This document shows, piece by piece, positions 1 to 64,000 of a DNA stretch of 64,000 nt (position 1 is its first letter; every line of letters begins with the position of its first letter). The DNA is from Prosopocoilus inquinatus (taxonomy: Eukaryota > Arthropoda > Insecta > Coleoptera > Lucanidae): assembly GCA_036172665.1 (NCBI GenBank), contig JAYKNF010000016.1, forward strand, positions 496,001-560,000, given 5' to 3'. A program made the translations under genes and the position numbers. Under the pieces are notes generated by a model. That model saw nothing but the letters and a program-made list of their open reading frames with translations. It was not told the origin of the DNA and ran no database searches.

Positions 1-548
1 TCTTATTTTACAAGATACAGGAAAATATCATAAGAGTAAGTCGTTCAGAATTAAAAGTTATAGTCAGATATGAAATTACAGTCTCCCATGACAAAAATAA
101 AAAAAAAAAAACGAATACAATTTATTGTGAACCACTGTTTATACACACTACATTAAGAAATACTGGTGGGATTAGTGTCTCCTAAAATAATATGAGTAAG
201 AAAATACGAGATTCGTTTTTATTTCTGAATTACTTCATTTGGTGGTGATTGGATTATTGCAATGAATTACAGTCGTGCTACAAAAAAGCACGAAGTTTCC
301 GAACTTACTCAGAAATAAATGAAACAATTGAGAAATATGAATGGATTTCTAATTTTCCTATTCATATTATATTAGGAGACACTTTAACCCCACCAGTATT
401 ACTTGATTAAGCGTGTACGCAGAGTAGTTCACAATAAATTGTGATTTTTCATTTTGGAGATAAGAGGCTATAATTTCATACCTGGCAATAAATTTTAAAT
501 CTGAACAATTTATTCTTATGACATTTTACTGTATCTTGTAAAATAAGA
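1..548. repeat. Foldback (long inverted repeat) element
   Basis: The first 20 bases (1-20) are the exact reverse complement of 529-548. The match continues inward with some divergence, for example 154-195 against about 365-410, so nearly the whole segment is two arms of roughly 250 bp around a short centre. No coding potential is seen. It resembles a MITE or foldback element. The window begins at its apparent end, so the left target duplication cannot be checked. Confidence 0.7.
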
Positions 549-1287
549 GCACTTTACTCTTAAGCGGTCTTTATTTCTCGGTGTCCACGCTGTAAACCGT
601 TCAAGATAAATTTCATCTGACATTTCTCAATTTGATTTAAAAGGATTGCATGCGTCAATAATTTTTATAAAAGTCGATAATAAAAAAATTCTCATTTGTA
701 GTACACTTTTTGAAAGACACTCTATATTAAATGCACTTTATGCCCATTCACACATACATAACGTATACCATAAAAATTAAAAAAAAATGCTCGTCTGCCA
801 CTTCAAATTAGACACCGGATATACAGGGTGGGCCAACATTGCATATTCGGTGGATAGCGCCTATATTCATGCAGATTTTTAAAATCTATTTTCGCTACTT
901 TTTATCTAAGGTATAGATGCATGACTTAAAATTAGTTATAATTATACAGGATGTTCCGTGTGGCTGTGCCAGCCCAAAGCTATGTTTTTTTAATGGAACC
1001 TACTGTATATTACAATTTATTTCGATTCGTCTTTAAGAGTAGATACGTTTATTGTAAGGATATTATGTACCTAAACCTAATAGTTTTTGAGATATTGACA
1101 TTTCAATGTGAAAAAGTGGTATTTGATGTTTTACAGATTAATTAGTTTATTAAAATTCGGCATTTAAATTTTACAATAACATTACATAGCCTCTGTGGAT
1201 CAGAAAACAATTTCTATCTCGAACATATTCCTATGTTTTACACAGGGTGATTCATAACTCCGAAGTTTATTTTAGTCGGTTAGTTTA
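549..1287. other. No gene; fragments of an ACAGGGTG-type repeat
   Basis: AT-rich sequence with no convincing ORF. Short motifs resembling the terminus TACAGGGTGTTCCATT occur near 822, 947 and 1241. The same motif bounds small elements elsewhere in the window (9.48, 56.17, 56.94, 62.83 kb), so these are probably decayed ends of that dispersed family. Confidence 0.4.
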
Positions 1288-2167
1288 AATGGAACATCCT
1301 ATATTTTATAACTGAATTTAATAGGTCTTTGCTTTCATGAAACGCCAAATGTATTTATCTAAATGAAGAAATTTGGAAACAGCAATTACTATTTTTTTTT
1401 TTAATTACAATATTGATCTTATTTAGCCTTTTCAACTGGTTCTTTGGTTTTATATTGCTGATAAATTAACGAATATTAGTTAATTTAATTAATAAATTAG
1501 AAAATAACAAAATAATGTACTAATTAAGAACAATAAGTAATAAATTAGAAAATAACGGAAAACAATGAACAAATTAAGAATGACGAGGAACCACTGGATC
1601 TAGAAAATTTAGATTAAATATTCAAATTGTTTTTCAGCTTCGTGTAAACACTTCTTACTTCTTGTAATCTTGACGCCAAAAGTCAGTTTTGGTTGCTTTC
1701 TCCTATTAGGTGTGTCAAGTCACGTAACTTTTTCAATATTAAAATCCATTTTGTTATCACAAAAAGAAATACAAACTTGTAAAGGTAATGTGTCACTAAT
1801 CTAAACAATCGTTCTTTCAATTAAAAACTTATGATAACTGTTTTGCTCTTTTCTAGCCAACGGCAACTTGATTTTAAATTTAATTTTTTTTTAATTATTT
1901 AAAAAAGTTATTTAAATATTTTCAAAGTTAAGGAAAATAGGAATAGTTTAATAGGAACATATTCAAGTACCTTGAACACCAAATAAAACATAGTCATTGA
2001 AACAGAAAAACCGGACGGAAAGGCTAAATAACGATAAAATTGAAAGAAAAAAAATATTTCATTGCCGTCTCGCGATTTCTTAAGTTAAGACAAATACGTT
2101 TGGCGTTTCATGAAAGCTCATTAAAGTAGTGTTTCACGAGAGTTTAGATATACTGGGCGTTCCGTTT
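1288..2167. repeat. Inverted-repeat element, about 0.9 kb
   Basis: Bases near 1335-1360 are mirrored by the reverse complement near 2091-2116 around the motif GGCGTTTCATGAAAG. A second arm pair carries TTATTTAGCC (about 1427 and, reversed, about 2015). The outer ends carry GGAAC-type motifs related to the dispersed ACAGGGTGTTCC family. Non-coding. The exact ends are uncertain. Confidence 0.5.
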
Positions 2168-2617
2168 GAAAATTTTGAGAAAAATTATATTATGCAGAAC
2201 TCAACACCCTCTACACTTAATAACTATTAAACGGAAGCTGTTCTGAAATTTTTGTAGATGAAATATTGTACTGAAATCTAAATAAATGAAAAAACTGTAA
2301 GACCTCAAAATAGAGCAATTTTTTACATGCAATCATTAATATCTTACAAACTCTATAATAAAACTTCCGAAATTTTTGGTTATTACCTATTCGTTATGCA
2401 CACTTTCGAAATACGTAAAAATATACTGGGCTTTCCATTTAAAAAAATATAACTTTAGTATGGCTTTCAGGTACTGAACACACTGTATAGTTGAAAATAA
2501 TTTTATAACATAGAGCTGACTGAGTTACACCTTAGCTCGTTTGAATTTCTTTTCCATCATATATACTTTAGACAGTACAGAAGACCGCGGAATTCGGTAG
2601 ATACTCTGTATAATGTG
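2168..2617. other. No gene seen
   Basis: Non-coding AT-rich DNA. A second degenerate terminus of the GGGTGTTCC family lies at about 2427 (TACTGGGCTTTCC). Nothing else is recognisable. Confidence 0.4.
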
Positions 2618-2949
2618 TTCATTTGAATTTGTGGTCTAGTGAGCTTTGAAGGCTGTGTACGTATGTCGTATCGTATGTCAACTGTTTACCGGCGTGTGTC
2701 AAACGTGTTTGTTTCTAACCTAGAAGTATTCCGTAAAATCGTGCTCAAAACGAATGTGTATATTTCTGAAAATGTGATTTTCGCAATGGAGTTAAAATAA
2801 ATGGTATTTTGTAAATAAAAATAACTGTTATCATAAATTTACGTATTATTTTCGGCAAATGTCAAATTAAAAGATACGCCGTATGATTTAATTCTAGGCA
2901 TGAGTTTAACTGTTCCAACGGTCACTAGACCACAAATTCAGATGAATAC
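2618..2949. repeat. Inverted-repeat MITE-like element
   Basis: The segment at 2618-2645 (core GAATTTGTGGTCTAGTGA) is the near-perfect reverse complement of 2922-2949. The arms are about 30 bp and enclose about 270 bp of non-coding DNA. The element sits just downstream of the minus-strand Mutator/YqaJ gene and may contribute to its 3' flank. Confidence 0.55.
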
Positions 2950-3044
2950 ATATTACTTTACCGTTGAGTTAATTTTTGTCCGCTACTGTGTTGTACTGTA
3001 CTTCATTTCTTTTTTCTTTTCTGCGCATCCAAAATATACGTCGG

Positions 3045-5554
3045 TTATCTTATAGGCATTTTTCTCGTATACCGTGGATCGATAAGCTCGGGCAGTAAAC
3101 AATTTAAATAAAATGTTACTAATTTTGGTTGCATTTTTGTCGTCCAAAAATCATCATTTTTCAGAATATATTCAATTTTCATGGGAAATTGACTTCCAGT
3201 CCACACGCCAAGAATGCAAGCACGTCTACCAGTAACACGCAATTGTCCCTGAATTTGGTAGAACCACATATGTTTTTTATTTATTTGAAATGCGTCATGA
3301 TGTTTATCATAATTCCAAAACTTTATTTTGCCTCCTTTGATGGCCTCTTCTGGAGCAGTGCCGTAAGCTGATATAGGACATTTTATTTCCACTATCAATT
3401 CATTTCCGACTAGGCCGTCAGGCGTAGCGCCCAAGAAGCTAAATTCTATATCCACAAACAAACCGTTTGGAGTGATATTTATATTTTCTTGCTCCGCAAG
3501 CGCAGTAATGGCAGTTTTTTCATACTGTCGTCCATGTTTCAAAGATTTTATATTTAAAGTTGAAGCTGTATACAGAATCTTCTTAACTAAGGGAGCACAG
3601 TTTGTAGTATCACGGCGTACACAGACGGAATAAAAGTTCGATGCAGTCAAAAGTTTTCTTCGTTCTTCCAGCCAGAAACCACTTTCAGCTTGCAATATTG
3701 TACTTTTTTCCAATAATATTCTTTCTTCGGCAGTACGTTGCAAATTACTTAAAAATTTCCTTTTCTCCATTTCCAATATATCATCTTCCAAATCCGTTTT
3801 TAAACAACTGTCTCCATAGTTTTCATCGGTTAAAATGTTTGAAGAATATTCTTTTCTTTTCCTATATATATGTTTACGCGCCTGCATGTAACGTGTTTTA
3901 CTTTCAACTTTTCTTTGTCTACGCAGTTCAAGTTTTTTTATAAATTTATTGGGACTTTGGTTATGAATAGTTTCATATAGTTTAGAATGAGGTGTACGAG
4001 TATTTAAAGAAACTACAGCTGCGTGACACCGTCCACTGTAAGACCTTCCTTTTGCGTAGTTTATTCTTTTACCACCTATAAATTTCGTTATTATTGAATT
4101 AAATTGTTCTGCTCTGTTACTATCCACATTATGTATTAAACTTCTGCTTTGATTGGAAATAGCAGAAACTGCATTATTAAGCCTATGAAACAATTCAGAA
4201 CACTTTTTTAAGTCAGCCATATGGTTCATATCAGTGGAATCTTTTTTACAAAAATATTTTTCGCAATTTTTATGGGAGCCGAATATATGATAAACGCTAT
4301 TATCGATGTCTTTTTTCAAGAGAACAGCGGCTTGTGATATGTTAGTACATTTTTTCCTATATTCTATGGCAGAAGTGATAGCAGTTCGTAGGCGCAATAC
4401 ATTTTTCGAAATTAATTTTCTGTACTTTACGGGAAATCTAGTGTCGATAGATATTGATCGTAATTTAGTGCAATAATTACGCAGTAAATGATTGCGACAT
4501 TCTATTTTTTCCACTGTTAATGCTTTATACGGCCGAGCTTCCAAAATCTTCCTATACGTACTGCAATCACCATCAGCTATTAAGGTAGCATAACGTATAC
4601 CGTACATCTGTTCACTCATTTTGAAACCTTCCACTATACTTTGGGCTTCCATTCCTGTTGAACTTCCGGTATAGTTTTTATAACATATGTGTTCCTGTGG
4701 AGTCGCCGAACTGCAGCAAACAGTACAAAATTTGTTTTTAACTGCCAAGTACAAAACTTTCCCGAATTGATGTCCTACAATGGCTGCCGCTCCAGACAAA
4801 GCGTTATAGTTTGTCTTGTATGATCTTTTGGACCAACATCCATCAGCGACGACTGTAATACACGGCACACCATCTTTATCGATTCTGCCAGTATTGACTG
4901 CATAATCTGCTTCTTCTTTTGCAGCTTCCGTCATTAATTTTTTAGCTGTCAATTCCCAACCATCACAGATAACATTGTGACATTTTTTATACAGACTGGT
5001 GGACATGTATGGTATAGCAAGAACAGAAAATAATTCTTCTGAATTGTAAAATCCAATACCCACACCTGTAGCTCCCTGAACAGCATCTAAATTGTTATCA
5101 GTTTTAGAAGAATGCACAAAAAGTTGAGAATTACACATGTTGCAATGCAAAATAAAGGTAGAATTTAATCCTCGTCTTTGTTCTCCAACAAAAGACAAGT
5201 TATTTATGGAGCAACTAAAATGTGGCGCATGGTCGTTTAATGCTTGCAATTGTTCAAAAAAGAACATTACGTCAATAACTCGCTGCCCTTCGATGATTTC
5301 AGTTACTGGTTTTGATAGTGGCGCTTTTCTCTTTACGGTCTGAAATAAAACAAGTCAAGTAAGTGCCAATAATAAAAATGACAATCGGTCTCTTTTCTAA
5401 ATGATTCACACTAAATAATTCAGGGAAATACCTTCCTACGTTCTTTTTTAATATGTGGTATTAGTTTGGATATTGTTAATTTTGTGCAAAATTTATTACA
5501 AAGTGAGAGAAGCTGCCACAATGAATGTTTATTGGTAAATTCTACACTACTCAT
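3045..5554 (-). CDS. Mutator-like transposase domain fused to YqaJ-type nuclease, two exons, 805 aa
   Basis: Exon 1 is 5432-5554 (41 codons) and exon 2 is 3045-5339. The 92-bp intron 5340-5431 has GT at the donor and a TTTCAG acceptor, and both exons are in phase 0. The long ORF alone would start at 5267; including the upstream exon gives a better N-terminus. Residues about 50-460 match the Mutator-like domain common in arthropod genomes, with probable catalytic acids at D207 (VADGCW), D297 (IADGDC) and E452 (SNRAEQF) and a Cys/His pair in ECRNH. Residues about 590-790 are a YqaJ/lambda-exonuclease-like fold with GATPDGLVG (D682), VEIKCP (E692, K694) and YQIQGQL. No stops or frameshifts are present, so it may be expressed. 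It could be an active transposon gene or a domesticated one; no terminal inverted repeats were recognised. The domain assignment is by motif, and nuclease activity is inferred. Confidence 0.82.
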
Positions 5555-7111
5555 TAAATATTTAACAACTTTTAAACAAAAATTATCAAATTATCAGTTG
5601 TTTTCTTCGTTTAAAAATTATCATCGTGTCACACAAGCCTGAAATAATATCTTTTATTAAATAGGAGATATTAATTATTTTCGGAAAACGCAAGAATTTC
5701 TGTGTCATATTCGGCTAAATTTAAAAAAAAGCGTTTTTTTGTGGCAGTTTAACGAATTGAATATGACGCTTAAAAAATATATGTATATAAACACTTTAAT
5801 TCGCGAGTAGGAATTGATTTTAGTAGGTTTCTATAACAAAAATCATGATTCCCTAGGCAATAAATTTGATAAACTTTTTCACTGCATTCAGCATATTTTG
5901 TAAAAACTTGTGATTCCATCATTCATTAATTTTTCTGTCAAATAATAATTTTAAATTCGTTTAAAACGTTCCTTTATATTGTCAAATAATAAATAAAATG
6001 TACTGAATTATCAAAAGCGCCACTCGAATGACTTGATGAATTTTAAATTTTATTTTATTTTTGATTTTGATTCACTTTGTAGAGATCAAAATAATTTTAT
6101 GTTGTAGACTTCGAAAATTTAAAATAAAAATGTCTTAAAACTTTTTTTGTATCTGCAGTAGTTATCGAAATATAAACTGAAGGCGTACTGTTGGTACCTC
6201 CTGTATAATATTCTTTCATACGACATACCGATGTAATGTTAGCCGTTTCGTAACTGGAATCTGATAATGTCGGTACAGGAATTGTTTCTTCTTTTGGCTC
6301 CATACGATCTAAAATAATGTGCTCTTTATATTGTTTTGTTAGCTACTACATCTTGATAGAATTTACCTATACACTCTGTAATTAAAGAAGTTATAAACTT
6401 CTGGGTATTAATTTTACTGATACCACCTATTTTTCTTTTATTGTGCGTTATTTTTTTCCTACTGTTGTTTAATTTCCCCATGTTACAATAACAAAAATTG
6501 CACTTATTGACTCCTTGAAAAACAGCACAGAAACCTTATCTCTAACAGAAACTGTCACTGAAATGTTAGAGAGAGACGTACGTTGAATTCGGTATTTGCT
6601 CTATTTATTCTTTGGGCAAGTTTGTCTAACTTTTACTTATACCTATGTATCAAAATAGTTTCGCTCTTTATTTGAATGGAAGAGAAATGAATTTTGTAAA
6701 TTATTCTGTCGAATTTGTAGTAAAAGAAGAAAGAAAATTTTCAATGTTACTGTAGTTACGCATGAGATGATGGAGTAATGCTCGGTTTCTGAAAGTTTCT
6801 ATCGTTAGATAAGTTATAAATTCCTATAGTTCTAACATGGGTAACCGTAGCAATATTTACTTTATCTACGATAAAAGTCTTTCTTTGCTGAACTTGCATT
6901 AATTGAGTAACTTCGCCGTGCTTCCCATCGGTAAGCTTATTCCGATAAGAAAGAGGAAAAGAAATCTTTTGTCGGGCTAGATTTGCGACAGCCTAATTAC
7001 CAATAGTGTTGCTTATCTCGTCGGTCACTAATAAATCAATCATATCTGTGAAAGATGAACGATACAATTCATTATTATTATTTATTATTATGTATACGTA
7101 TATTTAGATGT
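5555..7111. other. No gene seen; 5' flank of the Mutator/YqaJ gene
   Basis: AT-rich, with only short ORFs that resemble nothing I know. The region would contain the promoter of the minus-strand gene to its left, but no element can be assigned with confidence. Confidence 0.4.
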
Positions 7112-7334
7112 GGAGGTGCAACCTTATTTCTGCTGTAAAAAACGCCATTTCATTAGAAACTGTAACGATGCAACAATGTGCTGAGGGGTAACCAATCAAA
7201 TGCCTTGAATGCATCAGTAGCCAAGACTACCCAATCATAAAATTGGAAACATTTCCCCTTAAACGGCGGAGTGTTGGGGAATAACAAGTAAGTAAAATGC
7301 CAACCCGAGAGGGGTACCTTCGCAAGGATTCCTC
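7112..7334 (-). repeat. Partial inverted copy of the TTAA-flanked element
   Basis: This is a diverged reverse complement of 7339-7566. It ends in GGATTCCTC immediately before TTAA (7335-7338), where the complete copy begins in the other direction. Together they form a palindrome of about 455 bp centred on that TTAA. The left end is truncated near 7112. Confidence 0.75.
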
Positions 7335-8954
7335 TTAAGAGGAATCCTTGCGAAGGTACCCCTCTCGGGTTGGTATTTTACTTGCTTGTTAATCCCCAAC
7401 ACTACGACATTTAAGGGGAAATGTTTCGAATTTTATTATTGGTTGGCCTGGGCTGTAGGTGCGCTCCAAACATTTCATTGGTTACCCTTTAGCATGTTGT
7501 TGCATTGTCTTTCGGCGTCGTCGGCTTCTAACGAAATTAAAATTTTTGAAGCAGAAATAAGCTCCACATACAAATTGTAAGAAATAATCTTCGGCAGTAT
7601 CAGCATGTTTACAATATTTTTACAATTACAAATATCTACTGTAAATAATGTGGGCGCAGCAGGCTGGCCGTTCGATGAAATCCGAGTCGTTCATGACGAT
7701 TCGAGAGGCCACTGAGGCGCGTTCAGAAACTGCATTGCGATTGCACTTTGGGCGTTTAAAATGGAAAGCAAAACACGCAAAATAATTTACATGAGAGAGA
7801 AAGTATATTACCCAGAGCGCGCACTTTCTTATTCCTGAACGGGTCCCAGCACACGATAATTCACGATCCTTGGGAGGGAATTTTAAAATAATAATGATGA
7901 AGACATAACTTGTTTAAGATGAGATGAACAGTTTTAATAAATTAATATAGTTAAATTTTATTATAGAATTTAATTAAATTTTTATTTTTATATACGTCAT
8001 TTATGTGTGAATTAGAATAAAGAATGTTTAATATATTTTGTAGGAAAATGTTCACGAATTCCAACTCTAAAGTACAGTACCCGAAAAAAGGAATGTCTCC
8101 TCCATAAAATGCTTACAGCAAGCCAAGACAAGCATTGCGAGCAGGTAATCCTGCTTGCGAAATCTGCCTGAGATAAATTCGAAACGTGCGACTGCTAAAT
8201 TCTGTAAATATAATTATACAACAAAGTGTTATTTGTTTGGTAAAGTCATACATTTTTTGCTATGCAATACATGAACAATAAAAGTAAATTTTTATTTTTT
8301 TTTATAAAATTATAAAAATTCTCATATGGTAATTAATTATTAATTAAAAAAATTATTTCAATATTTGAGTATTAGAATTCTGCAAAGATTTATTTCGGCC
8401 TTTAACTTGTGTTTAAGCAGTAATATTCATTTAATATTTTATTGTTATTCGTTTTATTTTTAAATTGTAAAGGTTCAGTGTTCATTTCAAATATAAACTC
8501 TTTTGGATTGTGTCATAGTTCGTTTTATGAATTTTATTTTGCCAGGACCAAATGAAATATCGATTTAAATTATTTTAAATTAGGAATACACAAAATTAAA
8601 TAGAATAAGTTGATGTGGCATCATCGATAATTTTTAAAATCAATAATACAATTTTTCTCTGGAATCCTGTACTGTAGCTGTTTCTGATTACGGCCATCAT
8701 GCGTATTTATATTTTTATCTTGGAATTAAAAACGAAAATTGTGATTCGATAAAATTGTTACAATACAACGTTTTGTTTTATAATTATATTTACGGTAGCT
8801 GGCAGTCTAACGTTTCGAATATCTCTCAGACACATTTCGCAAGCGGGATTACCTGCTCGCAATGCTTGGCCGCCTCTCTGTAATGTGGGTCTCGACAGCT
8901 TAGCCCAAACATTTGCATTTTATGGGGAAGACATTCCTTTTTTCGGGCACCGTA

Positions 8955-9100
8955 CAGGGTCACTACGAGAGAATTCCTACCTCCTTTTACTTTGATTTTA
9001 GAAAAAAAAAAGATAAAAGAAGTCGTACAATTTATTTCAGTACTGCTATAGACATTCACAAAAAACAATTGAGTGTCGGACACTCAAAAAAATAAACGAA
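8955..9100 (-). repeat. Degenerate copy of the small GGGTGTTCC element
   Basis: Starts CAGGGTCACTACG and tracks the better preserved copy at 56170-56359, losing similarity toward its far end. It lies inside TTAA element copy A at the position where copy B carries the intact version, so it predates the split of the two copies. Confidence 0.5.
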
Positions 9101-9475
9101 GTTTTGATTTTAAATAAAATAACATTGAATAAAATTTTACCATTAACATATTAAATCGATTTAGATATTTTCTAAAAATTAACGTTTAAGCTAGAAACAA
9201 CAAATAATTCGGAAAAATTGAACTTTAAAAAATAAATGAAAATTTAACGTAAAACATATTTAAAGCGTTCTCAATTTTTTTTTACGCAAAATGTAAAAGT
9301 TTTTAAGATATTTTGAATCATATCTCTTGTATAAATGGGAGTTTTCTACATCTAAAATTCAAAAATAAAATAAATTAAATAGGAATTATTTTATAGACAC
9401 CTTTTACATTATTAGTTTTATTATATACGTAGTTCCAGTAGAACTTAATTTAAAATCGAAAATCTTAATAATATA

Positions 9476-9657
9476 TAGGGTGTTCCATTAAAAAAAAACT
9501 TAGTTCATATCTCGTTTATCCGACAACAAATTGTTTTTCTGTGAGCACACGGAGAAACTTTGAATTAGTCCCTACAAGGTTTGTATTAAACATTTTTTCT
9601 TGAAATCAAAAATAAAGTAGTTAAGGGGGGTAGGAATTCTCGCGTAATCACCCTGTA
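9476..9657 (+). repeat. Small MITE-like element with GGGTG ends
   Basis: Begins AGGGTGTTCCATT and ends CACCCTG followed by TA, so the termini are short inverted repeats. It is about 180 bp and non-coding. The matching copy in the duplicate element lies at 56937-57115 in the same position, and 56170-56359 is a copy in opposite orientation. Confidence 0.55.
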
Positions 9658-10481
9658 CATGCGATCAACTCCTTTATTATAAAGAACTACGGTTGAATTC
9701 TTGGCTTCCGGTTAGAACCACATGTCTCGGATTTCTTCTAGAAGAACTATATTAATTAGCACTTGGTTATTCTATTGACTCTAATTATTGTTAATTTTGG
9801 AGTCTCGATTTCAACGCAAAAATATCTTTATAGAAGTAATGTCAAATTACTAACAATATTGAACTTGAATTTTTTTTCCGAAAATATATTCAATTGCTAG
9901 TATTATTTATTGTCCTCATTAACAACGCATATTTTTAATTTAATATTTTTTTCTAAGTTTTAATTAGTAATTTTTGTAGAAACATAATTAGTGTTACAGC
10001 TTATTTACATGAAGACATATTCATTCATAACAAAAACTTTTACATAATTAAATTTTATTAACACATTAATAAAACTCCACTTAGAAAAATTTAGTAACGG
10101 AGTTCGAAATTTATTGACAAACATTTAAATATTTTGTAATTAATTTAAAAATATTTTCTTCTATTATTATATTCTCGTTACTGTCATGTTACAAATGTTT
10201 GCAACGCAAACATTTCTAACATTCATACTTCCGACAAACATTTCAATTTTATAGTATGTACAAGTGTAATTTCAATTTTTCGTTTCTTTTGCCTATATCT
10301 ATGTTAAAATTACAATTCACGTAAATAAATGATTCAAAATGCTTTCGAAGTATTTTTCAAACATCGACAATATTCGGTCACTCTCGGCTCGGATACGACC
10401 TGCCACCAGCCTGTCACAAGCTAATTTTTGTTTCCAGCCGCAATATTCTCTTAAGGCTGTTTGCTCGGCCCCAAAATCGTT

Positions 10482-10735
10482 TTTCCCATTTCCTGGGCTT
10501 ATTTTTCATTAAAATCGTACCAATTTTTCGCGAAAAATTTTTAAATAGATTCTGTTAGGCGGCTAAAGGCTCGTTTTTCGAGAATTGCCAAAAAGGCCTT
10601 AAAAAAAAATTAAAATTAAAAAAATTCGAAAATGTAAGCCTTTAGCCGAAATTTCGCAGTATTCAATAATAATAAACCGTTTAGTTTTATTTTTTATTTT
10701 TAAAAATAAGGTCAGGAAATGGGAAACAAATTTGA
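10482..10735. repeat. Short inverted-repeat element
   Basis: TTCCCATTTCCTG near 10484 is mirrored by CAGGAAATGGGAA near 10713-10725. Inside it, GGCTAAAGGCT (about 10561) is mirrored by AGCCTTTAGCC (about 10638). Non-coding and compatible with a MITE. Confidence 0.5.
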
Positions 10736-10740
10736 AATTT

Positions 10741-11676
10741 TCGGAATGAAATCGCTGAAATCAAATGTGGTATGTGATACACGCTAGCTCCGCCTTCGGG
10801 CCTAGTGCAAGAGGGGCGAATTCGCACATTCATTCTCCCGATTTAGTGACAGATGAAGAGTATGAGTGAGAGCGAATGCATTTCAGTGCGTGTATGAGTG
10901 AAACACAGAATACACGCACCGTAAACACACGAACGCTACCGAGCGCTGCCAGAAAATAATTCTACAAAGATTTCTCTTTTCAGAGTCGTGCTTTTTGGTA
11001 AATTTTTTTACGGTACATTGAAAGAAATATTTTTGTCATAATAAACTTCTGCAAATCTGGTAGTCATGCACTTAATTAGTTTTAAAAAGGGGATGTTCAA
11101 TATTTTGCTCAATATTTTGTTATTTATTTGTGTACACATTTACCTTGACATCATTAAAAATGCCTGTTAATGCATGTAATTAATATTATGTGATAACACA
11201 GGAATAAACAATAAGTAAAATGGGTCGGTGATGTAACATTTTGAATATCAAGTTCACCCAAATAGTGAAACGGAACTGCGTCAAATAATTTTTGTTTCTA
11301 CACAACTAATTGAATAAAATATAAATACTTGATGAATACGAGGATTCAGGTCTCATCAACTGTAACCTAATCTACAACCACGGTTTCAAATTTGTAAGTG
11401 CATCTGCATTATACGATATTTTTAAACATTCGTCAAGCATCTCAAAAAAAAAAAATTAAAAGCTTGTTTTTGATCCTGTTAATATTAACGTTCTGGTGAT
11501 AATAGTGCGGCCATTTTGAATCATATTGTACTACACACTAAAAGAATCTGGAACACGTAATACGTTCTGTTGTAAATACGAGGAGTTAATTACTGTTGCT
11601 ATCATGTATTCGTCCGTTTGTTTATTTCCGTGTTTTTTTAGTTTCTCTAGAAACAAGTTTAAAGTTGCATTCAAAC
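10741..11676. other. No gene; short GC-richer stretch
   Basis: About 10780-10950 is unusually GC- and CpG-rich for this window and contains repeated GAGTGA-like words, but has no ORF or recognisable element. The rest is ordinary AT-rich DNA. Confidence 0.35.
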
Positions 11677-11806
11677 TAATAGCGTTTTCCACTGGCTGCA
11701 CTAGTGCGCACTGAGTGTATTTCCAACTCGTTTCAGCTTTATGTAATGAAAAGAGATGGAGATACACTCAGTGCATACCGGTGCAGCCAGCAGAAAACGC
11801 TATAAT
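11677..11806. repeat. MITE-like palindrome, about 130 bp
   Basis: The arm at 11678-11722 (containing GCGTTTTC and GGCTGCAC) is matched by its reverse complement at about 11760-11804 (GTGCAGCC and GAAAACGC), with a few mismatches. Non-coding. Confidence 0.6.
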
Positions 11807-12356
11807 AAAATAACTCAAATATGTATGCACAACAATTGTCTCAATTTTTTTTTAGTGGACATAGTACAGTTAGATATTATATGGCATTATATAATATGGA
11901 ATCTTGCAGAGCAGATTTCAAATACAGATCTATTTCAGAATTGTCACCAGATTATCAGAAAGAGGTTTCAACTGTCCAGATCGATCAGGATCGTTATTTT
12001 AATTTTCTTTTAAAGCCAGTATAGGCAGCATATGTTCTAAATGAAAATATTTTAACTTCGGCTTCATGTTATGCCAAAAATTGTCATCTTTTTTAATCTG
12101 AAAAAGAAAACGTATTACAGGTGTGTTGTAAATGTAAATTGTTGTTATTTTTTCTAAAATCGTCTATAATTTCTATTTTATACACTAGTTTTCAAAACCA
12201 AATCGGTTTTACTTATTTTTATTGTCAAAATTATAGCTTTCGTGTGCTTAAAAGTTGAAACTATTACAAAAATAATCTTATAAGATTTCAGAAAAAAATA
12301 ATGTATTATGATGAATTCAGAACTTTCTTGACGTTTATGTAAATAACATTACTTGT

Positions 12357-13015
12357 TCACATATCATTCCCAGAGGTGTCCATACAACGAATACAACTAT
12401 TCGTTAAAGCCAACTGCCCTTGAATCCGATAATAGTAGATATGTGTTTTCTTCAGTTTCACAGTATTGCCATCCAAAAAGAAATAGGGCATAACTTTCAT
12501 CTTTGCTGCTTCCTGAGGAGTTATTTTGAACTTCGCTAACTTATAGGGACACTTGATCTCAATTATAGCATCCTCACCAACTAGTCCATCAGGACTAGCT
12601 CCAAGATACGGCATTTCTTTAGATATAAATAATCCGCCGTTCAACTTTATGTCCAAATTCCTGTGAAAATTGTTTTCTCGCAATTTCTTCATGGTTACGG
12701 CACCAATTTGTAACTATACTTTCGAAAAATTAGAGGAAATTAATTTTTACGCCAATTTTTTGGTATCAGTTGTTTGACGTCTTTTACAGACAATACCAAA
12801 TTTCGTTGCTGTTAGTCTTCGCTCTTTATGCCATTTCACTTTGGTGTTTTGGCCAACAGTGTTTCCCTCTAACGATTCTAACTCTACCTGGGTCCTGCTC
12901 AAGTAGTTCATTAAAGATGATTTATTTTCTTCTAAGTTTTTAAGAGGTATCACCTCTTCTATTAGTCCGTAGTCACCCTCAGCTTCGGCTGCCTGTTTTC
13001 TTTTCTACCTTGCCC
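12357..13015 (-). pseudogene. Broken YqaJ-type nuclease domain, relative of the 3-5.5 kb gene
   Basis: Two fragments in different frames, 12747-12953 and 12357-12692. The first holds the entry helix region (ERRLTATKFG). The second holds LGASPDGLVG, IIEIKCP and YRIQGQLA, the same order of motifs as the C-terminal half of the 805-aa gene, but diverged and with an insertion before the DGxxG loop. The frame is broken between the fragments, an in-frame stop lies just upstream, and no Mutator-like half is present. It is a decayed copy of a related, not identical, family. Confidence 0.7.
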
Positions 13016-13075
13016 AAGAAATAGTCGTGCTCTGCATTTTCGGTAAAAACGTCTCCTACGCAACTTTGACGTATA

Positions 13076-14835
13076 CAGTGTACCCGGATAGAAAGATGAT
13101 TAAATTAGCAAAAGGTGCAGGTTCGAGAGCTTATTAAGAATCCATTTTCAAATATTACTTGTCATGGCCAACTTGATTATATTGAGATGCGGTTTGAACT
13201 AGTTTGCACGATAATTTATGTACTTTTATGGGCACTTAATAAAACTAATCCCATTTTTACAAATTTTCAATAATCTAACCTAACCTTAAAATTTTAAATT
13301 GGTGATTTTGTTGGCCCTTTTAAGAGAGACTTTTTTTCTAAATGCAATGATGTATCACATGATATGGAAACTTCTTCAAAATTTTGGGAAACAGAACTTA
13401 TTCTTTTTATGAATAGAAATCGCTAGTGCCATGATCACAAAACTTTGTTATCGAGACTGTTGCAAGCTAACCGCGCCCTTGTTAACGTTGGTAATAAACG
13501 GGCGTTTACATTACATACATATTTGTATTATACATGTGTCCTACATATTGTTTGACAAGTCTGGAATGAATCTGAAATTTGTCTCATACTACTATTACAT
13601 TTTTCATGTATTTGACATGTATCCAACATGTTTTACCAGACAGATTTGTATTCCAAATTAATGGAAAACACAGCGATCGCAGACCATACAAAGGTACTTT
13701 ACGCACGTGCAGAATAGTTAGCTGTTTTAAACTATTAAGTGATCTGATGGTTTGTGACGATGGAGTGATCCAAAAAGAGCATAGTAATATTATGCTGCCG
13801 CGGTCAAAAACAAAAATTGATTGTCATCTTTCACGAGCGATACTTTTTCTTATTATTAAATACTAGATATGTAGCGAACAGGTCACATAGTGTAAACAAT
13901 GTCCTGTGCTAGTATTTGTCGAAGACTTGTGCTAAAGATTCATCAGGATTTGTATGCGTCAAGTCGACAGTTTTGTAAAGATTTCTTTTTGAATTTATTG
14001 AAGACATGTATGTAATATAAGCACTCCTTAAGGATTGCAGAACTTTAAATAGGTCTCGATTCACTTGATTGCGACTATACGTATACCAAGTGCTACAAGA
14101 ACGTAGAACTTACTCGTGAAATATACGAAGCTCAGTATCCAGAAAAGGCTACACAGATGAAGCTGCAGTGCCACTGATCGTTCGTGGACAATCGTGTACA
14201 AGCGATTAAAATTTTAGACCAATGAAATTCTTATCTTTTTGGCACATCATACCCCTAGCTGATGTGATATTGGTTTAAAATTTTAATGGCTCGCTCACCA
14301 TTGGCTGCAATCGATCAGTGCCACTGCAGAATAACTTGATAAACAAAAAGCAAAATTTCTGTGATCATGGCACTAGCGATTTCTGTTCGTAAAAAGAATA
14401 AGTTCGGTTTTTCAAAATTTTGAAGAAGTCTCCATATCGTGTGCTACATCATTGCATTCAGAAATAAATTTTCTCTTATAAAGGTCAAGAAAATTAGGGA
14501 GTACCAATTTAAAATTTTAAGGTTAGGTTAGATTATTGAAAATTTGTAAAAATGAGATTAGTTTTATTAAGTGCCCATAAAAGTAATTAAATTATCATGC
14601 AAACTAGTTCAAACCGCATCTCAATATCTTAAATAACAAAAAAGTTACGGCAAATAAAAGAAATGAGGAGATATTGGTTTTAGTAAAATTTTAACCAAGT
14701 TGGCCATGACAAGTAAGTTTGAAAATGGATTCTTAATGAGCTCTCGAACCTGCATCTTTTTGCTACTTTAATCATCTCTCTATCTCTTCAAAGACAGAAG
14801 TTACCCATGCTGTCCCTACGTATCCGGGCACACTG
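13076..14835. mobile_element. TA-flanked foldback element, 1.76 kb
   Basis: Terminal inverted repeats start CAGTGTACCCGGATA on the left and CAGTGTGCCCGGATA (reverse strand) on the right, with TATA on both sides consistent with TA duplication. The arms run about 390 bp on the left and 490 bp on the right; the left arm lacks about 37 bp. The centre has no recognisable transposase. A partial relative lies at about 51950-52260. Confidence 0.7.
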
Positions 14836-15177
14836 TATACTTTGGTATATTTGCCTGGACTTTTCCCGATCATTCTCTTATAAATGCGGTGGTGATATTG
14901 CTCACTGAAATTTTAAGAAAGGCTCGCAGCGTGGCATTTCACTTCGTAGCTATTTTTCAAAGAGAAGTTAACTCTTTTTCCACCAACAAATTTTGAAACA
15001 ATTGAAATGTACGTCTCTGCTGCATTAATGTTCATATTTAAAAGTAAACTGTGCATTATGCGTCAAATGATTGCAGCAAGCAATAATATCATGAAGTCAT
15101 CCACATTCTACTAAGTCTGGAACTAAATTAATTTCAGAAAAATTTTGTGCAAATCGTTTTTGATTGCAGTGAGAACC

Positions 15178-15242
15178 TCGAGCAGCCTCTGGACAGCTGT
15201 TTCAGCCCTGCTTGGGGCTTCTTCAGCAGAAACGTAGCTCGA
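15178..15242 (-). ncRNA. Type I hammerhead ribozyme, array unit 1
   Basis: Read on the minus strand: outer stem I UCGAGC/GCUCGA, inner stem I UUUCUG/CAGAGG, core CUGAAGA, stem II AGCCC/GGGCU with loop CAAGCA, core GAAA, then the self-complementary stem III ACAGCUGU and cleavage after GUC (between 15192 and 15191). All conserved core bases of the hammerhead are present. Activity is inferred from the fold. Confidence 0.85.
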
Positions 15243-15489
15243 CATTCCCACTGCAGACCAAAAACGACTTGCCCAATTTATTCGCAAATGCGATGTAAGA
15301 ATGATGAACATATAAAATAGCGACATCTTACTATCGCTTTTTGACCTAACATTGCAGTAGGATAGACAAATTGAAGCGGGATTTGCTCCTAATGAGTCCC
15401 CCATGCAAGGCGGCCATGCTTGCTGTCAAAGCATAATGAAAGATTTTAGAAAAATTTTGTGCAAATCGTTTTTGATTGCAGTGAGAACC

Positions 15490-15554
15490 TCGAGCAGCCT
15501 CTGGACAGCTGTTTCAGCCCTGCTTGGGGCTTCTTCAGCAGAAACGTAGCTCGA
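15490..15554 (-). ncRNA. Type I hammerhead ribozyme, array unit 2
   Basis: Identical 65-nt motif exactly 312 bp from unit 1. Transcription through units 1 and 2 and cutting at both sites would release a 312-nt RNA. Confidence 0.85.
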
Positions 15555-15801
15555 CATTCCCACTGCAGACCAAAAACGACTTGCCCAATTTATTCGCAAA
15601 TGCGATGTAAGAATGATGAACATATAAAATAGCGACATCTTACTATCGCTTTTTGACCTAACATTGCAGTAGGATAGACAAATTGAAGCGGGATTTGCTC
15701 CTAATGAGTCCCCCATGCAAGGCGGCCATGCTTGCTGTCAAAGCATAATGAAAGATTTTAGAAAAATTTTGTGCAAATCGTTTTTGATTGCAGTGAGAAC
15801 C

Positions 15802-15866
15802 TCGAGCAGCCTCTGGACAGCTGTTTCAGCCCTGCTTGGGGCTTCTTCAGCAGAAACGTAGCTCGA
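15802..15866 (-). ncRNA. Type I hammerhead ribozyme, array unit 3
   Basis: Same 65-nt motif, again at 312-bp spacing; core, stem II and GUC triplet all intact. Confidence 0.85.
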
Positions 15867-16113
15867 CATTCCCACTGCAGACCAAAAACGACTTGCCCAA
15901 TTTATTCGCAAATGCGATGTAAGAATGATGAACATATAAAATAGCGACATCTTACTATCGCTTTTTGACCTAACATTGCAGTAGGATAGACAAATTGAAG
16001 CGGGATTTGCTCCTAATGAGTCCCCCATGCAAGGCGGCCATGCTTGCTGTCAAAGCATAATGAAAGATTTTAGAAAAATTTTGTGCAAATCGTTTTTGAT
16101 TGCAGTGAGAACC

Positions 16114-16178
16114 TCGAGCAGCCTCTGGACAGCTGTTTCAGCCCTGCTTGGGGCTTCTTCAGCAGAAACGTAGCTCGA
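16114..16178 (-). ncRNA. Type I hammerhead ribozyme, array unit 4
   Basis: Same motif and spacing; no substitution found relative to unit 3. Confidence 0.85.
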
Positions 16179-16425
16179 CATTCCCACTGCAGACCAAAAA
16201 CGACTTGCCCAATTTATTCGCAAATGCGATGTAAGAATGATGAACATATAAAATAGCGACATCTTACTATCGCTTTTTGACCTAACATTGCAGTAGGATA
16301 GACAAATTGAAGCGGGATTTGCTCCTAATGAGTCCCCCATGCAAGGCGGCCATGCTTGCTGTCAAAGCATAATGAAAGATTTTAGAAAAATTTTGTGCAA
16401 ATCGTTTTTGATTGCAGTGAGAACC

Positions 16426-16490
16426 TCGAGCAGCCTCTGGACAGCTGTTTCAGCCCTGCTTGGGGCTTCTTCAGCAGAAACGTAGCTCGA
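16426..16490 (-). ncRNA. Type I hammerhead ribozyme, array unit 5
   Basis: Last minus-strand motif before the palindromic junction. Because this unit folds back at 16655, its downstream neighbour is a plus-strand unit. Confidence 0.85.
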
Positions 16491-16837
16491 CATTCCCACT
16501 GCAGACCAAAAACGACTTGCCCAATTTATTCGCAAATGCGATGTAAGAATGATGAACATATAAAATAGCGACATCTTACTATCGCTTTTTGACCTAACAT
16601 TGCAGTAGGATAGACAAATTGAAGCGGGATTTGCTCCTAATGAGTCCCCCATGCAAGGCATGGGGGACTCATTAGGAGCAAATGCAAGGCATGGGGGATC
16701 CCGCTTCAATTTGTCTATCCTACTGCAATGTTAGGTCAAAAAGCGATAGTAAGATGTCGCTATTTTATATGTTCATCATTCTTACATCGCATTTGCGAAT
16801 AAATTGGGCAAGTCGTTTTTGGTCTGCAGTGGGAATG

Positions 16838-16902
16838 TCGAGCTACGTTTCTGCTGAAGAAGCCCCAAGCAGGGCTGAAACAGCTGTCCAGAGGCTGCTC
16901 GA
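16838..16902 (+). ncRNA. Type I hammerhead ribozyme, array unit 6
   Basis: First plus-strand motif. CUGAAGA is at 16854-16860, stem II strands at 16861-16865 and 16872-16876, and the GUC triplet at 16886-16888 with predicted cleavage after 16888. Confidence 0.85.
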
Positions 16903-17149
16903 GGTTCTCACTGCAATCAAAAACGATTTGCACAAAATTTTTCTAAAATCTTTCATTATGCTTTGACAGCAAGCATGGCCGCCTTGCATGGGGGACTCAT
17001 TAGGAGCAAATCCCGCTTCAATTTGTCTATCCTACTGCAATGTTAGGTCAAAAAGCGATAGTAAGATGTCGCTATTTTATATGTTCATCATTCTTACATC
17101 GCATTTGCGAATAAATTGGGCAAGTCGTTTTTGGTCTGCAGTGGGAATG

Positions 17150-17214
17150 TCGAGCTACGTTTCTGCTGAAGAAGCCCCAAGCAGGGCTGAAACAGCTGTC
17201 CAGAGGCTGCTCGA
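17150..17214 (+). ncRNA. Type I hammerhead ribozyme, array unit 7
   Basis: Plus-strand motif 312 bp after unit 6; predicted cleavage after 17200. Confidence 0.85.
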
Positions 17215-17461
17215 GGTTCTCACTGCAATCAAAAACGATTTGCACAAAATTTTTCTAAAATCTTTCATTATGCTTTGACAGCAAGCATGGCCGCCTTGCA
17301 TGGGGGACTCATTAGGAGCAAATCCCGCTTCAATTTGTCTATCCTACTGCAATGTTAGGTCAAAAAGCGATAGTAAGATGTCGCTATTTTATATGTTCAT
17401 CATTCTTACATCGCATTTGCGAATAAATTGGGCAAGTCGTTTTTGGTCTGCAGTGGGAATG

Positions 17462-17526
17462 TCGAGCTACGTTTCTGCTGAAGAAGCCCCAAGCAGGGCT
17501 GAAACAGCTGTCCAGAGGCTGCTCGA
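17462..17526 (+). ncRNA. Type I hammerhead ribozyme, array unit 8
   Basis: Plus-strand motif 312 bp after unit 7; predicted cleavage after 17512. The following partial unit stops at 17707, before its ribozyme would begin. Confidence 0.85.
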
Positions 17527-17719
17527 GGTTCTCACTGCAATCAAAAACGATTTGCACAAAATTTTTCTAAAATCTTTCATTATGCTTTGACAGCAAGCAT
17601 GGCCGCCTTGCATGGGGGACTCATTAGGAGCAAATCCCGCTTCAATTTGTCTATCCTACTGCAATGTTAGGTCAAAAAGCGATAGTAAGATGTCGCTATT
17701 TTATATGTAAATTAATTTC

Positions 17720-19163
17720 ATTATCTTTGAACCCGGTGCAAAAATAAACGTCACAATCAGAATGATCGCCGATTACGTGCTTAGGGCAATGAATTATCCT
17801 CCTTTTTTAACGCATTAACTTGCTCTATGAGCGTCGGTACATTAGAGCAGTATTAATTCCTATTCCAATAATCATAAGCTCAATTATTCTGTATAATGTA
17901 TATTTTTTCTTTACGTCCACTTTAAACCGCAATACTTCATTGTGCCTAATTTTAGTGCAGGATCTAGTCTAGTGTAGTCTAGATAAAAAAGCAACCCACG
18001 TAAAATTAAAAAAAAAAAAAAAACAATTTTATAGGGGTAATAATAACGGTAATGAAACAACAAAATGACGTTATTGATTTAGAGAGGAACATGCTATGCG
18101 TTTTTTTTTGTGTCGTTTCAATTCTGATAAACTTTCACTTTCCGACAGACGTAGTTTTATTTTCCGAGTTTTACATAGTTTCTGTGTTAGATCAGGTCGC
18201 CGTTTTTATTTACATCACTTTTACATAAAAAAATTTACTCATCTGAGTGTGCGCTCGACCTTAGAATTTGCAGGAGGCCGCGGGCGGTAGCCATGTGAAT
18301 GAGGCCTTATCGGAATATTCTCTTGTGGGTGTGTCAAACTGACACGTAAACCAATCAAAAATAAAGATCAGTGACAGCAGAGTCATAAATTACAAGGAAA
18401 ATGTTTAGGTGGTAATTCTGTTCTCTGTTCTTTTCGTTTGTGTGTAAAAATGCAGGAACACATGTTGAACGTATGTTTCTTCTAAATATATGCGAAAAAT
18501 AGTGATACGCCCATTTGAAAGAATACGAGTTGTTAACTTTCAATATGCTGAGTCTGCATTCAGGCTCGGTGATCACCTGAACATGGCCAAAAAACGGACA
18601 TTCAATTCCGGCACACATTCAATATGGCCGTCAATTACCGATCAGCTGTTTTGGTGGATAAGTAACAATTAGATTATCTTATCGAATTTCCTCATGTTTC
18701 GACTATTTTGAGCTCACTTGTAATTTTTCTAATAAAACAAGCTTTTGTTTTTTAAAATAAGAAGTATATCTTACGAAATAAATAAGTTTTTCAAGTAGCG
18801 ATATCTGGTAGCATTAGAATGACTGCCCGCCTACTTGGGTTCGGAAAATTGTAGTATGAACTTCAAAGGTGCCGACAGAAGCTGTCCCTACTAATTGATG
18901 TCTATACTGTAACATTTGATATGCATATCAATTGATATGATCTTCAATAATTGCAGATAATTTGTTACGATTTCATAACATTTCACGTTGATTGCCGACC
19001 GCAAATTGAATAGAGATGCATATTAACTCGAGGTCACACTTGAAACGGATTGTAAGTTATTACGAAACAATTTACAAAATACCAATTATGATAGGTCACT
19101 TGAAACGTAGCAATATCAAGTCCATATCAATGTTACAGAATAGACCCCATGATAGCCTACTCA
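17720..19163. other. No gene seen
   Basis: Contains a poly-A tract at about 18008-18022 and several short ORFs without family resemblance. Around 18270-18290 is a small GC-rich patch. Nothing else can be supported. Confidence 0.35.
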
Positions 19164-19171
19164 ATCTGAGA

Positions 19172-20622
19172 CAGGGTTGGAAAGTTTAAAACAAACTGTT
19201 TAAAACGTAGTGTTTAAAACATGTTTAAAACACCGAATTAAAAACATACCATCTGTTTTAAACAAAATGTTTTAAACATGTTTTTTTGATAATGTTTTAT
19301 ATTCATTTTTTTTAATTTTAAGCTAAAATAGAACTCTTTTGATATAAGTGCTTTATTTTTATGTTTTAAACATTTTTTTGTTAATGTTTTAAATTCATTT
19401 TTTTAGTTTTAAGCTAAAAAAGAACACTTTTGATATATGTGTTTTATTTTTGCAACGTAATACTGTGTAACCAGAAGTTAATTGTTTAGGATCTGTATTT
19501 CACTGACAGATTAACTTTAAACTTTAGTTTGTTCTCATATCAATTGTTTTAATAATTGTAGACAAAGCGTGACTGAGCTGATGATGTGATGACTACACTG
19601 TAGCTCTGATTTGAACTAAATTTAAATTGCATTAGATTGATTTTAATCAATTCATTACTTATTACTGATCACTATAATAATAATTATATCGTAAAATTTT
19701 AAAATACTTTTTCAATATTTAACCTTTTATCATTACATTAAGTTTTGAAACACACTGGGTCCTTCGCTTCCCTGTTCATACTATGGGCTATGGGATGAGT
19801 TATTATGTAGCAAACTGGCTTGAATCTGTCAATGTTAATGCAATGTTAGGTCAAAAAGTGATCGTAGGATGTCGCTGTTTAAACTATTTATAACGTTATC
19901 GTTTCATTTGTCTTCATTGAATTTCTACCGTGTGTCCCAAGGCCGTATATTCGCACTTCTAGAATTTTAAGGTTTGTTTAAAATTTGAAAACGATGAATT
20001 AAACAAAAATTTAATTTGAAATTTCAGACATATACCTACTGGACTTTTGGTTTCACCGGAAGTAATATCAACTTTGTTATTTTAAATGGAACATCCTACA
20101 TGTTTTTACATATTTAAAATTTTTGTTTTCCAGTATTGAAAGCAACGTGTCATGTATTTTAGTTCTAATGCGATCAAGTAATTTGAACAAAATACTTCTT
20201 TGGATTGTATTTGATTTTAGTTTTTATTGGGAACGTTTTTCTCAGTATGTTGATACCAAATACTTCATACTTTCTCTGAAAATCATTTAAAACACCGCGA
20301 CCGTAGATCCTAAATAAATCAAGCTCTGCCTTAAATGATTTAAATTATTATCAAAGTACATACATTATTTTTAAAAGGCTACATAATCTAACATTACAAA
20401 CTTTTCAACTTTCTTTTAATTAGAGATCGAATTTTAATAAATTCTTCTTTTTACACACATATCAAATATTAATAATAATATATATCTTTTTATGTAAGCA
20501 GTAAGGGCAATTTAAACTTTTAAAAGTTTGTTTTAAACAACATTTTTTTTTTCTTTAAAACGTTTAATTCAGGGTCAATTTTAAACATGTTTTAAACAAA
20601 AAACAGTTTTTTTCCAACCCTG
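19172..20622. mobile_element. Non-autonomous hAT element with TTTAAAC subterminal repeats
   Basis: The termini are CAGGGTTGGAAA and TTTCCAACCCTG, flanked by a perfect 8-bp duplication ATCTGAGA (19164-19171 and 20623-20630), the signature of hAT transposition. Both subterminal regions hold clusters of GTTTAAAAC or GTTTTAAAC words, on the left about 19185-19280 and on the right about 20510-20600, resembling the repeated transposase-binding motifs of hAT ends. No transposase is present. It contains an old retrozyme fragment. Confidence 0.85.
19797..19885 (+). repeat. Retrozyme relic inside the hAT element
   Basis: Matches the non-ribozyme half of the 312-bp unit (TATGTAGCAAAC and GTTAGGTCAAAAAG motifs) with many differences and an internal deletion. 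No ribozyme core remains. Confidence 0.6.
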
Positions 20623-20630
20623 ATCTGAGA

Positions 20631-22391
20631 CACACTGTAGATAAAAACGGAAAATGAATTTATCCCTAAAAAAGTTAATTTGTTTGTCAATAGTAGATGA
20701 CAATTCATAATTTCTACTACCCAACAAAAGTTTTAGTATTGTTAAATTTACGTCAAGGTAAGTGTCTACTTTTTTTGGCGGCGACAGTAGGGACTTACTA
20801 AAACTGTAAAAGAGATTTAAAATAACATAAAATTTAATATGTATAATAAAATAATGTAAAGTAATTTATTAACACACTAAAATGAAATAAATAAATCAAT
20901 AAAATGTGTTATACCTATTTAAGATTATTTTACAACAAAGAGAATCCTGGCATTTTGGAACGCATAAGACAATAATCAAGTGGTCCGCCAATTTACCTTA
21001 AGTTTGGTAAATGAATTTTTCACATTCTGTATATATTTGTTTAAAAACGGCAAGTATGTTAATAATGAACGCAAAATAAACGAAAAAGAAATAATAGTAT
21101 TTTATCCAAGTTTATAAAAAATACGTTTTATAAACGACTTTTTCCAAATTTTGGTCACTTGAATTCTTGTCTCCGTGAAGAATGAGCACGTAAAGGTCGG
21201 TTTAAATTCGGTGAAGTCATACATTATTCTGAACTAATTTTTTTTCTTCGTGACTTCTAAATTGTTAATAGGTACTTCACAAATAGTTTAAATTGAGTAT
21301 GGAGAAAAATATGTTGTAGGAGTACACAATAAATACTTTTGCAATTTTCCCCAGATTTACATTGTTTACATGGTTCCATAGCCGTTTAATCAAACTTTAA
21401 AACAAAAGAACGAAAGTATTGTGTGCATTGATTAGATTTTGGTTAGAAAGAACAGGCTAAGGTTGAGTTAAGTCGCAGACAACAACTAAAGCAGACGTTC
21501 CACCTATATGCACTTATATGCACCCCATCAAATCGAAAGTTGTCTACAACTAAACTAGATGTCACTGGTGTCAGTTGTAGAAACAGTAAGTCTGTGAAGT
21601 AGTCAACAGGTCTTTTAATCTTTTGGTCTACACAACCCGCCATTACAGTTCAATTTCCGCCAAGCAATGACGACTTGTTCCGAATAGGCACGATCACTGT
21701 ATATTTGTAGTTTTTGTAAACATTACATTTCACACATCTCGATGTTCGCAACCTGAGAACGAGAATCATAATAAGACTGTAAATAATTTTAGCAAATTTT
21801 GTATAATCATATTTAAAGCATACGCTGAAGGAAATTTAAATTGAGTTTCAATTACGTAGAAGTTAGAACTTAAAATTATACTTCTTCATAAGCTGCATGT
21901 GAGAGGTGTGACATAAATAATGATCTGGTATGGGGTGGATGGGATGTAGAGCGAGAGGTATCGCGACGAACATTTGAGAGAGAGAAAACTAGCCTCGGTC
22001 AGCTGGGTTGGGGCAAAACGTCAAAATTAGTTTGACAATGTCAAAACGTGAAAACATTCGTTGTCGGCGCGTTTAGTCTCTCAGTTTTCAAATTGGATTT
22101 TGTGGGGTCGTTTTCTCGATTTTAAGTTATTTGAAGTGACATCAATTTTTGTTTAATATTTAATTAAAGTTCAACATCCATTGATTTCGCTTCTAGTTTT
22201 TACAGGATATTTTAAATTGATTTTGAAGATAATATGAGCATTCCCTAAGAGTAACAAAGATCAGAAATGGCCGATACCACGTGGTTTGGGGCAAATTGAA
22301 GCTTAGTTCAGATGCATCCGGATACGCAAAAAACTAGCCAATCAAAAACATATTGCAATAAATCTTTTGCAAATTCGGAATGCATCTCAAC
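20631..22391. other. No gene seen
   Basis: AT-rich with short ORFs only. About 21950-22080 is somewhat GC-richer and holds TCAAAAC-type repeated words, without coding potential. It ends at the target duplication of the next retrozyme copy. Confidence 0.35.
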
Positions 22392-22403
22392 TAAGCTTAA
22401 TGC

Positions 22404-22692
22404 TTTTAGAAAAATTTTGTACAAATCGTTTTTGATTGCAGTGAGAACCTCGAGCAGCCTCTGGACAGCTGTTTCAGCCCTGCTTGGGGCTTCTTCAGCA
22501 GAAACGTAGCTCGACATTCCCACTGCAGACCAATTTGTACAAAATTTTTCTAAAATCTTTCATTATGCTTTGACAGCAAGCATGGCCGCCTTGCATGGGG
22601 GACTCATTAGGAGCAAATCCCGCTTCAATTTGTCTATCCTACTGCAATGTTAGGTCAAAAAGCGATAGTAAGATGTCGCTATTTTATATGTT
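22404..22692. mobile_element. Dispersed retrozyme copy, inverted/direct structure
   Basis: Flanked by the 12-bp duplication TAAGCTTAATGC (22392-22403 and 22693-22704). The left part (to about 22532) is minus orientation and includes the ribozyme; the right part is plus orientation and ends GCTATTTTATATGTT. The two parts meet where ATTTGTACAAAATTTTTCT mirrors the left end, giving a stem of about 20 bp. Confidence 0.8.
22450..22514 (-). ncRNA. Type I hammerhead ribozyme, dispersed copy
   Basis: Same 65-nt sequence as the array units with all core bases intact, in the inverted left part of the insertion. Confidence 0.82.
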
Positions 22693-22704
22693 TAAGCTTA
22701 ATGC

Positions 22705-23529
22705 GTTTGCAAACACCGTTGCCATGGCGAGTAAGCGGTTGAATAGCGAATTGTCAAAAATTAATGAACTTTGTATTTTATAGTTCATATTCCAATTTTA
22801 AATTAGACTATCGAATCTATTTTTACAATTTGCACATGCCTGTATTACGAAATGTATTCAATATTTTAAGTAATTTTAAAATGCGTCTACCCTCTCTGTG
22901 GATGAATGTATTTATATCTTTTTGTCGCATATTTATGCAATCATCAGCGAAACAAGTAGGTATTCTACATTTTATTAACGCGATTATGAAATATTATAAT
23001 AAAAAATAATTAAGAAACCTGCTTATCTTTTTTGAGTAAAATAGTCATTCACATAAAACTAAAAATCTAATAAAATGACATTCAAAATCAATTTTAAACA
23101 TAAATATGCGACAAAACAATAATACTCTAAAAACATGTTATTATAGAAATAATAGAATAAACAAACAAATAATAATAAAATTTGCATTGCTCTTTTCAAA
23201 ATTTAAATTACAACAGAATACATACACATTAAAAAAATAAAAATTTTTCGAAAAATTTATAATACTGAGTTGTGCATTGAACGTGTCCTCCTTTTTTAAT
23301 TTCAAATAAAGTTCCTGCGCTAGTGTCTTGCGCAGTTCAACTGACAAAGACGGCGTAAATTATAATAAGCTAATGGTGGCTGCAGACTTTTGTGTTAAAA
23401 AAGAGTGTTGCTAATTTAGTTAGTTTTAAAGAAAATTTCAAATTTATAAGTTACATTATTGAAAAAAAAATTCAAGTTAATAGTGTGTATTACGAAATTT
23501 AAATTAAAACCTGGAACTTATTTATAAGA
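22705..23529. other. No gene seen; possible 5' flank of the THAP exon
   Basis: AT-rich sequence without convincing ORFs. A promoter for the following exon could lie here, but no motif is decisive. Confidence 0.3.
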
Positions 23530-23802
23530 ATGCCTAAAATACGGTATAAGTGTGAATTTCATGGATGCGGCAAAAGAGATCCATGTTTGAAATTTTTTTG
23601 CTTCCCAAAAGACGATAAACGTAGAGAAGAGTGGATTGTAAGATGCGGTGCCAACGAACTCATAGGTTTACCTTACGAACAGTGCAAATACAAAACAGTT
23701 TGTGAAAACCATTTTTGCAGAAATAGTTTTCTTAATACGCAAACGAAGAAGCTTAAAAGAACAGCTGTGCCATCAGAAAGTATTCCCTTGGAAAAATCTG
23801 AG
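23530..23802 (+). CDS. THAP-type zinc-finger exon
   Basis: The ATG at 23530 opens a peptide with the C2CH layout of a THAP DNA-binding domain: C8, C13, the FP pair at 25-26, W35, C58 and H61 followed by F, and an AVPS motif near residue 79 that matches the domain's closing AVPxxF. A GT donor (GAG|GTATAT) at 23803 suits a first exon; without splicing the ORF stops at 23814. THAP domains begin both host transcription factors and P-element-type transposases. No downstream exon was recognised before the retrozyme relic at 24117, so this could be the first exon of a larger gene or an orphan fragment. Confidence 0.7.
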
Positions 23803-24116
23803 GTATATAGATAATAAAAGTGATCACTTAAAAAGACTCAAATTTTTTTGGAGTATATTACTTTTTTTGCGTATCAGTAGTTTGATCACACAGACATGAT
23901 ATTTCTATCAGTGTGCGATATTAGTGTCGGGACGACATTAAAAATATTTCATTTGGTTACTACTTAAATTATTTATTTGTTACGTAACAGTTATTTATGT
24001 TCCAAGAGCACAATGAAGATGTTGCTTTGATCACTAATTAAAAGAATCTGACACACAACACCCTGTGTTAATATTACTCCATTCTAGGCAGTAACCTAAC
24101 ATTATTATTATTAATA

Positions 24117-24275
24117 GATAAATAGCGACATCTTACGATCGCTTTTTGACCTGATATTGCAGTAGGATTGACAAATTGAGCGGGTTTGCTACATAATAAG
24201 TCACCCCATGCAAGGCGGCCATGCTTTGACAGCAATCGTGGCGGCCACTATTACTGTCAAAGCATGGCCGCTATC
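24117..24275 (-). repeat. Old retrozyme relic
   Basis: The minus-orientation non-ribozyme half (AGCGACATCTTACGATCGCT, CTGATATTGCAGTAGG, TGCTACATAATAAGTC) is followed by an inverted repeat of the CATGCTTTGACAGC segment. The ribozyme half is absent. The TGTAGCA/TGCTACA form resembles the old copy at 54.2 kb. Confidence 0.6.
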
Positions 24276-24563
24276 AAATGTATTGATATTACATCAACAA
24301 TTATGTATTAACATGGAAGTAACGTTTTGATGAATTAAACATCAAGGTATGAATACTATGTCTTTTTTACCATAAGTTTGTCTAACCAGTTTTGGGGTAC
24401 AAAATTTAAATATGTAGAAGTTTTCTATAAAATTTTTATAACTGCACCTAAATTTTGTTTTTCGCTCTACTCAATATTTGTGTACTGACGAATAACAATG
24501 TTCTAACAAATCTGCTGGCAATTGAATTAACAGCATGACTTTTCTTCGTGATTATTTTCTCTA

Positions 24564-24618
24564 GTCGAAAAGTCAGTGTCATAAGCAAGGTACTGGCTTA
24601 TGACACTTACTTTTCGAC
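24564..24618. repeat. Hairpin at the end of a dispersed repeat
   Basis: 24564-24586 and 24596-24618 are inverted 23-bp arms with one mismatch (AGTGTCATAAGC against GCTTATGACACT) around a 9-nt loop. The adjacent sequence to 24660 ends in CCACCCTGTAG and is the reverse of the repeats starting at 44637 and 48050. Confidence 0.6.
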
Positions 24619-24660
24619 GGTTGAAATCAGTTCGAACAGAAGTTACTTTTTAACCACCCT

Positions 24661-25007
24661 GTAGACAATTAAGTTTAAAACTGGACATGATCTCAAAGCA
24701 CCTTACTGTAGTTTACTACAGGCCAAAAGTTAACGTCATGACTTTTATTGCACAAAGATGGCAGTGTCATAAGCAAGGTACTGCAAGTTTGAAAAAAATT
24801 GAAAAAAATGGAAATATCTCTGAAACGGCTGATTTTTCTTGTATCATATGTTGAACAAAATAATTTTAGAATTTTACGACGAATCGAAAAATGCAATAAA
24901 AAATGAGTATTCCATTTAAAATAAGAAAGTTGGCATCAACTTCCGGTAGAAGTGGAAGTGCCCGAAAGTTGGAAATATTATAGTTTAATAGACCACTATC
25001 GCTAACT
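24661..25007. other. No gene seen
   Basis: Carries another copy of the motif GTGTCATAAGCAAGGTACTG at about 24765 and an ATTCCATTTAAAAT motif at 24909. Non-coding. Confidence 0.35.
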
Positions 25008-25300
25008 TATTGTAGCAGACCGCTTCCGAGAACCGGCGGAAGATCGAGCGGTCTCAGGGAGTTTACTCACCCGCAATAAACTTTATGATCGCCAGATTCT
25101 GCCAAAGGAGAAACCAAATTTCTCCGAAGCCAGGGCTGGCGGTCGGTGAGAAACAGCCCCCCGAGAGGCAGTCAGAGTTACGGTCCGACTTGAGTAACAC
25201 GCGAATTAAGACACGTTTCATTGTACATACGATCTGTAAAATTTAGTAATAAACTTGTAAATACGAACTACCGTTATATCTATCACCCCACACACGCCAA
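25008..25300 (+). repeat. Possible solo LTR
   Basis: A GC-rich block that stands out from its surroundings, with AATAAA signals near 25075 and 25243 followed by AT-rich sequence, as in LTRs of insect retroviruses-like elements. No internal retroelement sequence adjoins it and no clear target duplication was found, so ends and class are uncertain. Confidence 0.3.
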
Positions 25301-25957
25301 ATTATAACTGCAAAATATGAAATAGAAATTCACAGGGGAAGTCCGTAAACTTTTAACGAACTGGTTCCGTGAATGACCCTATATATAAACGTATAATCTC
25401 ATCTTTCACGCACGATTTTTATCTTACTGTGCGTTTCGCTTATCACTTCCAAAACTCGCGTTTACATTATACTTAACGGAGGAAATTTTCGCACTTTTGG
25501 GTAGCATATGATAAGATCGCTCGTTGTCAAGGCAATATTTTAAACGCAGAATTTCTTGAAACAAACGAGTGAAATGCAAAATAAGAGAAAGATGCAATTG
25601 TATGCTCGAAGTGTAATCGACGCGAGACGTACAGTTGTCGGACGCAAACAATTCGACTCTTTTCTGTCAATTTTCACAAATTTGACACAAGAAATACACC
25701 CATCGGAAAAGTCTAGGGATAGTTTTAAAAAATCATAAAAATAAATTGTGGATGGTTTATATCGAACATTTATAGCATTTACACAGGATAACTGGTAAGT
25801 CGAGTATTCCTTTCAAGGTGTGTTAGTAGAGCTCATTTGCAATTGATTTGACCATATTATGCATTATACAAAATGAAATAGTTAATGAGATTTTAATTTT
25901 TGTGTTTTCTTTAGAAATACGCATCCTACTACATTTATTTAACATTACTCAGAAAGT

Positions 25958-26213
25958 TTTAAAAATTTTTGTTGCAAATCGTTTTTGCTGACGAAGCCCC
26001 AAGCAGGGCTGAAACACCTTTACAGAGGCTGCTCGAGGTTTTCACTGCAATCAAAAACGATTTACAACAATTTTTTTTAAACTCATTATGCTTTGACAGC
26101 AAGCATGGCCGCTTTGCATGGGGAACTTATTAGGAGCAATTCCGCTTCAATTTGTCTATCCCACTTCAATGTCAGTCAAAAAGCGATAGTAAGATGTAGC
26201 TGTTTTATCTATT
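25958..26213. mobile_element. Dispersed retrozyme copy in the foldback arm
   Basis: Flanked by the duplicated CATTACTCAGAAAGT (25943-25957 and 26214-26228). The opposite, uninterrupted arm at about 27885-27915 shows the pre-insertion sequence once. About 28 bp at the left are inverted; the rest is plus orientation and ends CTGTTTTATCTATT. The ribozyme (from 25988) has CUGACGA and stem II intact but lacks the upstream stem I strand, and its cleavage triplet is altered, so it is probably dead. Confidence 0.8.
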
Positions 26214-26794
26214 CATTACTCAGAAAGTATGAGAGGTTTTCCTAATGTTTATGTTTTTCTGGTTGGACTAAATAATAGTACGTACTACGAAATAAACATT
26301 AAATAAAAAAACTTTAATAAAATTGAAAATACAATGGGTAAAAAGGCACTTCTCTAAAAAAATTCAACCTACTTGAACATTCATTCTCAGTTATTTCCAA
26401 AATTCGATAATACAATCAACTTGTAAATTATTCTAAAAACTTCTCTGATTTATTGCCTTTCAAACGAAAAATTAGATTTCAGTAAAATTTGTATACATCA
26501 TACTTCCATCAAGTAATAATTATTAAGTGCGGGATAGAATATTTATTGTTTTCAATTTAAGAGGATAACAGCTTCTGTTAAGTATTAGTTTTCTATAAAC
26601 TTCAGTTGAGAAATCCCTCAAAAAGTTCCGTGACATTACTAAATTGGAAATTAAAGAAAATTGTTCCAGCTTAAGCTTAAAATTTGAATTTTTAATTTTT
26701 CGATCGAAGCGATTCTAGGACTTACTCTGTTCAGATATGTATTAATGTTAGATTAACAGTCTCAACGACTTACAAGAAGCAGCAGTAAGACCAC

Positions 26795-26860
26795 CACCAG
26801 CAGCAGCAGCCCTGAGGAAGTTCTGCAACAGAGAACGAAACGTCGCCAGTAGAAGAAATC
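26795..26860 (+). ncRNA. Hammerhead-like motif, weak
   Basis: CTGAGGA is followed by a GTTCT/AGAAC hairpin and then GAAACGTC, which fits the core, stem II, minimal stem III and GUC triplet of small hammerheads. One unpaired A precedes stem II and stem I does not pair convincingly. It is probably a relic or chance match. Confidence 0.25.
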
Positions 26861-28232
26861 CTAGGAGAGACGCGGTTCCAACCGGAAACCAGGAATTCAA
26901 GAACGCTGGATTAACGCTAAGATACATTTAGAAATAATTGTCGATGTCAAACACTGCAGTCTTTAATTGTATTTGATTTTCTGAATTCTGTTTAAATAAT
27001 CTGTCCCCTTTCCTGTCATTAATTTTTGTTGATATTAAGTACTTGGTCTTGTTGTACAGTTTTTCCTATTGTCCTTTTTTGACAGAGTTAGTTAAACAAA
27101 AATACGGAAAAGAACAACATTTTGCATTCGAGCAGAGGAATCCATTTCGAAAATCAAACATAATTAAAAATGTGGACTATGAGTTTATGGAATTTTATTT
27201 ATTAGTCTATTTCCTACGTAATAAAGACTAGATTGAATTCCATACGTTGGTCTAGTATTGTTGTACTATTAATGGAAGTAAAATACTTTTACTAAAACTT
27301 AGTACCTCACTGGAAAGGCAATAAATCAAAGAAGTTTTTGGAATAAATAATTTGCAAGCTGATTGCATTATAAAACTTTGGAAATAAATCAGATTGAATG
27401 TTCAAAAAAATCACCTTCCAGTTAATTCTCTTTGGCTCGGAGGAATCGGCTTTAGTTAAAAACCGAAAAATTCAAACTTTGAGCTTACACTGGAACAATT
27501 TTTTTAATTTCCAATTTAGTGAAGTTACGGGACTTTTTAAAGGATTTCTCAACAGAACTTTGTAGAAAACTAATACTTAACAGAAACTGTTATCCTCTTA
27601 AATTGAAAACAATGAATATTCTATTCTGTACTTAATAATTATTATTTGATGGAAGTATGATGTATACAGATTTTTTTTATAAATCCAGAAGTTTTTAGAA
27701 TAATTTGCAAGTTGATTGTATTTCTAAATTTTGGAAATAAGTCGGAATGAATATTCAAGTAGGTTGGATTTTTTTTAGAGAAGTGTCTTTTCAGCCATTG
27801 TATTTCAAACTTATTAAAATTTTCGACTTAATGTTTGTTGCGTATTATTTAGTCTAATCAGGAAAACATAAATATTAAGAAAACCTTTTATACTTTTTAA
27901 GTAATGTTAAATACATGTTAGTAGGGAGCGTATTTTTAAGGAAAACACAAAAATTAAAATATATCATTAACTATTGCATTTTGTATAATGCACATGGTTA
28001 AATCAATTGCAAATGAGCTCTACTAACACTCCCTCAAAAGAATACGTCCACTTACCAATCATCCTGTGTATTAAAATATTCTAAGTCTGACATTTTTGAA
28101 AGTAAGTGTGAAATAACAGAACATAATATTGATAAGCACAATATTAAAGAAAATTGAATTCTTGTGCTCCGTTAATTTGTTCGATTTTTATTACGCATTT
28201 TTTTAGTAGCCACTGTTTTTGTTTGTAAATAT

Positions 28233-29175
28233 GTGAGTAATTTAGTGTTTGACATAGAACAAATATTTTCATTAGCTGATATGAATAGAGCAGTAAGTCT
28301 TTTTCAATCTGGCATGAGACAAGTTGAAGTCGCTGAGCCAATAGGTGTTTCTCACAGTGTCATCGGTCGATTATCAAAGCGTTTTAGGGAAAGTGGTACT
28401 TCAGCCGAACAACATTCAGGTCGTGGACCTTTAGTACAGCAGCTTAGGACATATTTTTGGTTCTAACTGCTAGAAGGCAACCCAAAATTACAGCACCTGG
28501 GTTGGTTAAAGAGTTACAGAGGGCGCACAACTTAACTATTAGTCGTGCTACTGTAAGAGGTCATCTTCATGAAGCCAATCTCCGCTCTCGGGGCGACCAC
28601 TCGAGGCAATCGCGGAGCGAAATTAAATTGGTGTCAAAATCTTCAACACTGGGATCAAAATGATTAGGCCATTCACTGATGAATCCAGATTTGCATTTTA
28701 TGAGACGATCCGGAAATCTGGAACGTTTGAAGCACTTTCAGGAAGGATACACTTACGGAGGTGGCACTCTAATGGTTTGAGCCGGAATAATTACTGACGA
28801 TAGAATGGCGTTCGTTTTCCCGAATGGTTATCTGAGAGTTCAGCAGTATTTAGATAATATCCTTCAGTTCATTGTACGTTCATTTCTGGTACTATGAAAA
28901 TTTTCGTCTTATGCATGACAATGCTCGTCACATGTCGTAGGATGTGACGAATTGTTTAAGCAATGAAGGAAATTAAACATTGCCATGACCAACACAATCC
29001 CCGGATTTAAATTTAAAGGAGCACATGCTTTAAAGAAGAGTTGCTCCGCGTATAGGCAATATCGATAACGGATTTAGATTCCGGGAGCTTCTGACAGATG
29101 AATGGGCACGTTTACATCAAGATGACATTGACAATGTAATTCTGTCCATGAACAACAGGTGTTGAGCTGTAATTA
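28233..29175 (+). pseudogene. Decayed Tc1-type transposase
   Basis: The start encodes a Tc1-like helix-turn-helix region (DMNRAVSLFQSGMRQVEVA, then SHSVIGRLSKRF), and the next frame encodes a second helix-turn-helix (ISRATVRGHLHEANL). Later pieces match the catalytic domain in scattered frames, including TDESRFAF near 28680 for the first acidic residue. Several frameshifts and stops make it non-functional. Its terminal repeats could not be recognised. Confidence 0.75.
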
Positions 29176-30036
29176 ACCCACGTGGAGGCCATACATTTTT
29201 GAAATTTGTATTTGTTATTTGATCATTTTTTCCTTTCTATGAAAAATGTTTACGTTATTTTGTTTCTACCTAAACACTCATTAATACTATATTAAAATAC
29301 CTTGGAAAACTTATTTTTTTTAAGGAACGGAAATACGTAAATTTCACTTTCACTTCACATTTCACTCAAAGACTTTTCCGATGTGTTTATTACCCTGTTA
29401 TACGGACCTAAAAGACAAAGAACTTGTTTACTATTTTTTTTTCGGACAGGTTACCGTTTATCGGACAATTAATATTGCACACTTGTGCAATACCGCCAGT
29501 CCGATACTGGTTTTAGATAGTTATAACTCGATCGTTTTTGATGTGCTATGTGCTACGTCCGATACGAAAATGCGTCCCGGTTGTTGGATGCCGTATGCCG
29601 GAGGTGTGAAAACCCACAGCGGTGTTAATCTCTTTCGCCCCTGATCTTGTGACCTTACCTGTCTCGACTACTTTGTTTTCCTGTATTTAAAAAATGAAGT
29701 TTTTAAAGAACCAGTTCGTAACTGCAAATTGCAACAAAACAAATTAAAAAAAATGTGATGATAATAATATAAATATTCTTCAAGACGTATTTTACAATAT
29801 GAAGCAACAGTTTTTAACAAAGTGCGCGAATATTAATTTTTCGGTAATAAAAACTTCCCTAATTTGTAGTGCTTTGATATGTGGGCAATAAATTAAATAG
29901 AAATGTCATTTTGATTAATCTATTACTTTAAAAAAATACAAGCGTTTACACTTCCAAAATTGACTGGGGTGCCGGGACTTTATGACCACATGTTATTAAT
30001 ACTCACCACAGACGAGAAAATCATTGCAATTCATTG
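29176..30036. other. No gene seen
   Basis: The ORF at 29381-29644 shows no family features. About 29560-29660 is GC-richer. No element could be assigned. Confidence 0.35.
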
Positions 30037-30470
30037 TTAGGTCTTAAATATAATTGTGGAATTTTCTGATGCGAAGTACTTTTCATGTTCTCTCTTATAA
30101 TGTGAGCACTTCAAACACCTTTCATCTTTATAACATAAAAATGAATACTTTTCATTTGTAAAAGGCGAGGTTTTGTATTTTTCATGTTTGTGAAGTGTTA
30201 AAGTATCATTGTCGGTTCTATGTAAAAATTTTATCCCTTCCAACGATGAACATGAGCCGTTGAAATGCTTGGCTTTTTCTTTACGTCTTTCGCTGGTTAT
30301 ATTTGATCCACGACGTGGAGACCTTTTTATTATTTGTTTGGGAAGCGAGCTTGATACGTAAGGGGACTTACTTATAAAAATCCTTTTAAACTTTGAAGAC
30401 CTTTCACTTATGTCACGATTTTGTTTTATTTTCTGAGGAATAAATTTGCCCGGTCCTTGGACATCATTAC
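30037..30470 (-). CDS. Probable 3'-terminal exon, unknown protein
   Basis: On the minus strand a 144-codon open frame follows a good acceptor (TTGTTTCAG ending at 30471) and closes with TAA at 30037. The frame stays open well beyond the ATG-initiated part at 30243. The product is basic and Lys/Ser-rich with a Cys/His-rich C-terminus (KDERCLKCSHYKREHEKYF), which could bind metal. I do not recognise the family. The coding call rests on the open frame plus the acceptor; it could be host or transposon derived. Confidence 0.4.
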
Positions 30471-30691
30471 CTGAAACAATACAACTCTAGAATTGATATG
30501 AAAAAAAAAATACTTTAGAACAAATTAAAGAATAGATGGACTGCAGTCCAATTATAGAATCTATTCCTTAACTGCTCAGTCGTGATCTTACTTCAAACAA
30601 ATTAAAAATATATTTTTAATTTATTTACATATTTGACTTTTTTTTATTTAAACCTTTCTAAACTGATTTAAAATTTGATACGCATTACATA

Positions 30692-31024
30692 TTAAAATCT
30701 ACACCCGTCTCTGGTTAAGACTGGAAAATTCTGTTGTCGTAGAAACGAAACAAGTAACATAAAAAAGTCAATTGTTGTAATGTCACATTTACTAAATTTT
30801 AACGGAAATTGCGTCTGTAACTTGTCGGAGACAAACAATTTTTTATTATTATAAGTTTCTGTAGTCCTTAAACACAGCGAAGGAAAACTGTAATTGCACA
30901 TAACTATAGCACTTTTAAAATTTGCTAAACTGTCAAATGCAATACATCTTGCTGAAGTATTGCGTAAAACACGATTAGGAAACGATCTGCAGTCTTCGTG
31001 CTTCCATCCAGCATTTTCACAAGG
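30692..31024 (-). CDS. Possible upstream exon, unknown protein
   Basis: The minus-strand open frame after a CTTTAG acceptor (ending at 31026) runs to a TAA at 30692, about 110 codons. It begins PCENAGWKHEDCRSF, with spaced Cys and His residues. No donor in the correct phase for the 30037-30470 exon was found, so joining the two is not supported. The family is unknown. Confidence 0.3.
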   Translation of the reverse strand, partial: PCENAGWKHEDCRSFPNRVLRNTSARCIAFDSLANFKSAIVMCNYSFPSLCLRTTETYNNKKLFVSDKLQTQFPLKFSKCDITTIDFFMLLVSFLRQQNFPVLTRDGCRF

Positions 31025-31027
31025 TCT

Positions 31028-31066
31028 AAAGATACACCATGAGAGTGTCTGTTAATTCTTGATTAG
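31028..31066. repeat. 39-bp direct repeat, copy 1
   Basis: Differs at one base from 35559-35597. On the minus strand each copy lies just upstream of a candidate splice acceptor, suggesting a duplicated intron end. The DD41D-type element at 31.3-35.0 kb lies between the two copies. Confidence 0.65.
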
Positions 31067-31152
31067 TTTCGTGTGCGTTTATAAAAATGACAACTGGCTT
31101 GTCACATTATACATAATTGTATAATAATAATGTATAATAATGTAAATTAATC

Positions 31153-31224
31153 TTGAACCGGACAGAAATATGATGGGAACACAATCAATGTTTCGCTATA
31201 GATTTATAACTTCGTCAGGAGCAC
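31153..31224 (-). ncRNA. Relic of a small hammerhead ribozyme
   Basis: Homologous to 60822-60887. CUGACGA (31212-31218, minus strand), a 6-bp stem II with loop AAUC and GAAAC (31190-31194) are preserved. The cleavage triplet reads AUU and stem I no longer pairs, so it is likely inactive. Confidence 0.45.
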
Positions 31225-31349
31225 AGGGGTTTACGTCTGTTGCTATAATTTTAAACGTAATTATATACCGGCTGTCTTACGAAAAACGCACCACGCTATA
31301 GCTCTGTTATTAATAATCGGATTTTAATAATTCGAAAACTACGTAAGAC

Positions 31350-31430
31350 TATATATATATATTATAAATACTTATATTATATATATATATATATATTATA
31401 TATATTATATAATATATATATTATAAATAC
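31350..31430. repeat. (AT)n microsatellite
   Basis: An AT/ATT-rich tract just inside the left TIR, largely self-complementary. It probably expanded locally, because the right arm has no equivalent. Confidence 0.7.
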
Positions 31431-32483
31431 TACAAAACAGTAACATTTCAATATTTTTTTAATTTGTAATTTTTCCCAAGCGATAGTCAACTATTTTTTT
31501 TTTTTAATAGCACTACATATTTTTTTTATTGAGTTCGATAGAGAATCTTTTTCTGAATTCAACAATGTACTCAACTTGATTTTTTAGTATCCTACAGCGA
31601 AATAATTTCGTTGTTAAAATAAAAATGAAGTGTGCGTTGAAATTCTATAAAAGCGCACTTGCAGCTATCCGTGTTCGCCTGACCTCGACTTTTGGTTATG
31701 GAGCTATGTTCCTACTCAAATTGCCCTAAGTTAAAATGTTCTTCATTTATGATTTTTTTAATATGATTTATTTTTTTCAAATGAAACACGTATTTTTTGT
31801 CTTTCAGTTTGACTGAGAATATAGGTATTTTCATGAATTCTACGATCTATTTTAACCTGACTTTTAAAAATATTATAGCAAAATAATTACTTTTTTTAAT
31901 AAAAATGAAACAATCCATGGAATCCTATAACAGCGCACAAAACACTAAATGTCATTGAACACTTAAGTATTTAACTTGCCACATCGTTTTTTTTTATTGT
32001 TACTTTATTTATTGTTATTTTATTTATTGTTATTTGTTGTCTTTTGTTATTATTGTATTATACTGTTATTTTATTATGGATAACAATCAGCTAACTGATA
32101 TGCTGCAAGTGTATTTTGAGTGCCATAAAAATTCTGGTCAAGCAGAGCATCTGTACGCAATTCGTTTTCCTATTAGAGAAGTTCCTGCCCGTCAGAAGTT
32201 TAGAAGACTTGAACAAAATTTAAGAAATCACGGCGCTTTTAAGAAACCTAAGAAGCAACAACGCCAGTTTCGTGAAAATGTAGAATTAGATGTCTTGCTT
32301 AGTGTTCAAGAAAATCCAAGAACTTCAACAAGAGAAATCGCACACAACAACCATTTATCAAAGGATACTGTCCATAAGATCTTAAAAAAAATAAATTTAC
32401 GCCTTATATCCCACAGAAAGTACAAGCGTTGTATGAAAATGACCCAAATCGCCGCCAACAATTTTGTATTTTTTATTTAAATA

Positions 32484-33790
32484 AGGGTGTGTCAACTAAA
32501 AATCCGGAATGCTTTTATCATTTAGCTATTTTCTAAATACCGTTAGCCTTGACAAAAAAATTGTGTCATTTGTCTATGTCAACTTAACAAATGTCAAAAC
32601 AAGCGTTGTGGTGTTTCTAACTTGTGTACGTGACAAGATGAAGACGTTGAAAGAGAATTCTCGCAGAAAACTCATTGGCGAATTTTATATAGACCATAGA
32701 GGGCAAGGGAAATTATACACCGTGAATCATTTCAAAACAATGGGAATTCCGCAAAGTAGTATATATGATATTATAAAACGAGTAGAGAATGAAAAAACGC
32801 TTACTAGAATCGAAGGAAGTGGAAGGATAGCAAAAAAAATGCCCAAGAGAAAGAAAGAGCAACTTGTTCAGGAGGCAGTTGGAAAACTTGGAATATCTTA
32901 TCGAAAACTATCAAGAAAATTTAACATATGTCACGAGTACGTAAGGAAAATACTAAAGGAAGATAATGTAGTTCTAAGAAAGAGAAAATCTGCTCCGAAA
33001 TATAGTGAATCTCAACTGAAAAGTCAAAAAGGTTTCCTGCGTAAATTGCGCGAAGGGCATTTGAAGCCAGCGAACCAAAATTTTGTAGTAATGGATGATG
33101 AGTCTTACTTTACTTTAGATGGTACCGAAGTTGCTGGAAATAACAGCTACTTTTATAAAAAAGGTGTGGAAATCGATTCTGAAGTCATTTACAAAAGGCA
33201 CGCTAAGTTTTCCAAGAAAGTTTTGGTCTGGCTAGCGATAAGCAGCAAAGGAAGGTCTGCTCCCTTCATCGCCCCTTCAGGACTTTGTGTTGACCAAAAT
33301 GTATATTCAAAGGAATGTATGCGTAAAAGACTTGTACCATTTCTACGAAAATACCACAATGACAACAATTACATCTTTTGGCCGGACATGGCTACGGCAC
33401 ACTACGCGCGTAATACTCTAGCCGTATACGAGCAGCATCAAATTAAATACATTCCACGAGCAGAAAATGTAGCAAATGTACCTCAATTGAGACCAATCGA
33501 GCGCTTTTGGTATCAACTGAAGCAGAAAGTTTATGAAGGTGGCTGGGAAGCAAAAACAGTGGAAGAATTGAAGGCCCGAATCAAAAACAAACTTCGCCAA
33601 TTCAATTCTTCGCACTTTCAGACCTTGATGGCTCGTGTACATACCAAAGTGCGGCAAGCGGCGGATTATGGTCCTGATCACGTCATTTGACATTAGATAA
33701 ATTGTTATAATTCTTAAATAAATAATGTTTTGTTTAGTTAATAAAATATAGTTGAACAAAGATTTTCCGGATTTTTAGTTGACACACCCT
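32484..33790 (+). mobile_element. Complete Tc1/mariner-type element, DD37E
   Basis: Terminal inverted repeats of at least 26 bp start AGGGTGTGTCAACTAAAAAT and match perfectly at the right end. TA flanks both sides (32482-32483 and 33791-33792). It is 1307 bp long with a single full-length transposase gene, nested in the older long-TIR element. It looks young and possibly autonomous. Confidence 0.9.
32638..33690 (+). CDS. Transposase, DD37E Tc1/mariner group, 350 aa
   Basis: The open frame extends back to 32509, but the ATG at 32638 matches the usual transposase N-terminus. Residues about 1-110 form paired helix-turn-helix motifs for TIR binding. The DDE domain has VVMDDESYF (first Asp), FWPDMATAHYA (second Asp) and QLRPIERFW (Glu); 37 residues separate the second Asp from the Glu, hence DD37E, a spacing known from insect ITm elements. 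No stop or frameshift. It would act in the nucleus on the TIRs of 32484-33790. The function is by family; activity is untested. Confidence 0.88.
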   Translation: MKTLKENSRRKLIGEFYIDHRGQGKLYTVNHFKTMGIPQSSIYDIIKRVENEKTLTRIEGSGRIAKKMPKRKKEQLVQEAVGKLGISYRKLSRKFNICHEYVRKILKEDNVVLRKRKSAPKYSESQLKSQKGFLRKLREGHLKPANQNFVVMDDESYFTLDGTEVAGNNSYFYKKGVEIDSEVIYKRHAKFSKKVLVWLAISSKGRSAPFIAPSGLCVDQNVYSKECMRKRLVPFLRKYHNDNNYIFWPDMATAHYARNTLAVYEQHQIKYIPRAENVANVPQLRPIERFWYQLKQKVYEGGWEAKTVEELKARIKNKLRQFNSSHFQTLMARVHTKVRQAADYGPDHVI

Positions 33791-35407
33791 TATGTTACGC
33801 CAAAATGGACTTTTTTACAGAAATATTATTTGATCGGATGAAAGCACTTTTAGTAATAATGGCATTTTCAACAGAAATAATCAACGTTACTGGAGTCAAC
33901 ATAACCCAAGAGTTACAGTTGAAACTAATCGACAACATAGATTCTCTCTAAATGTATGGTGTGGTATTTCAGGTGATAGATTGATTGGGCCCTTTTTCAT
34001 CAATGGCACCCTAGATCAGAATAAATATCACCAGCTGCTAACTAACAATTTGGACAACTTTTTGGATGAATTACCTCACGCAGAATTAAATAGACTGTAT
34101 TTTCAACATTGGATCGGGAATGGATCGGGACATACGGCCCAGTTAGGTGGCCTGCGCATTCTCCTGATATGACACCGCTAGATTTTTGGTTATGGAGTTA
34201 TATTCAAGACCGCGTCTACTTAACACCGCCAGAAAACGAGCAAGTTTTAAGGGAGACAATTCTTCGCACTTGTCACGAGATACCCCCCAATTTAATATTA
34301 AATGCAGTGCATGAGGTAACTAAACTAACTAACTAAAATGGGGGACATTTTGAACAATATTTATAATTAACTAATTATTTGTATTTTGTTATACTGTTTT
34401 AGTATGTAATAAAATTTTGCATTGTTTTATGTTCCAACGAACACTTCATTTTTATTTAAGAAGCGAAACTATTTCTCTGTAGTACTACAGAAAATCAAGT
34501 TGAATACATCGTTGAATTCAGAAAAAAAATATAGTAAAAAAAATTGAGAAAGCAGCAATTAATTGGATTTTAGGGCGTAGAAACTAATTTCAAATCATTC
34601 ATGATAAATGAAGCACATTTTAACTTAGGCCGATTTAAGTAGGAACATAGCTCCTTAAGTAAAAGTCGAGGTTAGGCGAACACAGATAGGTGCAACGTGC
34701 GCTTTTATAGGATTTCAACGCACACTTCATTTTTATTTTAACAACGAAATTATTTCGCTATGGGATACTAAAAAATCAAGTTGAATAGATTGTTGAATTC
34801 AGAAAAAGATTCTCTATCGAACTGAATAAAAAAAGATATGTAGTGCTATTTAAAAAAAATAGTTGACTATCGCTTGGGAAAAATTACAAATTAAAAAAAT
34901 ATTGAAATATTACTGTTTTGTAGTATTTATAAACTAGTCTTACGTAGTTTTTGAATTACTAAAATCGGAGTGTTAATAACAGAGTTATAGCGTGGTGCGT
35001 TTTTCGTAAGATAGCCGGTATCTCCCTAGGCCGCTGCGAAGGCAGTGAAGGCACTGTATTTACAGTAATCTGTAATTCTTGGCATATTTCTTAAGTTACC
35101 ATGGTTATCTTTTATTGATTTTGATAAGTTTGAAATCGGTTGTCAAAAGCCAAAGTATAAATTCGATTTCTTCTTCAAATAAACGTTTAAACAGGACAAT
35201 TTGTGATAAAAATAAGGTAAGAGATAATGATAAGCGAAAAGTGCATATTTTCGTGGTTGAAATTTATAGAAAAAAAAATAACAAATTATCCGTTCATTCT
35301 TCTGGAATAGCCCTAAATGCAATTCAATGTATTAGATTATTTAATTTCCTGAACAATACTTAAACCGTTAACGCAGAAATATTTTTAAATTACGCGCCTT
35401 TTTTATT

Positions 35408-35545
35408 TTAATTCCCCCCAAGCCGCGTGAGGCGCGCATTTTGTTGCTCCACATATAGAACGTTGGCTTTGACATCTAATATATCTTTTATCTGTGCACG
35501 AGGATCCTGCTTCACATGTGGTTCGATGGAACATTTGAACAAGTC
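35408..35545 (-). CDS. Possible terminal exon, unknown protein
   Basis: The minus-strand frame of 45 codons follows a pyrimidine-rich acceptor (TTGGGCAG ending at 35546) and ends in TAA at 35408. The peptide (for example QDPRAQIKDILDVKANVLY) has ordinary codon use for a gene, but no family is recognised. Short; could be chance. Confidence 0.25.
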   Translation of the reverse strand, partial: DLFKCSIEPHVKQDPRAQIKDILDVKANVLYVEQQNARLTRLGGN

Positions 35546-35558
35546 CTGCCCAAAACAA

Positions 35559-35597
35559 AAAGATACACCATGAGAGTATCTGTTAATTCTTGATTAG
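35559..35597. repeat. 39-bp direct repeat, copy 2
   Basis: Partner of 31028-31066. It directly abuts the broken 5' end of the Gypsy pol remnant. Confidence 0.65.
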
Positions 35598-36476
35598 AAA
35601 AGTTGTGTGCGACGAAGAGGAAGCGGACAAATCATTTAATATAAATAAAGACCTTCCCAAAAAGGACATAAAAAATATTAAAACGTTATTAGAGGAATAT
35701 TCCAACATAGTGGCTTGGAATAATAAATTGTTAGGAAAAACTAATCTGGCAGGCACACCGTCAATATTGGACAGAATCCACCAGTTAGATCACGTGCTTA
35801 TCGTGTAAGTATCAAAGAGCGAGATATAATCAGACAGCAAGTGGAGGAAATGTTGGAATTAGAAATTATAAGACCGTCGGACAGTGAATTTGCATCGCCA
35901 GTGGTCCTAGTAAAAAAGCCAGACGGACAGATTTTGTATAGATTACCGGAAACTTAACGCCATCACTACGAAATCATCTTATCCATTACCCCTAATAGAT
36001 GACATAGTAAATTTTTGGGGCGGAAATAAATATTTTTCAACGTTGGATCTAAATAGGCAATGTCCAGTAAAAGAAGAGGATAGGCATAAAACAGCATTTA
36101 TAACTAATGATGGTTTATATGAATTTAATAGGACCCGAAATGGAAAGAAGTGGCGGTATATATAGATGATGTTATAGTGGTCAGTCGCACTATTAAAGAG
36201 CATTTAGGACGTCTTAAAAACGTTTTCTCGTGTATAAAAAAAGCCGGCCTCACCTTAAAACCATCTAAATGTCATTTTTTCAAGAAAGAATTAAGGATTT
36301 TAGGATTTCAAATCTCTACAAAAGGCATTTTACCTGATGACTCAAAAGTGGAAGCTATAAGAAACTTTCCGGTACCAAAGAAGGTAAAGGACGTACAAAG
36401 CTTTCTGGGACTTTGTAATTTTTTTAGAAGATTCGTGATAATTTTTCGAAGCTTGCCAACCCCTTATACAGTATGA
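35598..36476 (+). pseudogene. Gypsy reverse transcriptase, deleted
   Basis: Starts in the linker before the RT (YSNIVAWNNKLLGKTNL), shifts frame near 35800, and keeps FASPVVLVKKPDG and a YPLPLIDD-type segment. A deletion near 36135 removes the central part before YIDDVIV, which carries the catalytic Asp pair. The thumb (KKAGLTLKPSKCHF, FLGLCNFFRRF) follows at 36150-36440. At least three frame breaks; cannot be functional. Confidence 0.85.
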
Positions 36477-36960
36477 TAGGTGCTAATTCTAAATTTGAAT
36501 GGAAAGAACAAGTAGAGGCTTTCGAAGATCTGAAGGAAAAATTGACGAGTGCCCCTGTACTAAGCCACTATAATCCGAAAGCGGAAACTGAATTACGGAT
36601 TAATGCACGCCAATCAGGTCTTGGAGCAATTCTGGTACAACGAGATGAATCCACAAAAAAGTTTCATCCTTTATCATTTATTTCGCGCACCCTCACAAAA
36701 TACGAGAAAAATTATCCTATTACGGAGTTAGAATGTTTGGCAGCAGTATGGGCTGTCGGAATATTTTAGAACGTATCTGTGGGGACTGGAAAACTTCAAT
36801 ATAATTACGGACCATCATGCTTTATGCTGGTTACAGACTTTAAAAACACCGGGAGGCCGACTTCTGAGATGGTCATTAAAACTTATGGAGTACTCATATA
36901 AAGTATTTCATAAGAGGGGAACGTCCAATAAAGACGCGGACGCATTGTCAAGATATCCCT
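36473..36960 (+). pseudogene. Gypsy RNase H domain
   Basis: FEWKEQVEAFEDLKEKL and AILVQRDES...HPLSFISRTLTK are typical of Gypsy tether and RNase H. The usual TDAS catalytic motif reads INAR here, so the first Asp is lost. A frameshift near 36768 moves the C-terminal part (DHHALCWLQ, ADALSRYP) to another frame. Confidence 0.8.
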
Positions 36961-37928
36961 GCGTTTTGGGCACTGATAAAGATGAGAAAATAGCACTCGA
37001 CGTATCAACTTTCATCGCCAACTTAGAAGACTTAGAGCGTTGGCAGACGGAAGATCCGCGATTACAAGAAATACCTAGAGCGCTGAAAGAAGAAATCCTG
37101 AACAACAACCACAGAGATCCCATAAGCGGTCATTTGGGATTAACGAGAACGTTAGACAAAATAAAAAAGAGATTTTTTTGAGAAGGTATGAAGTAGGATA
37201 TTACAAAATTCATAAGAGGTTGTCCAGAATGTCAGATCCGCAAAGGACCAACGAACCAAAAACCCGCAGGATTATTACAACCTATACATGTGAAAGAACC
37301 ATTCTCAATGGTAGGAATTGACTTAGTAGGCCCATTTCCAAGAAGTTCGGCGGGATCTAAATATATAGCGGTAGCCACAGACTACGCTACAAGATGGGCG
37401 GAGGCAAAAGCCTTGCCGAGTGGAAAGGCTGAACCTGTTGCAAAATTTATTGTAGACCAGATAATTTGCCGTCATGGATCTCCGGAAAAAATTTTAAGCG
37501 ACCGAGGAGCGGTTTTTATGTCAAAATTAGTTTCGGAAATTTTGAGGTTGTTAGGCACAGATAGTACATTCACAACAGCTTACAAACCGTCAACTAATGG
37601 GTTGACGAAAAGATTAAATAAAACAATAGTTGATATGATAAGTAAGTATACATCTACCTCACAGAAAGATTGGGATGTTTACCTTCCGCACTGCATATTT
37701 GCTTACAACACAACGAGGCAAGAAGCAATTAAATGTAGCCCATTTTCATTGATGTACGGTCGGGAACCCATACTTCCGACGGATGCTGAGTTATTTCAAT
37801 CAATGCTCACAAATTTCAGTCTCAGAAGTCAGCAAGTAATACAAGAACTACGACAAAATGCTAAAAAGAACATCGAGACAAAGCAAGAAAAAGATAAGAA
37901 AACTTCCAACAAAAACATCGACATCTAA
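36961..37928 (+). pseudogene. Gypsy integrase, catalytic Glu replaced
   Basis: The H2C2 zinc region (SGHLGLTRTLDKIKKRF, then CPECQIRKG) spans about 37125-37245 with a stop at 37179. The core (37290-37928) has GIDLVGPF and SDRGAVF with the two Asp residues, but the third motif reads NGLTKRLNK where a Glu is expected at the Lys. This Glu-to-Lys change alone would abolish strand transfer. Confidence 0.85.
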
Positions 37929-38479
37929 GCTTCGCGGTAGGAGACAGGGTAAAACTAAGAAATTGTCTAAGACAAGTTGGCAAATGCGAGAAATTACTGC
38001 CGAAATATTTTGGACCATTTATTATACCTGAAAAGAGAAACAATCTAAATTACGTAATTACAACGGATACAGAAAAGAAGGCCATGGAAGACGTAGTTCA
38101 TGTGTCCAGGCTAGCACCTTTTTATGAACAATGGAACAATAAAGATTTGAAGGAAAATCAACCAGAAAGTCTCAATGAAACTAAGACAAATGTAGATTGT
38201 ATCAAACATGAGAACGACAATAAAAATAGAAAAACGAAGTATTTCCATAATAAAAATAATAATCAAAGTGAGTCATCACGAAAGGACTCGATGCGTCGAG
38301 GTAAAAAAGTAAACAAATCGATGCAAACATCAAATCAAAAAGTTTCCTCGTTAGAATATATGAAAGAAACTACAAATGAAAAAAGGAAAGTAGATGAACC
38401 TATTAAACTGGATTATTCAATGCCTTTTCAGCGTAAGTCCAGTAAAAAATTACTTTTTAGAAAAATCAACCGAACTTAG
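37929..38479 (+). pseudogene. Gypsy post-integrase region
   Basis: After a stop at 37928, another frame carries a chromodomain-less C-terminal segment ending in VVHVSRLAPFYEQ (38084 on), the usual closing motif of Gypsy integrases. It is followed by a polar, Lys/Asn-rich tail of about 110 residues with no known domain. Confidence 0.65.
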
Positions 38480-38485
38480 AAAGCA

Positions 38486-39290
38486 AAGATCAAGTTTGAC
38501 GTCTGCCTTTGTATGGCCTATAAGAGATTTAAGAGAGGAGCCAAAAAATTAAGTGTAAGCTCCTTGGACATAAAAAAAGAATTGGAAAAAATAAACCCGT
38601 TATTTAAAGGTGAACAATATCAAGATGCTCACGAATGTTTGCGTTTCATTTTGCAAGGAATTCACGAGACAAAAAAATCCACTATCATCAGATGATACTT
38701 CAATAATAACAAATACATTCTCAGGTTCATATGCATCATATTTACTCTGCTTAGAATGTGGTAATAAAACTGCGGTAACAACTTCCTTTTGGGATCTTTC
38801 TCTTCCGGTTCTTTCTACTGCGGAAAGTAGTCTTGAAGATTGTCTGGATAATTTTTTTCCGTGAAGAAATATTAGACGAAGAAAATAAGCCAATATGTTG
38901 GACTTGCAGAAGAAAAACTAAATGTAGAAAATTTTTAAAACTTCAAACTTGGCCAAAATATTTCATAATTCATTTAAACAAATACGTGTGGTCAGGGCAA
39001 GAATTAAAAAAAAAAACTTTTAAAACATGTAAAATACCCAATTGTGGGATTAAATCTAAAAAAAATATCTAGAAAATCCAAGTACAGGTAATCCAATATA
39101 CAAATTATGGACTCTGGTAGAACATAAAGGCTTGGATTCATTATGGTCATTATGTCAGCTACATTAAATTTCCACAGCAAAAGGAAACATGGATTAATTG
39201 TAACGATAATGACGTTAGTTTTTTGCTATTATTAAAAGGAACGCGTATTTACTTATTTGTGAATTGCAAAATACGTAGCTAAATTCAAGT
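38486..39290 (+). pseudogene. Ubiquitin-specific protease-like domain between integrase and env
   Basis: In order across three frames: a YQDAHECLRFIL box (about 38618), a Zn ribbon with LLCLECGNK (about 38742) and ICWTC (about 38893) and the intervening FWDLSLPV, then KYFIIHLNKYVW (about 38960), YKLWTLVEHKG (about 39100), the His box HYGHYVSYIK (39139 on; GHY at 39145-39153) and WINCNDNDVS. This is the order and spacing of a USP deubiquitinase. The N-terminal Cys box (GNTC) was not found, and there are at least two frameshifts, so it is inactive here. USP enzymes remove ubiquitin from proteins. It may be a gene captured by the retroelement or an unrelated USP pseudogene between its parts. Confidence 0.65.
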
Positions 39291-40174
39291 GTAAATATAT
39301 TGAGAAACTACAGATAAAATCTGATAATGAAAATACATTTTAGAAATATTAGAAAATAATATATTTTTATGTTTTAGGTACTTCGGGAGGTTATAGACGA
39401 GTAGCCCACAGAGTCTAGAACGACTAGTCTATGTTTGTTTATATGAGATTTACTAATTCATATTTATTTGTATTATAATTTTAGAATAATCCAGAAAATT
39501 ACACGAGAGTAATATGTGGCCACATATTAGAATTATCACGGTAGTCTTAGTATACGGAAGAGGAATCCCGACGAACGCTGAACTAGAAAAGGGATTTGAA
39601 CTGCACTCGATGGAAAGATCTACGGGTATATTCTATGAAAAAATAGGTAATTTATTTTTGACAGATACTTTGTGTAACGTTTGTAGACTTAGACGTATTT
39701 GAAAGAAAGTTTATTCAAATTCAAAATCTTTTTGAAGATACAAAAAGATTATGTAATTATGAAATTTTAAAAAAGAGTGAGCTTTGCGGAAATTACATTA
39801 ACTTAATCACTTTAACAATTAACCGCATACAATGGCAAAAATAACTAATTCCTAATCTAATAGGACATAACATTGTAAAAAGAGGTTATTTTGATGATAT
39901 AGGGAAAATATCAAAAACACTTTTCGGTACATTAACAAATGAAGACGCAGAAAAATTTGAACAGGCAATACAAGAAGTTCAGGCAGATCAAAATAAGTTA
40001 ACTAATATCCTTAAAAATCTTAAAATTAAAAAAAACATTAGTAGTAATGTCAACTTTAGATTCATTGAACAATACATTGGGACACATTGATCATAATGAA
40101 AAGCTAATTTTTGGAAATTTTGAATCAATTAAACAAGTTTTGAATAGTACTACAAAAGAGGTCGATTTCTTATA

Positions 40175-41929
40175 CACGGTGGCCAGAAAAATGCAGACAA
40201 ACGCCAGGTAGAACGATTCTTTGTTCAATTTGAGGCGATAATCTTAATCCAAAAAAGTTATGCGGTCCTTCCTTAAGGCGCACGAGACCATCAAACCTTA
40301 AGATGTACGGCTAAAATTTAGCAAAATTCGTTAAATTTATCTATGTAAAATCATTGTGGTGAAATTTAGAAATGGAATTATCTCAAATGCATTGATGTAA
40401 CTAATCGATTAATACCAATGGTTTACATTTTTAACATTTCTTCATTGGCTTTTTTGAAATTAAAGTACATATGGCAACATGGTACTGTAAGGCCGCTTGT
40501 TTAAAAGTAGTAAGTAGTTGTCAATTTTTGACGTTTCTCATGTGACATTTGGCTCTTGAAATAAGATAAACATTTTGTGCTATTCTTAGTACCGAACAAT
40601 GTTTACCTTTGGAGAATACGCCGACATGTATATGGTATTCGGATTTTGCAATGGAAATGCAAACTTGGCAAAAGAAGAATATCAAATACGGTATCCTCAA
40701 CGGCGACATCCATCCACCAACACGTTCCGTAGAATGGATCAGCGACTTAGAGAAACTGGCTCCTTTATACCGAATTATCGTAACAGCGGTAGACCTAGAG
40801 GGCGTCGAACAGTTCAATTAGAAGAGCAAATATTGAATGCTGTTTACGAAGATCCGACGTCCAGCACAAGACAAATAGCTCGGGAACTAAATATTCCTAG
40901 CAAAACAACAGTGCACTCAGTACTATCTCAAAATTTGTTGCATCCGTTTCATGCAAGGAAAGTGCAACCTTTGTATGTGAACGATAATGTGCACAGAAGA
41001 ATGTTTTGTAACAATATTTTACAAAGGATTCAAGAAGAGCCGAACTTTTTATTGCATATTCTCTGGAGCGACGAATGCTTGTTTACGAGAGATGGCGTCT
41101 TTAATAGCCATAATTTTCATTTTTGGGCGGACGAAAATCCCAAGGCAGTAAGGGAAATTGGACATCAGAGAAGATTTTCGGTAAATGTTTGGCTGGGGAT
41201 TTTAAATCTCCGAGTTGTTGGACCAATATTTCTTCCAAATCGTCTAAATGGAATTGAGTACGTTAACGTTTTAGAAGAAGTACTGGATAATATTCCACTG
41301 AATTTGAGACCCAACATGTTGTACATGCATGACGGAGCCCCTGCTCACAATGCCAGAATTTCTAGGGATTGGTTAAACGAACACTTTCCGAATCGGTGGA
41401 TAGGGCGTAACGGTCCAATAGCATGGCCGGCAAGATCTCCCGATATTAATCCTCTGGACTTTTTCGATTGGGGGTTTTTAAAGGAAAAGGTCTATGCAAC
41501 GCCTCCAGTGAACGAAGAGGATGTAATTAATAAAATTACGGCGGCAGTTCGATTAATCACCCCGGATATGTTGGAGCGCGTTTTGAATTCGCTTCCTCGA
41601 AGATTGGAATTATGTCTGGAAACTGATGGCTACCAATTTGAACAGTTCTTATAATTTTTTCATATTATCTTTAAATTTGAATACAATTGGTATCCATGTT
41701 AACATACAATTCTTGCTAATTTGCGTATTTACCTGATTTATAGTAAATAATAAAATGATTACTACCACAGTACTTGTCTGATTAGGTGTTGCCAAATTTA
41801 CAAGTCTTTTAAGCTGCTCGTGTGACTTAAGAAAGCACTGTACTACTTTTTTCAATTAAGATTGTCAACTCAGAATTAAACAAAGATTTGGCCTGCGTGG
41901 CGTTTGTCCGCATTTTTCTGGCCACCGTG
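40175..41929 (+). mobile_element. Complete Tc1/mariner-type element, DD41D
   Basis: TIRs begin CACGGTGGCCAGAAAAATGC with near-perfect inversion at the right end. TA flanks both sides (40173-40174 and 41930-41931). It is 1755 bp with one full-length gene, inserted in env of the Gypsy element. Confidence 0.88.
40599..41654 (+). CDS. Transposase, DD41D mariner group, 351 aa
   Basis: The N-terminal 100 residues are a DUF4817-type HTH (ANLAKEEYQIRYPQRRHPS) followed by a second HTH (STRQIARELNIPSKTTVHS). The catalytic domain has WSDECLF (first Asp), MHDGAPAH (second Asp) and RSPDINPLDFF (third Asp, in NPLD), with 41 residues between the second and third acids. DD41D proteins are known from the insect rosa-type group. 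The reading frame is complete from ATG to the TAA at 41652-41654, and the element ends are intact, so it may still be mobile. Confidence 0.88.
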   Translation: MFTFGEYADMYMVFGFCNGNANLAKEEYQIRYPQRRHPSTNTFRRMDQRLRETGSFIPNYRNSGRPRGRRTVQLEEQILNAVYEDPTSSTRQIARELNIPSKTTVHSVLSQNLLHPFHARKVQPLYVNDNVHRRMFCNNILQRIQEEPNFLLHILWSDECLFTRDGVFNSHNFHFWADENPKAVREIGHQRRFSVNVWLGILNLRVVGPIFLPNRLNGIEYVNVLEEVLDNIPLNLRPNMLYMHDGAPAHNARISRDWLNEHFPNRWIGRNGPIAWPARSPDINPLDFFDWGFLKEKVYATPPVNEEDVINKITAAVRLITPDMLERVLNSLPRRLELCLETDGYQFEQFL

Positions 41930-42702
41930 TATAAGATAGACAGAAGACTTAAAGATCACATGGTAATATTATCTGTTATAATTGATCAATATCAACTGGA
42001 AATAATAAATTTGATCAATATAATTGTAGCTGCGAAGCAGGGGATTTTTCATCCATTATTTATCACTCCGTCAACGATTCTAGAAAAATTGAAATCTATC
42101 TCTGGTCTCATACCTTCAGGACTTAAATTTCCAATTGACATCTATAACACAAGCTCAGTAGAACCCTTACTAATAGTTAGTTGTTTGGACATTTTTTTCA
42201 AAAATTCTAAATTATGTGGAGTTATTAAATTCCCATTAGTAAGTATTAATTCGTTCACGCTATACAAAATGACACCGATTCCAATTAGGCTACACAAAAG
42301 TGTTTTTGTAGTAATAAATTTGAATTTTGCTTACTTAGCAGTAAATGACTTACATTCAGAGCCCCCGTAACCCTGTGTGCAAAGCGTGCAATGCACGCGG
42401 GCGCCGTGTTCAAGGGGCGGCAATTAGCCTCTTGACCACTCTACATGTTTTGTCAATTTTTTTCGACAAAAAAATTAATCGGAAACAGTTTCTTGTTTGG
42501 TAAAAATAATTCGAAAAAACTATCCAAAAGACTGAACTCTCTTGATAAAGCCGTCAGCAGCACAGCAAAACGTCGACTAAACTAGAACTGTTAATTGCGG
42601 CAATTAAAAGTAGAAAATCTCAATTTTTGTGATTTTCATGTGCTAAATTTTTCATAAAAATAATTTTATAAGGTAAAACCATAAATGATGTAAGCTGTTA
42701 AG

Positions 42703-42991
42703 AAAAATTTTGTGCAAATCGTTTTTGATTGCAGCGAGAACCTCGAGCAGCCTCTGGACAGCTGTTTCAGCCCTGCTTGGGGCTTCTTCAGCAGAGACGT
42801 AGCTCGACATTCTCACTGCAGACCAAAAACGACTTGCCCAATTTATTCGCAAAAACTTTCATTATGCTTTGAAAGCAAGCATGGCCGCCTTGCATAGGAG
42901 ACTTATTAGGAGCAAATCCCGCTTCAATTTGTCTATCCTACTGCTATGTCAGGTCAAAAAGCGATAGTAAGATGTCGCTGTTTTATCTGTT
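42703..42991. mobile_element. Dispersed retrozyme copy inside the hAT element
   Basis: Flanked by the 12-bp duplication TAAGCTGTTAAG (42691-42702 and 42992-43003). The left part, to about 42850, is minus orientation and carries the ribozyme; the right part is plus orientation and ends GCTGTTTTATCTGTT. It is a slightly older subtype than the 15-17 kb array, with several substitutions. Confidence 0.82.
42743..42807 (-). ncRNA. Type I hammerhead ribozyme, dispersed copy
   Basis: Core, stem II and GUC triplet intact. The inner stem I strand reads GUCUCUG rather than GUUUCUG, turning one wobble pair into a Watson-Crick pair. Confidence 0.82.
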
Positions 42992-44500
42992 TAAGCTGTT
43001 AAGGTTTGGTTAGAAAAAAGAAACAAATTAAATTTTACTTTTAAGTTTTTACAAATTTAAATTCGTTTTTGCTTTTGTGATTTTGTTTCTTCTTTTCTAA
43101 TATTTAATAACGAGCGGGCTTCGCAGGGGGGGAAGAGTCTGAACAGCGGCAGAGGCCACTCCAACAGGTTCCGGGTCCGAACCTCTCTATACTCTGTTGC
43201 ACACTCTGTGGCCCCCGCAGATATGTTAAATGCTTTTTTTTTTATTTCTTTTAATTTTTTTTCATAATTTTGATAATTGAATTTGCATGCCCCAACTCAT
43301 TCGGGGGCTCGCGGCAGCTAGAAACTTGAGAAAAAGTGAAGGAAAATGTTTAAGAAAAGCGAAGGAGAATGTTGGCTTTTGTTTTTTTTCCGTTTTTTAA
43401 ATTTTTTATAATCGACTGTTTTTACATGCCACAACTCATCTGTCAGAGGGCGCCAAAATATGGAGTGGCACGTGGGCGGCTTTTAGCCTCGCGGGGGTCC
43501 TGCTTACATTCAAAATTTTTTCATATGAGCACAGAAGAAAAAACAAAAACAATTTTAGTAGAAAACGATATTTATATTTCGCTTAAAGAAAAATTATTAG
43601 TAACAACATCTAAGACTTCTTGTGAAGTTCGCTTACTGACCCCTATAGCAATAATTCCAAATGTATGTGAGAGACATGTAATAAACATTAATCAAACAGA
43701 GTTCATTGAATCAGAAACAACGAATTCATGGATTTTTGTAGCACCAATTTCAGAAATTCTAACCTTATCATGTACTTTTGAAAATCGTACAAATATTTTA
43801 AACCACATAAAGTTAAATGGTACAGGTAAACTTTAGTTAGCCAAACAATACAAGGCATTTTCTGAGAATATAATATTATATGTAGTTAAAACAAAACAAT
43901 TTGAAATGAAATACCAGTTCAGCACATCATGGGATATTAAAGAAAATTTTAATGCAAATACTAGTCTAATTTCACCTTTGACAGATGATTTAAAACAACT
44001 AGATTTAACAGCTTTAGAAGAAATAATGAATAATAAGAAAACTCTCGTATATAAAAGTAAAAAATTAAAGTCGGTTCTTAATGACATTAAACAATTGCAA
44101 GTAGAAACTCATGCCAAACAAAAAGAAACAGGAGAATCGGTAACACTTTATTGTTTAGTAATTGTATTTCTCACAGGAATCGGGATATATACGGGAAAAA
44201 AGTTAAAATGCTTCACATGTAACAAAAAAAAAATAGAGTACCTAAAAGAGAAACTATTGTCGCGAAGACTCTTTCGGGACAGCTGTATATAATTGTTAAC
44301 GAGTCACTTTGCTGAGCTACGGATAATTGGGAAATTGCGGGGAGAGTCGAGGTGGCACCGTCAAAGGAAGGGCTCGGCAAGGTGACTCTACAGCGGTGCT
44401 CAACAAAGCCTAAAAGTGTTGTGGGGAGTTTTTGTCTGAAGAGGACCTTCCTGTTTCGAGACAAGACCGGGATGAGGTAAGAAACTCATTTGTCTATCGG

Positions 44501-45112
44501 GTAAACTACCCCCTAGTGCCTTTAGCCCATACCTGAGTGGCACCTTCTACCCAGAGCTACGTTACCCCAACGGCTACCTTTAGTAAGAGCGCACAGAGAG
44601 TGTGACAATACCTAATATTACACAAAATCGCTTACGGGATGGTTGAAAAGTAACTTCCATTCCTACTGATTTCAACTATCAAAAAGTCATATTTTTTAAA
44701 TAGAACACCCAGTATTTTTTTATACCATAAGAATCAGAATTAAGTGTTCTTTCGAACTGTATTAGCATTCCCCATACCCATCTCTTACCTTTCTCTTTCT
44801 ATTCATGATTTTCTCTTTGACACATCATTTTTTTTCACTTTTCAGTATTATTCCTGAAGAGTGTGCTATAAAAATTTAACAAACTGTTGTTTTTTAATTA
44901 ATTTCTGACTATAATTTCAATTTGATTCTAAAAACCTACAAATAATTTTTAAATACACATCTATAATCTGAACTTTTTGTTTACATATGCCGCATGTATT
45001 AGAATTCTTGATATGACTATTTACACATTTACAAGGAGAAACTTACACTTACAATACAAAATTTTATGAAAACTAATAAATAAATTAGAAATATTAAAAA
45101 TAATACACAAAT
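44501..45112. other. No gene; repeat block 1
   Basis: 44637-44880 is a diverged direct copy of 48048-48290, starting TGGTTGAAAAGTAACTTC, and is related in reverse to 24608-24660. The two direct copies flank the Copia fragment. No coding potential. Confidence 0.5.
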
Positions 45113-45319
45113 TGTTGGTTGTAATAATGGCTCTGAGTTGTCCTCGGCTATTATTTATTAGTAATAACTGTTAAATAAAAGACTGTAAATATGCGATACA
45201 AGCATGATCAAGTTAGTAGTTTGTTGTTTACTGTCAACGTATAAGTTTTGCAATTTTATGTTCACTTATTATCATTACAAAAGTTATTTCTCTTCTACTG
45301 GCTACTTCTGCGTTCAACA
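45113..45319 (+). repeat. Copia 5' LTR
   Basis: A 207-bp block from TGTTGG to CAACA, ending directly at the primer-binding site. An AATAAA-like signal (AAATAAAAG) lies at 45173. The TGTTG...CAACA ends match insect Copia LTRs. Confidence 0.7.
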
Positions 45320-45333
45320 GGTTATGGGCCCAG
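45320..45333 (+). promoter_or_regulatory. Primer-binding site for half tRNA-iMet
   Basis: GGTTATGGGCCCAG is complementary to an internal segment near the anticodon stem of initiator tRNA-Met, the unusual half-tRNA primer used by Drosophila copia, and follows the LTR immediately. Confidence 0.75.
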
Positions 45334-45396
45334 AGTCGCAGTTTTTCCAGTGACTCAGGAATAAGAGAAATAACAGCATCGTAAGAATCTTCAAAA

Positions 45397-48046
45397 ATGA
45401 ATGCTACGGGCGTTAGATTCGAAGTTCTAAACAATGAGAACTATGACACATGGAAAATTCAAATGCGTGCGGTTCTCATTAAGAATGATGCTTGGGGCTA
45501 CGTAAGTGGCGCAACTGTAAAACCTGAGGTTGTGCAAGGGAATGCAGCATCCGCAGAAGAAGTTCGACGTTGGAAAGAAGCTGATCTCAAAGCACAATCA
45601 GATATTATTCTTGCTATAAACCCGTCAGAAATCAAGCAGTGGATAAGTTGACAGAATTAGCGGTAGAAATTAATCAGGATTTGTTATGTGTTATGCTGTT
45701 ACGCAGCTTGCCTGATAGTTTCGAGAATTTTAGATGTGCGATCTCATCACGCGACGAATTACCATCACTTGAAACATTACAAATCAAAATAATGGAAGAA
45801 TTCGACGCACGAAAGGACTCTAACCAAAATGCGATAATTGCTGAAAGAAGATTCTGGAATAAGAATCGTCGACACGAAAATTCTGAAAAGGACCGTGTAA
45901 ACAAAGACATTAAGTTAAAGTGGTTTAATTGCGGAATGATAGGACATAGATCGAAGAACTGTAAAAATTCGAAAAATCCGAAAGAACAATTTGCTAAAAA
46001 CGTGAGTTTGTATGTAACGTCAAACATGACAACTAACGAGACTTTTCAAGCTGAAAGATACGCGGATGATGTAAAGTGGTGCCTGGATAGTGGGTGTACC
46101 TCACACATGTGTAAGGATATGAACTGTTTTAATAAAATCAGTCAAGCTAAATCTGGAAAATTGAATCTTGCCAGTAATGTAAGCACAGAAATAAAGGGTA
46201 CGGGAAATGTATCAACTGTGACAAATTGCAAGGGCAACGAGATAATTATCGAACTGGAAAATGCGTTATATGTTCCAGACTTGCGCGCGAATCTTATTTC
46301 AGTGGGAAAAGTAACAGACAAAGGACATAAAGTCATTTTTGATAAACAGAAAGCTGAAATCGTTGATCGTTGCGGAAATGTGTTACTCACTGCAGAAAGA
46401 GAAAATGGTTTATATTATTTTGAAAACCATAGTTTTTTTCTCTTGAAGATTGGCACGTACGATTAGGTCATTTAAATATTCAGTCTCTTCGTGAAGCCAT
46501 TAAAACAAAATCTATCCAAGGAATAGATGTCCAAAACATTGACGAGGATTTTGAATGTGAAATATGCATTCAGGGGAAGATGTGCCGGACTCCTTTTCCT
46601 AAGTAATCCCAGAGGAGAACAGATTTAGGTGATTTGGATATCTGTGGTCCGATGCGTGTCGCTTCGCTAGGGAAGAAGTTATATTTTGTCACCTTCATAG
46701 ATGACTTCTCAGGTTGGTGTGAAGTGAAATTTATTCAACGAAAAGATCAGGTATTAGAAGAATTTGATCACTTCAGAAGTTTTGTATACACCCAAAAGGA
46801 AAAGAAAATTAAACAACTCCAGTCGGATAATGGGAAGGAATATGTAAATAAAAATTTTGATGATTTGTTGAAAAGGCATGGTATAACACCCCGGTTGACA
46901 GTTCCTTATAATCCAAATCAAAATGATATGGCTGAAAGACGCAATAGAACACTGATGGACACGGCAATATGTCTCTTGATCCAGTCTGGGTTGCCTCCAT
47001 TCTTGTGGGCAGAGGCAGTAAATACAGCTAATTTCATACGCAACAGGACCCCTTCGAGTAAACTCAACGGGAGAACTCCATACGAGAGTTGGTTCGGCAA
47101 AATACCGGATGTATCCAACTTCAAACGTTTTGGTTGTGAAGTTTTCATCAATGACCGAACACCTAATAAAAGTAAATTAGAATCACGCACCAAGAAAGGC
47201 ATTTTTGTTGGCTATAGCTCAGAATCTAAAGCCTACAAAATCTGGTTACCAAAAGAAAGAAGAGTTGAAATTTCGAGGGATGTGAAATTTTTAGAAAAAT
47301 CTTCAGGCCATTCCACGGAGAAATACGAAGATTTCTGTTCGGACAAAAATTATCCTTAAGAATTGTCCAGCTTGCCGGATACAGAAACAAAATCTTCAGA
47401 AAAACCCTTCATTGAAATTGACATTAATCGCAGTGAAAAATTAGAAAACATCAATGAAATTATTGATGACGAAATCGAAAGCCACCGAGAAGAGAGTTTC
47501 GTTCCCTTAAATGAACCGGCGATTCCTGTCAAAAGAAAAGTTGGTAGGCCAAGGAAAATATATTCTGGACTCCGAGGAAGACCTCGCAAGGTTTATGGAG
47601 TACAAAATCAAATCTGCGAGGAACAGGCTGATTTTGCATCAACGACTGAGGTTCCTGTTACTAGAGCACTCTCGAGTCCTGAGTCCGATGAATGGATGGA
47701 TGCAATGGCAAGCGAAATAGAATTGATCCTCAAAAATGATACTTGGGAGCTGGTACAACGTCAAGAAGCAAAATATATAATTGGTAGCCGTTTTGTACTA
47801 CGTAATAAGTATGGTACAAATGGCGTGTTAGAGAAAAGGAAGGCAAGAATTGTAGCAAAGGATTATGCTCAACAATATGGAAAAGATTTTCACGAAACTT
47901 TTGCCCCTGTTGCAGGTTTAAGCTCTGTTAGATTGGCTATTGCATTAGCAGCACAGAATAAAATGAATATTCGCCAATATGATATGGCAACGGCGTATCT
48001 AAATGGTGAGTTAAATATCATGTCCAGTTTTGCACTTGATTACTTA
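45397..48046 (+). pseudogene. Copia gag-pol, frameshifted and 3' truncated
   Basis: The Gag N-terminus starts at 45397 (LNNENYDTWKIQM) and shifts frame with a deletion near 45640. The nucleocapsid knuckle reads WFNCGMIGHRSKNC, where the first Cys is replaced by Trp. The protease motif is CLDSGCTSH (about 46082). The GAG-pre-integrase region (WHVRLGHLN, then C..C) is in a different frame at about 46455-46600. The integrase has DICGPM, SDNGKEY and MAERRNRT with all three acids. The RT begins at about 47680 (DEWMDAM, WKARxVAKDYAQQ-like block, AYLNGEL) and ends abruptly at about 48020, so the RT active site, RNase H and 3' LTR are lost. Confidence 0.88.
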
Positions 48047-48047
48047 T

Positions 48048-48446
48048 AGGTTGGTTGAAAAGTAACTTCTATGCAAACTAATTTCAACTGTCGGAAAGTC
48101 ATGTTTTTTAAATGGAACACCTAGTATATTTTTATACCATGTGACTCAGGATTAAATGTTTTTTCGTCCTGTATTAGCGTTCCCTATACCTATCTCTCTT
48201 ATAGTTCACTCGTTATCGATAATTTATTTTTAACACGTAATTTTTTTCAATTTTTCGGTATTATTTTTAAATAGTGGGCTATGAAAACTAGAGAGATTAT
48301 AATTTTTGAAATCAACCGTCTAGTAGGAATTAAAAAAAAACAATTTAATCACTACGAAGAACCAAAAAATTAATAAAGTGAACGTATAAAACACTTGTAC
48401 TTTCTTTCTTACGAAACATACTAACAGCGAACAAAGTGATCGTCAA
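48048..48446. other. Repeat block 2 and LINE remnant
   Basis: 48048-48290 is the second copy of the TGGTTGAAAAGTAACTTC repeat. About 48380-48446 translates in a frame that continues, across the inserted element, into the LINE segment at 50389, so the element at 48449 probably split that LINE. Confidence 0.45.
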
Positions 48447-48448
48447 TA

Positions 48449-50386
48449 CAGCGTGGAAATTAAGTAGCGGATAAAATCCATAACTCCGTTAATATTTGTA
48501 ATAAAGTAAAAATCTAAAAGGGGTATAGCGATTCAAATTACAGCGCATAAGAAGAAGTATATTTTGAGATATTTTCATGAATTTTTTTTAAGTTATGACT
48601 CATCAAGATTTTTTTTTAAATGACAACCTATATTTTTTATTTTTGATTTCGGTGGGTTTTTTAACCTACTTTCAACAGTATAAAATTTTGAATCGATTAC
48701 ATAACAAAAAATTCAAGAAAAACGGCCACAAAAGTTTAATTGTAAAGTTGAAGAAATTAACAGAATATCTAGTTAGCTAGGTGTAAAACAAACAAAATTT
48801 GTTTGATTGACAAGAACTTGTAAATACCTATCACAATAAAGTGAGTATTTTTATTCCCTGTGGATAGTAGGAGTTACACTAATTATTAAAAACCTTTTAC
48901 TAAAATGGTGTTGCTGACTGAAAAACAAAGAATTGAAGTTCTAATGATGATTGGGTATGGCGATCGAATTAGAACTCATCAAGAGGTGTGTCGACTTTTT
49001 ATAGACAAATATCCTGATCAGCAAATAAGTCAATCCACAGTCAGCAGAATAGAAAATAAATTTCGAAATTACGGTATTGTGAAAGACCTTCCAAAAACTG
49101 GCCACCCTAAGACAAAATTAATTGACGATGTGCAGCTTGATATTTTACTAGAAATAGAAAATAATCGGCATTCGACTAGTCGAGACATTGCTTTAGAGCA
49201 CAACCTGAGCCATACCTCGGTACTGAAACTTTTAAAAATGCAAAAGTTTCATCCGTATAAAGTAAAATTAGTCCATGAGTTAGCAGAAACTGACTATGAT
49301 CATAGACAAGAATTTTGTGAAGAAATGTTGGAAGTTTGCAATCGTGATCCAATGTTCTCGCAGCGTATAATTTTTTCTGATGAGGCAAGTTTTACTTTAC
49401 ATGGAACTGTTAACAGACATAATTGTCGATATTGGTCTAGGGAAAATCCCCACTGGATGCAAGAAGCTCATACTCAACATCCCCAGAAGCTCAACGTATG
49501 GACAGGAATCGTCGGTGACAGAATTTTAGGTCCATTCTTTATCGAAGGTAATTTAACTGGTGAGAAATATCTACACTTCTTACAATTCGAATTAGTACCT
49601 GCATTGGCGATATTATTTCCTAATGAAAATGACTGTGACGTACCAAACAATAGCATTTGGATGCAACACGACGGTGCTCCGCCACACTATGCAGTTGATG
49701 TGCGACGTTATTTGGACGAGATGTTCCCAGGTAGATGGATAGGAAGAAGAGGTCCAATAGAATGGCCAGCTGGATCCCCTGATCTAACGCCATTAGACTT
49801 TTTCTATGGGGGTACTTAAAAAGCAAGGTGTATAAAAATAGACCTAACAACTTAGACGATCTTAAAGAAAGAATTCGACAGGAGTGTAGGTTAATAACAC
49901 CTCAAACTATTCAAAATGTAATAAATTAATTTTATGAGCGTCTTGGGTATTGTCAGTTGGTGCATGGTCGTCAGTTTGAACATTTATTGTGATTTCAATG
50001 ACTGTCAAAATCAAATTTTGTTTATTTACACCTTAATTTTGTTTCGTTTTAAACCTAGCTAACTAGATGTTCTGTTTATTTCTTCAACTTTACAATTAAA
50101 CTTTTATGGCCGTTTTTCTTGAATTTTTTGTTATGTAATCGATCCAAAATTTTATACTGTTGAAAGCAGGTTAAAGAATCCCACCGAAATAAAAAATAAA
50201 AAGTAAGGTTGTCATTTAAAAAAAATCTTGATGACGTCATAACTTAAAAAAAATTCATGAAAATATCTCAAAATATACTTCTTCTTATGCGCTGTAATTT
50301 GAATCGCTATACCCCTTTTAGATTTTTGCTTTATTACAAATATTAACGGAGTTATGGATTTTATCCGCTACTTAGTTTCCATGCTG
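48449..50386 (+). mobile_element. Long-TIR DD41D element, 1.94 kb
   Basis: The ends CAGCGTGGAAATTAAGTAGC and (reverse strand) CAGCATGGAAACTAAGTAGC are flanked by TA (48447-48448 and 50387-50388). The inverted arms extend about 350-360 bp (to about 48800 and from about 50025) at high identity, much longer than in the 40-kb element. Confidence 0.88.
48905..49990 (+). pseudogene. DD41D transposase with a late frameshift
   Basis: Open from the ATG at 48905 for 304 residues: DUF4817-type HTH, second HTH (STSRDIALEHNLSHTSVLKL), FSDEASF (first Asp), MQHDGAPPH (second Asp) and GSPDLTPLDFF (third Asp), with 41 residues between the last two. Just after the third Asp, near 49805-49815, a 1-base change shifts the frame and creates a stop at 49819. 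The lost C-terminus is still readable in another frame to about 49990, ending in a GRQFEHLL-type tail like that of the 40-kb protein. All three acids lie upstream of the break; without its last 60 residues it is probably inactive. Confidence 0.82.
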
Positions 50387-50388
50387 TA

Positions 50389-51720
50389 TAAGGTAGCCAA
50401 AAAGGATTACAAACAGTTAATAACAGAAACAAAGTCCTGTTATTATTCAAACAAAATAGAGACTGCTGATAATAAAACTAATGCTGCAATTCTTAGCACT
50501 ATCGTAACCATCGTAACATATTTACGATCTATGTATTTAAATGGCTCTGTAACACCTTACGATCGGGCTCAGAATTGCACCATAAGGCAACTTGGAAAAT
50601 GATAAACAACAACCTTAGGAAAATACCATGCAAGAAAGAGAAAATCATATTACATAACGGAGATGAAAAGGTAGATAACCCCAAAGGTGTTGCAGAGGAG
50701 TTTGGAAAGTGTTTTCCAACTATAACAACAATCAAGTTATCAGAACATTTCTGGAATTTGCCATCGATAATATGTACAACCGCACAAATAGTGTTCTTCC
50801 AGAAGAAGTTGCAGAGGTAATAGTTAACTTGAAAAACAAAACTACTTGTGGACCAGAACGAATACCTTCAAAATTAATCAAATACGTCAGTGAACTTGTT
50901 ATTCATCCATTTGCGGCACTTTTTAACCAATCAGTAACAGAACGTACTTTTCTGAAAATATTAAAAACTGCTGACGTCATTCCCGTCTTAAAAAAAAAGG
51001 TGATCCGCAGCCATTTATGGCCCGGTGTAACGCGAATAGATTAATTTTAAATATTGCCAAAACGTAATGTCAATATTTTACTAACAATACTTCAGTGACT
51101 TTGTCGGAATTGGACGTTAAAACTAGTGTAAAGTTTCTGGGAAAACGGCTTGTCGTGGAGTGAGCATGTGAACTTCAACTGCAAAAAACTTTCAACTTCC
51201 TATTTTGCAATTAATAAAATGAAAAGTACAGTGTCAGTAAAAGTTCTGCTACAGATATATTATACCATGGTGTACTCTCATCTAAGCTATAATATAATTC
51301 TATGAAGACACTCGACTAATATAAATAGGTTGTTCATTCAATAAAAACGCATTCTGCGCCTTGTATTTGGACTTAAATCTAGAGAATCGTGTAAACAAGT
51401 ATTTGTTGAAGATTCTATTTTGACACTTACATGTATCTACATATTTAAGAGTTGTTTTTACATTAAGAAATTTATTACTGAATATGACTGCAATACAATC
51501 ATAATTACTTCACCTTAGGATAGTAATTCATAGAACTAGTCTAAGTCTTCTTACTACGCAGGCATTGGCTTGTACAATAAGTTACCACTCTACATTAAAA
51601 ACAAAAAGTGTTATTATAAATTTAAAGCCGCTCTGAAACAACTTTTAGTTGTAAAGTCTTATTATAACATTAACGAATATTTAAATGATACTTTTCATTA
51701 GTTTGTATATTATAGATCCT
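50389..51720 (+). pseudogene. Non-LTR retrotransposon ORF2 remnant (jockey/CR1-like)
   Basis: Linker motifs (KKDYKQLITETKSCYYSNKIE, read to 20 or fewer residues per block; ATWKMINNNLRK; VAEEFGKCF) lead to an RT start EVIVNLKNKTTCGPERIPSKL and ADVIPVLKK (to about 50995). Most of the palm is deleted. From about 51110 the RT C-terminal part is seen in broken frames: a WSEHVNFNCKKLS block, LLQIYYTMVYSHL and KRILRLVFGL. Many stops. The class is assigned by order and spacing of these blocks. Confidence 0.7.
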
Positions 51721-53289
51721 GACGTAATTTATATATTTACATTGGTCTAAATTGCCATTTTAGTTCATGAGAGTCGCCGCTAGAGGCGCAAGATCGTTCC
51801 CCGATGCAAAATTTCCCTTTCCAGCGATAAATTATACTGCTTTCCATAAGTAAGAATTCCCCAGATTTAAACAAACTTGGCAACGCAGGTGTACTTCTGG
51901 CAGTGTGCATATTAGGCGCAAATTTCTGGGTTCGATCAGCTTTAAGATATTGAGATGCGGTTTGAACAATTTTGGTAATCTAACCTAACCTCAAAATTTT
52001 AAATCGGTACCTAAGAATTTTTTTCGCCCTTTTAAGAGAGATTTTTTTTCTGAATGCAATGATTTATCATATCATTTGGAAACTTCTTCAAAGTTTTGAA
52101 AAACTTGTCGCTAGTGCCATGAACACAAAAACTTTGCTTTTTGTTTATCAAATTAGGTTGATGTCCCACTGATCGATCACAGCCAATTGTCTATAAGCGA
52201 TTAAAATTTTACACCTAAATCACATCAGCTATTATGCTAAAAACATTTAGAATAGTGCAAAAGTAAGTAATAACGAACCTCTTAGAACTTTGATATTTCA
52301 ACATAATCCTGACTTTAGAGAACTTAAATTGATCGTAATAATTGTTTTAGCTACTTAGTAAATATCATATTGCTAAGTATGTAAGACATAACTGAAAACA
52401 AAAAAAAATATTTCAACAGCCAGTACAAAGTCAAAAATTCAGAAAAATCTTCTGATTTGCTTTTCAAAAGGAACATGCAAGCTCATAATTTTATTTCGTG
52501 GAAAATAAAATGCTATTTGTCCAACAGCGGTTCAGTCGAATACTATTTACATACGAAAATAGCGTTTCAATACAAATAGGTATTATAAATAGGTGCTATT
52601 TGCCCAAAATACATAACAGGAGTTTATGGTGAAAGTCAGGGAAATGCTGCTTTAGCCCATCGTACTGCAACAGTCGCACCCATGCTGTATTCAGTAATTT
52701 TAGAGGACAGACATTTGACATTACGTTAGGTTTGTTCCACGTCATCGTTACTGTAGTCACAGCAATATTATGTATGTATAGTCGCCAATGGCAATGATAT
52801 GTTTAGCAAATTTTTACATAATTTTAACTCGAAAACTAAAACGTTCTTACTCTTGAAGAGTTTTATTATCAGTTAAAATTAATGTACCTATTTTTGTGAC
52901 ACGTTGTAGTATAGTAAAATACAAAATTTACCTCTGAACGTCTTCTTATAATTTTGATTCTCTTCACTTCCGTTCCTGATTTCTCTCCATTGCTTTCCAT
53001 CTTTCAGTAAATGGGTGAAATGTTGCACGTTCTGCTGTGGGGTAAATACGACAAAATTATTAGTATTTCAGCATTGTTCCATTGTACAGAATTTGTGTAC
53101 AAACAACACACACACGTGTGTCTATTTACGCGTTCTACATCCCGTACACTTATTTCAACAAACATATTTTATTTCTGTCCATTTAATTGGTTCAAATTCA
53201 GAAATGGTAACGTCTTAATATTAGAATTTTTCTACGTTTATTTTTTTTATTTCATGGACTTTTCGCTTCACGCCATAGTTTTTATAGCT
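51721..53289. other. No gene; relic of the 13-kb foldback element
   Basis: About 51950-52260 matches one arm of the 13076-14835 element (AAGATATTGAGATGCGGTTTGAAC, ATCTAACCTAACCT, GTCGCTAGTGCCATGA in shorter shared words). The remainder, including the ORFs near 53011, has no recognisable features. Confidence 0.5.
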
Positions 53290-54045
53290 AAGTGAGCGTA
53301 AGCTGTGCGAGAGTAGTCCCACTAATGCGCCAATGCCTAGATCTATCAAATTACCGCCATTGATAAGGACAATGAGTTGGAGACAGAACAACTGGTAAAG
53401 ACGATGAGTTAGAGTGAGAACTATCGAAATGGAATCAATATGGCGCAGTGACATTTCGTGACAGTTGTCAGACGATTTACCGTTAGCTTTAAAATTTCTT
53501 GAGTTTCAAGCACAGTTGTGTTCTAAACGCAAAAGATTTATGAACACCTATCTAACTGAAGCGTGCGCGATTTCTTGCGTTTTTGAACTTATCTGCATGC
53601 ACAAATGGGTAAGAAAAAAGGCTCTTGATAAGACTTCAACTTTCGCCGCATTCACACTCAACAATCAAGATACTTCGATATTATCAATAAATCAACGTTG
53701 GGATTTGGAATCATGACGGAATAGTGTGAAAGGACACCTTCGATATCTAGCAAAGTTGAATAGTGATTATAAATTTAAAAAACATATACATCAATTACTA
53801 CGAACTGAAATTAATCTTCAGGAAAATGCCACATTCACAGGTATTCTAAAATAAACAAACAAATCGAATGCGTAAAGACTTTATTATTGACTAATTTAGT
53901 AAACGACTGCAAGAAACTTTCAGCTGTCATCAATGCTTTGACGTTGGCGCGAAACAAGGAATCAATTTGGTGGCAAGTTTGCGGTACTTTGATAGATCTA
54001 GTGACTGCACCAATGCCCTTTTCGTTGCGCTCTCTAATGTATACA
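53290..54045. repeat. Inverted-repeat element, about 0.75 kb
   Basis: GCCTAGATCTATCAAATTACCG (53333-53354; compared in short words) is mirrored by CGGTACTTTGATAGATCTAGT at about 53981-54001, and neighbouring bases match weakly. The enclosed ORF 53465-53716 (83 codons) is unlike any family I know. Probably non-autonomous. Confidence 0.45.
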
Positions 54046-54167
54046 TTTTAAATAAACTTTAATCCGGTTAAGTTTAAAAACCATTTATTTACAATTTACA
54101 CCGGACTGGAGTTAATTATAATATTTTAATTGAAGTTGCTAAAATATGTGAAAAAATACACGACCGG

Positions 54168-54435
54168 GTAACATATTATGTAGCAAACTCGCTTCAATTT
54201 GTCTATCCTACTGCAATGTCAGGTCAAAAAGCGATCGTAAGATGTAGCTGTTTAATCTATTCATCATTATTACATCGCAATTGCGAATAAATTGGTCAAG
54301 TCGTTTTTGGTTCGCAATGGAAATTTCGAGCTACGTTTCTGCTTAAGCCCGAAATAGGGCCGAAACAGCTGTATAGAGGCTGCTTGAGATTTTTCACTGC
54401 AATCAAAAACAATTTGCAACAATTTTTTTTTTTAA
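54168..54435 (+). repeat. Old retrozyme monomer with damaged ribozyme
   Basis: A single plus-orientation unit from TATTATGTAGCAAAC to GCAACAATTTTTTT, ending at the same point as the 58.8-kb copy. In the ribozyme (54326-54387) the core CUGANGA is reduced to CTGCTTA while stem II (GCCC/GGGC) and GAAAC survive; the triplet is GUA. A 7-bp ATATTAT at both ends may be a target duplication. Confidence 0.65.
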
Positions 54436-55356
54436 TATTATAGAAAATAATTTTTAAGAGGAATCCTTGCGAAGGTACCCCTCTCGGGTTGGTATTTTAC
54501 TTGCTTGTTAATCCCCAACACTATGACATTTAAGGGGATATGTTTAGAATTTTATGATTGGTTGGCCTTGGCTGAAGGTGCGCTCCAAACATTTCATTGG
54601 TTACCCTTTAGCGTGTTGTTGCATTGTCCGTCGGCGTTGTCGGCTTCTAACGAAATTTAAATTTTTGTAGCAGAAATAAGCTCCACATACAAATTGTAAG
54701 AAATAATCTTCGGCAGTATTAGCATGTTTACAATATTTTTACAATTACAAATATCTACTGTAAATAATGTGGGCGCAGCAGGCTGGCCGTTCGATGAAAT
54801 CCGAGTTGCTGCATCAGGGGGGGTAGATCTTTTATAAGACAAAGTGGTATTAAATTTTACTTCAGTCAGACAAATACAGATGGCAGCCAAAGTCGTGAAT
54901 TTTTGATGTTGGCAGAACCAAGAGTAGGGATTGTACACCTGAGGTTGGTAGAATTGGTAGAAAATATCATGTGAATACCATATCCACCAATCATGTTCGT
55001 CTTTTCGCCATAATGGATTTTTTTGTCATCTTTGAAATGTTCACGAATTTCAACTCGAAAGTACAGTACTAGAAAAAAGTAATTTCTCCTACATAAAATG
55101 CAAATGTTCGGGCTAAGCTGTCAAGACCCACATTACAGGAAGCCAAGTCAAGCATTGCGAACAGGTAATCCCGCTTGCGAAATGTATTTAATCTGCCTGA
55201 GATAAATTCGAAACGTGCTAAATTCTGTAAATATAATTATAAAACAAAGTGTTATTTGTTTGGTAAAGTCATACATTTTTTGCAATGCAATGCAAAATAA
55301 AAGTAAATTTTAAATGACTTTATAAAAATTAAGTTCAACAAAAGGATTCTCGTATG

Positions 55357-55540
55357 ATGAACAGATAAAATAGCGACATCTTACTATCGCTTTTTGACCT
55401 GACGTTGCAGTAGGACAGACAAATTGAAGCGGAATTTGCTCCTAATAAGTCCCCCATGCAAGGCGGCCATGCTTGCTGTCCAGAGGCTGCTTGAGGTTTT
55501 CACTGCAATCAAAAACGATTTGCACAAAATTTTTCTAAAC
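55357..55540. mobile_element. Dispersed retrozyme copy with empty-site control
   Basis: Flanked by the 11-bp duplication ATTCTCGTATG (55346-55356 and 55541-55551). The paralogous position in copy A (about 8318-8328, ATTCTCATATG) has the target once and no insert. The left part is minus orientation starting from the ATAGCGACATC end; the right part is plus orientation from CCAGAGGCTG to AAATTTTTCTAA. The parts meet at GCTGTC, the ribozyme cleavage site. Confidence 0.82.
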
Positions 55541-56169
55541 ATTCTCGTATGGCAATTAATTAACAATTAAAAAAATTATTTCAATATTTGAGAATTAGAA
55601 TTCCTCAAAGATTTATTTCGGCCTTTAACTTGTATTTAAGGAGTAATATTCATTTAATTTATTATTATTCGTTTTCTTTTTAAATTGTAAAGGTTAATTG
55701 TTCATTTCAAATATAAATTGTTTTGAATTGTGTCATAGTTCGTTTTATGAATTTTATTTTGCCAGGAGCAGATGAAATACTGAGTTAAATTATTTGAAAT
55801 TAGGGATACACAAAATTAAATAGAATAAGTTGATGTGACATCATCGATAATTTTTAAAACCTATAATACAAATTTTCTCTGGAATCCTGTACTCTAGCTG
55901 TTTTTGATTATGGCCATCATGCGTATTTATATTTTTATTTTGGAATTAAAAACGAAAAATGTGGTTACATAAAATTGTTACAATGCAACGCTTTGTTTTA
56001 TAATTTACGGAAGCTGGCAGTTTAACGTTTGGAATATCTCTCAGACACATTTCGCAGGTGAGATTACCTGCTCGCAATGCTTGGCCGCCTCTCTGTAATG
56101 TGGGTCTCGACAGCTTAGCCTGAACATTTCCATTTTATGGGGAAGACATTCCTTTTTTCGGGCACTGTA

Positions 56170-56359
56170 CAGGGTGACTACGCGAGAATTCCTACTTCCT
56201 TTAACTCATTTATTTTTGATTTTAGGAAAAAATGCTTAATAAATACAAAAGTTAAAGGGACTAATTCGAAGTTTCACTGTGTGCTCACAGAAAAACAATT
56301 GATGGTCGGATAAACGACAGGTAAACTAAACTTAGGTTTTTTTTTAATGGAACACCCTG
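56170..56359 (-). repeat. Small GGGTGTTCC element, intact copy
   Basis: From CAGGGTGACTACG to AACACCCTG, with TA outside both ends; the inverse of the unit at 9476-9657. Confidence 0.55.
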
Positions 56360-56936
56360 TATTACGTATTTCGATTCTAAATTAAATTCTAATGGCACTA
56401 CATATGTAATAAAACTAATAATGTAGATGTCTATAAAATAATTCCTTCTTAATTTTTTTTTATTTTTGAATTTAGAAAGAAAAAATGTTAAAAGAAGTTG
56501 TACAATATATTTCAGTACTGCTTTAGATATTCACAAAAAACAATTGTTTGTCGGACACCCAAAAAAAAAAAATAAACGGAGTTTTGTTTTTAAATAAAAT
56601 AACATTGAATAAAATTTTACCAGCAACATATTAAAAATTAACGTTTAAGCTAGAAACAAAAAATAATTCGGAAAAATTGAACTTTAAAAAATAACTGAAA
56701 ATTTAACGTAACACATATTTAAAGCGTACTCAATTTTTTTACGCAAAATGTGAAGGTTTTTAAGATATTTTGAATCATCATACCTCTTGTATAAATGGGA
56801 GTTTTCTATTTCTAAAATTCAAAAATAAAATAAATTAAACAGGAATTATTTTATAGACACCTTCTACATTATTAGTTTTATTATATACGTAGTCCCAGTA
56901 GAATTTAATTTAGAATCGAAAATCGTAATAATATAA

Positions 56937-57115
56937 AGGGTGTTCCATTAAAAAAAAATTTAGTTCATATCTCGTTTATCCGACCACAAATTGTTTTTCT
57001 GTGAGCACCCAGTGAAACTTTGAATTAGTCCCTATAACTTTTGTATTAAATATTTTTTCTTGAAATCAAAATTAAAGGAGTTAAAGGGGGTAGGAATTCC
57101 CGCGTAATCACCCTG
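56937..57115 (+). repeat. Small GGGTGTTCC element, second copy
   Basis: AGGGTGTTCCATT to ATCACCCTG, orthologous in position to 9476-9657 within the duplicated element. Confidence 0.55.
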
Positions 57116-57962
57116 TACATGCGATCAACTCCTTTATTATAAAATAATAAATATTATTCTTGGCTACCGGTTAGAACCACATGTGTTACAGCTTATTTAC
57201 ATGAGGACATATTCATTCATAACAAGAACTTTTACAAAATTAAATTTTTATTAACACATTAATAAAATTCCACTTAGAAAAGATAACGGATTTCGAAATT
57301 TATTGACAAACATTAAATATTTTCTAATTTATTTAAAAATATTTTCTTCTATTATTATAATCTCGTTATTGTCATTATTGCAAACATTTCTAACATTCAT
57401 ACTCCCGACAAACACTTCAATTTTATAGTCTGTACAAGTGTAATTTCAATTTTTCGTTTCTTTTGCCTACGTCTATGTTAATCTTACAATTCACGTAAAT
57501 AAATGATTCAAAATGCTTTCAAAGTATTTTTCAAACATCTACAATATTCGGTCACTCCCGGCTCGGATCCGACCTGTCACCAGCCTGTCACAAGCTAATT
57601 TTTGTTTCCAGCTGCGATATTATCTTAAACAATTTTTAGAGGAACAGAAAGAGAAGATATGTTTGCTTCCTCTTTCGTTACCTCCCCCACAATTGATAGT
57701 GGGAGAAATCCGTTTACGCCTCATGAAAATAATTCAAGGAAAACATTACATATACATAGTTTTGAAAGCTGTTTTCGCGGTTTTGTTAATAAAATTTCAA
57801 TCGACAAAGTGAGTCGCGTTTTCGAAAACATAAACTGGAAGTATATTTAATTTTACTGTAAAGTTCAATTAAGATTTTAAATGTTAATTATTTTTTTTTT
57901 CTAATTAACAACTAATCGTAGCGAAATTTCCATTGGTCACTTTGTAGATCTTAGTAGTTTAA

Positions 57963-58180
57963 GAGGAATCCCACCGAATAACGCCATATACGAAAACCAT
58001 TAAAACGCGCGAAGTCGTAGAGGCTTTAGTTCTTAATCAATTCATTTCATTTTTCGACACCACATAAGTCCTTAAATATGTGGTGTCGAAAAATGAAATG
58101 AATTGATTAAGAACTAAAGCCTCTACGACTTCGCGCGTTTTAATGGTTTTCGTATATGGCGTTATTCGGTGGGATTCCTC
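57963..58180. mobile_element. Perfect-palindrome MITE with TTAA flanks
   Basis: The arms of about 103 bp within the element (109 bp counting the flanks) are exact reverse complements around a 12-nt loop at 58066-58077. Ends GAGGAATCCC with TTAA at 57959-57962 and 58181-58184. The first nine bases are shared with the 3.1-kb TTAA elements, so they probably use the same transposase. Confidence 0.8.
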
Positions 58181-58428
58181 TTAAACTTTAAACGGACGAA
58201 ATTCAAATCAAATGTCGAACCGAATTATGGGAGTCATATCTATCAAGTCGAACAAATTAAAAGCAAAGTATAAACAGATTGTAATTTCTCATTCCATATT
58301 ATTTTCAAAAGACTTATAAAAATTTTTCATTTACTTTTAGTAAGATGTCGCTATTTTATATGTTCATCATTCTTACATCGCATTTGCGAATAAATTGGGC
58401 AAGTCGTTTTTGGTCTGCAGTGGGAATG

Positions 58429-58493
58429 TCGAGCTACGTTTCTGCTGAAGAAGCCCCAAGCAGGGCTGAAACAGCTGTCCAGAGGCTGCTCGA
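58429..58493 (+). ncRNA. Type I hammerhead ribozyme
   Basis: Identical to the array consensus; predicted cleavage after GUC at 58479. Confidence 0.83.
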
Positions 58494-58740
58494 GGTTCTC
58501 ACTGCAATCAAAAACGATTTGCACAAAATTTTTCTAAAATCTTTCATTATGCTTTGACAGCAAGCATGGCCGCCTTGCATGGGGGACTCATTAGGAGCAA
58601 ATCCCGCTTCAATTTGTCTATCCTACTGCAATGTTAGGTCAAAAAGCGATAGTAAGATGTCGCTATTTTATATGTTCATCATTCTTACATCGCATTTGCG
58701 AATAAATTGGGCAAGTCGTTTGTGGTCTGCAGTGGGAATG

Positions 58741-58805
58741 TCGAGCTACGTTTCTGCTGAAGAAGCCCCAAGCAGGGCTGAAACAGCTGTCCAGAGGCTG
58801 CTCGA
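58741..58805 (+). ncRNA. Type I hammerhead ribozyme
   Basis: Second motif, 312 bp downstream. The unit differs from the array consensus at one base upstream of the ribozyme (TTTGTGG at about 58719-58724) and not inside it. Confidence 0.83.
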
Positions 58806-58849
58806 GGTTCTCACTGCAATCAAAAACGATTTGCACAAAATTTTTCTAA

Positions 58850-58852
<3 letters not shown>

Positions 58853-58882
<30 letters not shown>

Positions 58883-58908
58883 TAATAATGATAATAATAA
58901 TAATAATA
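58853..58908. repeat. (TAA)n microsatellite tail
   Basis: About 18 TAA/AAT triplets directly at the 3' end of the retrozyme copy, as seen at 3' ends of many non-LTR retroelements. Confidence 0.8.
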
Positions 58909-59694
58909 GGGGACATAAGTAAAGGAGTAATAATTAACTAAAAAAAATTAGTATTCGTAATTTAATATTTTGTTTCTGATATGAGTAATGAGTTTTCCTG
59001 AAAACTAAATTATATTTGTTTATGCAGAATTTAGTATCAAAAACGATTTTTCTCGATTTCCTCGAAAAAATCGATTTCTGTATCCAATTATAAGTGGACG
59101 GAGAGTTATAGACATCAAATATAAATGTGATCATAATATTTGACTTCTTTTGAATAAAAATTATATTATTATTAAAAAAAATCGTTTCCCTACTGAAGAA
59201 GCTGTCAAACGTATAATAAAACTGATTTTTACAACAGTTCAGTATTTATAATTACACATAAATGCTGACTGCGTTGTTAGTGACGCCGGCTTGTAAGCTT
59301 CGTTTACACGTATTATCGCAGACAATATAAACGGAACGTTTGAAAATTTGCTTGGCACTAATACTTCTTAGGAGCTAGCGAAATTGAGCTTTACTGCACA
59401 TTTTATTGCATTACCTAGCTGCCTCTCGACCGTGCGATGCAATAAGGTCGAATTTCGCACAGTTTTACTGCTTCTCGTTCTGTTTGTATTGTCTGCGATG
59501 GTACACAATACACAACAAATAAAGGTTAGGGAATTAAATGTTCATGTAAGAGCGAAGAGTCGCGCTGCATGTACGCGTTTGGAACCAACTCAGTTCCTGA
59601 CTAGCAAAACAAACAAAAACGGGTACATTTTGTTTCTTGTTTTGTCGAAAGAAATATAAATAATCTTATTTATTTGTGAAAGTGAAATAAATTT
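58909..59694. other. No gene seen
   Basis: AT-rich with one 91-codon ORF (59384-59659) lacking family features. A candidate 5' flank for the zinc-finger fragment that follows. Confidence 0.3.
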
Positions 59695-59838
59695 ATGTCA
59701 TACATGGATGAGTGTAAATTTTGTAATAATCCTTTCACTGACACGAACACTACCATCCAATGTTGTAGTTGCAAAATTATATGCCATGTTCAATGTGGTG
59801 GTGCAACTGAACTTCAAAGCAAACGTAAGGTATCTTGA
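59695..59838 (+). CDS. Short PHD-like zinc-finger fragment
   Basis: 47 codons with CKFC, CCSC and HVQC spaced as in the first two thirds of a PHD finger (C2-C2-HC), the kind often found at the start of LINE ORF1 proteins. It ends in TGA, but AAG|GTATCT just before the stop could be a splice donor, and another Cys pair follows in a different frame. Probably a LINE ORF1 or gene fragment. Confidence 0.4.
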   Translation: MSYMDECKFCNNPFTDTNTTIQCCSCKIICHVQCGGATELQSKRKVS

Positions 59839-59959
59839 AAATGTGTACCAATGTTGCGGAAAAAATAATAGAAGTACGTGGGCTGATGGAATACTTTCTG
59901 GAATCTAGTAACTCTAGAATTGTTAGCGTTTATCAACTGTCATATTTGAAAAATGCTCG

Positions 59960-60735
59960 TGTGAAAATTTTCGTGCCGTGATTTTTTACGATTTCAAATG
60001 TGGTCTAACGCCGAAACAATGCCTCGATCGGCTTCATTTGGCTTTTGGAGATGAAGCACCATCAAAGAGCAGTGTTTATAATTGGTTTGCAGAATTCTGT
60101 TTAAAGAAAGTAAACAACAATCTACCGTTTGGGTATTTCAAAATGAACCAAAACCAACAAAAGTTGTCCGTTCACGCAGTGCTGCGAAGCAAATGATTGC
60201 TTGTTTCTTTGGTTTAACTGGACATGTAGCAACCGTGGCTTTAGAGGATCGAAAAACCGTGAATGCTGATTGGTATACTACAATTTGTTTGCCGGAAGTC
60301 ATCTATCAAACAAGAAGAAACAATCGAAATCGACGAATTATTCTCCATCATGACAACGCCAGCTCTCACTCAGCCCGTCAAACAGTTGATTTTTTGTCCA
60401 ACAAAAATGTTGAATTAATGACTCATTGTCCATATTCACCTGATTTATCACCTAATGATTTCTTTTTGTTCCCAAATATCAAAACTAAAATACGTGGTGA
60501 GCGATTTTAGTTGGCTGAAGCAGCGGTTGAAACATTCCGGACACTGGTTTCTGAGGTACCATCTCGCGGAAAATGTGCTTTAGAAATTGGTTCGAGCGTA
60601 TGCAAAAGTGTATTGACGTCAAAGGCGAATACTTCGAAAAACAATGATACTGTTTACCAAATTTCATGTGCTTTTTTTCATACCGCTTCCAGAAACTTTT
60701 CCAGTAGCACACGTATTACCGGAATGTAGTTCTGC
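59960..60735 (+). pseudogene. Mariner transposase (DD34D), internally deleted
   Basis: The N-terminal HTH (KCGLTPKQCLDRLHLAF, SVYNWFAEF) joins directly to the catalytic domain past the first Asp, so the region with that residue is deleted. The remaining part has HHDNASSHSA (second Asp) and YSPDLSPNDFFLF (third Asp) with 34 residues between, the mariner spacing. A stop at 60508-60510 and a further frameshift precede the C-terminal part. Terminal repeats not identified. Confidence 0.8.
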
Positions 60736-60847
60736 GGATGAACATATTTTAAGTAAGAAATGATGATGTAAACAATTTAGATGTTTTTAAAACTGAAATT
60801 AAATAAGTACAAATATTTTTTAACCGGACAGAAATATGATGTGAACA

Positions 60848-60887
60848 CACTCAACGTTTCACTATAGATTTAGCTTCGTCAGGAGTG
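60848..60887 (-). ncRNA. Small hammerhead ribozyme, Penelope-like type
   Basis: Minus strand: stem I CACUC/GAGUG (5 perfect pairs), core CUGACGA (60876-60882), a stem II with CUA/UAG and an A-U closing pair with one bulge, core GAA, minimal palindromic stem III ACGU, and cleavage after GUU. All core bases fit; the tiny stem III suggests action as a dimer, as in ribozymes of Penelope-like elements. Confidence 0.55.
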
Positions 60888-61141
60888 AAAAAAATAAACA
60901 AGCAAGTTGTCAAGAGAAACAAGTCGTCAAGAGAAACGAAAAGGTAACATGATGTTAAACTAAAATACGAGTTGTCCCGAATAAAGAAAAAATAACTAGA
61001 ACTAAATTAAAACTATTCTTTTTTTTAGCTGAAATTGTTATGCAAGAACTAGAGAAATCTGTTATTAACTCTTTATCGTTCACTTAACGTTATTTTTTCA
61101 AAAAAATTTGTTGCAAATCGTTTTTGATTGCAGTGAAAAGA

Positions 61142-61206
61142 TCGAGCAGCCTCTGTACAGCTGTTTCAACCCTGCTTGGGGCTTCGTCAGTAGAGATGTA
61201 GCTCGA
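61142..61206 (-). ncRNA. Type I hammerhead ribozyme, older variant
   Basis: CUGACGA core, stem II AGCCC/GGGUU with one wobble, GUA triplet. The base pair next to the cleavage site in stem I is A opposite C, so activity may be reduced. Confidence 0.75.
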
Positions 61207-61704
61207 CATTCCCACTGCAAACAAAAACGACTTGTCCAATTTATTCGCAATTGGGACGTAAGAGTGACGAACAGATGAAACAGCGACATCTTACGATCGC
61301 TTTTTGACCTGACATTGCAGTAGGATAGAGAAATTGAAGCGGATTTGCTCCTAATAAGTCCCCCTTGCAAGGCGGCCATGCTTGCTGTCAAAGCATAAAG
61401 ACAGTATTAAAAGAAATTTGTGGCAAATCGTTTTTGATTGCAGTGAAAACCTCGAGCAGTCTCTGCACAGCTGTTTCAGCCCTGCTTGCAACAAAATTTT
61501 TTAAAACTTTCATTATGCTTTGACAGCAAGCATGGCCGCCTTGGATGGGGGACTTATTAGGAGCAAATCCGCTTCAATTTGTCTATCTTACTGCAATGTC
61601 AGGTCAAAAAGCGAGCGTAAGATGTCGCTGTTTTATCTGTTCATCACTCTTACATCGCAATTGTGAATAAATTGTACAAGTCGTTTTTCCTTGCAGTGGG
61701 AATG

Positions 61705-61769
61705 TCGAGCTACGTCTCTGCTGACGAAGCCCCAAGCAGGGCTGAAACAGCTGTACAGAGACTGCTCGA
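61705..61769 (+). ncRNA. Type I hammerhead ribozyme, older variant
   Basis: CUGACGA core and GUA triplet. The inner stem I is UCUCUG/CAGAGA, fully Watson-Crick, where the young units have wobble pairs: a compensated change. Confidence 0.8.
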
Positions 61770-62015
61770 GGTTTTCACTGCAATCAAAAACGATTTGCAA
61801 CAAATTTCTTTTAAAACTGTCATTATGCTTTGACAGCAAGCATGGCCGCCTTGCATGGGGGACTTATTAGTAGCAAATCCGCTTCAATTTATCTACCCTA
61901 CTGCAATGTTAAGTCAAAAAGCAAGTGTAAGATGTCGCTGTTTTATCTGTTCATCATTCTTACATCGCAATTGCGAATAAATTGGGCAAGTCGTTTTTGG
62001 TCTGCAGTGGGAATG

Positions 62016-62080
62016 TCGAGCTACGTCTCTGCTGAAGAAGCCCCAAGCAGGGCTGAAACAGCTGTCCAGAGGCTGCTCGA
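62016..62080 (+). ncRNA. Type I hammerhead ribozyme, intermediate variant
   Basis: CUGAAGA core with GUC triplet as in the young array, but upstream stem I UCUCUG as in the older copies. It lies 311 bp from the previous motif. Confidence 0.82.
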
Positions 62081-62322
62081 GGTTTTCACTGCAATCAAGG
62101 ACGATTTGCACAAAATTTTTCTAAAACTTTCATTATGCTTTGCCAGCAAGCATGGCCGCCTTGCATGGGGGACTCATTAGGAGCAAATCCCGCTTCAATT
62201 TGTCTATCCTACTGCAATGTCAGGTCAAAAAGCGATAGTAAGATGTCGCTATTTTATCTGTTCATCATTCTTACATCGCAATTGCGAATAAATTGGCCAA
62301 GTCGTTTTTGGTCTGCAGTGGG

Positions 62323-63020
62323 ACCAGTGGGAAATAACAAAGTCGGAACTCATTTGCTACATTTCCGATCGTCATTTGTTTTCGTTTTTATAAAACTCTG
62401 TCGGTTCAGATAAATTCCTAAAACGTTGATGTATAACATTTTTTGATATGTTTGATAATAAAGTACGTAGGTATTCATAATATAAGTAAAAATCCTGTAC
62501 ATCAAACGGTTGCTTCTGATACAATGAGCGCGAGGGTGCCTCTGGCATATAAAACGTTCAGCGGCGACGTTGAAAACTACGCTGCTGGTTTATTTATCTT
62601 TATATTGGTTTTTACCAGATATCCTAGGAATGCCCGAGCTTTATTTATCGCTAATTATCGTAATTATGGCACCTTACACTTCCAGTCATACTAAACCATA
62701 ATCACAAAATTGATCACTGTTCAAAATTTCACTTAGTTATGTCATCTAATTGCAGTTATTGATTTTTTTCCAGAAACTAGCCGTTTTTACCCACTGCGCG
62801 GCGCATCCAAACATTTAAAAATATACAGGGTGTTCCATTAAAAAAAAAAAAAAAAACTAGTTTCTACGAACCGCCATTTTTCTGATCACTCTGTATAGTT
62901 CAAAATAATTTTACAATATACTGCGTGTTGTCTAGTATCAAATTCTTTTTCGATTTTTTTCCTAATTTTTTTCCCATAGGCCTCACAGAAGAAATACGCA
63001 CCGTTGGGCCAGCCTATACA
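62323..63020. other. No gene; one ACAGGGTGTTCC terminus
   Basis: 62825-62858 reads ACAGGGTGTTCCATT followed by a run of A, the same terminus as the small elements at 9.5 and 57 kb. No ORF with family features. Confidence 0.4.
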
Positions 63021-63335
63021 GTCGTTGAAGTTTTTGGGCATTCACGTGGATGAGAATCTGAACTGAAATAGCAGTTAAACATTGTTTTTAAAAGAATTAA
63101 CAGATCGTGTTTTGCCATATTGTGCATAAGTAGTTCAGTGCTTGTTAAAAGTATACTATTCTACGCTCCATTCTTATTTAGCGTATAATGTAACACTGTG
63201 AGGTCAGGGCAATAATTGAACTAGAGTATTTATTTCACAAAAAAGAGTAATCCGTGTAATGTTGAATTTAAAGTGTCAGGAATCTTGCAAACCCTTTTTT
63301 CCGTCGATATTTATTTATAAATGCCTCATGCAGGG
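63021..63335 (+). pseudogene. Non-LTR reverse transcriptase C-terminal fragment
   Basis: Encodes in broken frames SLKFLGIHVDENLN, a segment with LLKVYYSTLHSYLAYNV and ISQKRVIRVML, matching in order the C-terminal blocks of the LINE remnant at about 51110-51440. Several stops. A separate, independently truncated copy of a related family. Confidence 0.65.
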
Positions 63336-64000
63336 TGTTCATGGGAAGCCGCTACAATAGGTAACTTTTTTATTTGTAAATTTACGAAGTAACTTAAATT
63401 AGAAAAGTTTTAGGGCCTTTCCTCCTCGTTTTTATGGTACTTTCATAAAAACAAACTTCAGCTAATTTATGTGGGTATATGTTTATAAATAATTTTAGCT
63501 TCAAGACAGTTTAATCAGTGATGGTCATGTGCTCTCCGTTTGGATGATACCCTTGATAACATAATCCAACATTCTCAGCTGCCCGAAGAAAATAACTTGA
63601 AGTTAGAAGCATTCATGAGGTACCATTTTCACCAACATTAACATTCTAAATTACTATTTAGCAGAACATCTTTTTATTAATATAATTGAAACGTGTATTG
63701 CAAATTACAATTCATGAATATATACACACATGTTTACATGAATTTTTACGTGAAATGATTGGAACATGTATTGCCGGCTTAAGCCACTTCGTAAAATTTT
63801 AAATGAAAAAGTTAGCTGTCGTAGCCATTTCCCGTGAACACCGAGGTTTTATTACTACATCATTTATGAAATAGTAGGCTTTGGGAGATGATATTTTAGA
63901 GACATAATTAATTTGACATTCTGAACGCGATGCGATGATAAAAAACCTAACATTCCATTTAAAGAAGTTGAAAACAATTGAAAATCTCGAAAACCTGATT
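63336..64000. other. No gene seen
   Basis: May include the decayed 3' end of the LINE fragment (another CAGGGTGTTCATGG at 63331) but has no recognisable coding sequence. Confidence 0.35.

What the first reader, a model, noticed from the sequence alone, without database searches (positions are those of the whole stretch)
15136..17707. 312-bp tandem repeat is a hammerhead-ribozyme retrozyme
Every complete unit holds a 65-nt sequence satisfying the type I hammerhead: CUGANGA, GAAA, A-U next to stem III, GUC triplet, 5-bp stem II and 12 bp of stem I split by an internal loop (UACG opposite CU) suited to tertiary contact with loop II. Head-to-tail motifs exactly 312 bp apart would release unit-length RNA that could be circularised. 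Metazoan retrozymes are established as small hammerhead retroelements making circular RNA; this particular family and its arrangement may be undescribed.
Basis: partly seen in the sequence, partly recalled or inferred. Interest (0 to 1): 0.92.

Follow-up and report, generated by a model that had tools for sequence, protein, structure and literature searches.

The report
Head-to-head insect retrozyme with hammerhead ribozyme
A small insect mobile element, whose 312-letter repeats each carry a predicted self-cutting RNA, is inserted as mirror-image arrays, a pattern suggesting that its RNA is copied into DNA from both sides of the chromosome break at once.

Summary
The 312-bp unit carries a type I hammerhead: a full descriptor matches 14 places in the window, all copies of this unit, and none in 60 Markov 64-kb sequences. 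Rfam support is weak: Hammerhead_1 at full length, 23.8 bits against a cut-off of 34. Self-cleavage and circular RNA are untested.

About 4.9 units on the - strand abut about 3.3 on the + strand, head-to-head, between 13-bp target-site duplications (TSDs). Of ten places holding the unit, six are head-to-head; five of those six have exact 11-15 bp TSDs, one with a paralogous empty site. Outer ends recur at unit 54-60 (6 of 6, "A") and 195-200 (5 of 6, "B"), in the two longest unpaired runs of the predicted circle.

Best explanation: a metazoan non-LTR retrozyme whose circular or multimeric RNA was primed by both 3' overhangs of the target. It is a new family of a known kind. Integration primed from both strands would be a new variant, though Penelope-like elements make similar inverted inserts.

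The parts
15124..15136 (.). Left TSD of insertion 1 (TAAATTAATTTCA)
   Evidence: Exact 13-bp match to 17708-17720
15137..16659 (-). Left arm of insertion 1: about 4.9 units, ribozyme on the - strand, outer end A at unit 55
16660..17707 (+). Right arm of insertion 1: about 3.3 units, ribozyme on the + strand, outer end B at unit 195; holds a 16-bp filler near 16684-16697
17708..17720 (.). Right TSD of insertion 1
16837..16904 (+). One example of the hammerhead with the first pairs of its extended stem I (predicted cut after C16888)
   Evidence: Descriptor hit with core at 16854; structure; Rfam Hammerhead_1 16848-16894
22392..22704 (.). Insertion 2, head-to-head, 289 bp between 12-bp TSDs TAAGCTTAATGC
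25943..26228 (.). Insertion 3, head-to-head, 256 bp between 15-bp TSDs CATTACTCAGAAAGT
42691..43003 (.). Insertion 4, head-to-head, 289 bp between 12-bp TSDs TAAGCTGTTAAG
55346..55551 (.). Insertion 5, head-to-head in flipped orientation, 184 bp between 11-bp TSDs ATTCTCGTATG
   Evidence: empty site in the paralogous repeat
8318..8328 (.). Paralogous empty target site of insertion 5 (ATTCTCATATG, one substitution)
61096..62323 (.). Insertion 6, head-to-head, older, units 90-92% alike, no TSD found, right end at unit 258
58338..58852 (+). Copy in one orientation, 1.65 units, ends near A at unit 61, followed by (AAT)n; no convincing TSD
54175..54427 (+). Old copy in one orientation, ends at unit 54, core of the ribozyme deleted
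24107..24226 (-). Fragment with an end at unit 203 and a rearranged inverted piece beside it
19790..19880 (+). Old fragment of the unit

Best explanation
This is a recently active family of metazoan non-LTR retrozymes in an insect. The array is transcribed and each unit cuts itself with a minimal type I hammerhead (inferred). The unit RNA is closed into a 312-nt circle, or stays a multimer (inferred). An endonuclease of another retroelement makes a staggered cut that leaves 11-15-nt 3' overhangs (inferred from the TSDs). Both overhangs prime reverse transcription on the RNA, at two preferred AU-rich unpaired places near unit 60 (A) and 197 (B). Each cDNA is minus-sense; in each of the six insertions at least one runs through the predicted cleavage site, and in two of six an arm is longer than one unit. 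The two cDNAs, attached to opposite target strands, join at short matches, giving a head-to-head array between TSDs. Shown by sequence: arrangement, TSDs, empty site, recurring ends, copying across the cleavage site. Predicted: the folds. Inferred: self-cleavage, circularity, priming from both strands, and the enzyme.
For: Full hammerhead descriptor at 14 places, all in this unit; 0 in 60 Markov sequences. Hammerhead_1 full-length match. Changes shared by more than one locus in the ribozyme fall at positions that tolerate them: U273C, A282C (N7), C312A (H17). Circle fold -112.1 kcal/mol, z -7.3 against 100 shuffles. Exact TSDs of 13, 12, 15, 12 and 11 bp at 5 of 6 head-to-head copies; 11 bp or more at 0.125% of 4000 random flank pairs. 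Empty site. Outer ends at unit 54-60 in 6 of 6 and 195-200 in 5 of 6, inside the two longest unpaired runs of the minimum-energy circle, 48-69 and 186-210. cDNA crosses 312|1 in 6 of 6. Inner-junction overlaps 2, 1, 2, 2, 6, 3 nt, sum 16, expected about 4, P 0.0005.
Against: Rfam stays below its cut-off. The minimum-energy fold blocks the core and is 6 kcal/mol better than the catalytic fold without tertiary contacts. Insertion 6 has no TSD, ends at unit 258 instead of B, and its units are only 90-92% alike, no more than to other copies, which does not fit one circle. Two copies have one orientation only. With insertion 6 included, clustering of B is much weaker (P 0.002). An uncleaved multimer would leave the same traces as a circle. 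No Pfam GIY-YIG or reverse-transcriptase match came from the ten proteins scanned. No expression data. Several counts rest on six copies in one window.
Confidence: 0.68

Rival explanations
1. Same retrozyme, but the inverted arm comes from self-priming (fold-back) of one cDNA or of an antisense transcript, as proposed for Penelope elements of Adineta vaga.
For: That is the published proposal for head-to-head Penelope inserts with palindromic junctions (PMC3846280). In insertion 1 the two arms meet at unit 93 and 98, nearly a palindrome.
Against: In insertions 2-6 the inner ends lie at different unit positions (243/38, 30/276, 216/61, 77/307, 290/40), not at a fold-back point. A fold-back copy does not by itself explain a second fixed outer end B next to the TSD.
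Confidence: 0.15
2. A short head-to-head retrozyme copy was inserted and later grew to 8.2 units by unequal exchange or slippage, as satellite DNA does.
For: Four of the five TSD-flanked copies are under one unit in total (184-289 bp). Identical units would also follow from recent homogenisation.
Against: Explains array length only, not the head-to-head form, TSDs or ends. Both arms of insertion 1 are multi-unit, and 58338-58852 is identical to the same unit at 514 of 515 positions, so recent copying from one source suffices.
Confidence: 0.1
3. The repeat is a coding or otherwise unrelated satellite and the hammerhead match is chance.
For: The unit is 104 codons long and one frame has a single stop, giving a 103-aa ORF through the ribozyme. 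Rfam is below cut-off.
Against: No relative at E 0.001 in 5.8 billion proteins and no Pfam match to the ORF. Older units are 310-311 bp, which breaks the frame. The descriptor is absent from 60 control sequences.
Confidence: 0.05
4. The head-to-head array is an assembly or sequencing artefact (palindromic reads).
For: Inverted junctions are a known artefact form (recalled).
Against: Left and right flanks are not inverted copies: best scores 20, 32, 23, 23 and 41 against a random-pair mean of 27.6 and maximum of 233. The same form recurs at six places, five with exact TSDs, one with an empty site.
Confidence: 0.02

Closest known systems
Metazoan non-LTR retrozymes (Cervera and de la Pena 2020, PMC7229834; parts 1-4 of 6 of the text read, plus passages)
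   Same: Tandem units of 170-400 nt, low GC, type I hammerhead per unit, TSDs longer than 4 bp, highly self-paired RNA; insects are named among hosts
   Different: No head-to-head arrangement in the parts read; the words 'inverted' and 'head-to-head' do not occur in the main text. Figures and supplement were not seen
Penelope-like elements (PMC3846280; passages and Discussion read; HHRs in PLEs from PMC7229834 and PMC7761336 passages)
   Same: Inserts with an inverted terminal copy head-to-head with the main copy, TSDs of 8-10 bp in the passages seen, an optional extra 'tail' at one of the two 3' ends, type I hammerheads
   Different: They encode reverse transcriptase and GIY-YIG endonuclease; this unit encodes nothing recognised. 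The PLE authors favour self-priming
Satellite DNAs with hammerheads: newt satellite 2 and pDo500 of Dolichopoda cave crickets (PMC2837043, passages; newt from PMC7229834)
   Same: [quoted passage not shown] axolotl and newt also have very short stem III and work as dimers
   Different: Those were described as satellite arrays; here small dispersed copies with TSDs and head-to-head form dominate in the window
L1 twin priming (recalled, no paper opened)
   Same: Two target 3' ends prime on one RNA and give an internal inversion inside TSDs
   Different: Linear polyadenylated template and a single copy; here the template is circular or multimeric, both ends are fixed, and arms can exceed a unit

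Membership tests
Metazoan non-LTR retrozyme | Type I hammerhead with conserved core in each unit | tested here: met
   Descriptor and pairing; Rfam Hammerhead_1 full length but below cut-off
Metazoan non-LTR retrozyme | Tandem units of about 170-400 bp, GC below 45-50% | tested here: met
   312 bp, GC 43%
Metazoan non-LTR retrozyme | TSDs, when present, longer than 4 bp | tested here: met
   11-15 bp at 5 of 6 head-to-head copies
Metazoan non-LTR retrozyme | Highly self-paired RNA | tested here: met
   Circle fold z -7.3, 62% paired
Metazoan non-LTR retrozyme | No PBS, PPT or LTRs | not tested
   Not searched for
Metazoan non-LTR retrozyme | Self-cleavage and circular RNA in tissue | not testable with these tools
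   No bench or RNA-seq data
Metazoan non-LTR retrozyme | Tertiary contact between loop II and the stem I internal loop | not tested
   Loops CAAGCA and UAC/U noted; contacts not modelled
Penelope-like element | Encodes reverse transcriptase (and usually GIY-YIG endonuclease) | tested here: not met
   Unit is 312 bp; its ORF has no Pfam match and no relative
Penelope-like element | Head-to-head inverted copy within one TSD-flanked insert | tested here: met
   5 copies with TSDs; this is likeness of integration, not membership
Plant LTR retrozyme | Type III hammerhead and 4-bp TSD | tested here: not met
   Type I topology; TSDs of 11-15 bp

The most novel reading that the evidence does not exclude
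One ribozyme-made RNA circle is primed at once by both 3' overhangs of a staggered break and copied, at times several turns, from two fixed unpaired sites; the two cDNAs join through short matches, some rooted in the circle's own long stem. Such doubly primed rolling-circle reverse transcription would be an integration route of animal retrozymes, and head-to-head Penelope inserts could be the same process.
Probability: 0.4. Interest if true: 0.82.

Novelty: new variant of a known kind. Interest (0 to 1): 0.62.

Why it matters
How animal retrozymes return to DNA is open: the 2020 paper says only that a primed circRNA, target-primed or otherwise, would be copied into tandem cDNA by a LINE or Penelope enzyme. 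TSD-flanked head-to-head inserts with fixed ends, and cDNA running across the cleavage site, are a footprint that can be counted in genomes and reproduced in vitro. They also tie retrozymes to Penelope-like integration by structure. The largest array is a perfect inverted repeat with arms over 1 kb, so read-through transcripts could form long double-stranded RNA.

Tried and rejected
Coding reading: rejected. DNA transposon: by inspection ends A and B differ in sequence and TSD length varies from 11 to 15 bp. Palindromic-read artefact: flanks are not inverted copies. Other hammerhead candidates: places matching only the loose pattern (26812, 28676, 31165, 36334, 47247 and 60831) fail the full descriptor. 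Rfam miRNA matches around the junction reflect its palindrome.

Relatives elsewhere: none in viral contigs, genome contigs or plasmids. These collections are not insect genomes, so absence says little. No Penelope partner was recognised among ORFs of 70 aa or more, read by eye, and none in ten proteins scanned with Pfam; the window was not scanned in all frames.

Left out of the counts of head-to-head copies: 19790-19880, 24107-24226, 54175-54427 and 58338-58852. The fragment at 24107 has an end at unit 203 and a 6-nt inverted overlap, but it is rearranged and never reaches A. Overlap of 8 nt first noted for insertion 3 contains a mismatch; the strict value 2 is used. The overlaps of insertions 4 and 6 and the plus-side start of insertion 3 came out of the script; those of 1, 2, 5 and the other side of 3 were read, because the exact-match script stopped at private changes or at the filler. 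Outer ends mixed in bases shared with the TSDs and were replaced by the strict ones. A first TSD null included positions inside arrays; one search is cited instead. Complementarity between overhangs and RNA at A and B was looked at by eye: clear only in insertion 3, so not used.

Papers PMC4209133 and PMC5785218 are not held. PMC11722881, which holds both 'retrozyme' and 'inverted repeat', was seen in listings only.

Full report
What is there. The window is insect DNA by its content: a 769-aa ORF at 3045-5354 has Mutator and YqaJ domains, and the best hits among 120 listed of 327 are insect proteins where named, the first from the firefly Aquatica leii at 54% identity. The host may be a beetle, but a transposon protein is a weak marker. 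At 15131-17708 lies a 312-bp repeat, 4.9 copies followed by 3.2. The first part has the ribozyme on the - strand, the second on the + strand; they abut at 16659/16660. Six complete units from both arms were compared and are identical, the reference being one of them. A 16-bp filler near the junction repeats junction sequence.

The ribozyme. In unit coordinates (position 1 is the first base after the predicted cut) the core is CUGAAGA at 278-284, stem II 285-289/296-300 with loop CAAGCA, GAA at 301-303, stem III 304-305/310-311 with loop AGCU, cleavage residue C312, and stem I 1-7/271-277. Beyond a small internal loop the stem runs on for about 40 pairs. A full descriptor finds 14 places in the window, all copies of this unit and 8 of them in the finding itself, and none in 60 first-order Markov sequences of the same length. 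Rfam is weaker support: nothing at the curated score, HH9 at 14.5 bits in a 2.9-kb search, and Hammerhead_1 over its full length at 23.8 bits (cut-off 34, E 0.0003 for 78 bases) in a focused search. Nine other ribozyme copies were compared; three have no change. Changes seen at more than one locus are U273C (4 loci), A282C (3) and C312A (4): a G-U to G-C pair, position N7 and position H17, all tolerated by the motif as recalled. Private changes in 25988, 54320 and 61190 do break pairs or delete the core, and these three are not among the 14.

The circle. Folded as a circle the unit reaches -112.1 kcal/mol, z -7.3 against 100 dinucleotide shuffles; the opposite strand gives z -3.3. In the minimum-energy fold the core is paired in a way that would block the ribozyme, and the catalytic secondary structure is 6 kcal/mol weaker without tertiary contacts. 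That might protect a closed circle or might mean poor activity; only a test can tell.

The insertions. BLAST of the unit against the window shows ten places. Six are head-to-head: 15131-17708, 22404-22692, 25952-26216, 42685-42991, 55354-55539 and 61096-62323. Five of these six have exact TSDs of 13, 12, 15, 12 and 11 bp; the sixth has none (3 bp). At 4000 random flank pairs outside the repeats, 0.125% had a repeat of 11 bp or more. Insertion 5 lies in a repeat whose other copy, around 8172-8480, has the target once, with one substitution. So each of these head-to-head structures most simply entered as one event. Two copies have one orientation and no convincing TSD (58338: 3 bp, 54175: 7 bp), and two are fragments (19790, 24107).

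The ends. Counting only bases outside the TSDs, the outer end of one arm lies at unit 55, 60, 59, 54, 59 and 60, that of the other at 195, 197, 197, 197, 200 and 258 (insertion 5 read in flipped orientation). If ends were uniform and copies independent, so tight a cluster would have a chance of about 2e-8 for A and 3e-7 for the first five of B, but only 0.002 for all six of B. Both places lie in the two longest unpaired runs of the minimum-energy circle, 48-69 and 186-210; 1.6% of 10-nt windows are as unpaired as 57-66 and 9.3% as unpaired as 193-202. Both runs are AU-rich, which may be the real cause.

Reading the anatomy. In each of the six both outer ends are 3' ends of the ribozyme strand. 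This is what results if each of two 3' overhangs of a staggered break primes a minus-sense cDNA on the RNA. The cDNAs sit on opposite target strands and must join. Strict overlaps at the six inner junctions are 2, 1, 2, 2, 6 and 3 nt, sum 16, expected about 4, P 0.0005. In insertions 2 and 4 the inner ends (unit 243/38 and 216/61) also lie close to partners across the long stem. In all six, cDNA runs across the predicted cleavage site, so the template was closed or uncut there. In insertion 2 both arms share a change at unit 43 or nearby (GCACAAAA to GTACAAAA) not seen in the other copies aligned, as expected if one RNA served both. Insertions 1 and 6 have arms longer than a unit, so the RNA was copied around more than once or was a multimer. 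Against one circle, insertion 6 has units only 90-92% alike, no more than to other copies; template switching, a mixed multimer or later conversion would be needed there.

What is known. Metazoan non-LTR retrozymes are defined by type I hammerheads in tandem repeats of low GC, with TSDs longer than 4 bp and circRNA of 170-400 nt; insects are named among hosts (PMC7229834, parts 1-4 of 6). Nematostella repeats have 15-bp TSDs (PMC4918200, passages). The integration step is left open there, target priming being one possibility. Inverted terminal copies inside TSD-flanked inserts, mostly head-to-head, are described for Penelope elements, where self-priming on antisense RNA was proposed (PMC3846280, passages and Discussion). 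In the held library no paper has both 'retrozyme' and 'twin priming', both 'Penelope' and 'twin-priming', or 'Penelope', 'head-to-head' and 'hammerhead'. The library lacks most subscription journals and the 2020 supplement was not read, so priority is not established.

Verdict. The new part is the arrangement: head-to-head insertions with TSDs and two recurring ends, best explained by reverse transcription primed from both target strands on a circular or multimeric retrozyme RNA. The enzyme is unknown; a Penelope-like element is the best candidate by likeness of integration only.

Noticed in passing
7335-10454 and 54454-57628: Two copies of a dispersed repeat about 3 kb long, about 88-96% alike over most aligned pieces; one copy carries retrozyme insertion 5, the other the empty site. 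Its nature was not determined.
   Followed up: partly
3045-5354 (-): 769-aa ORF with Mutator-like transposase and YqaJ domains, nearest to firefly proteins.
   Followed up: partly
37197-37928, 46607-47359: ORFs with retroviral-type integrase domains, remnants of two LTR-type elements.
   Followed up: no
32500-33690, 40590-41654, 60082-60510: ORFs with DDE transposase matches; the first is below Pfam's cut-off.
   Followed up: no
31136-31221 and 60802-60885: Two 85%-alike pieces that contain CTGACGA and GAAA in hammerhead order but fail the full hammerhead descriptor.
   Followed up: partly
58850-58908: An (AAT)n run starts directly at the A end of the single-orientation retrozyme copy.
   Followed up: no
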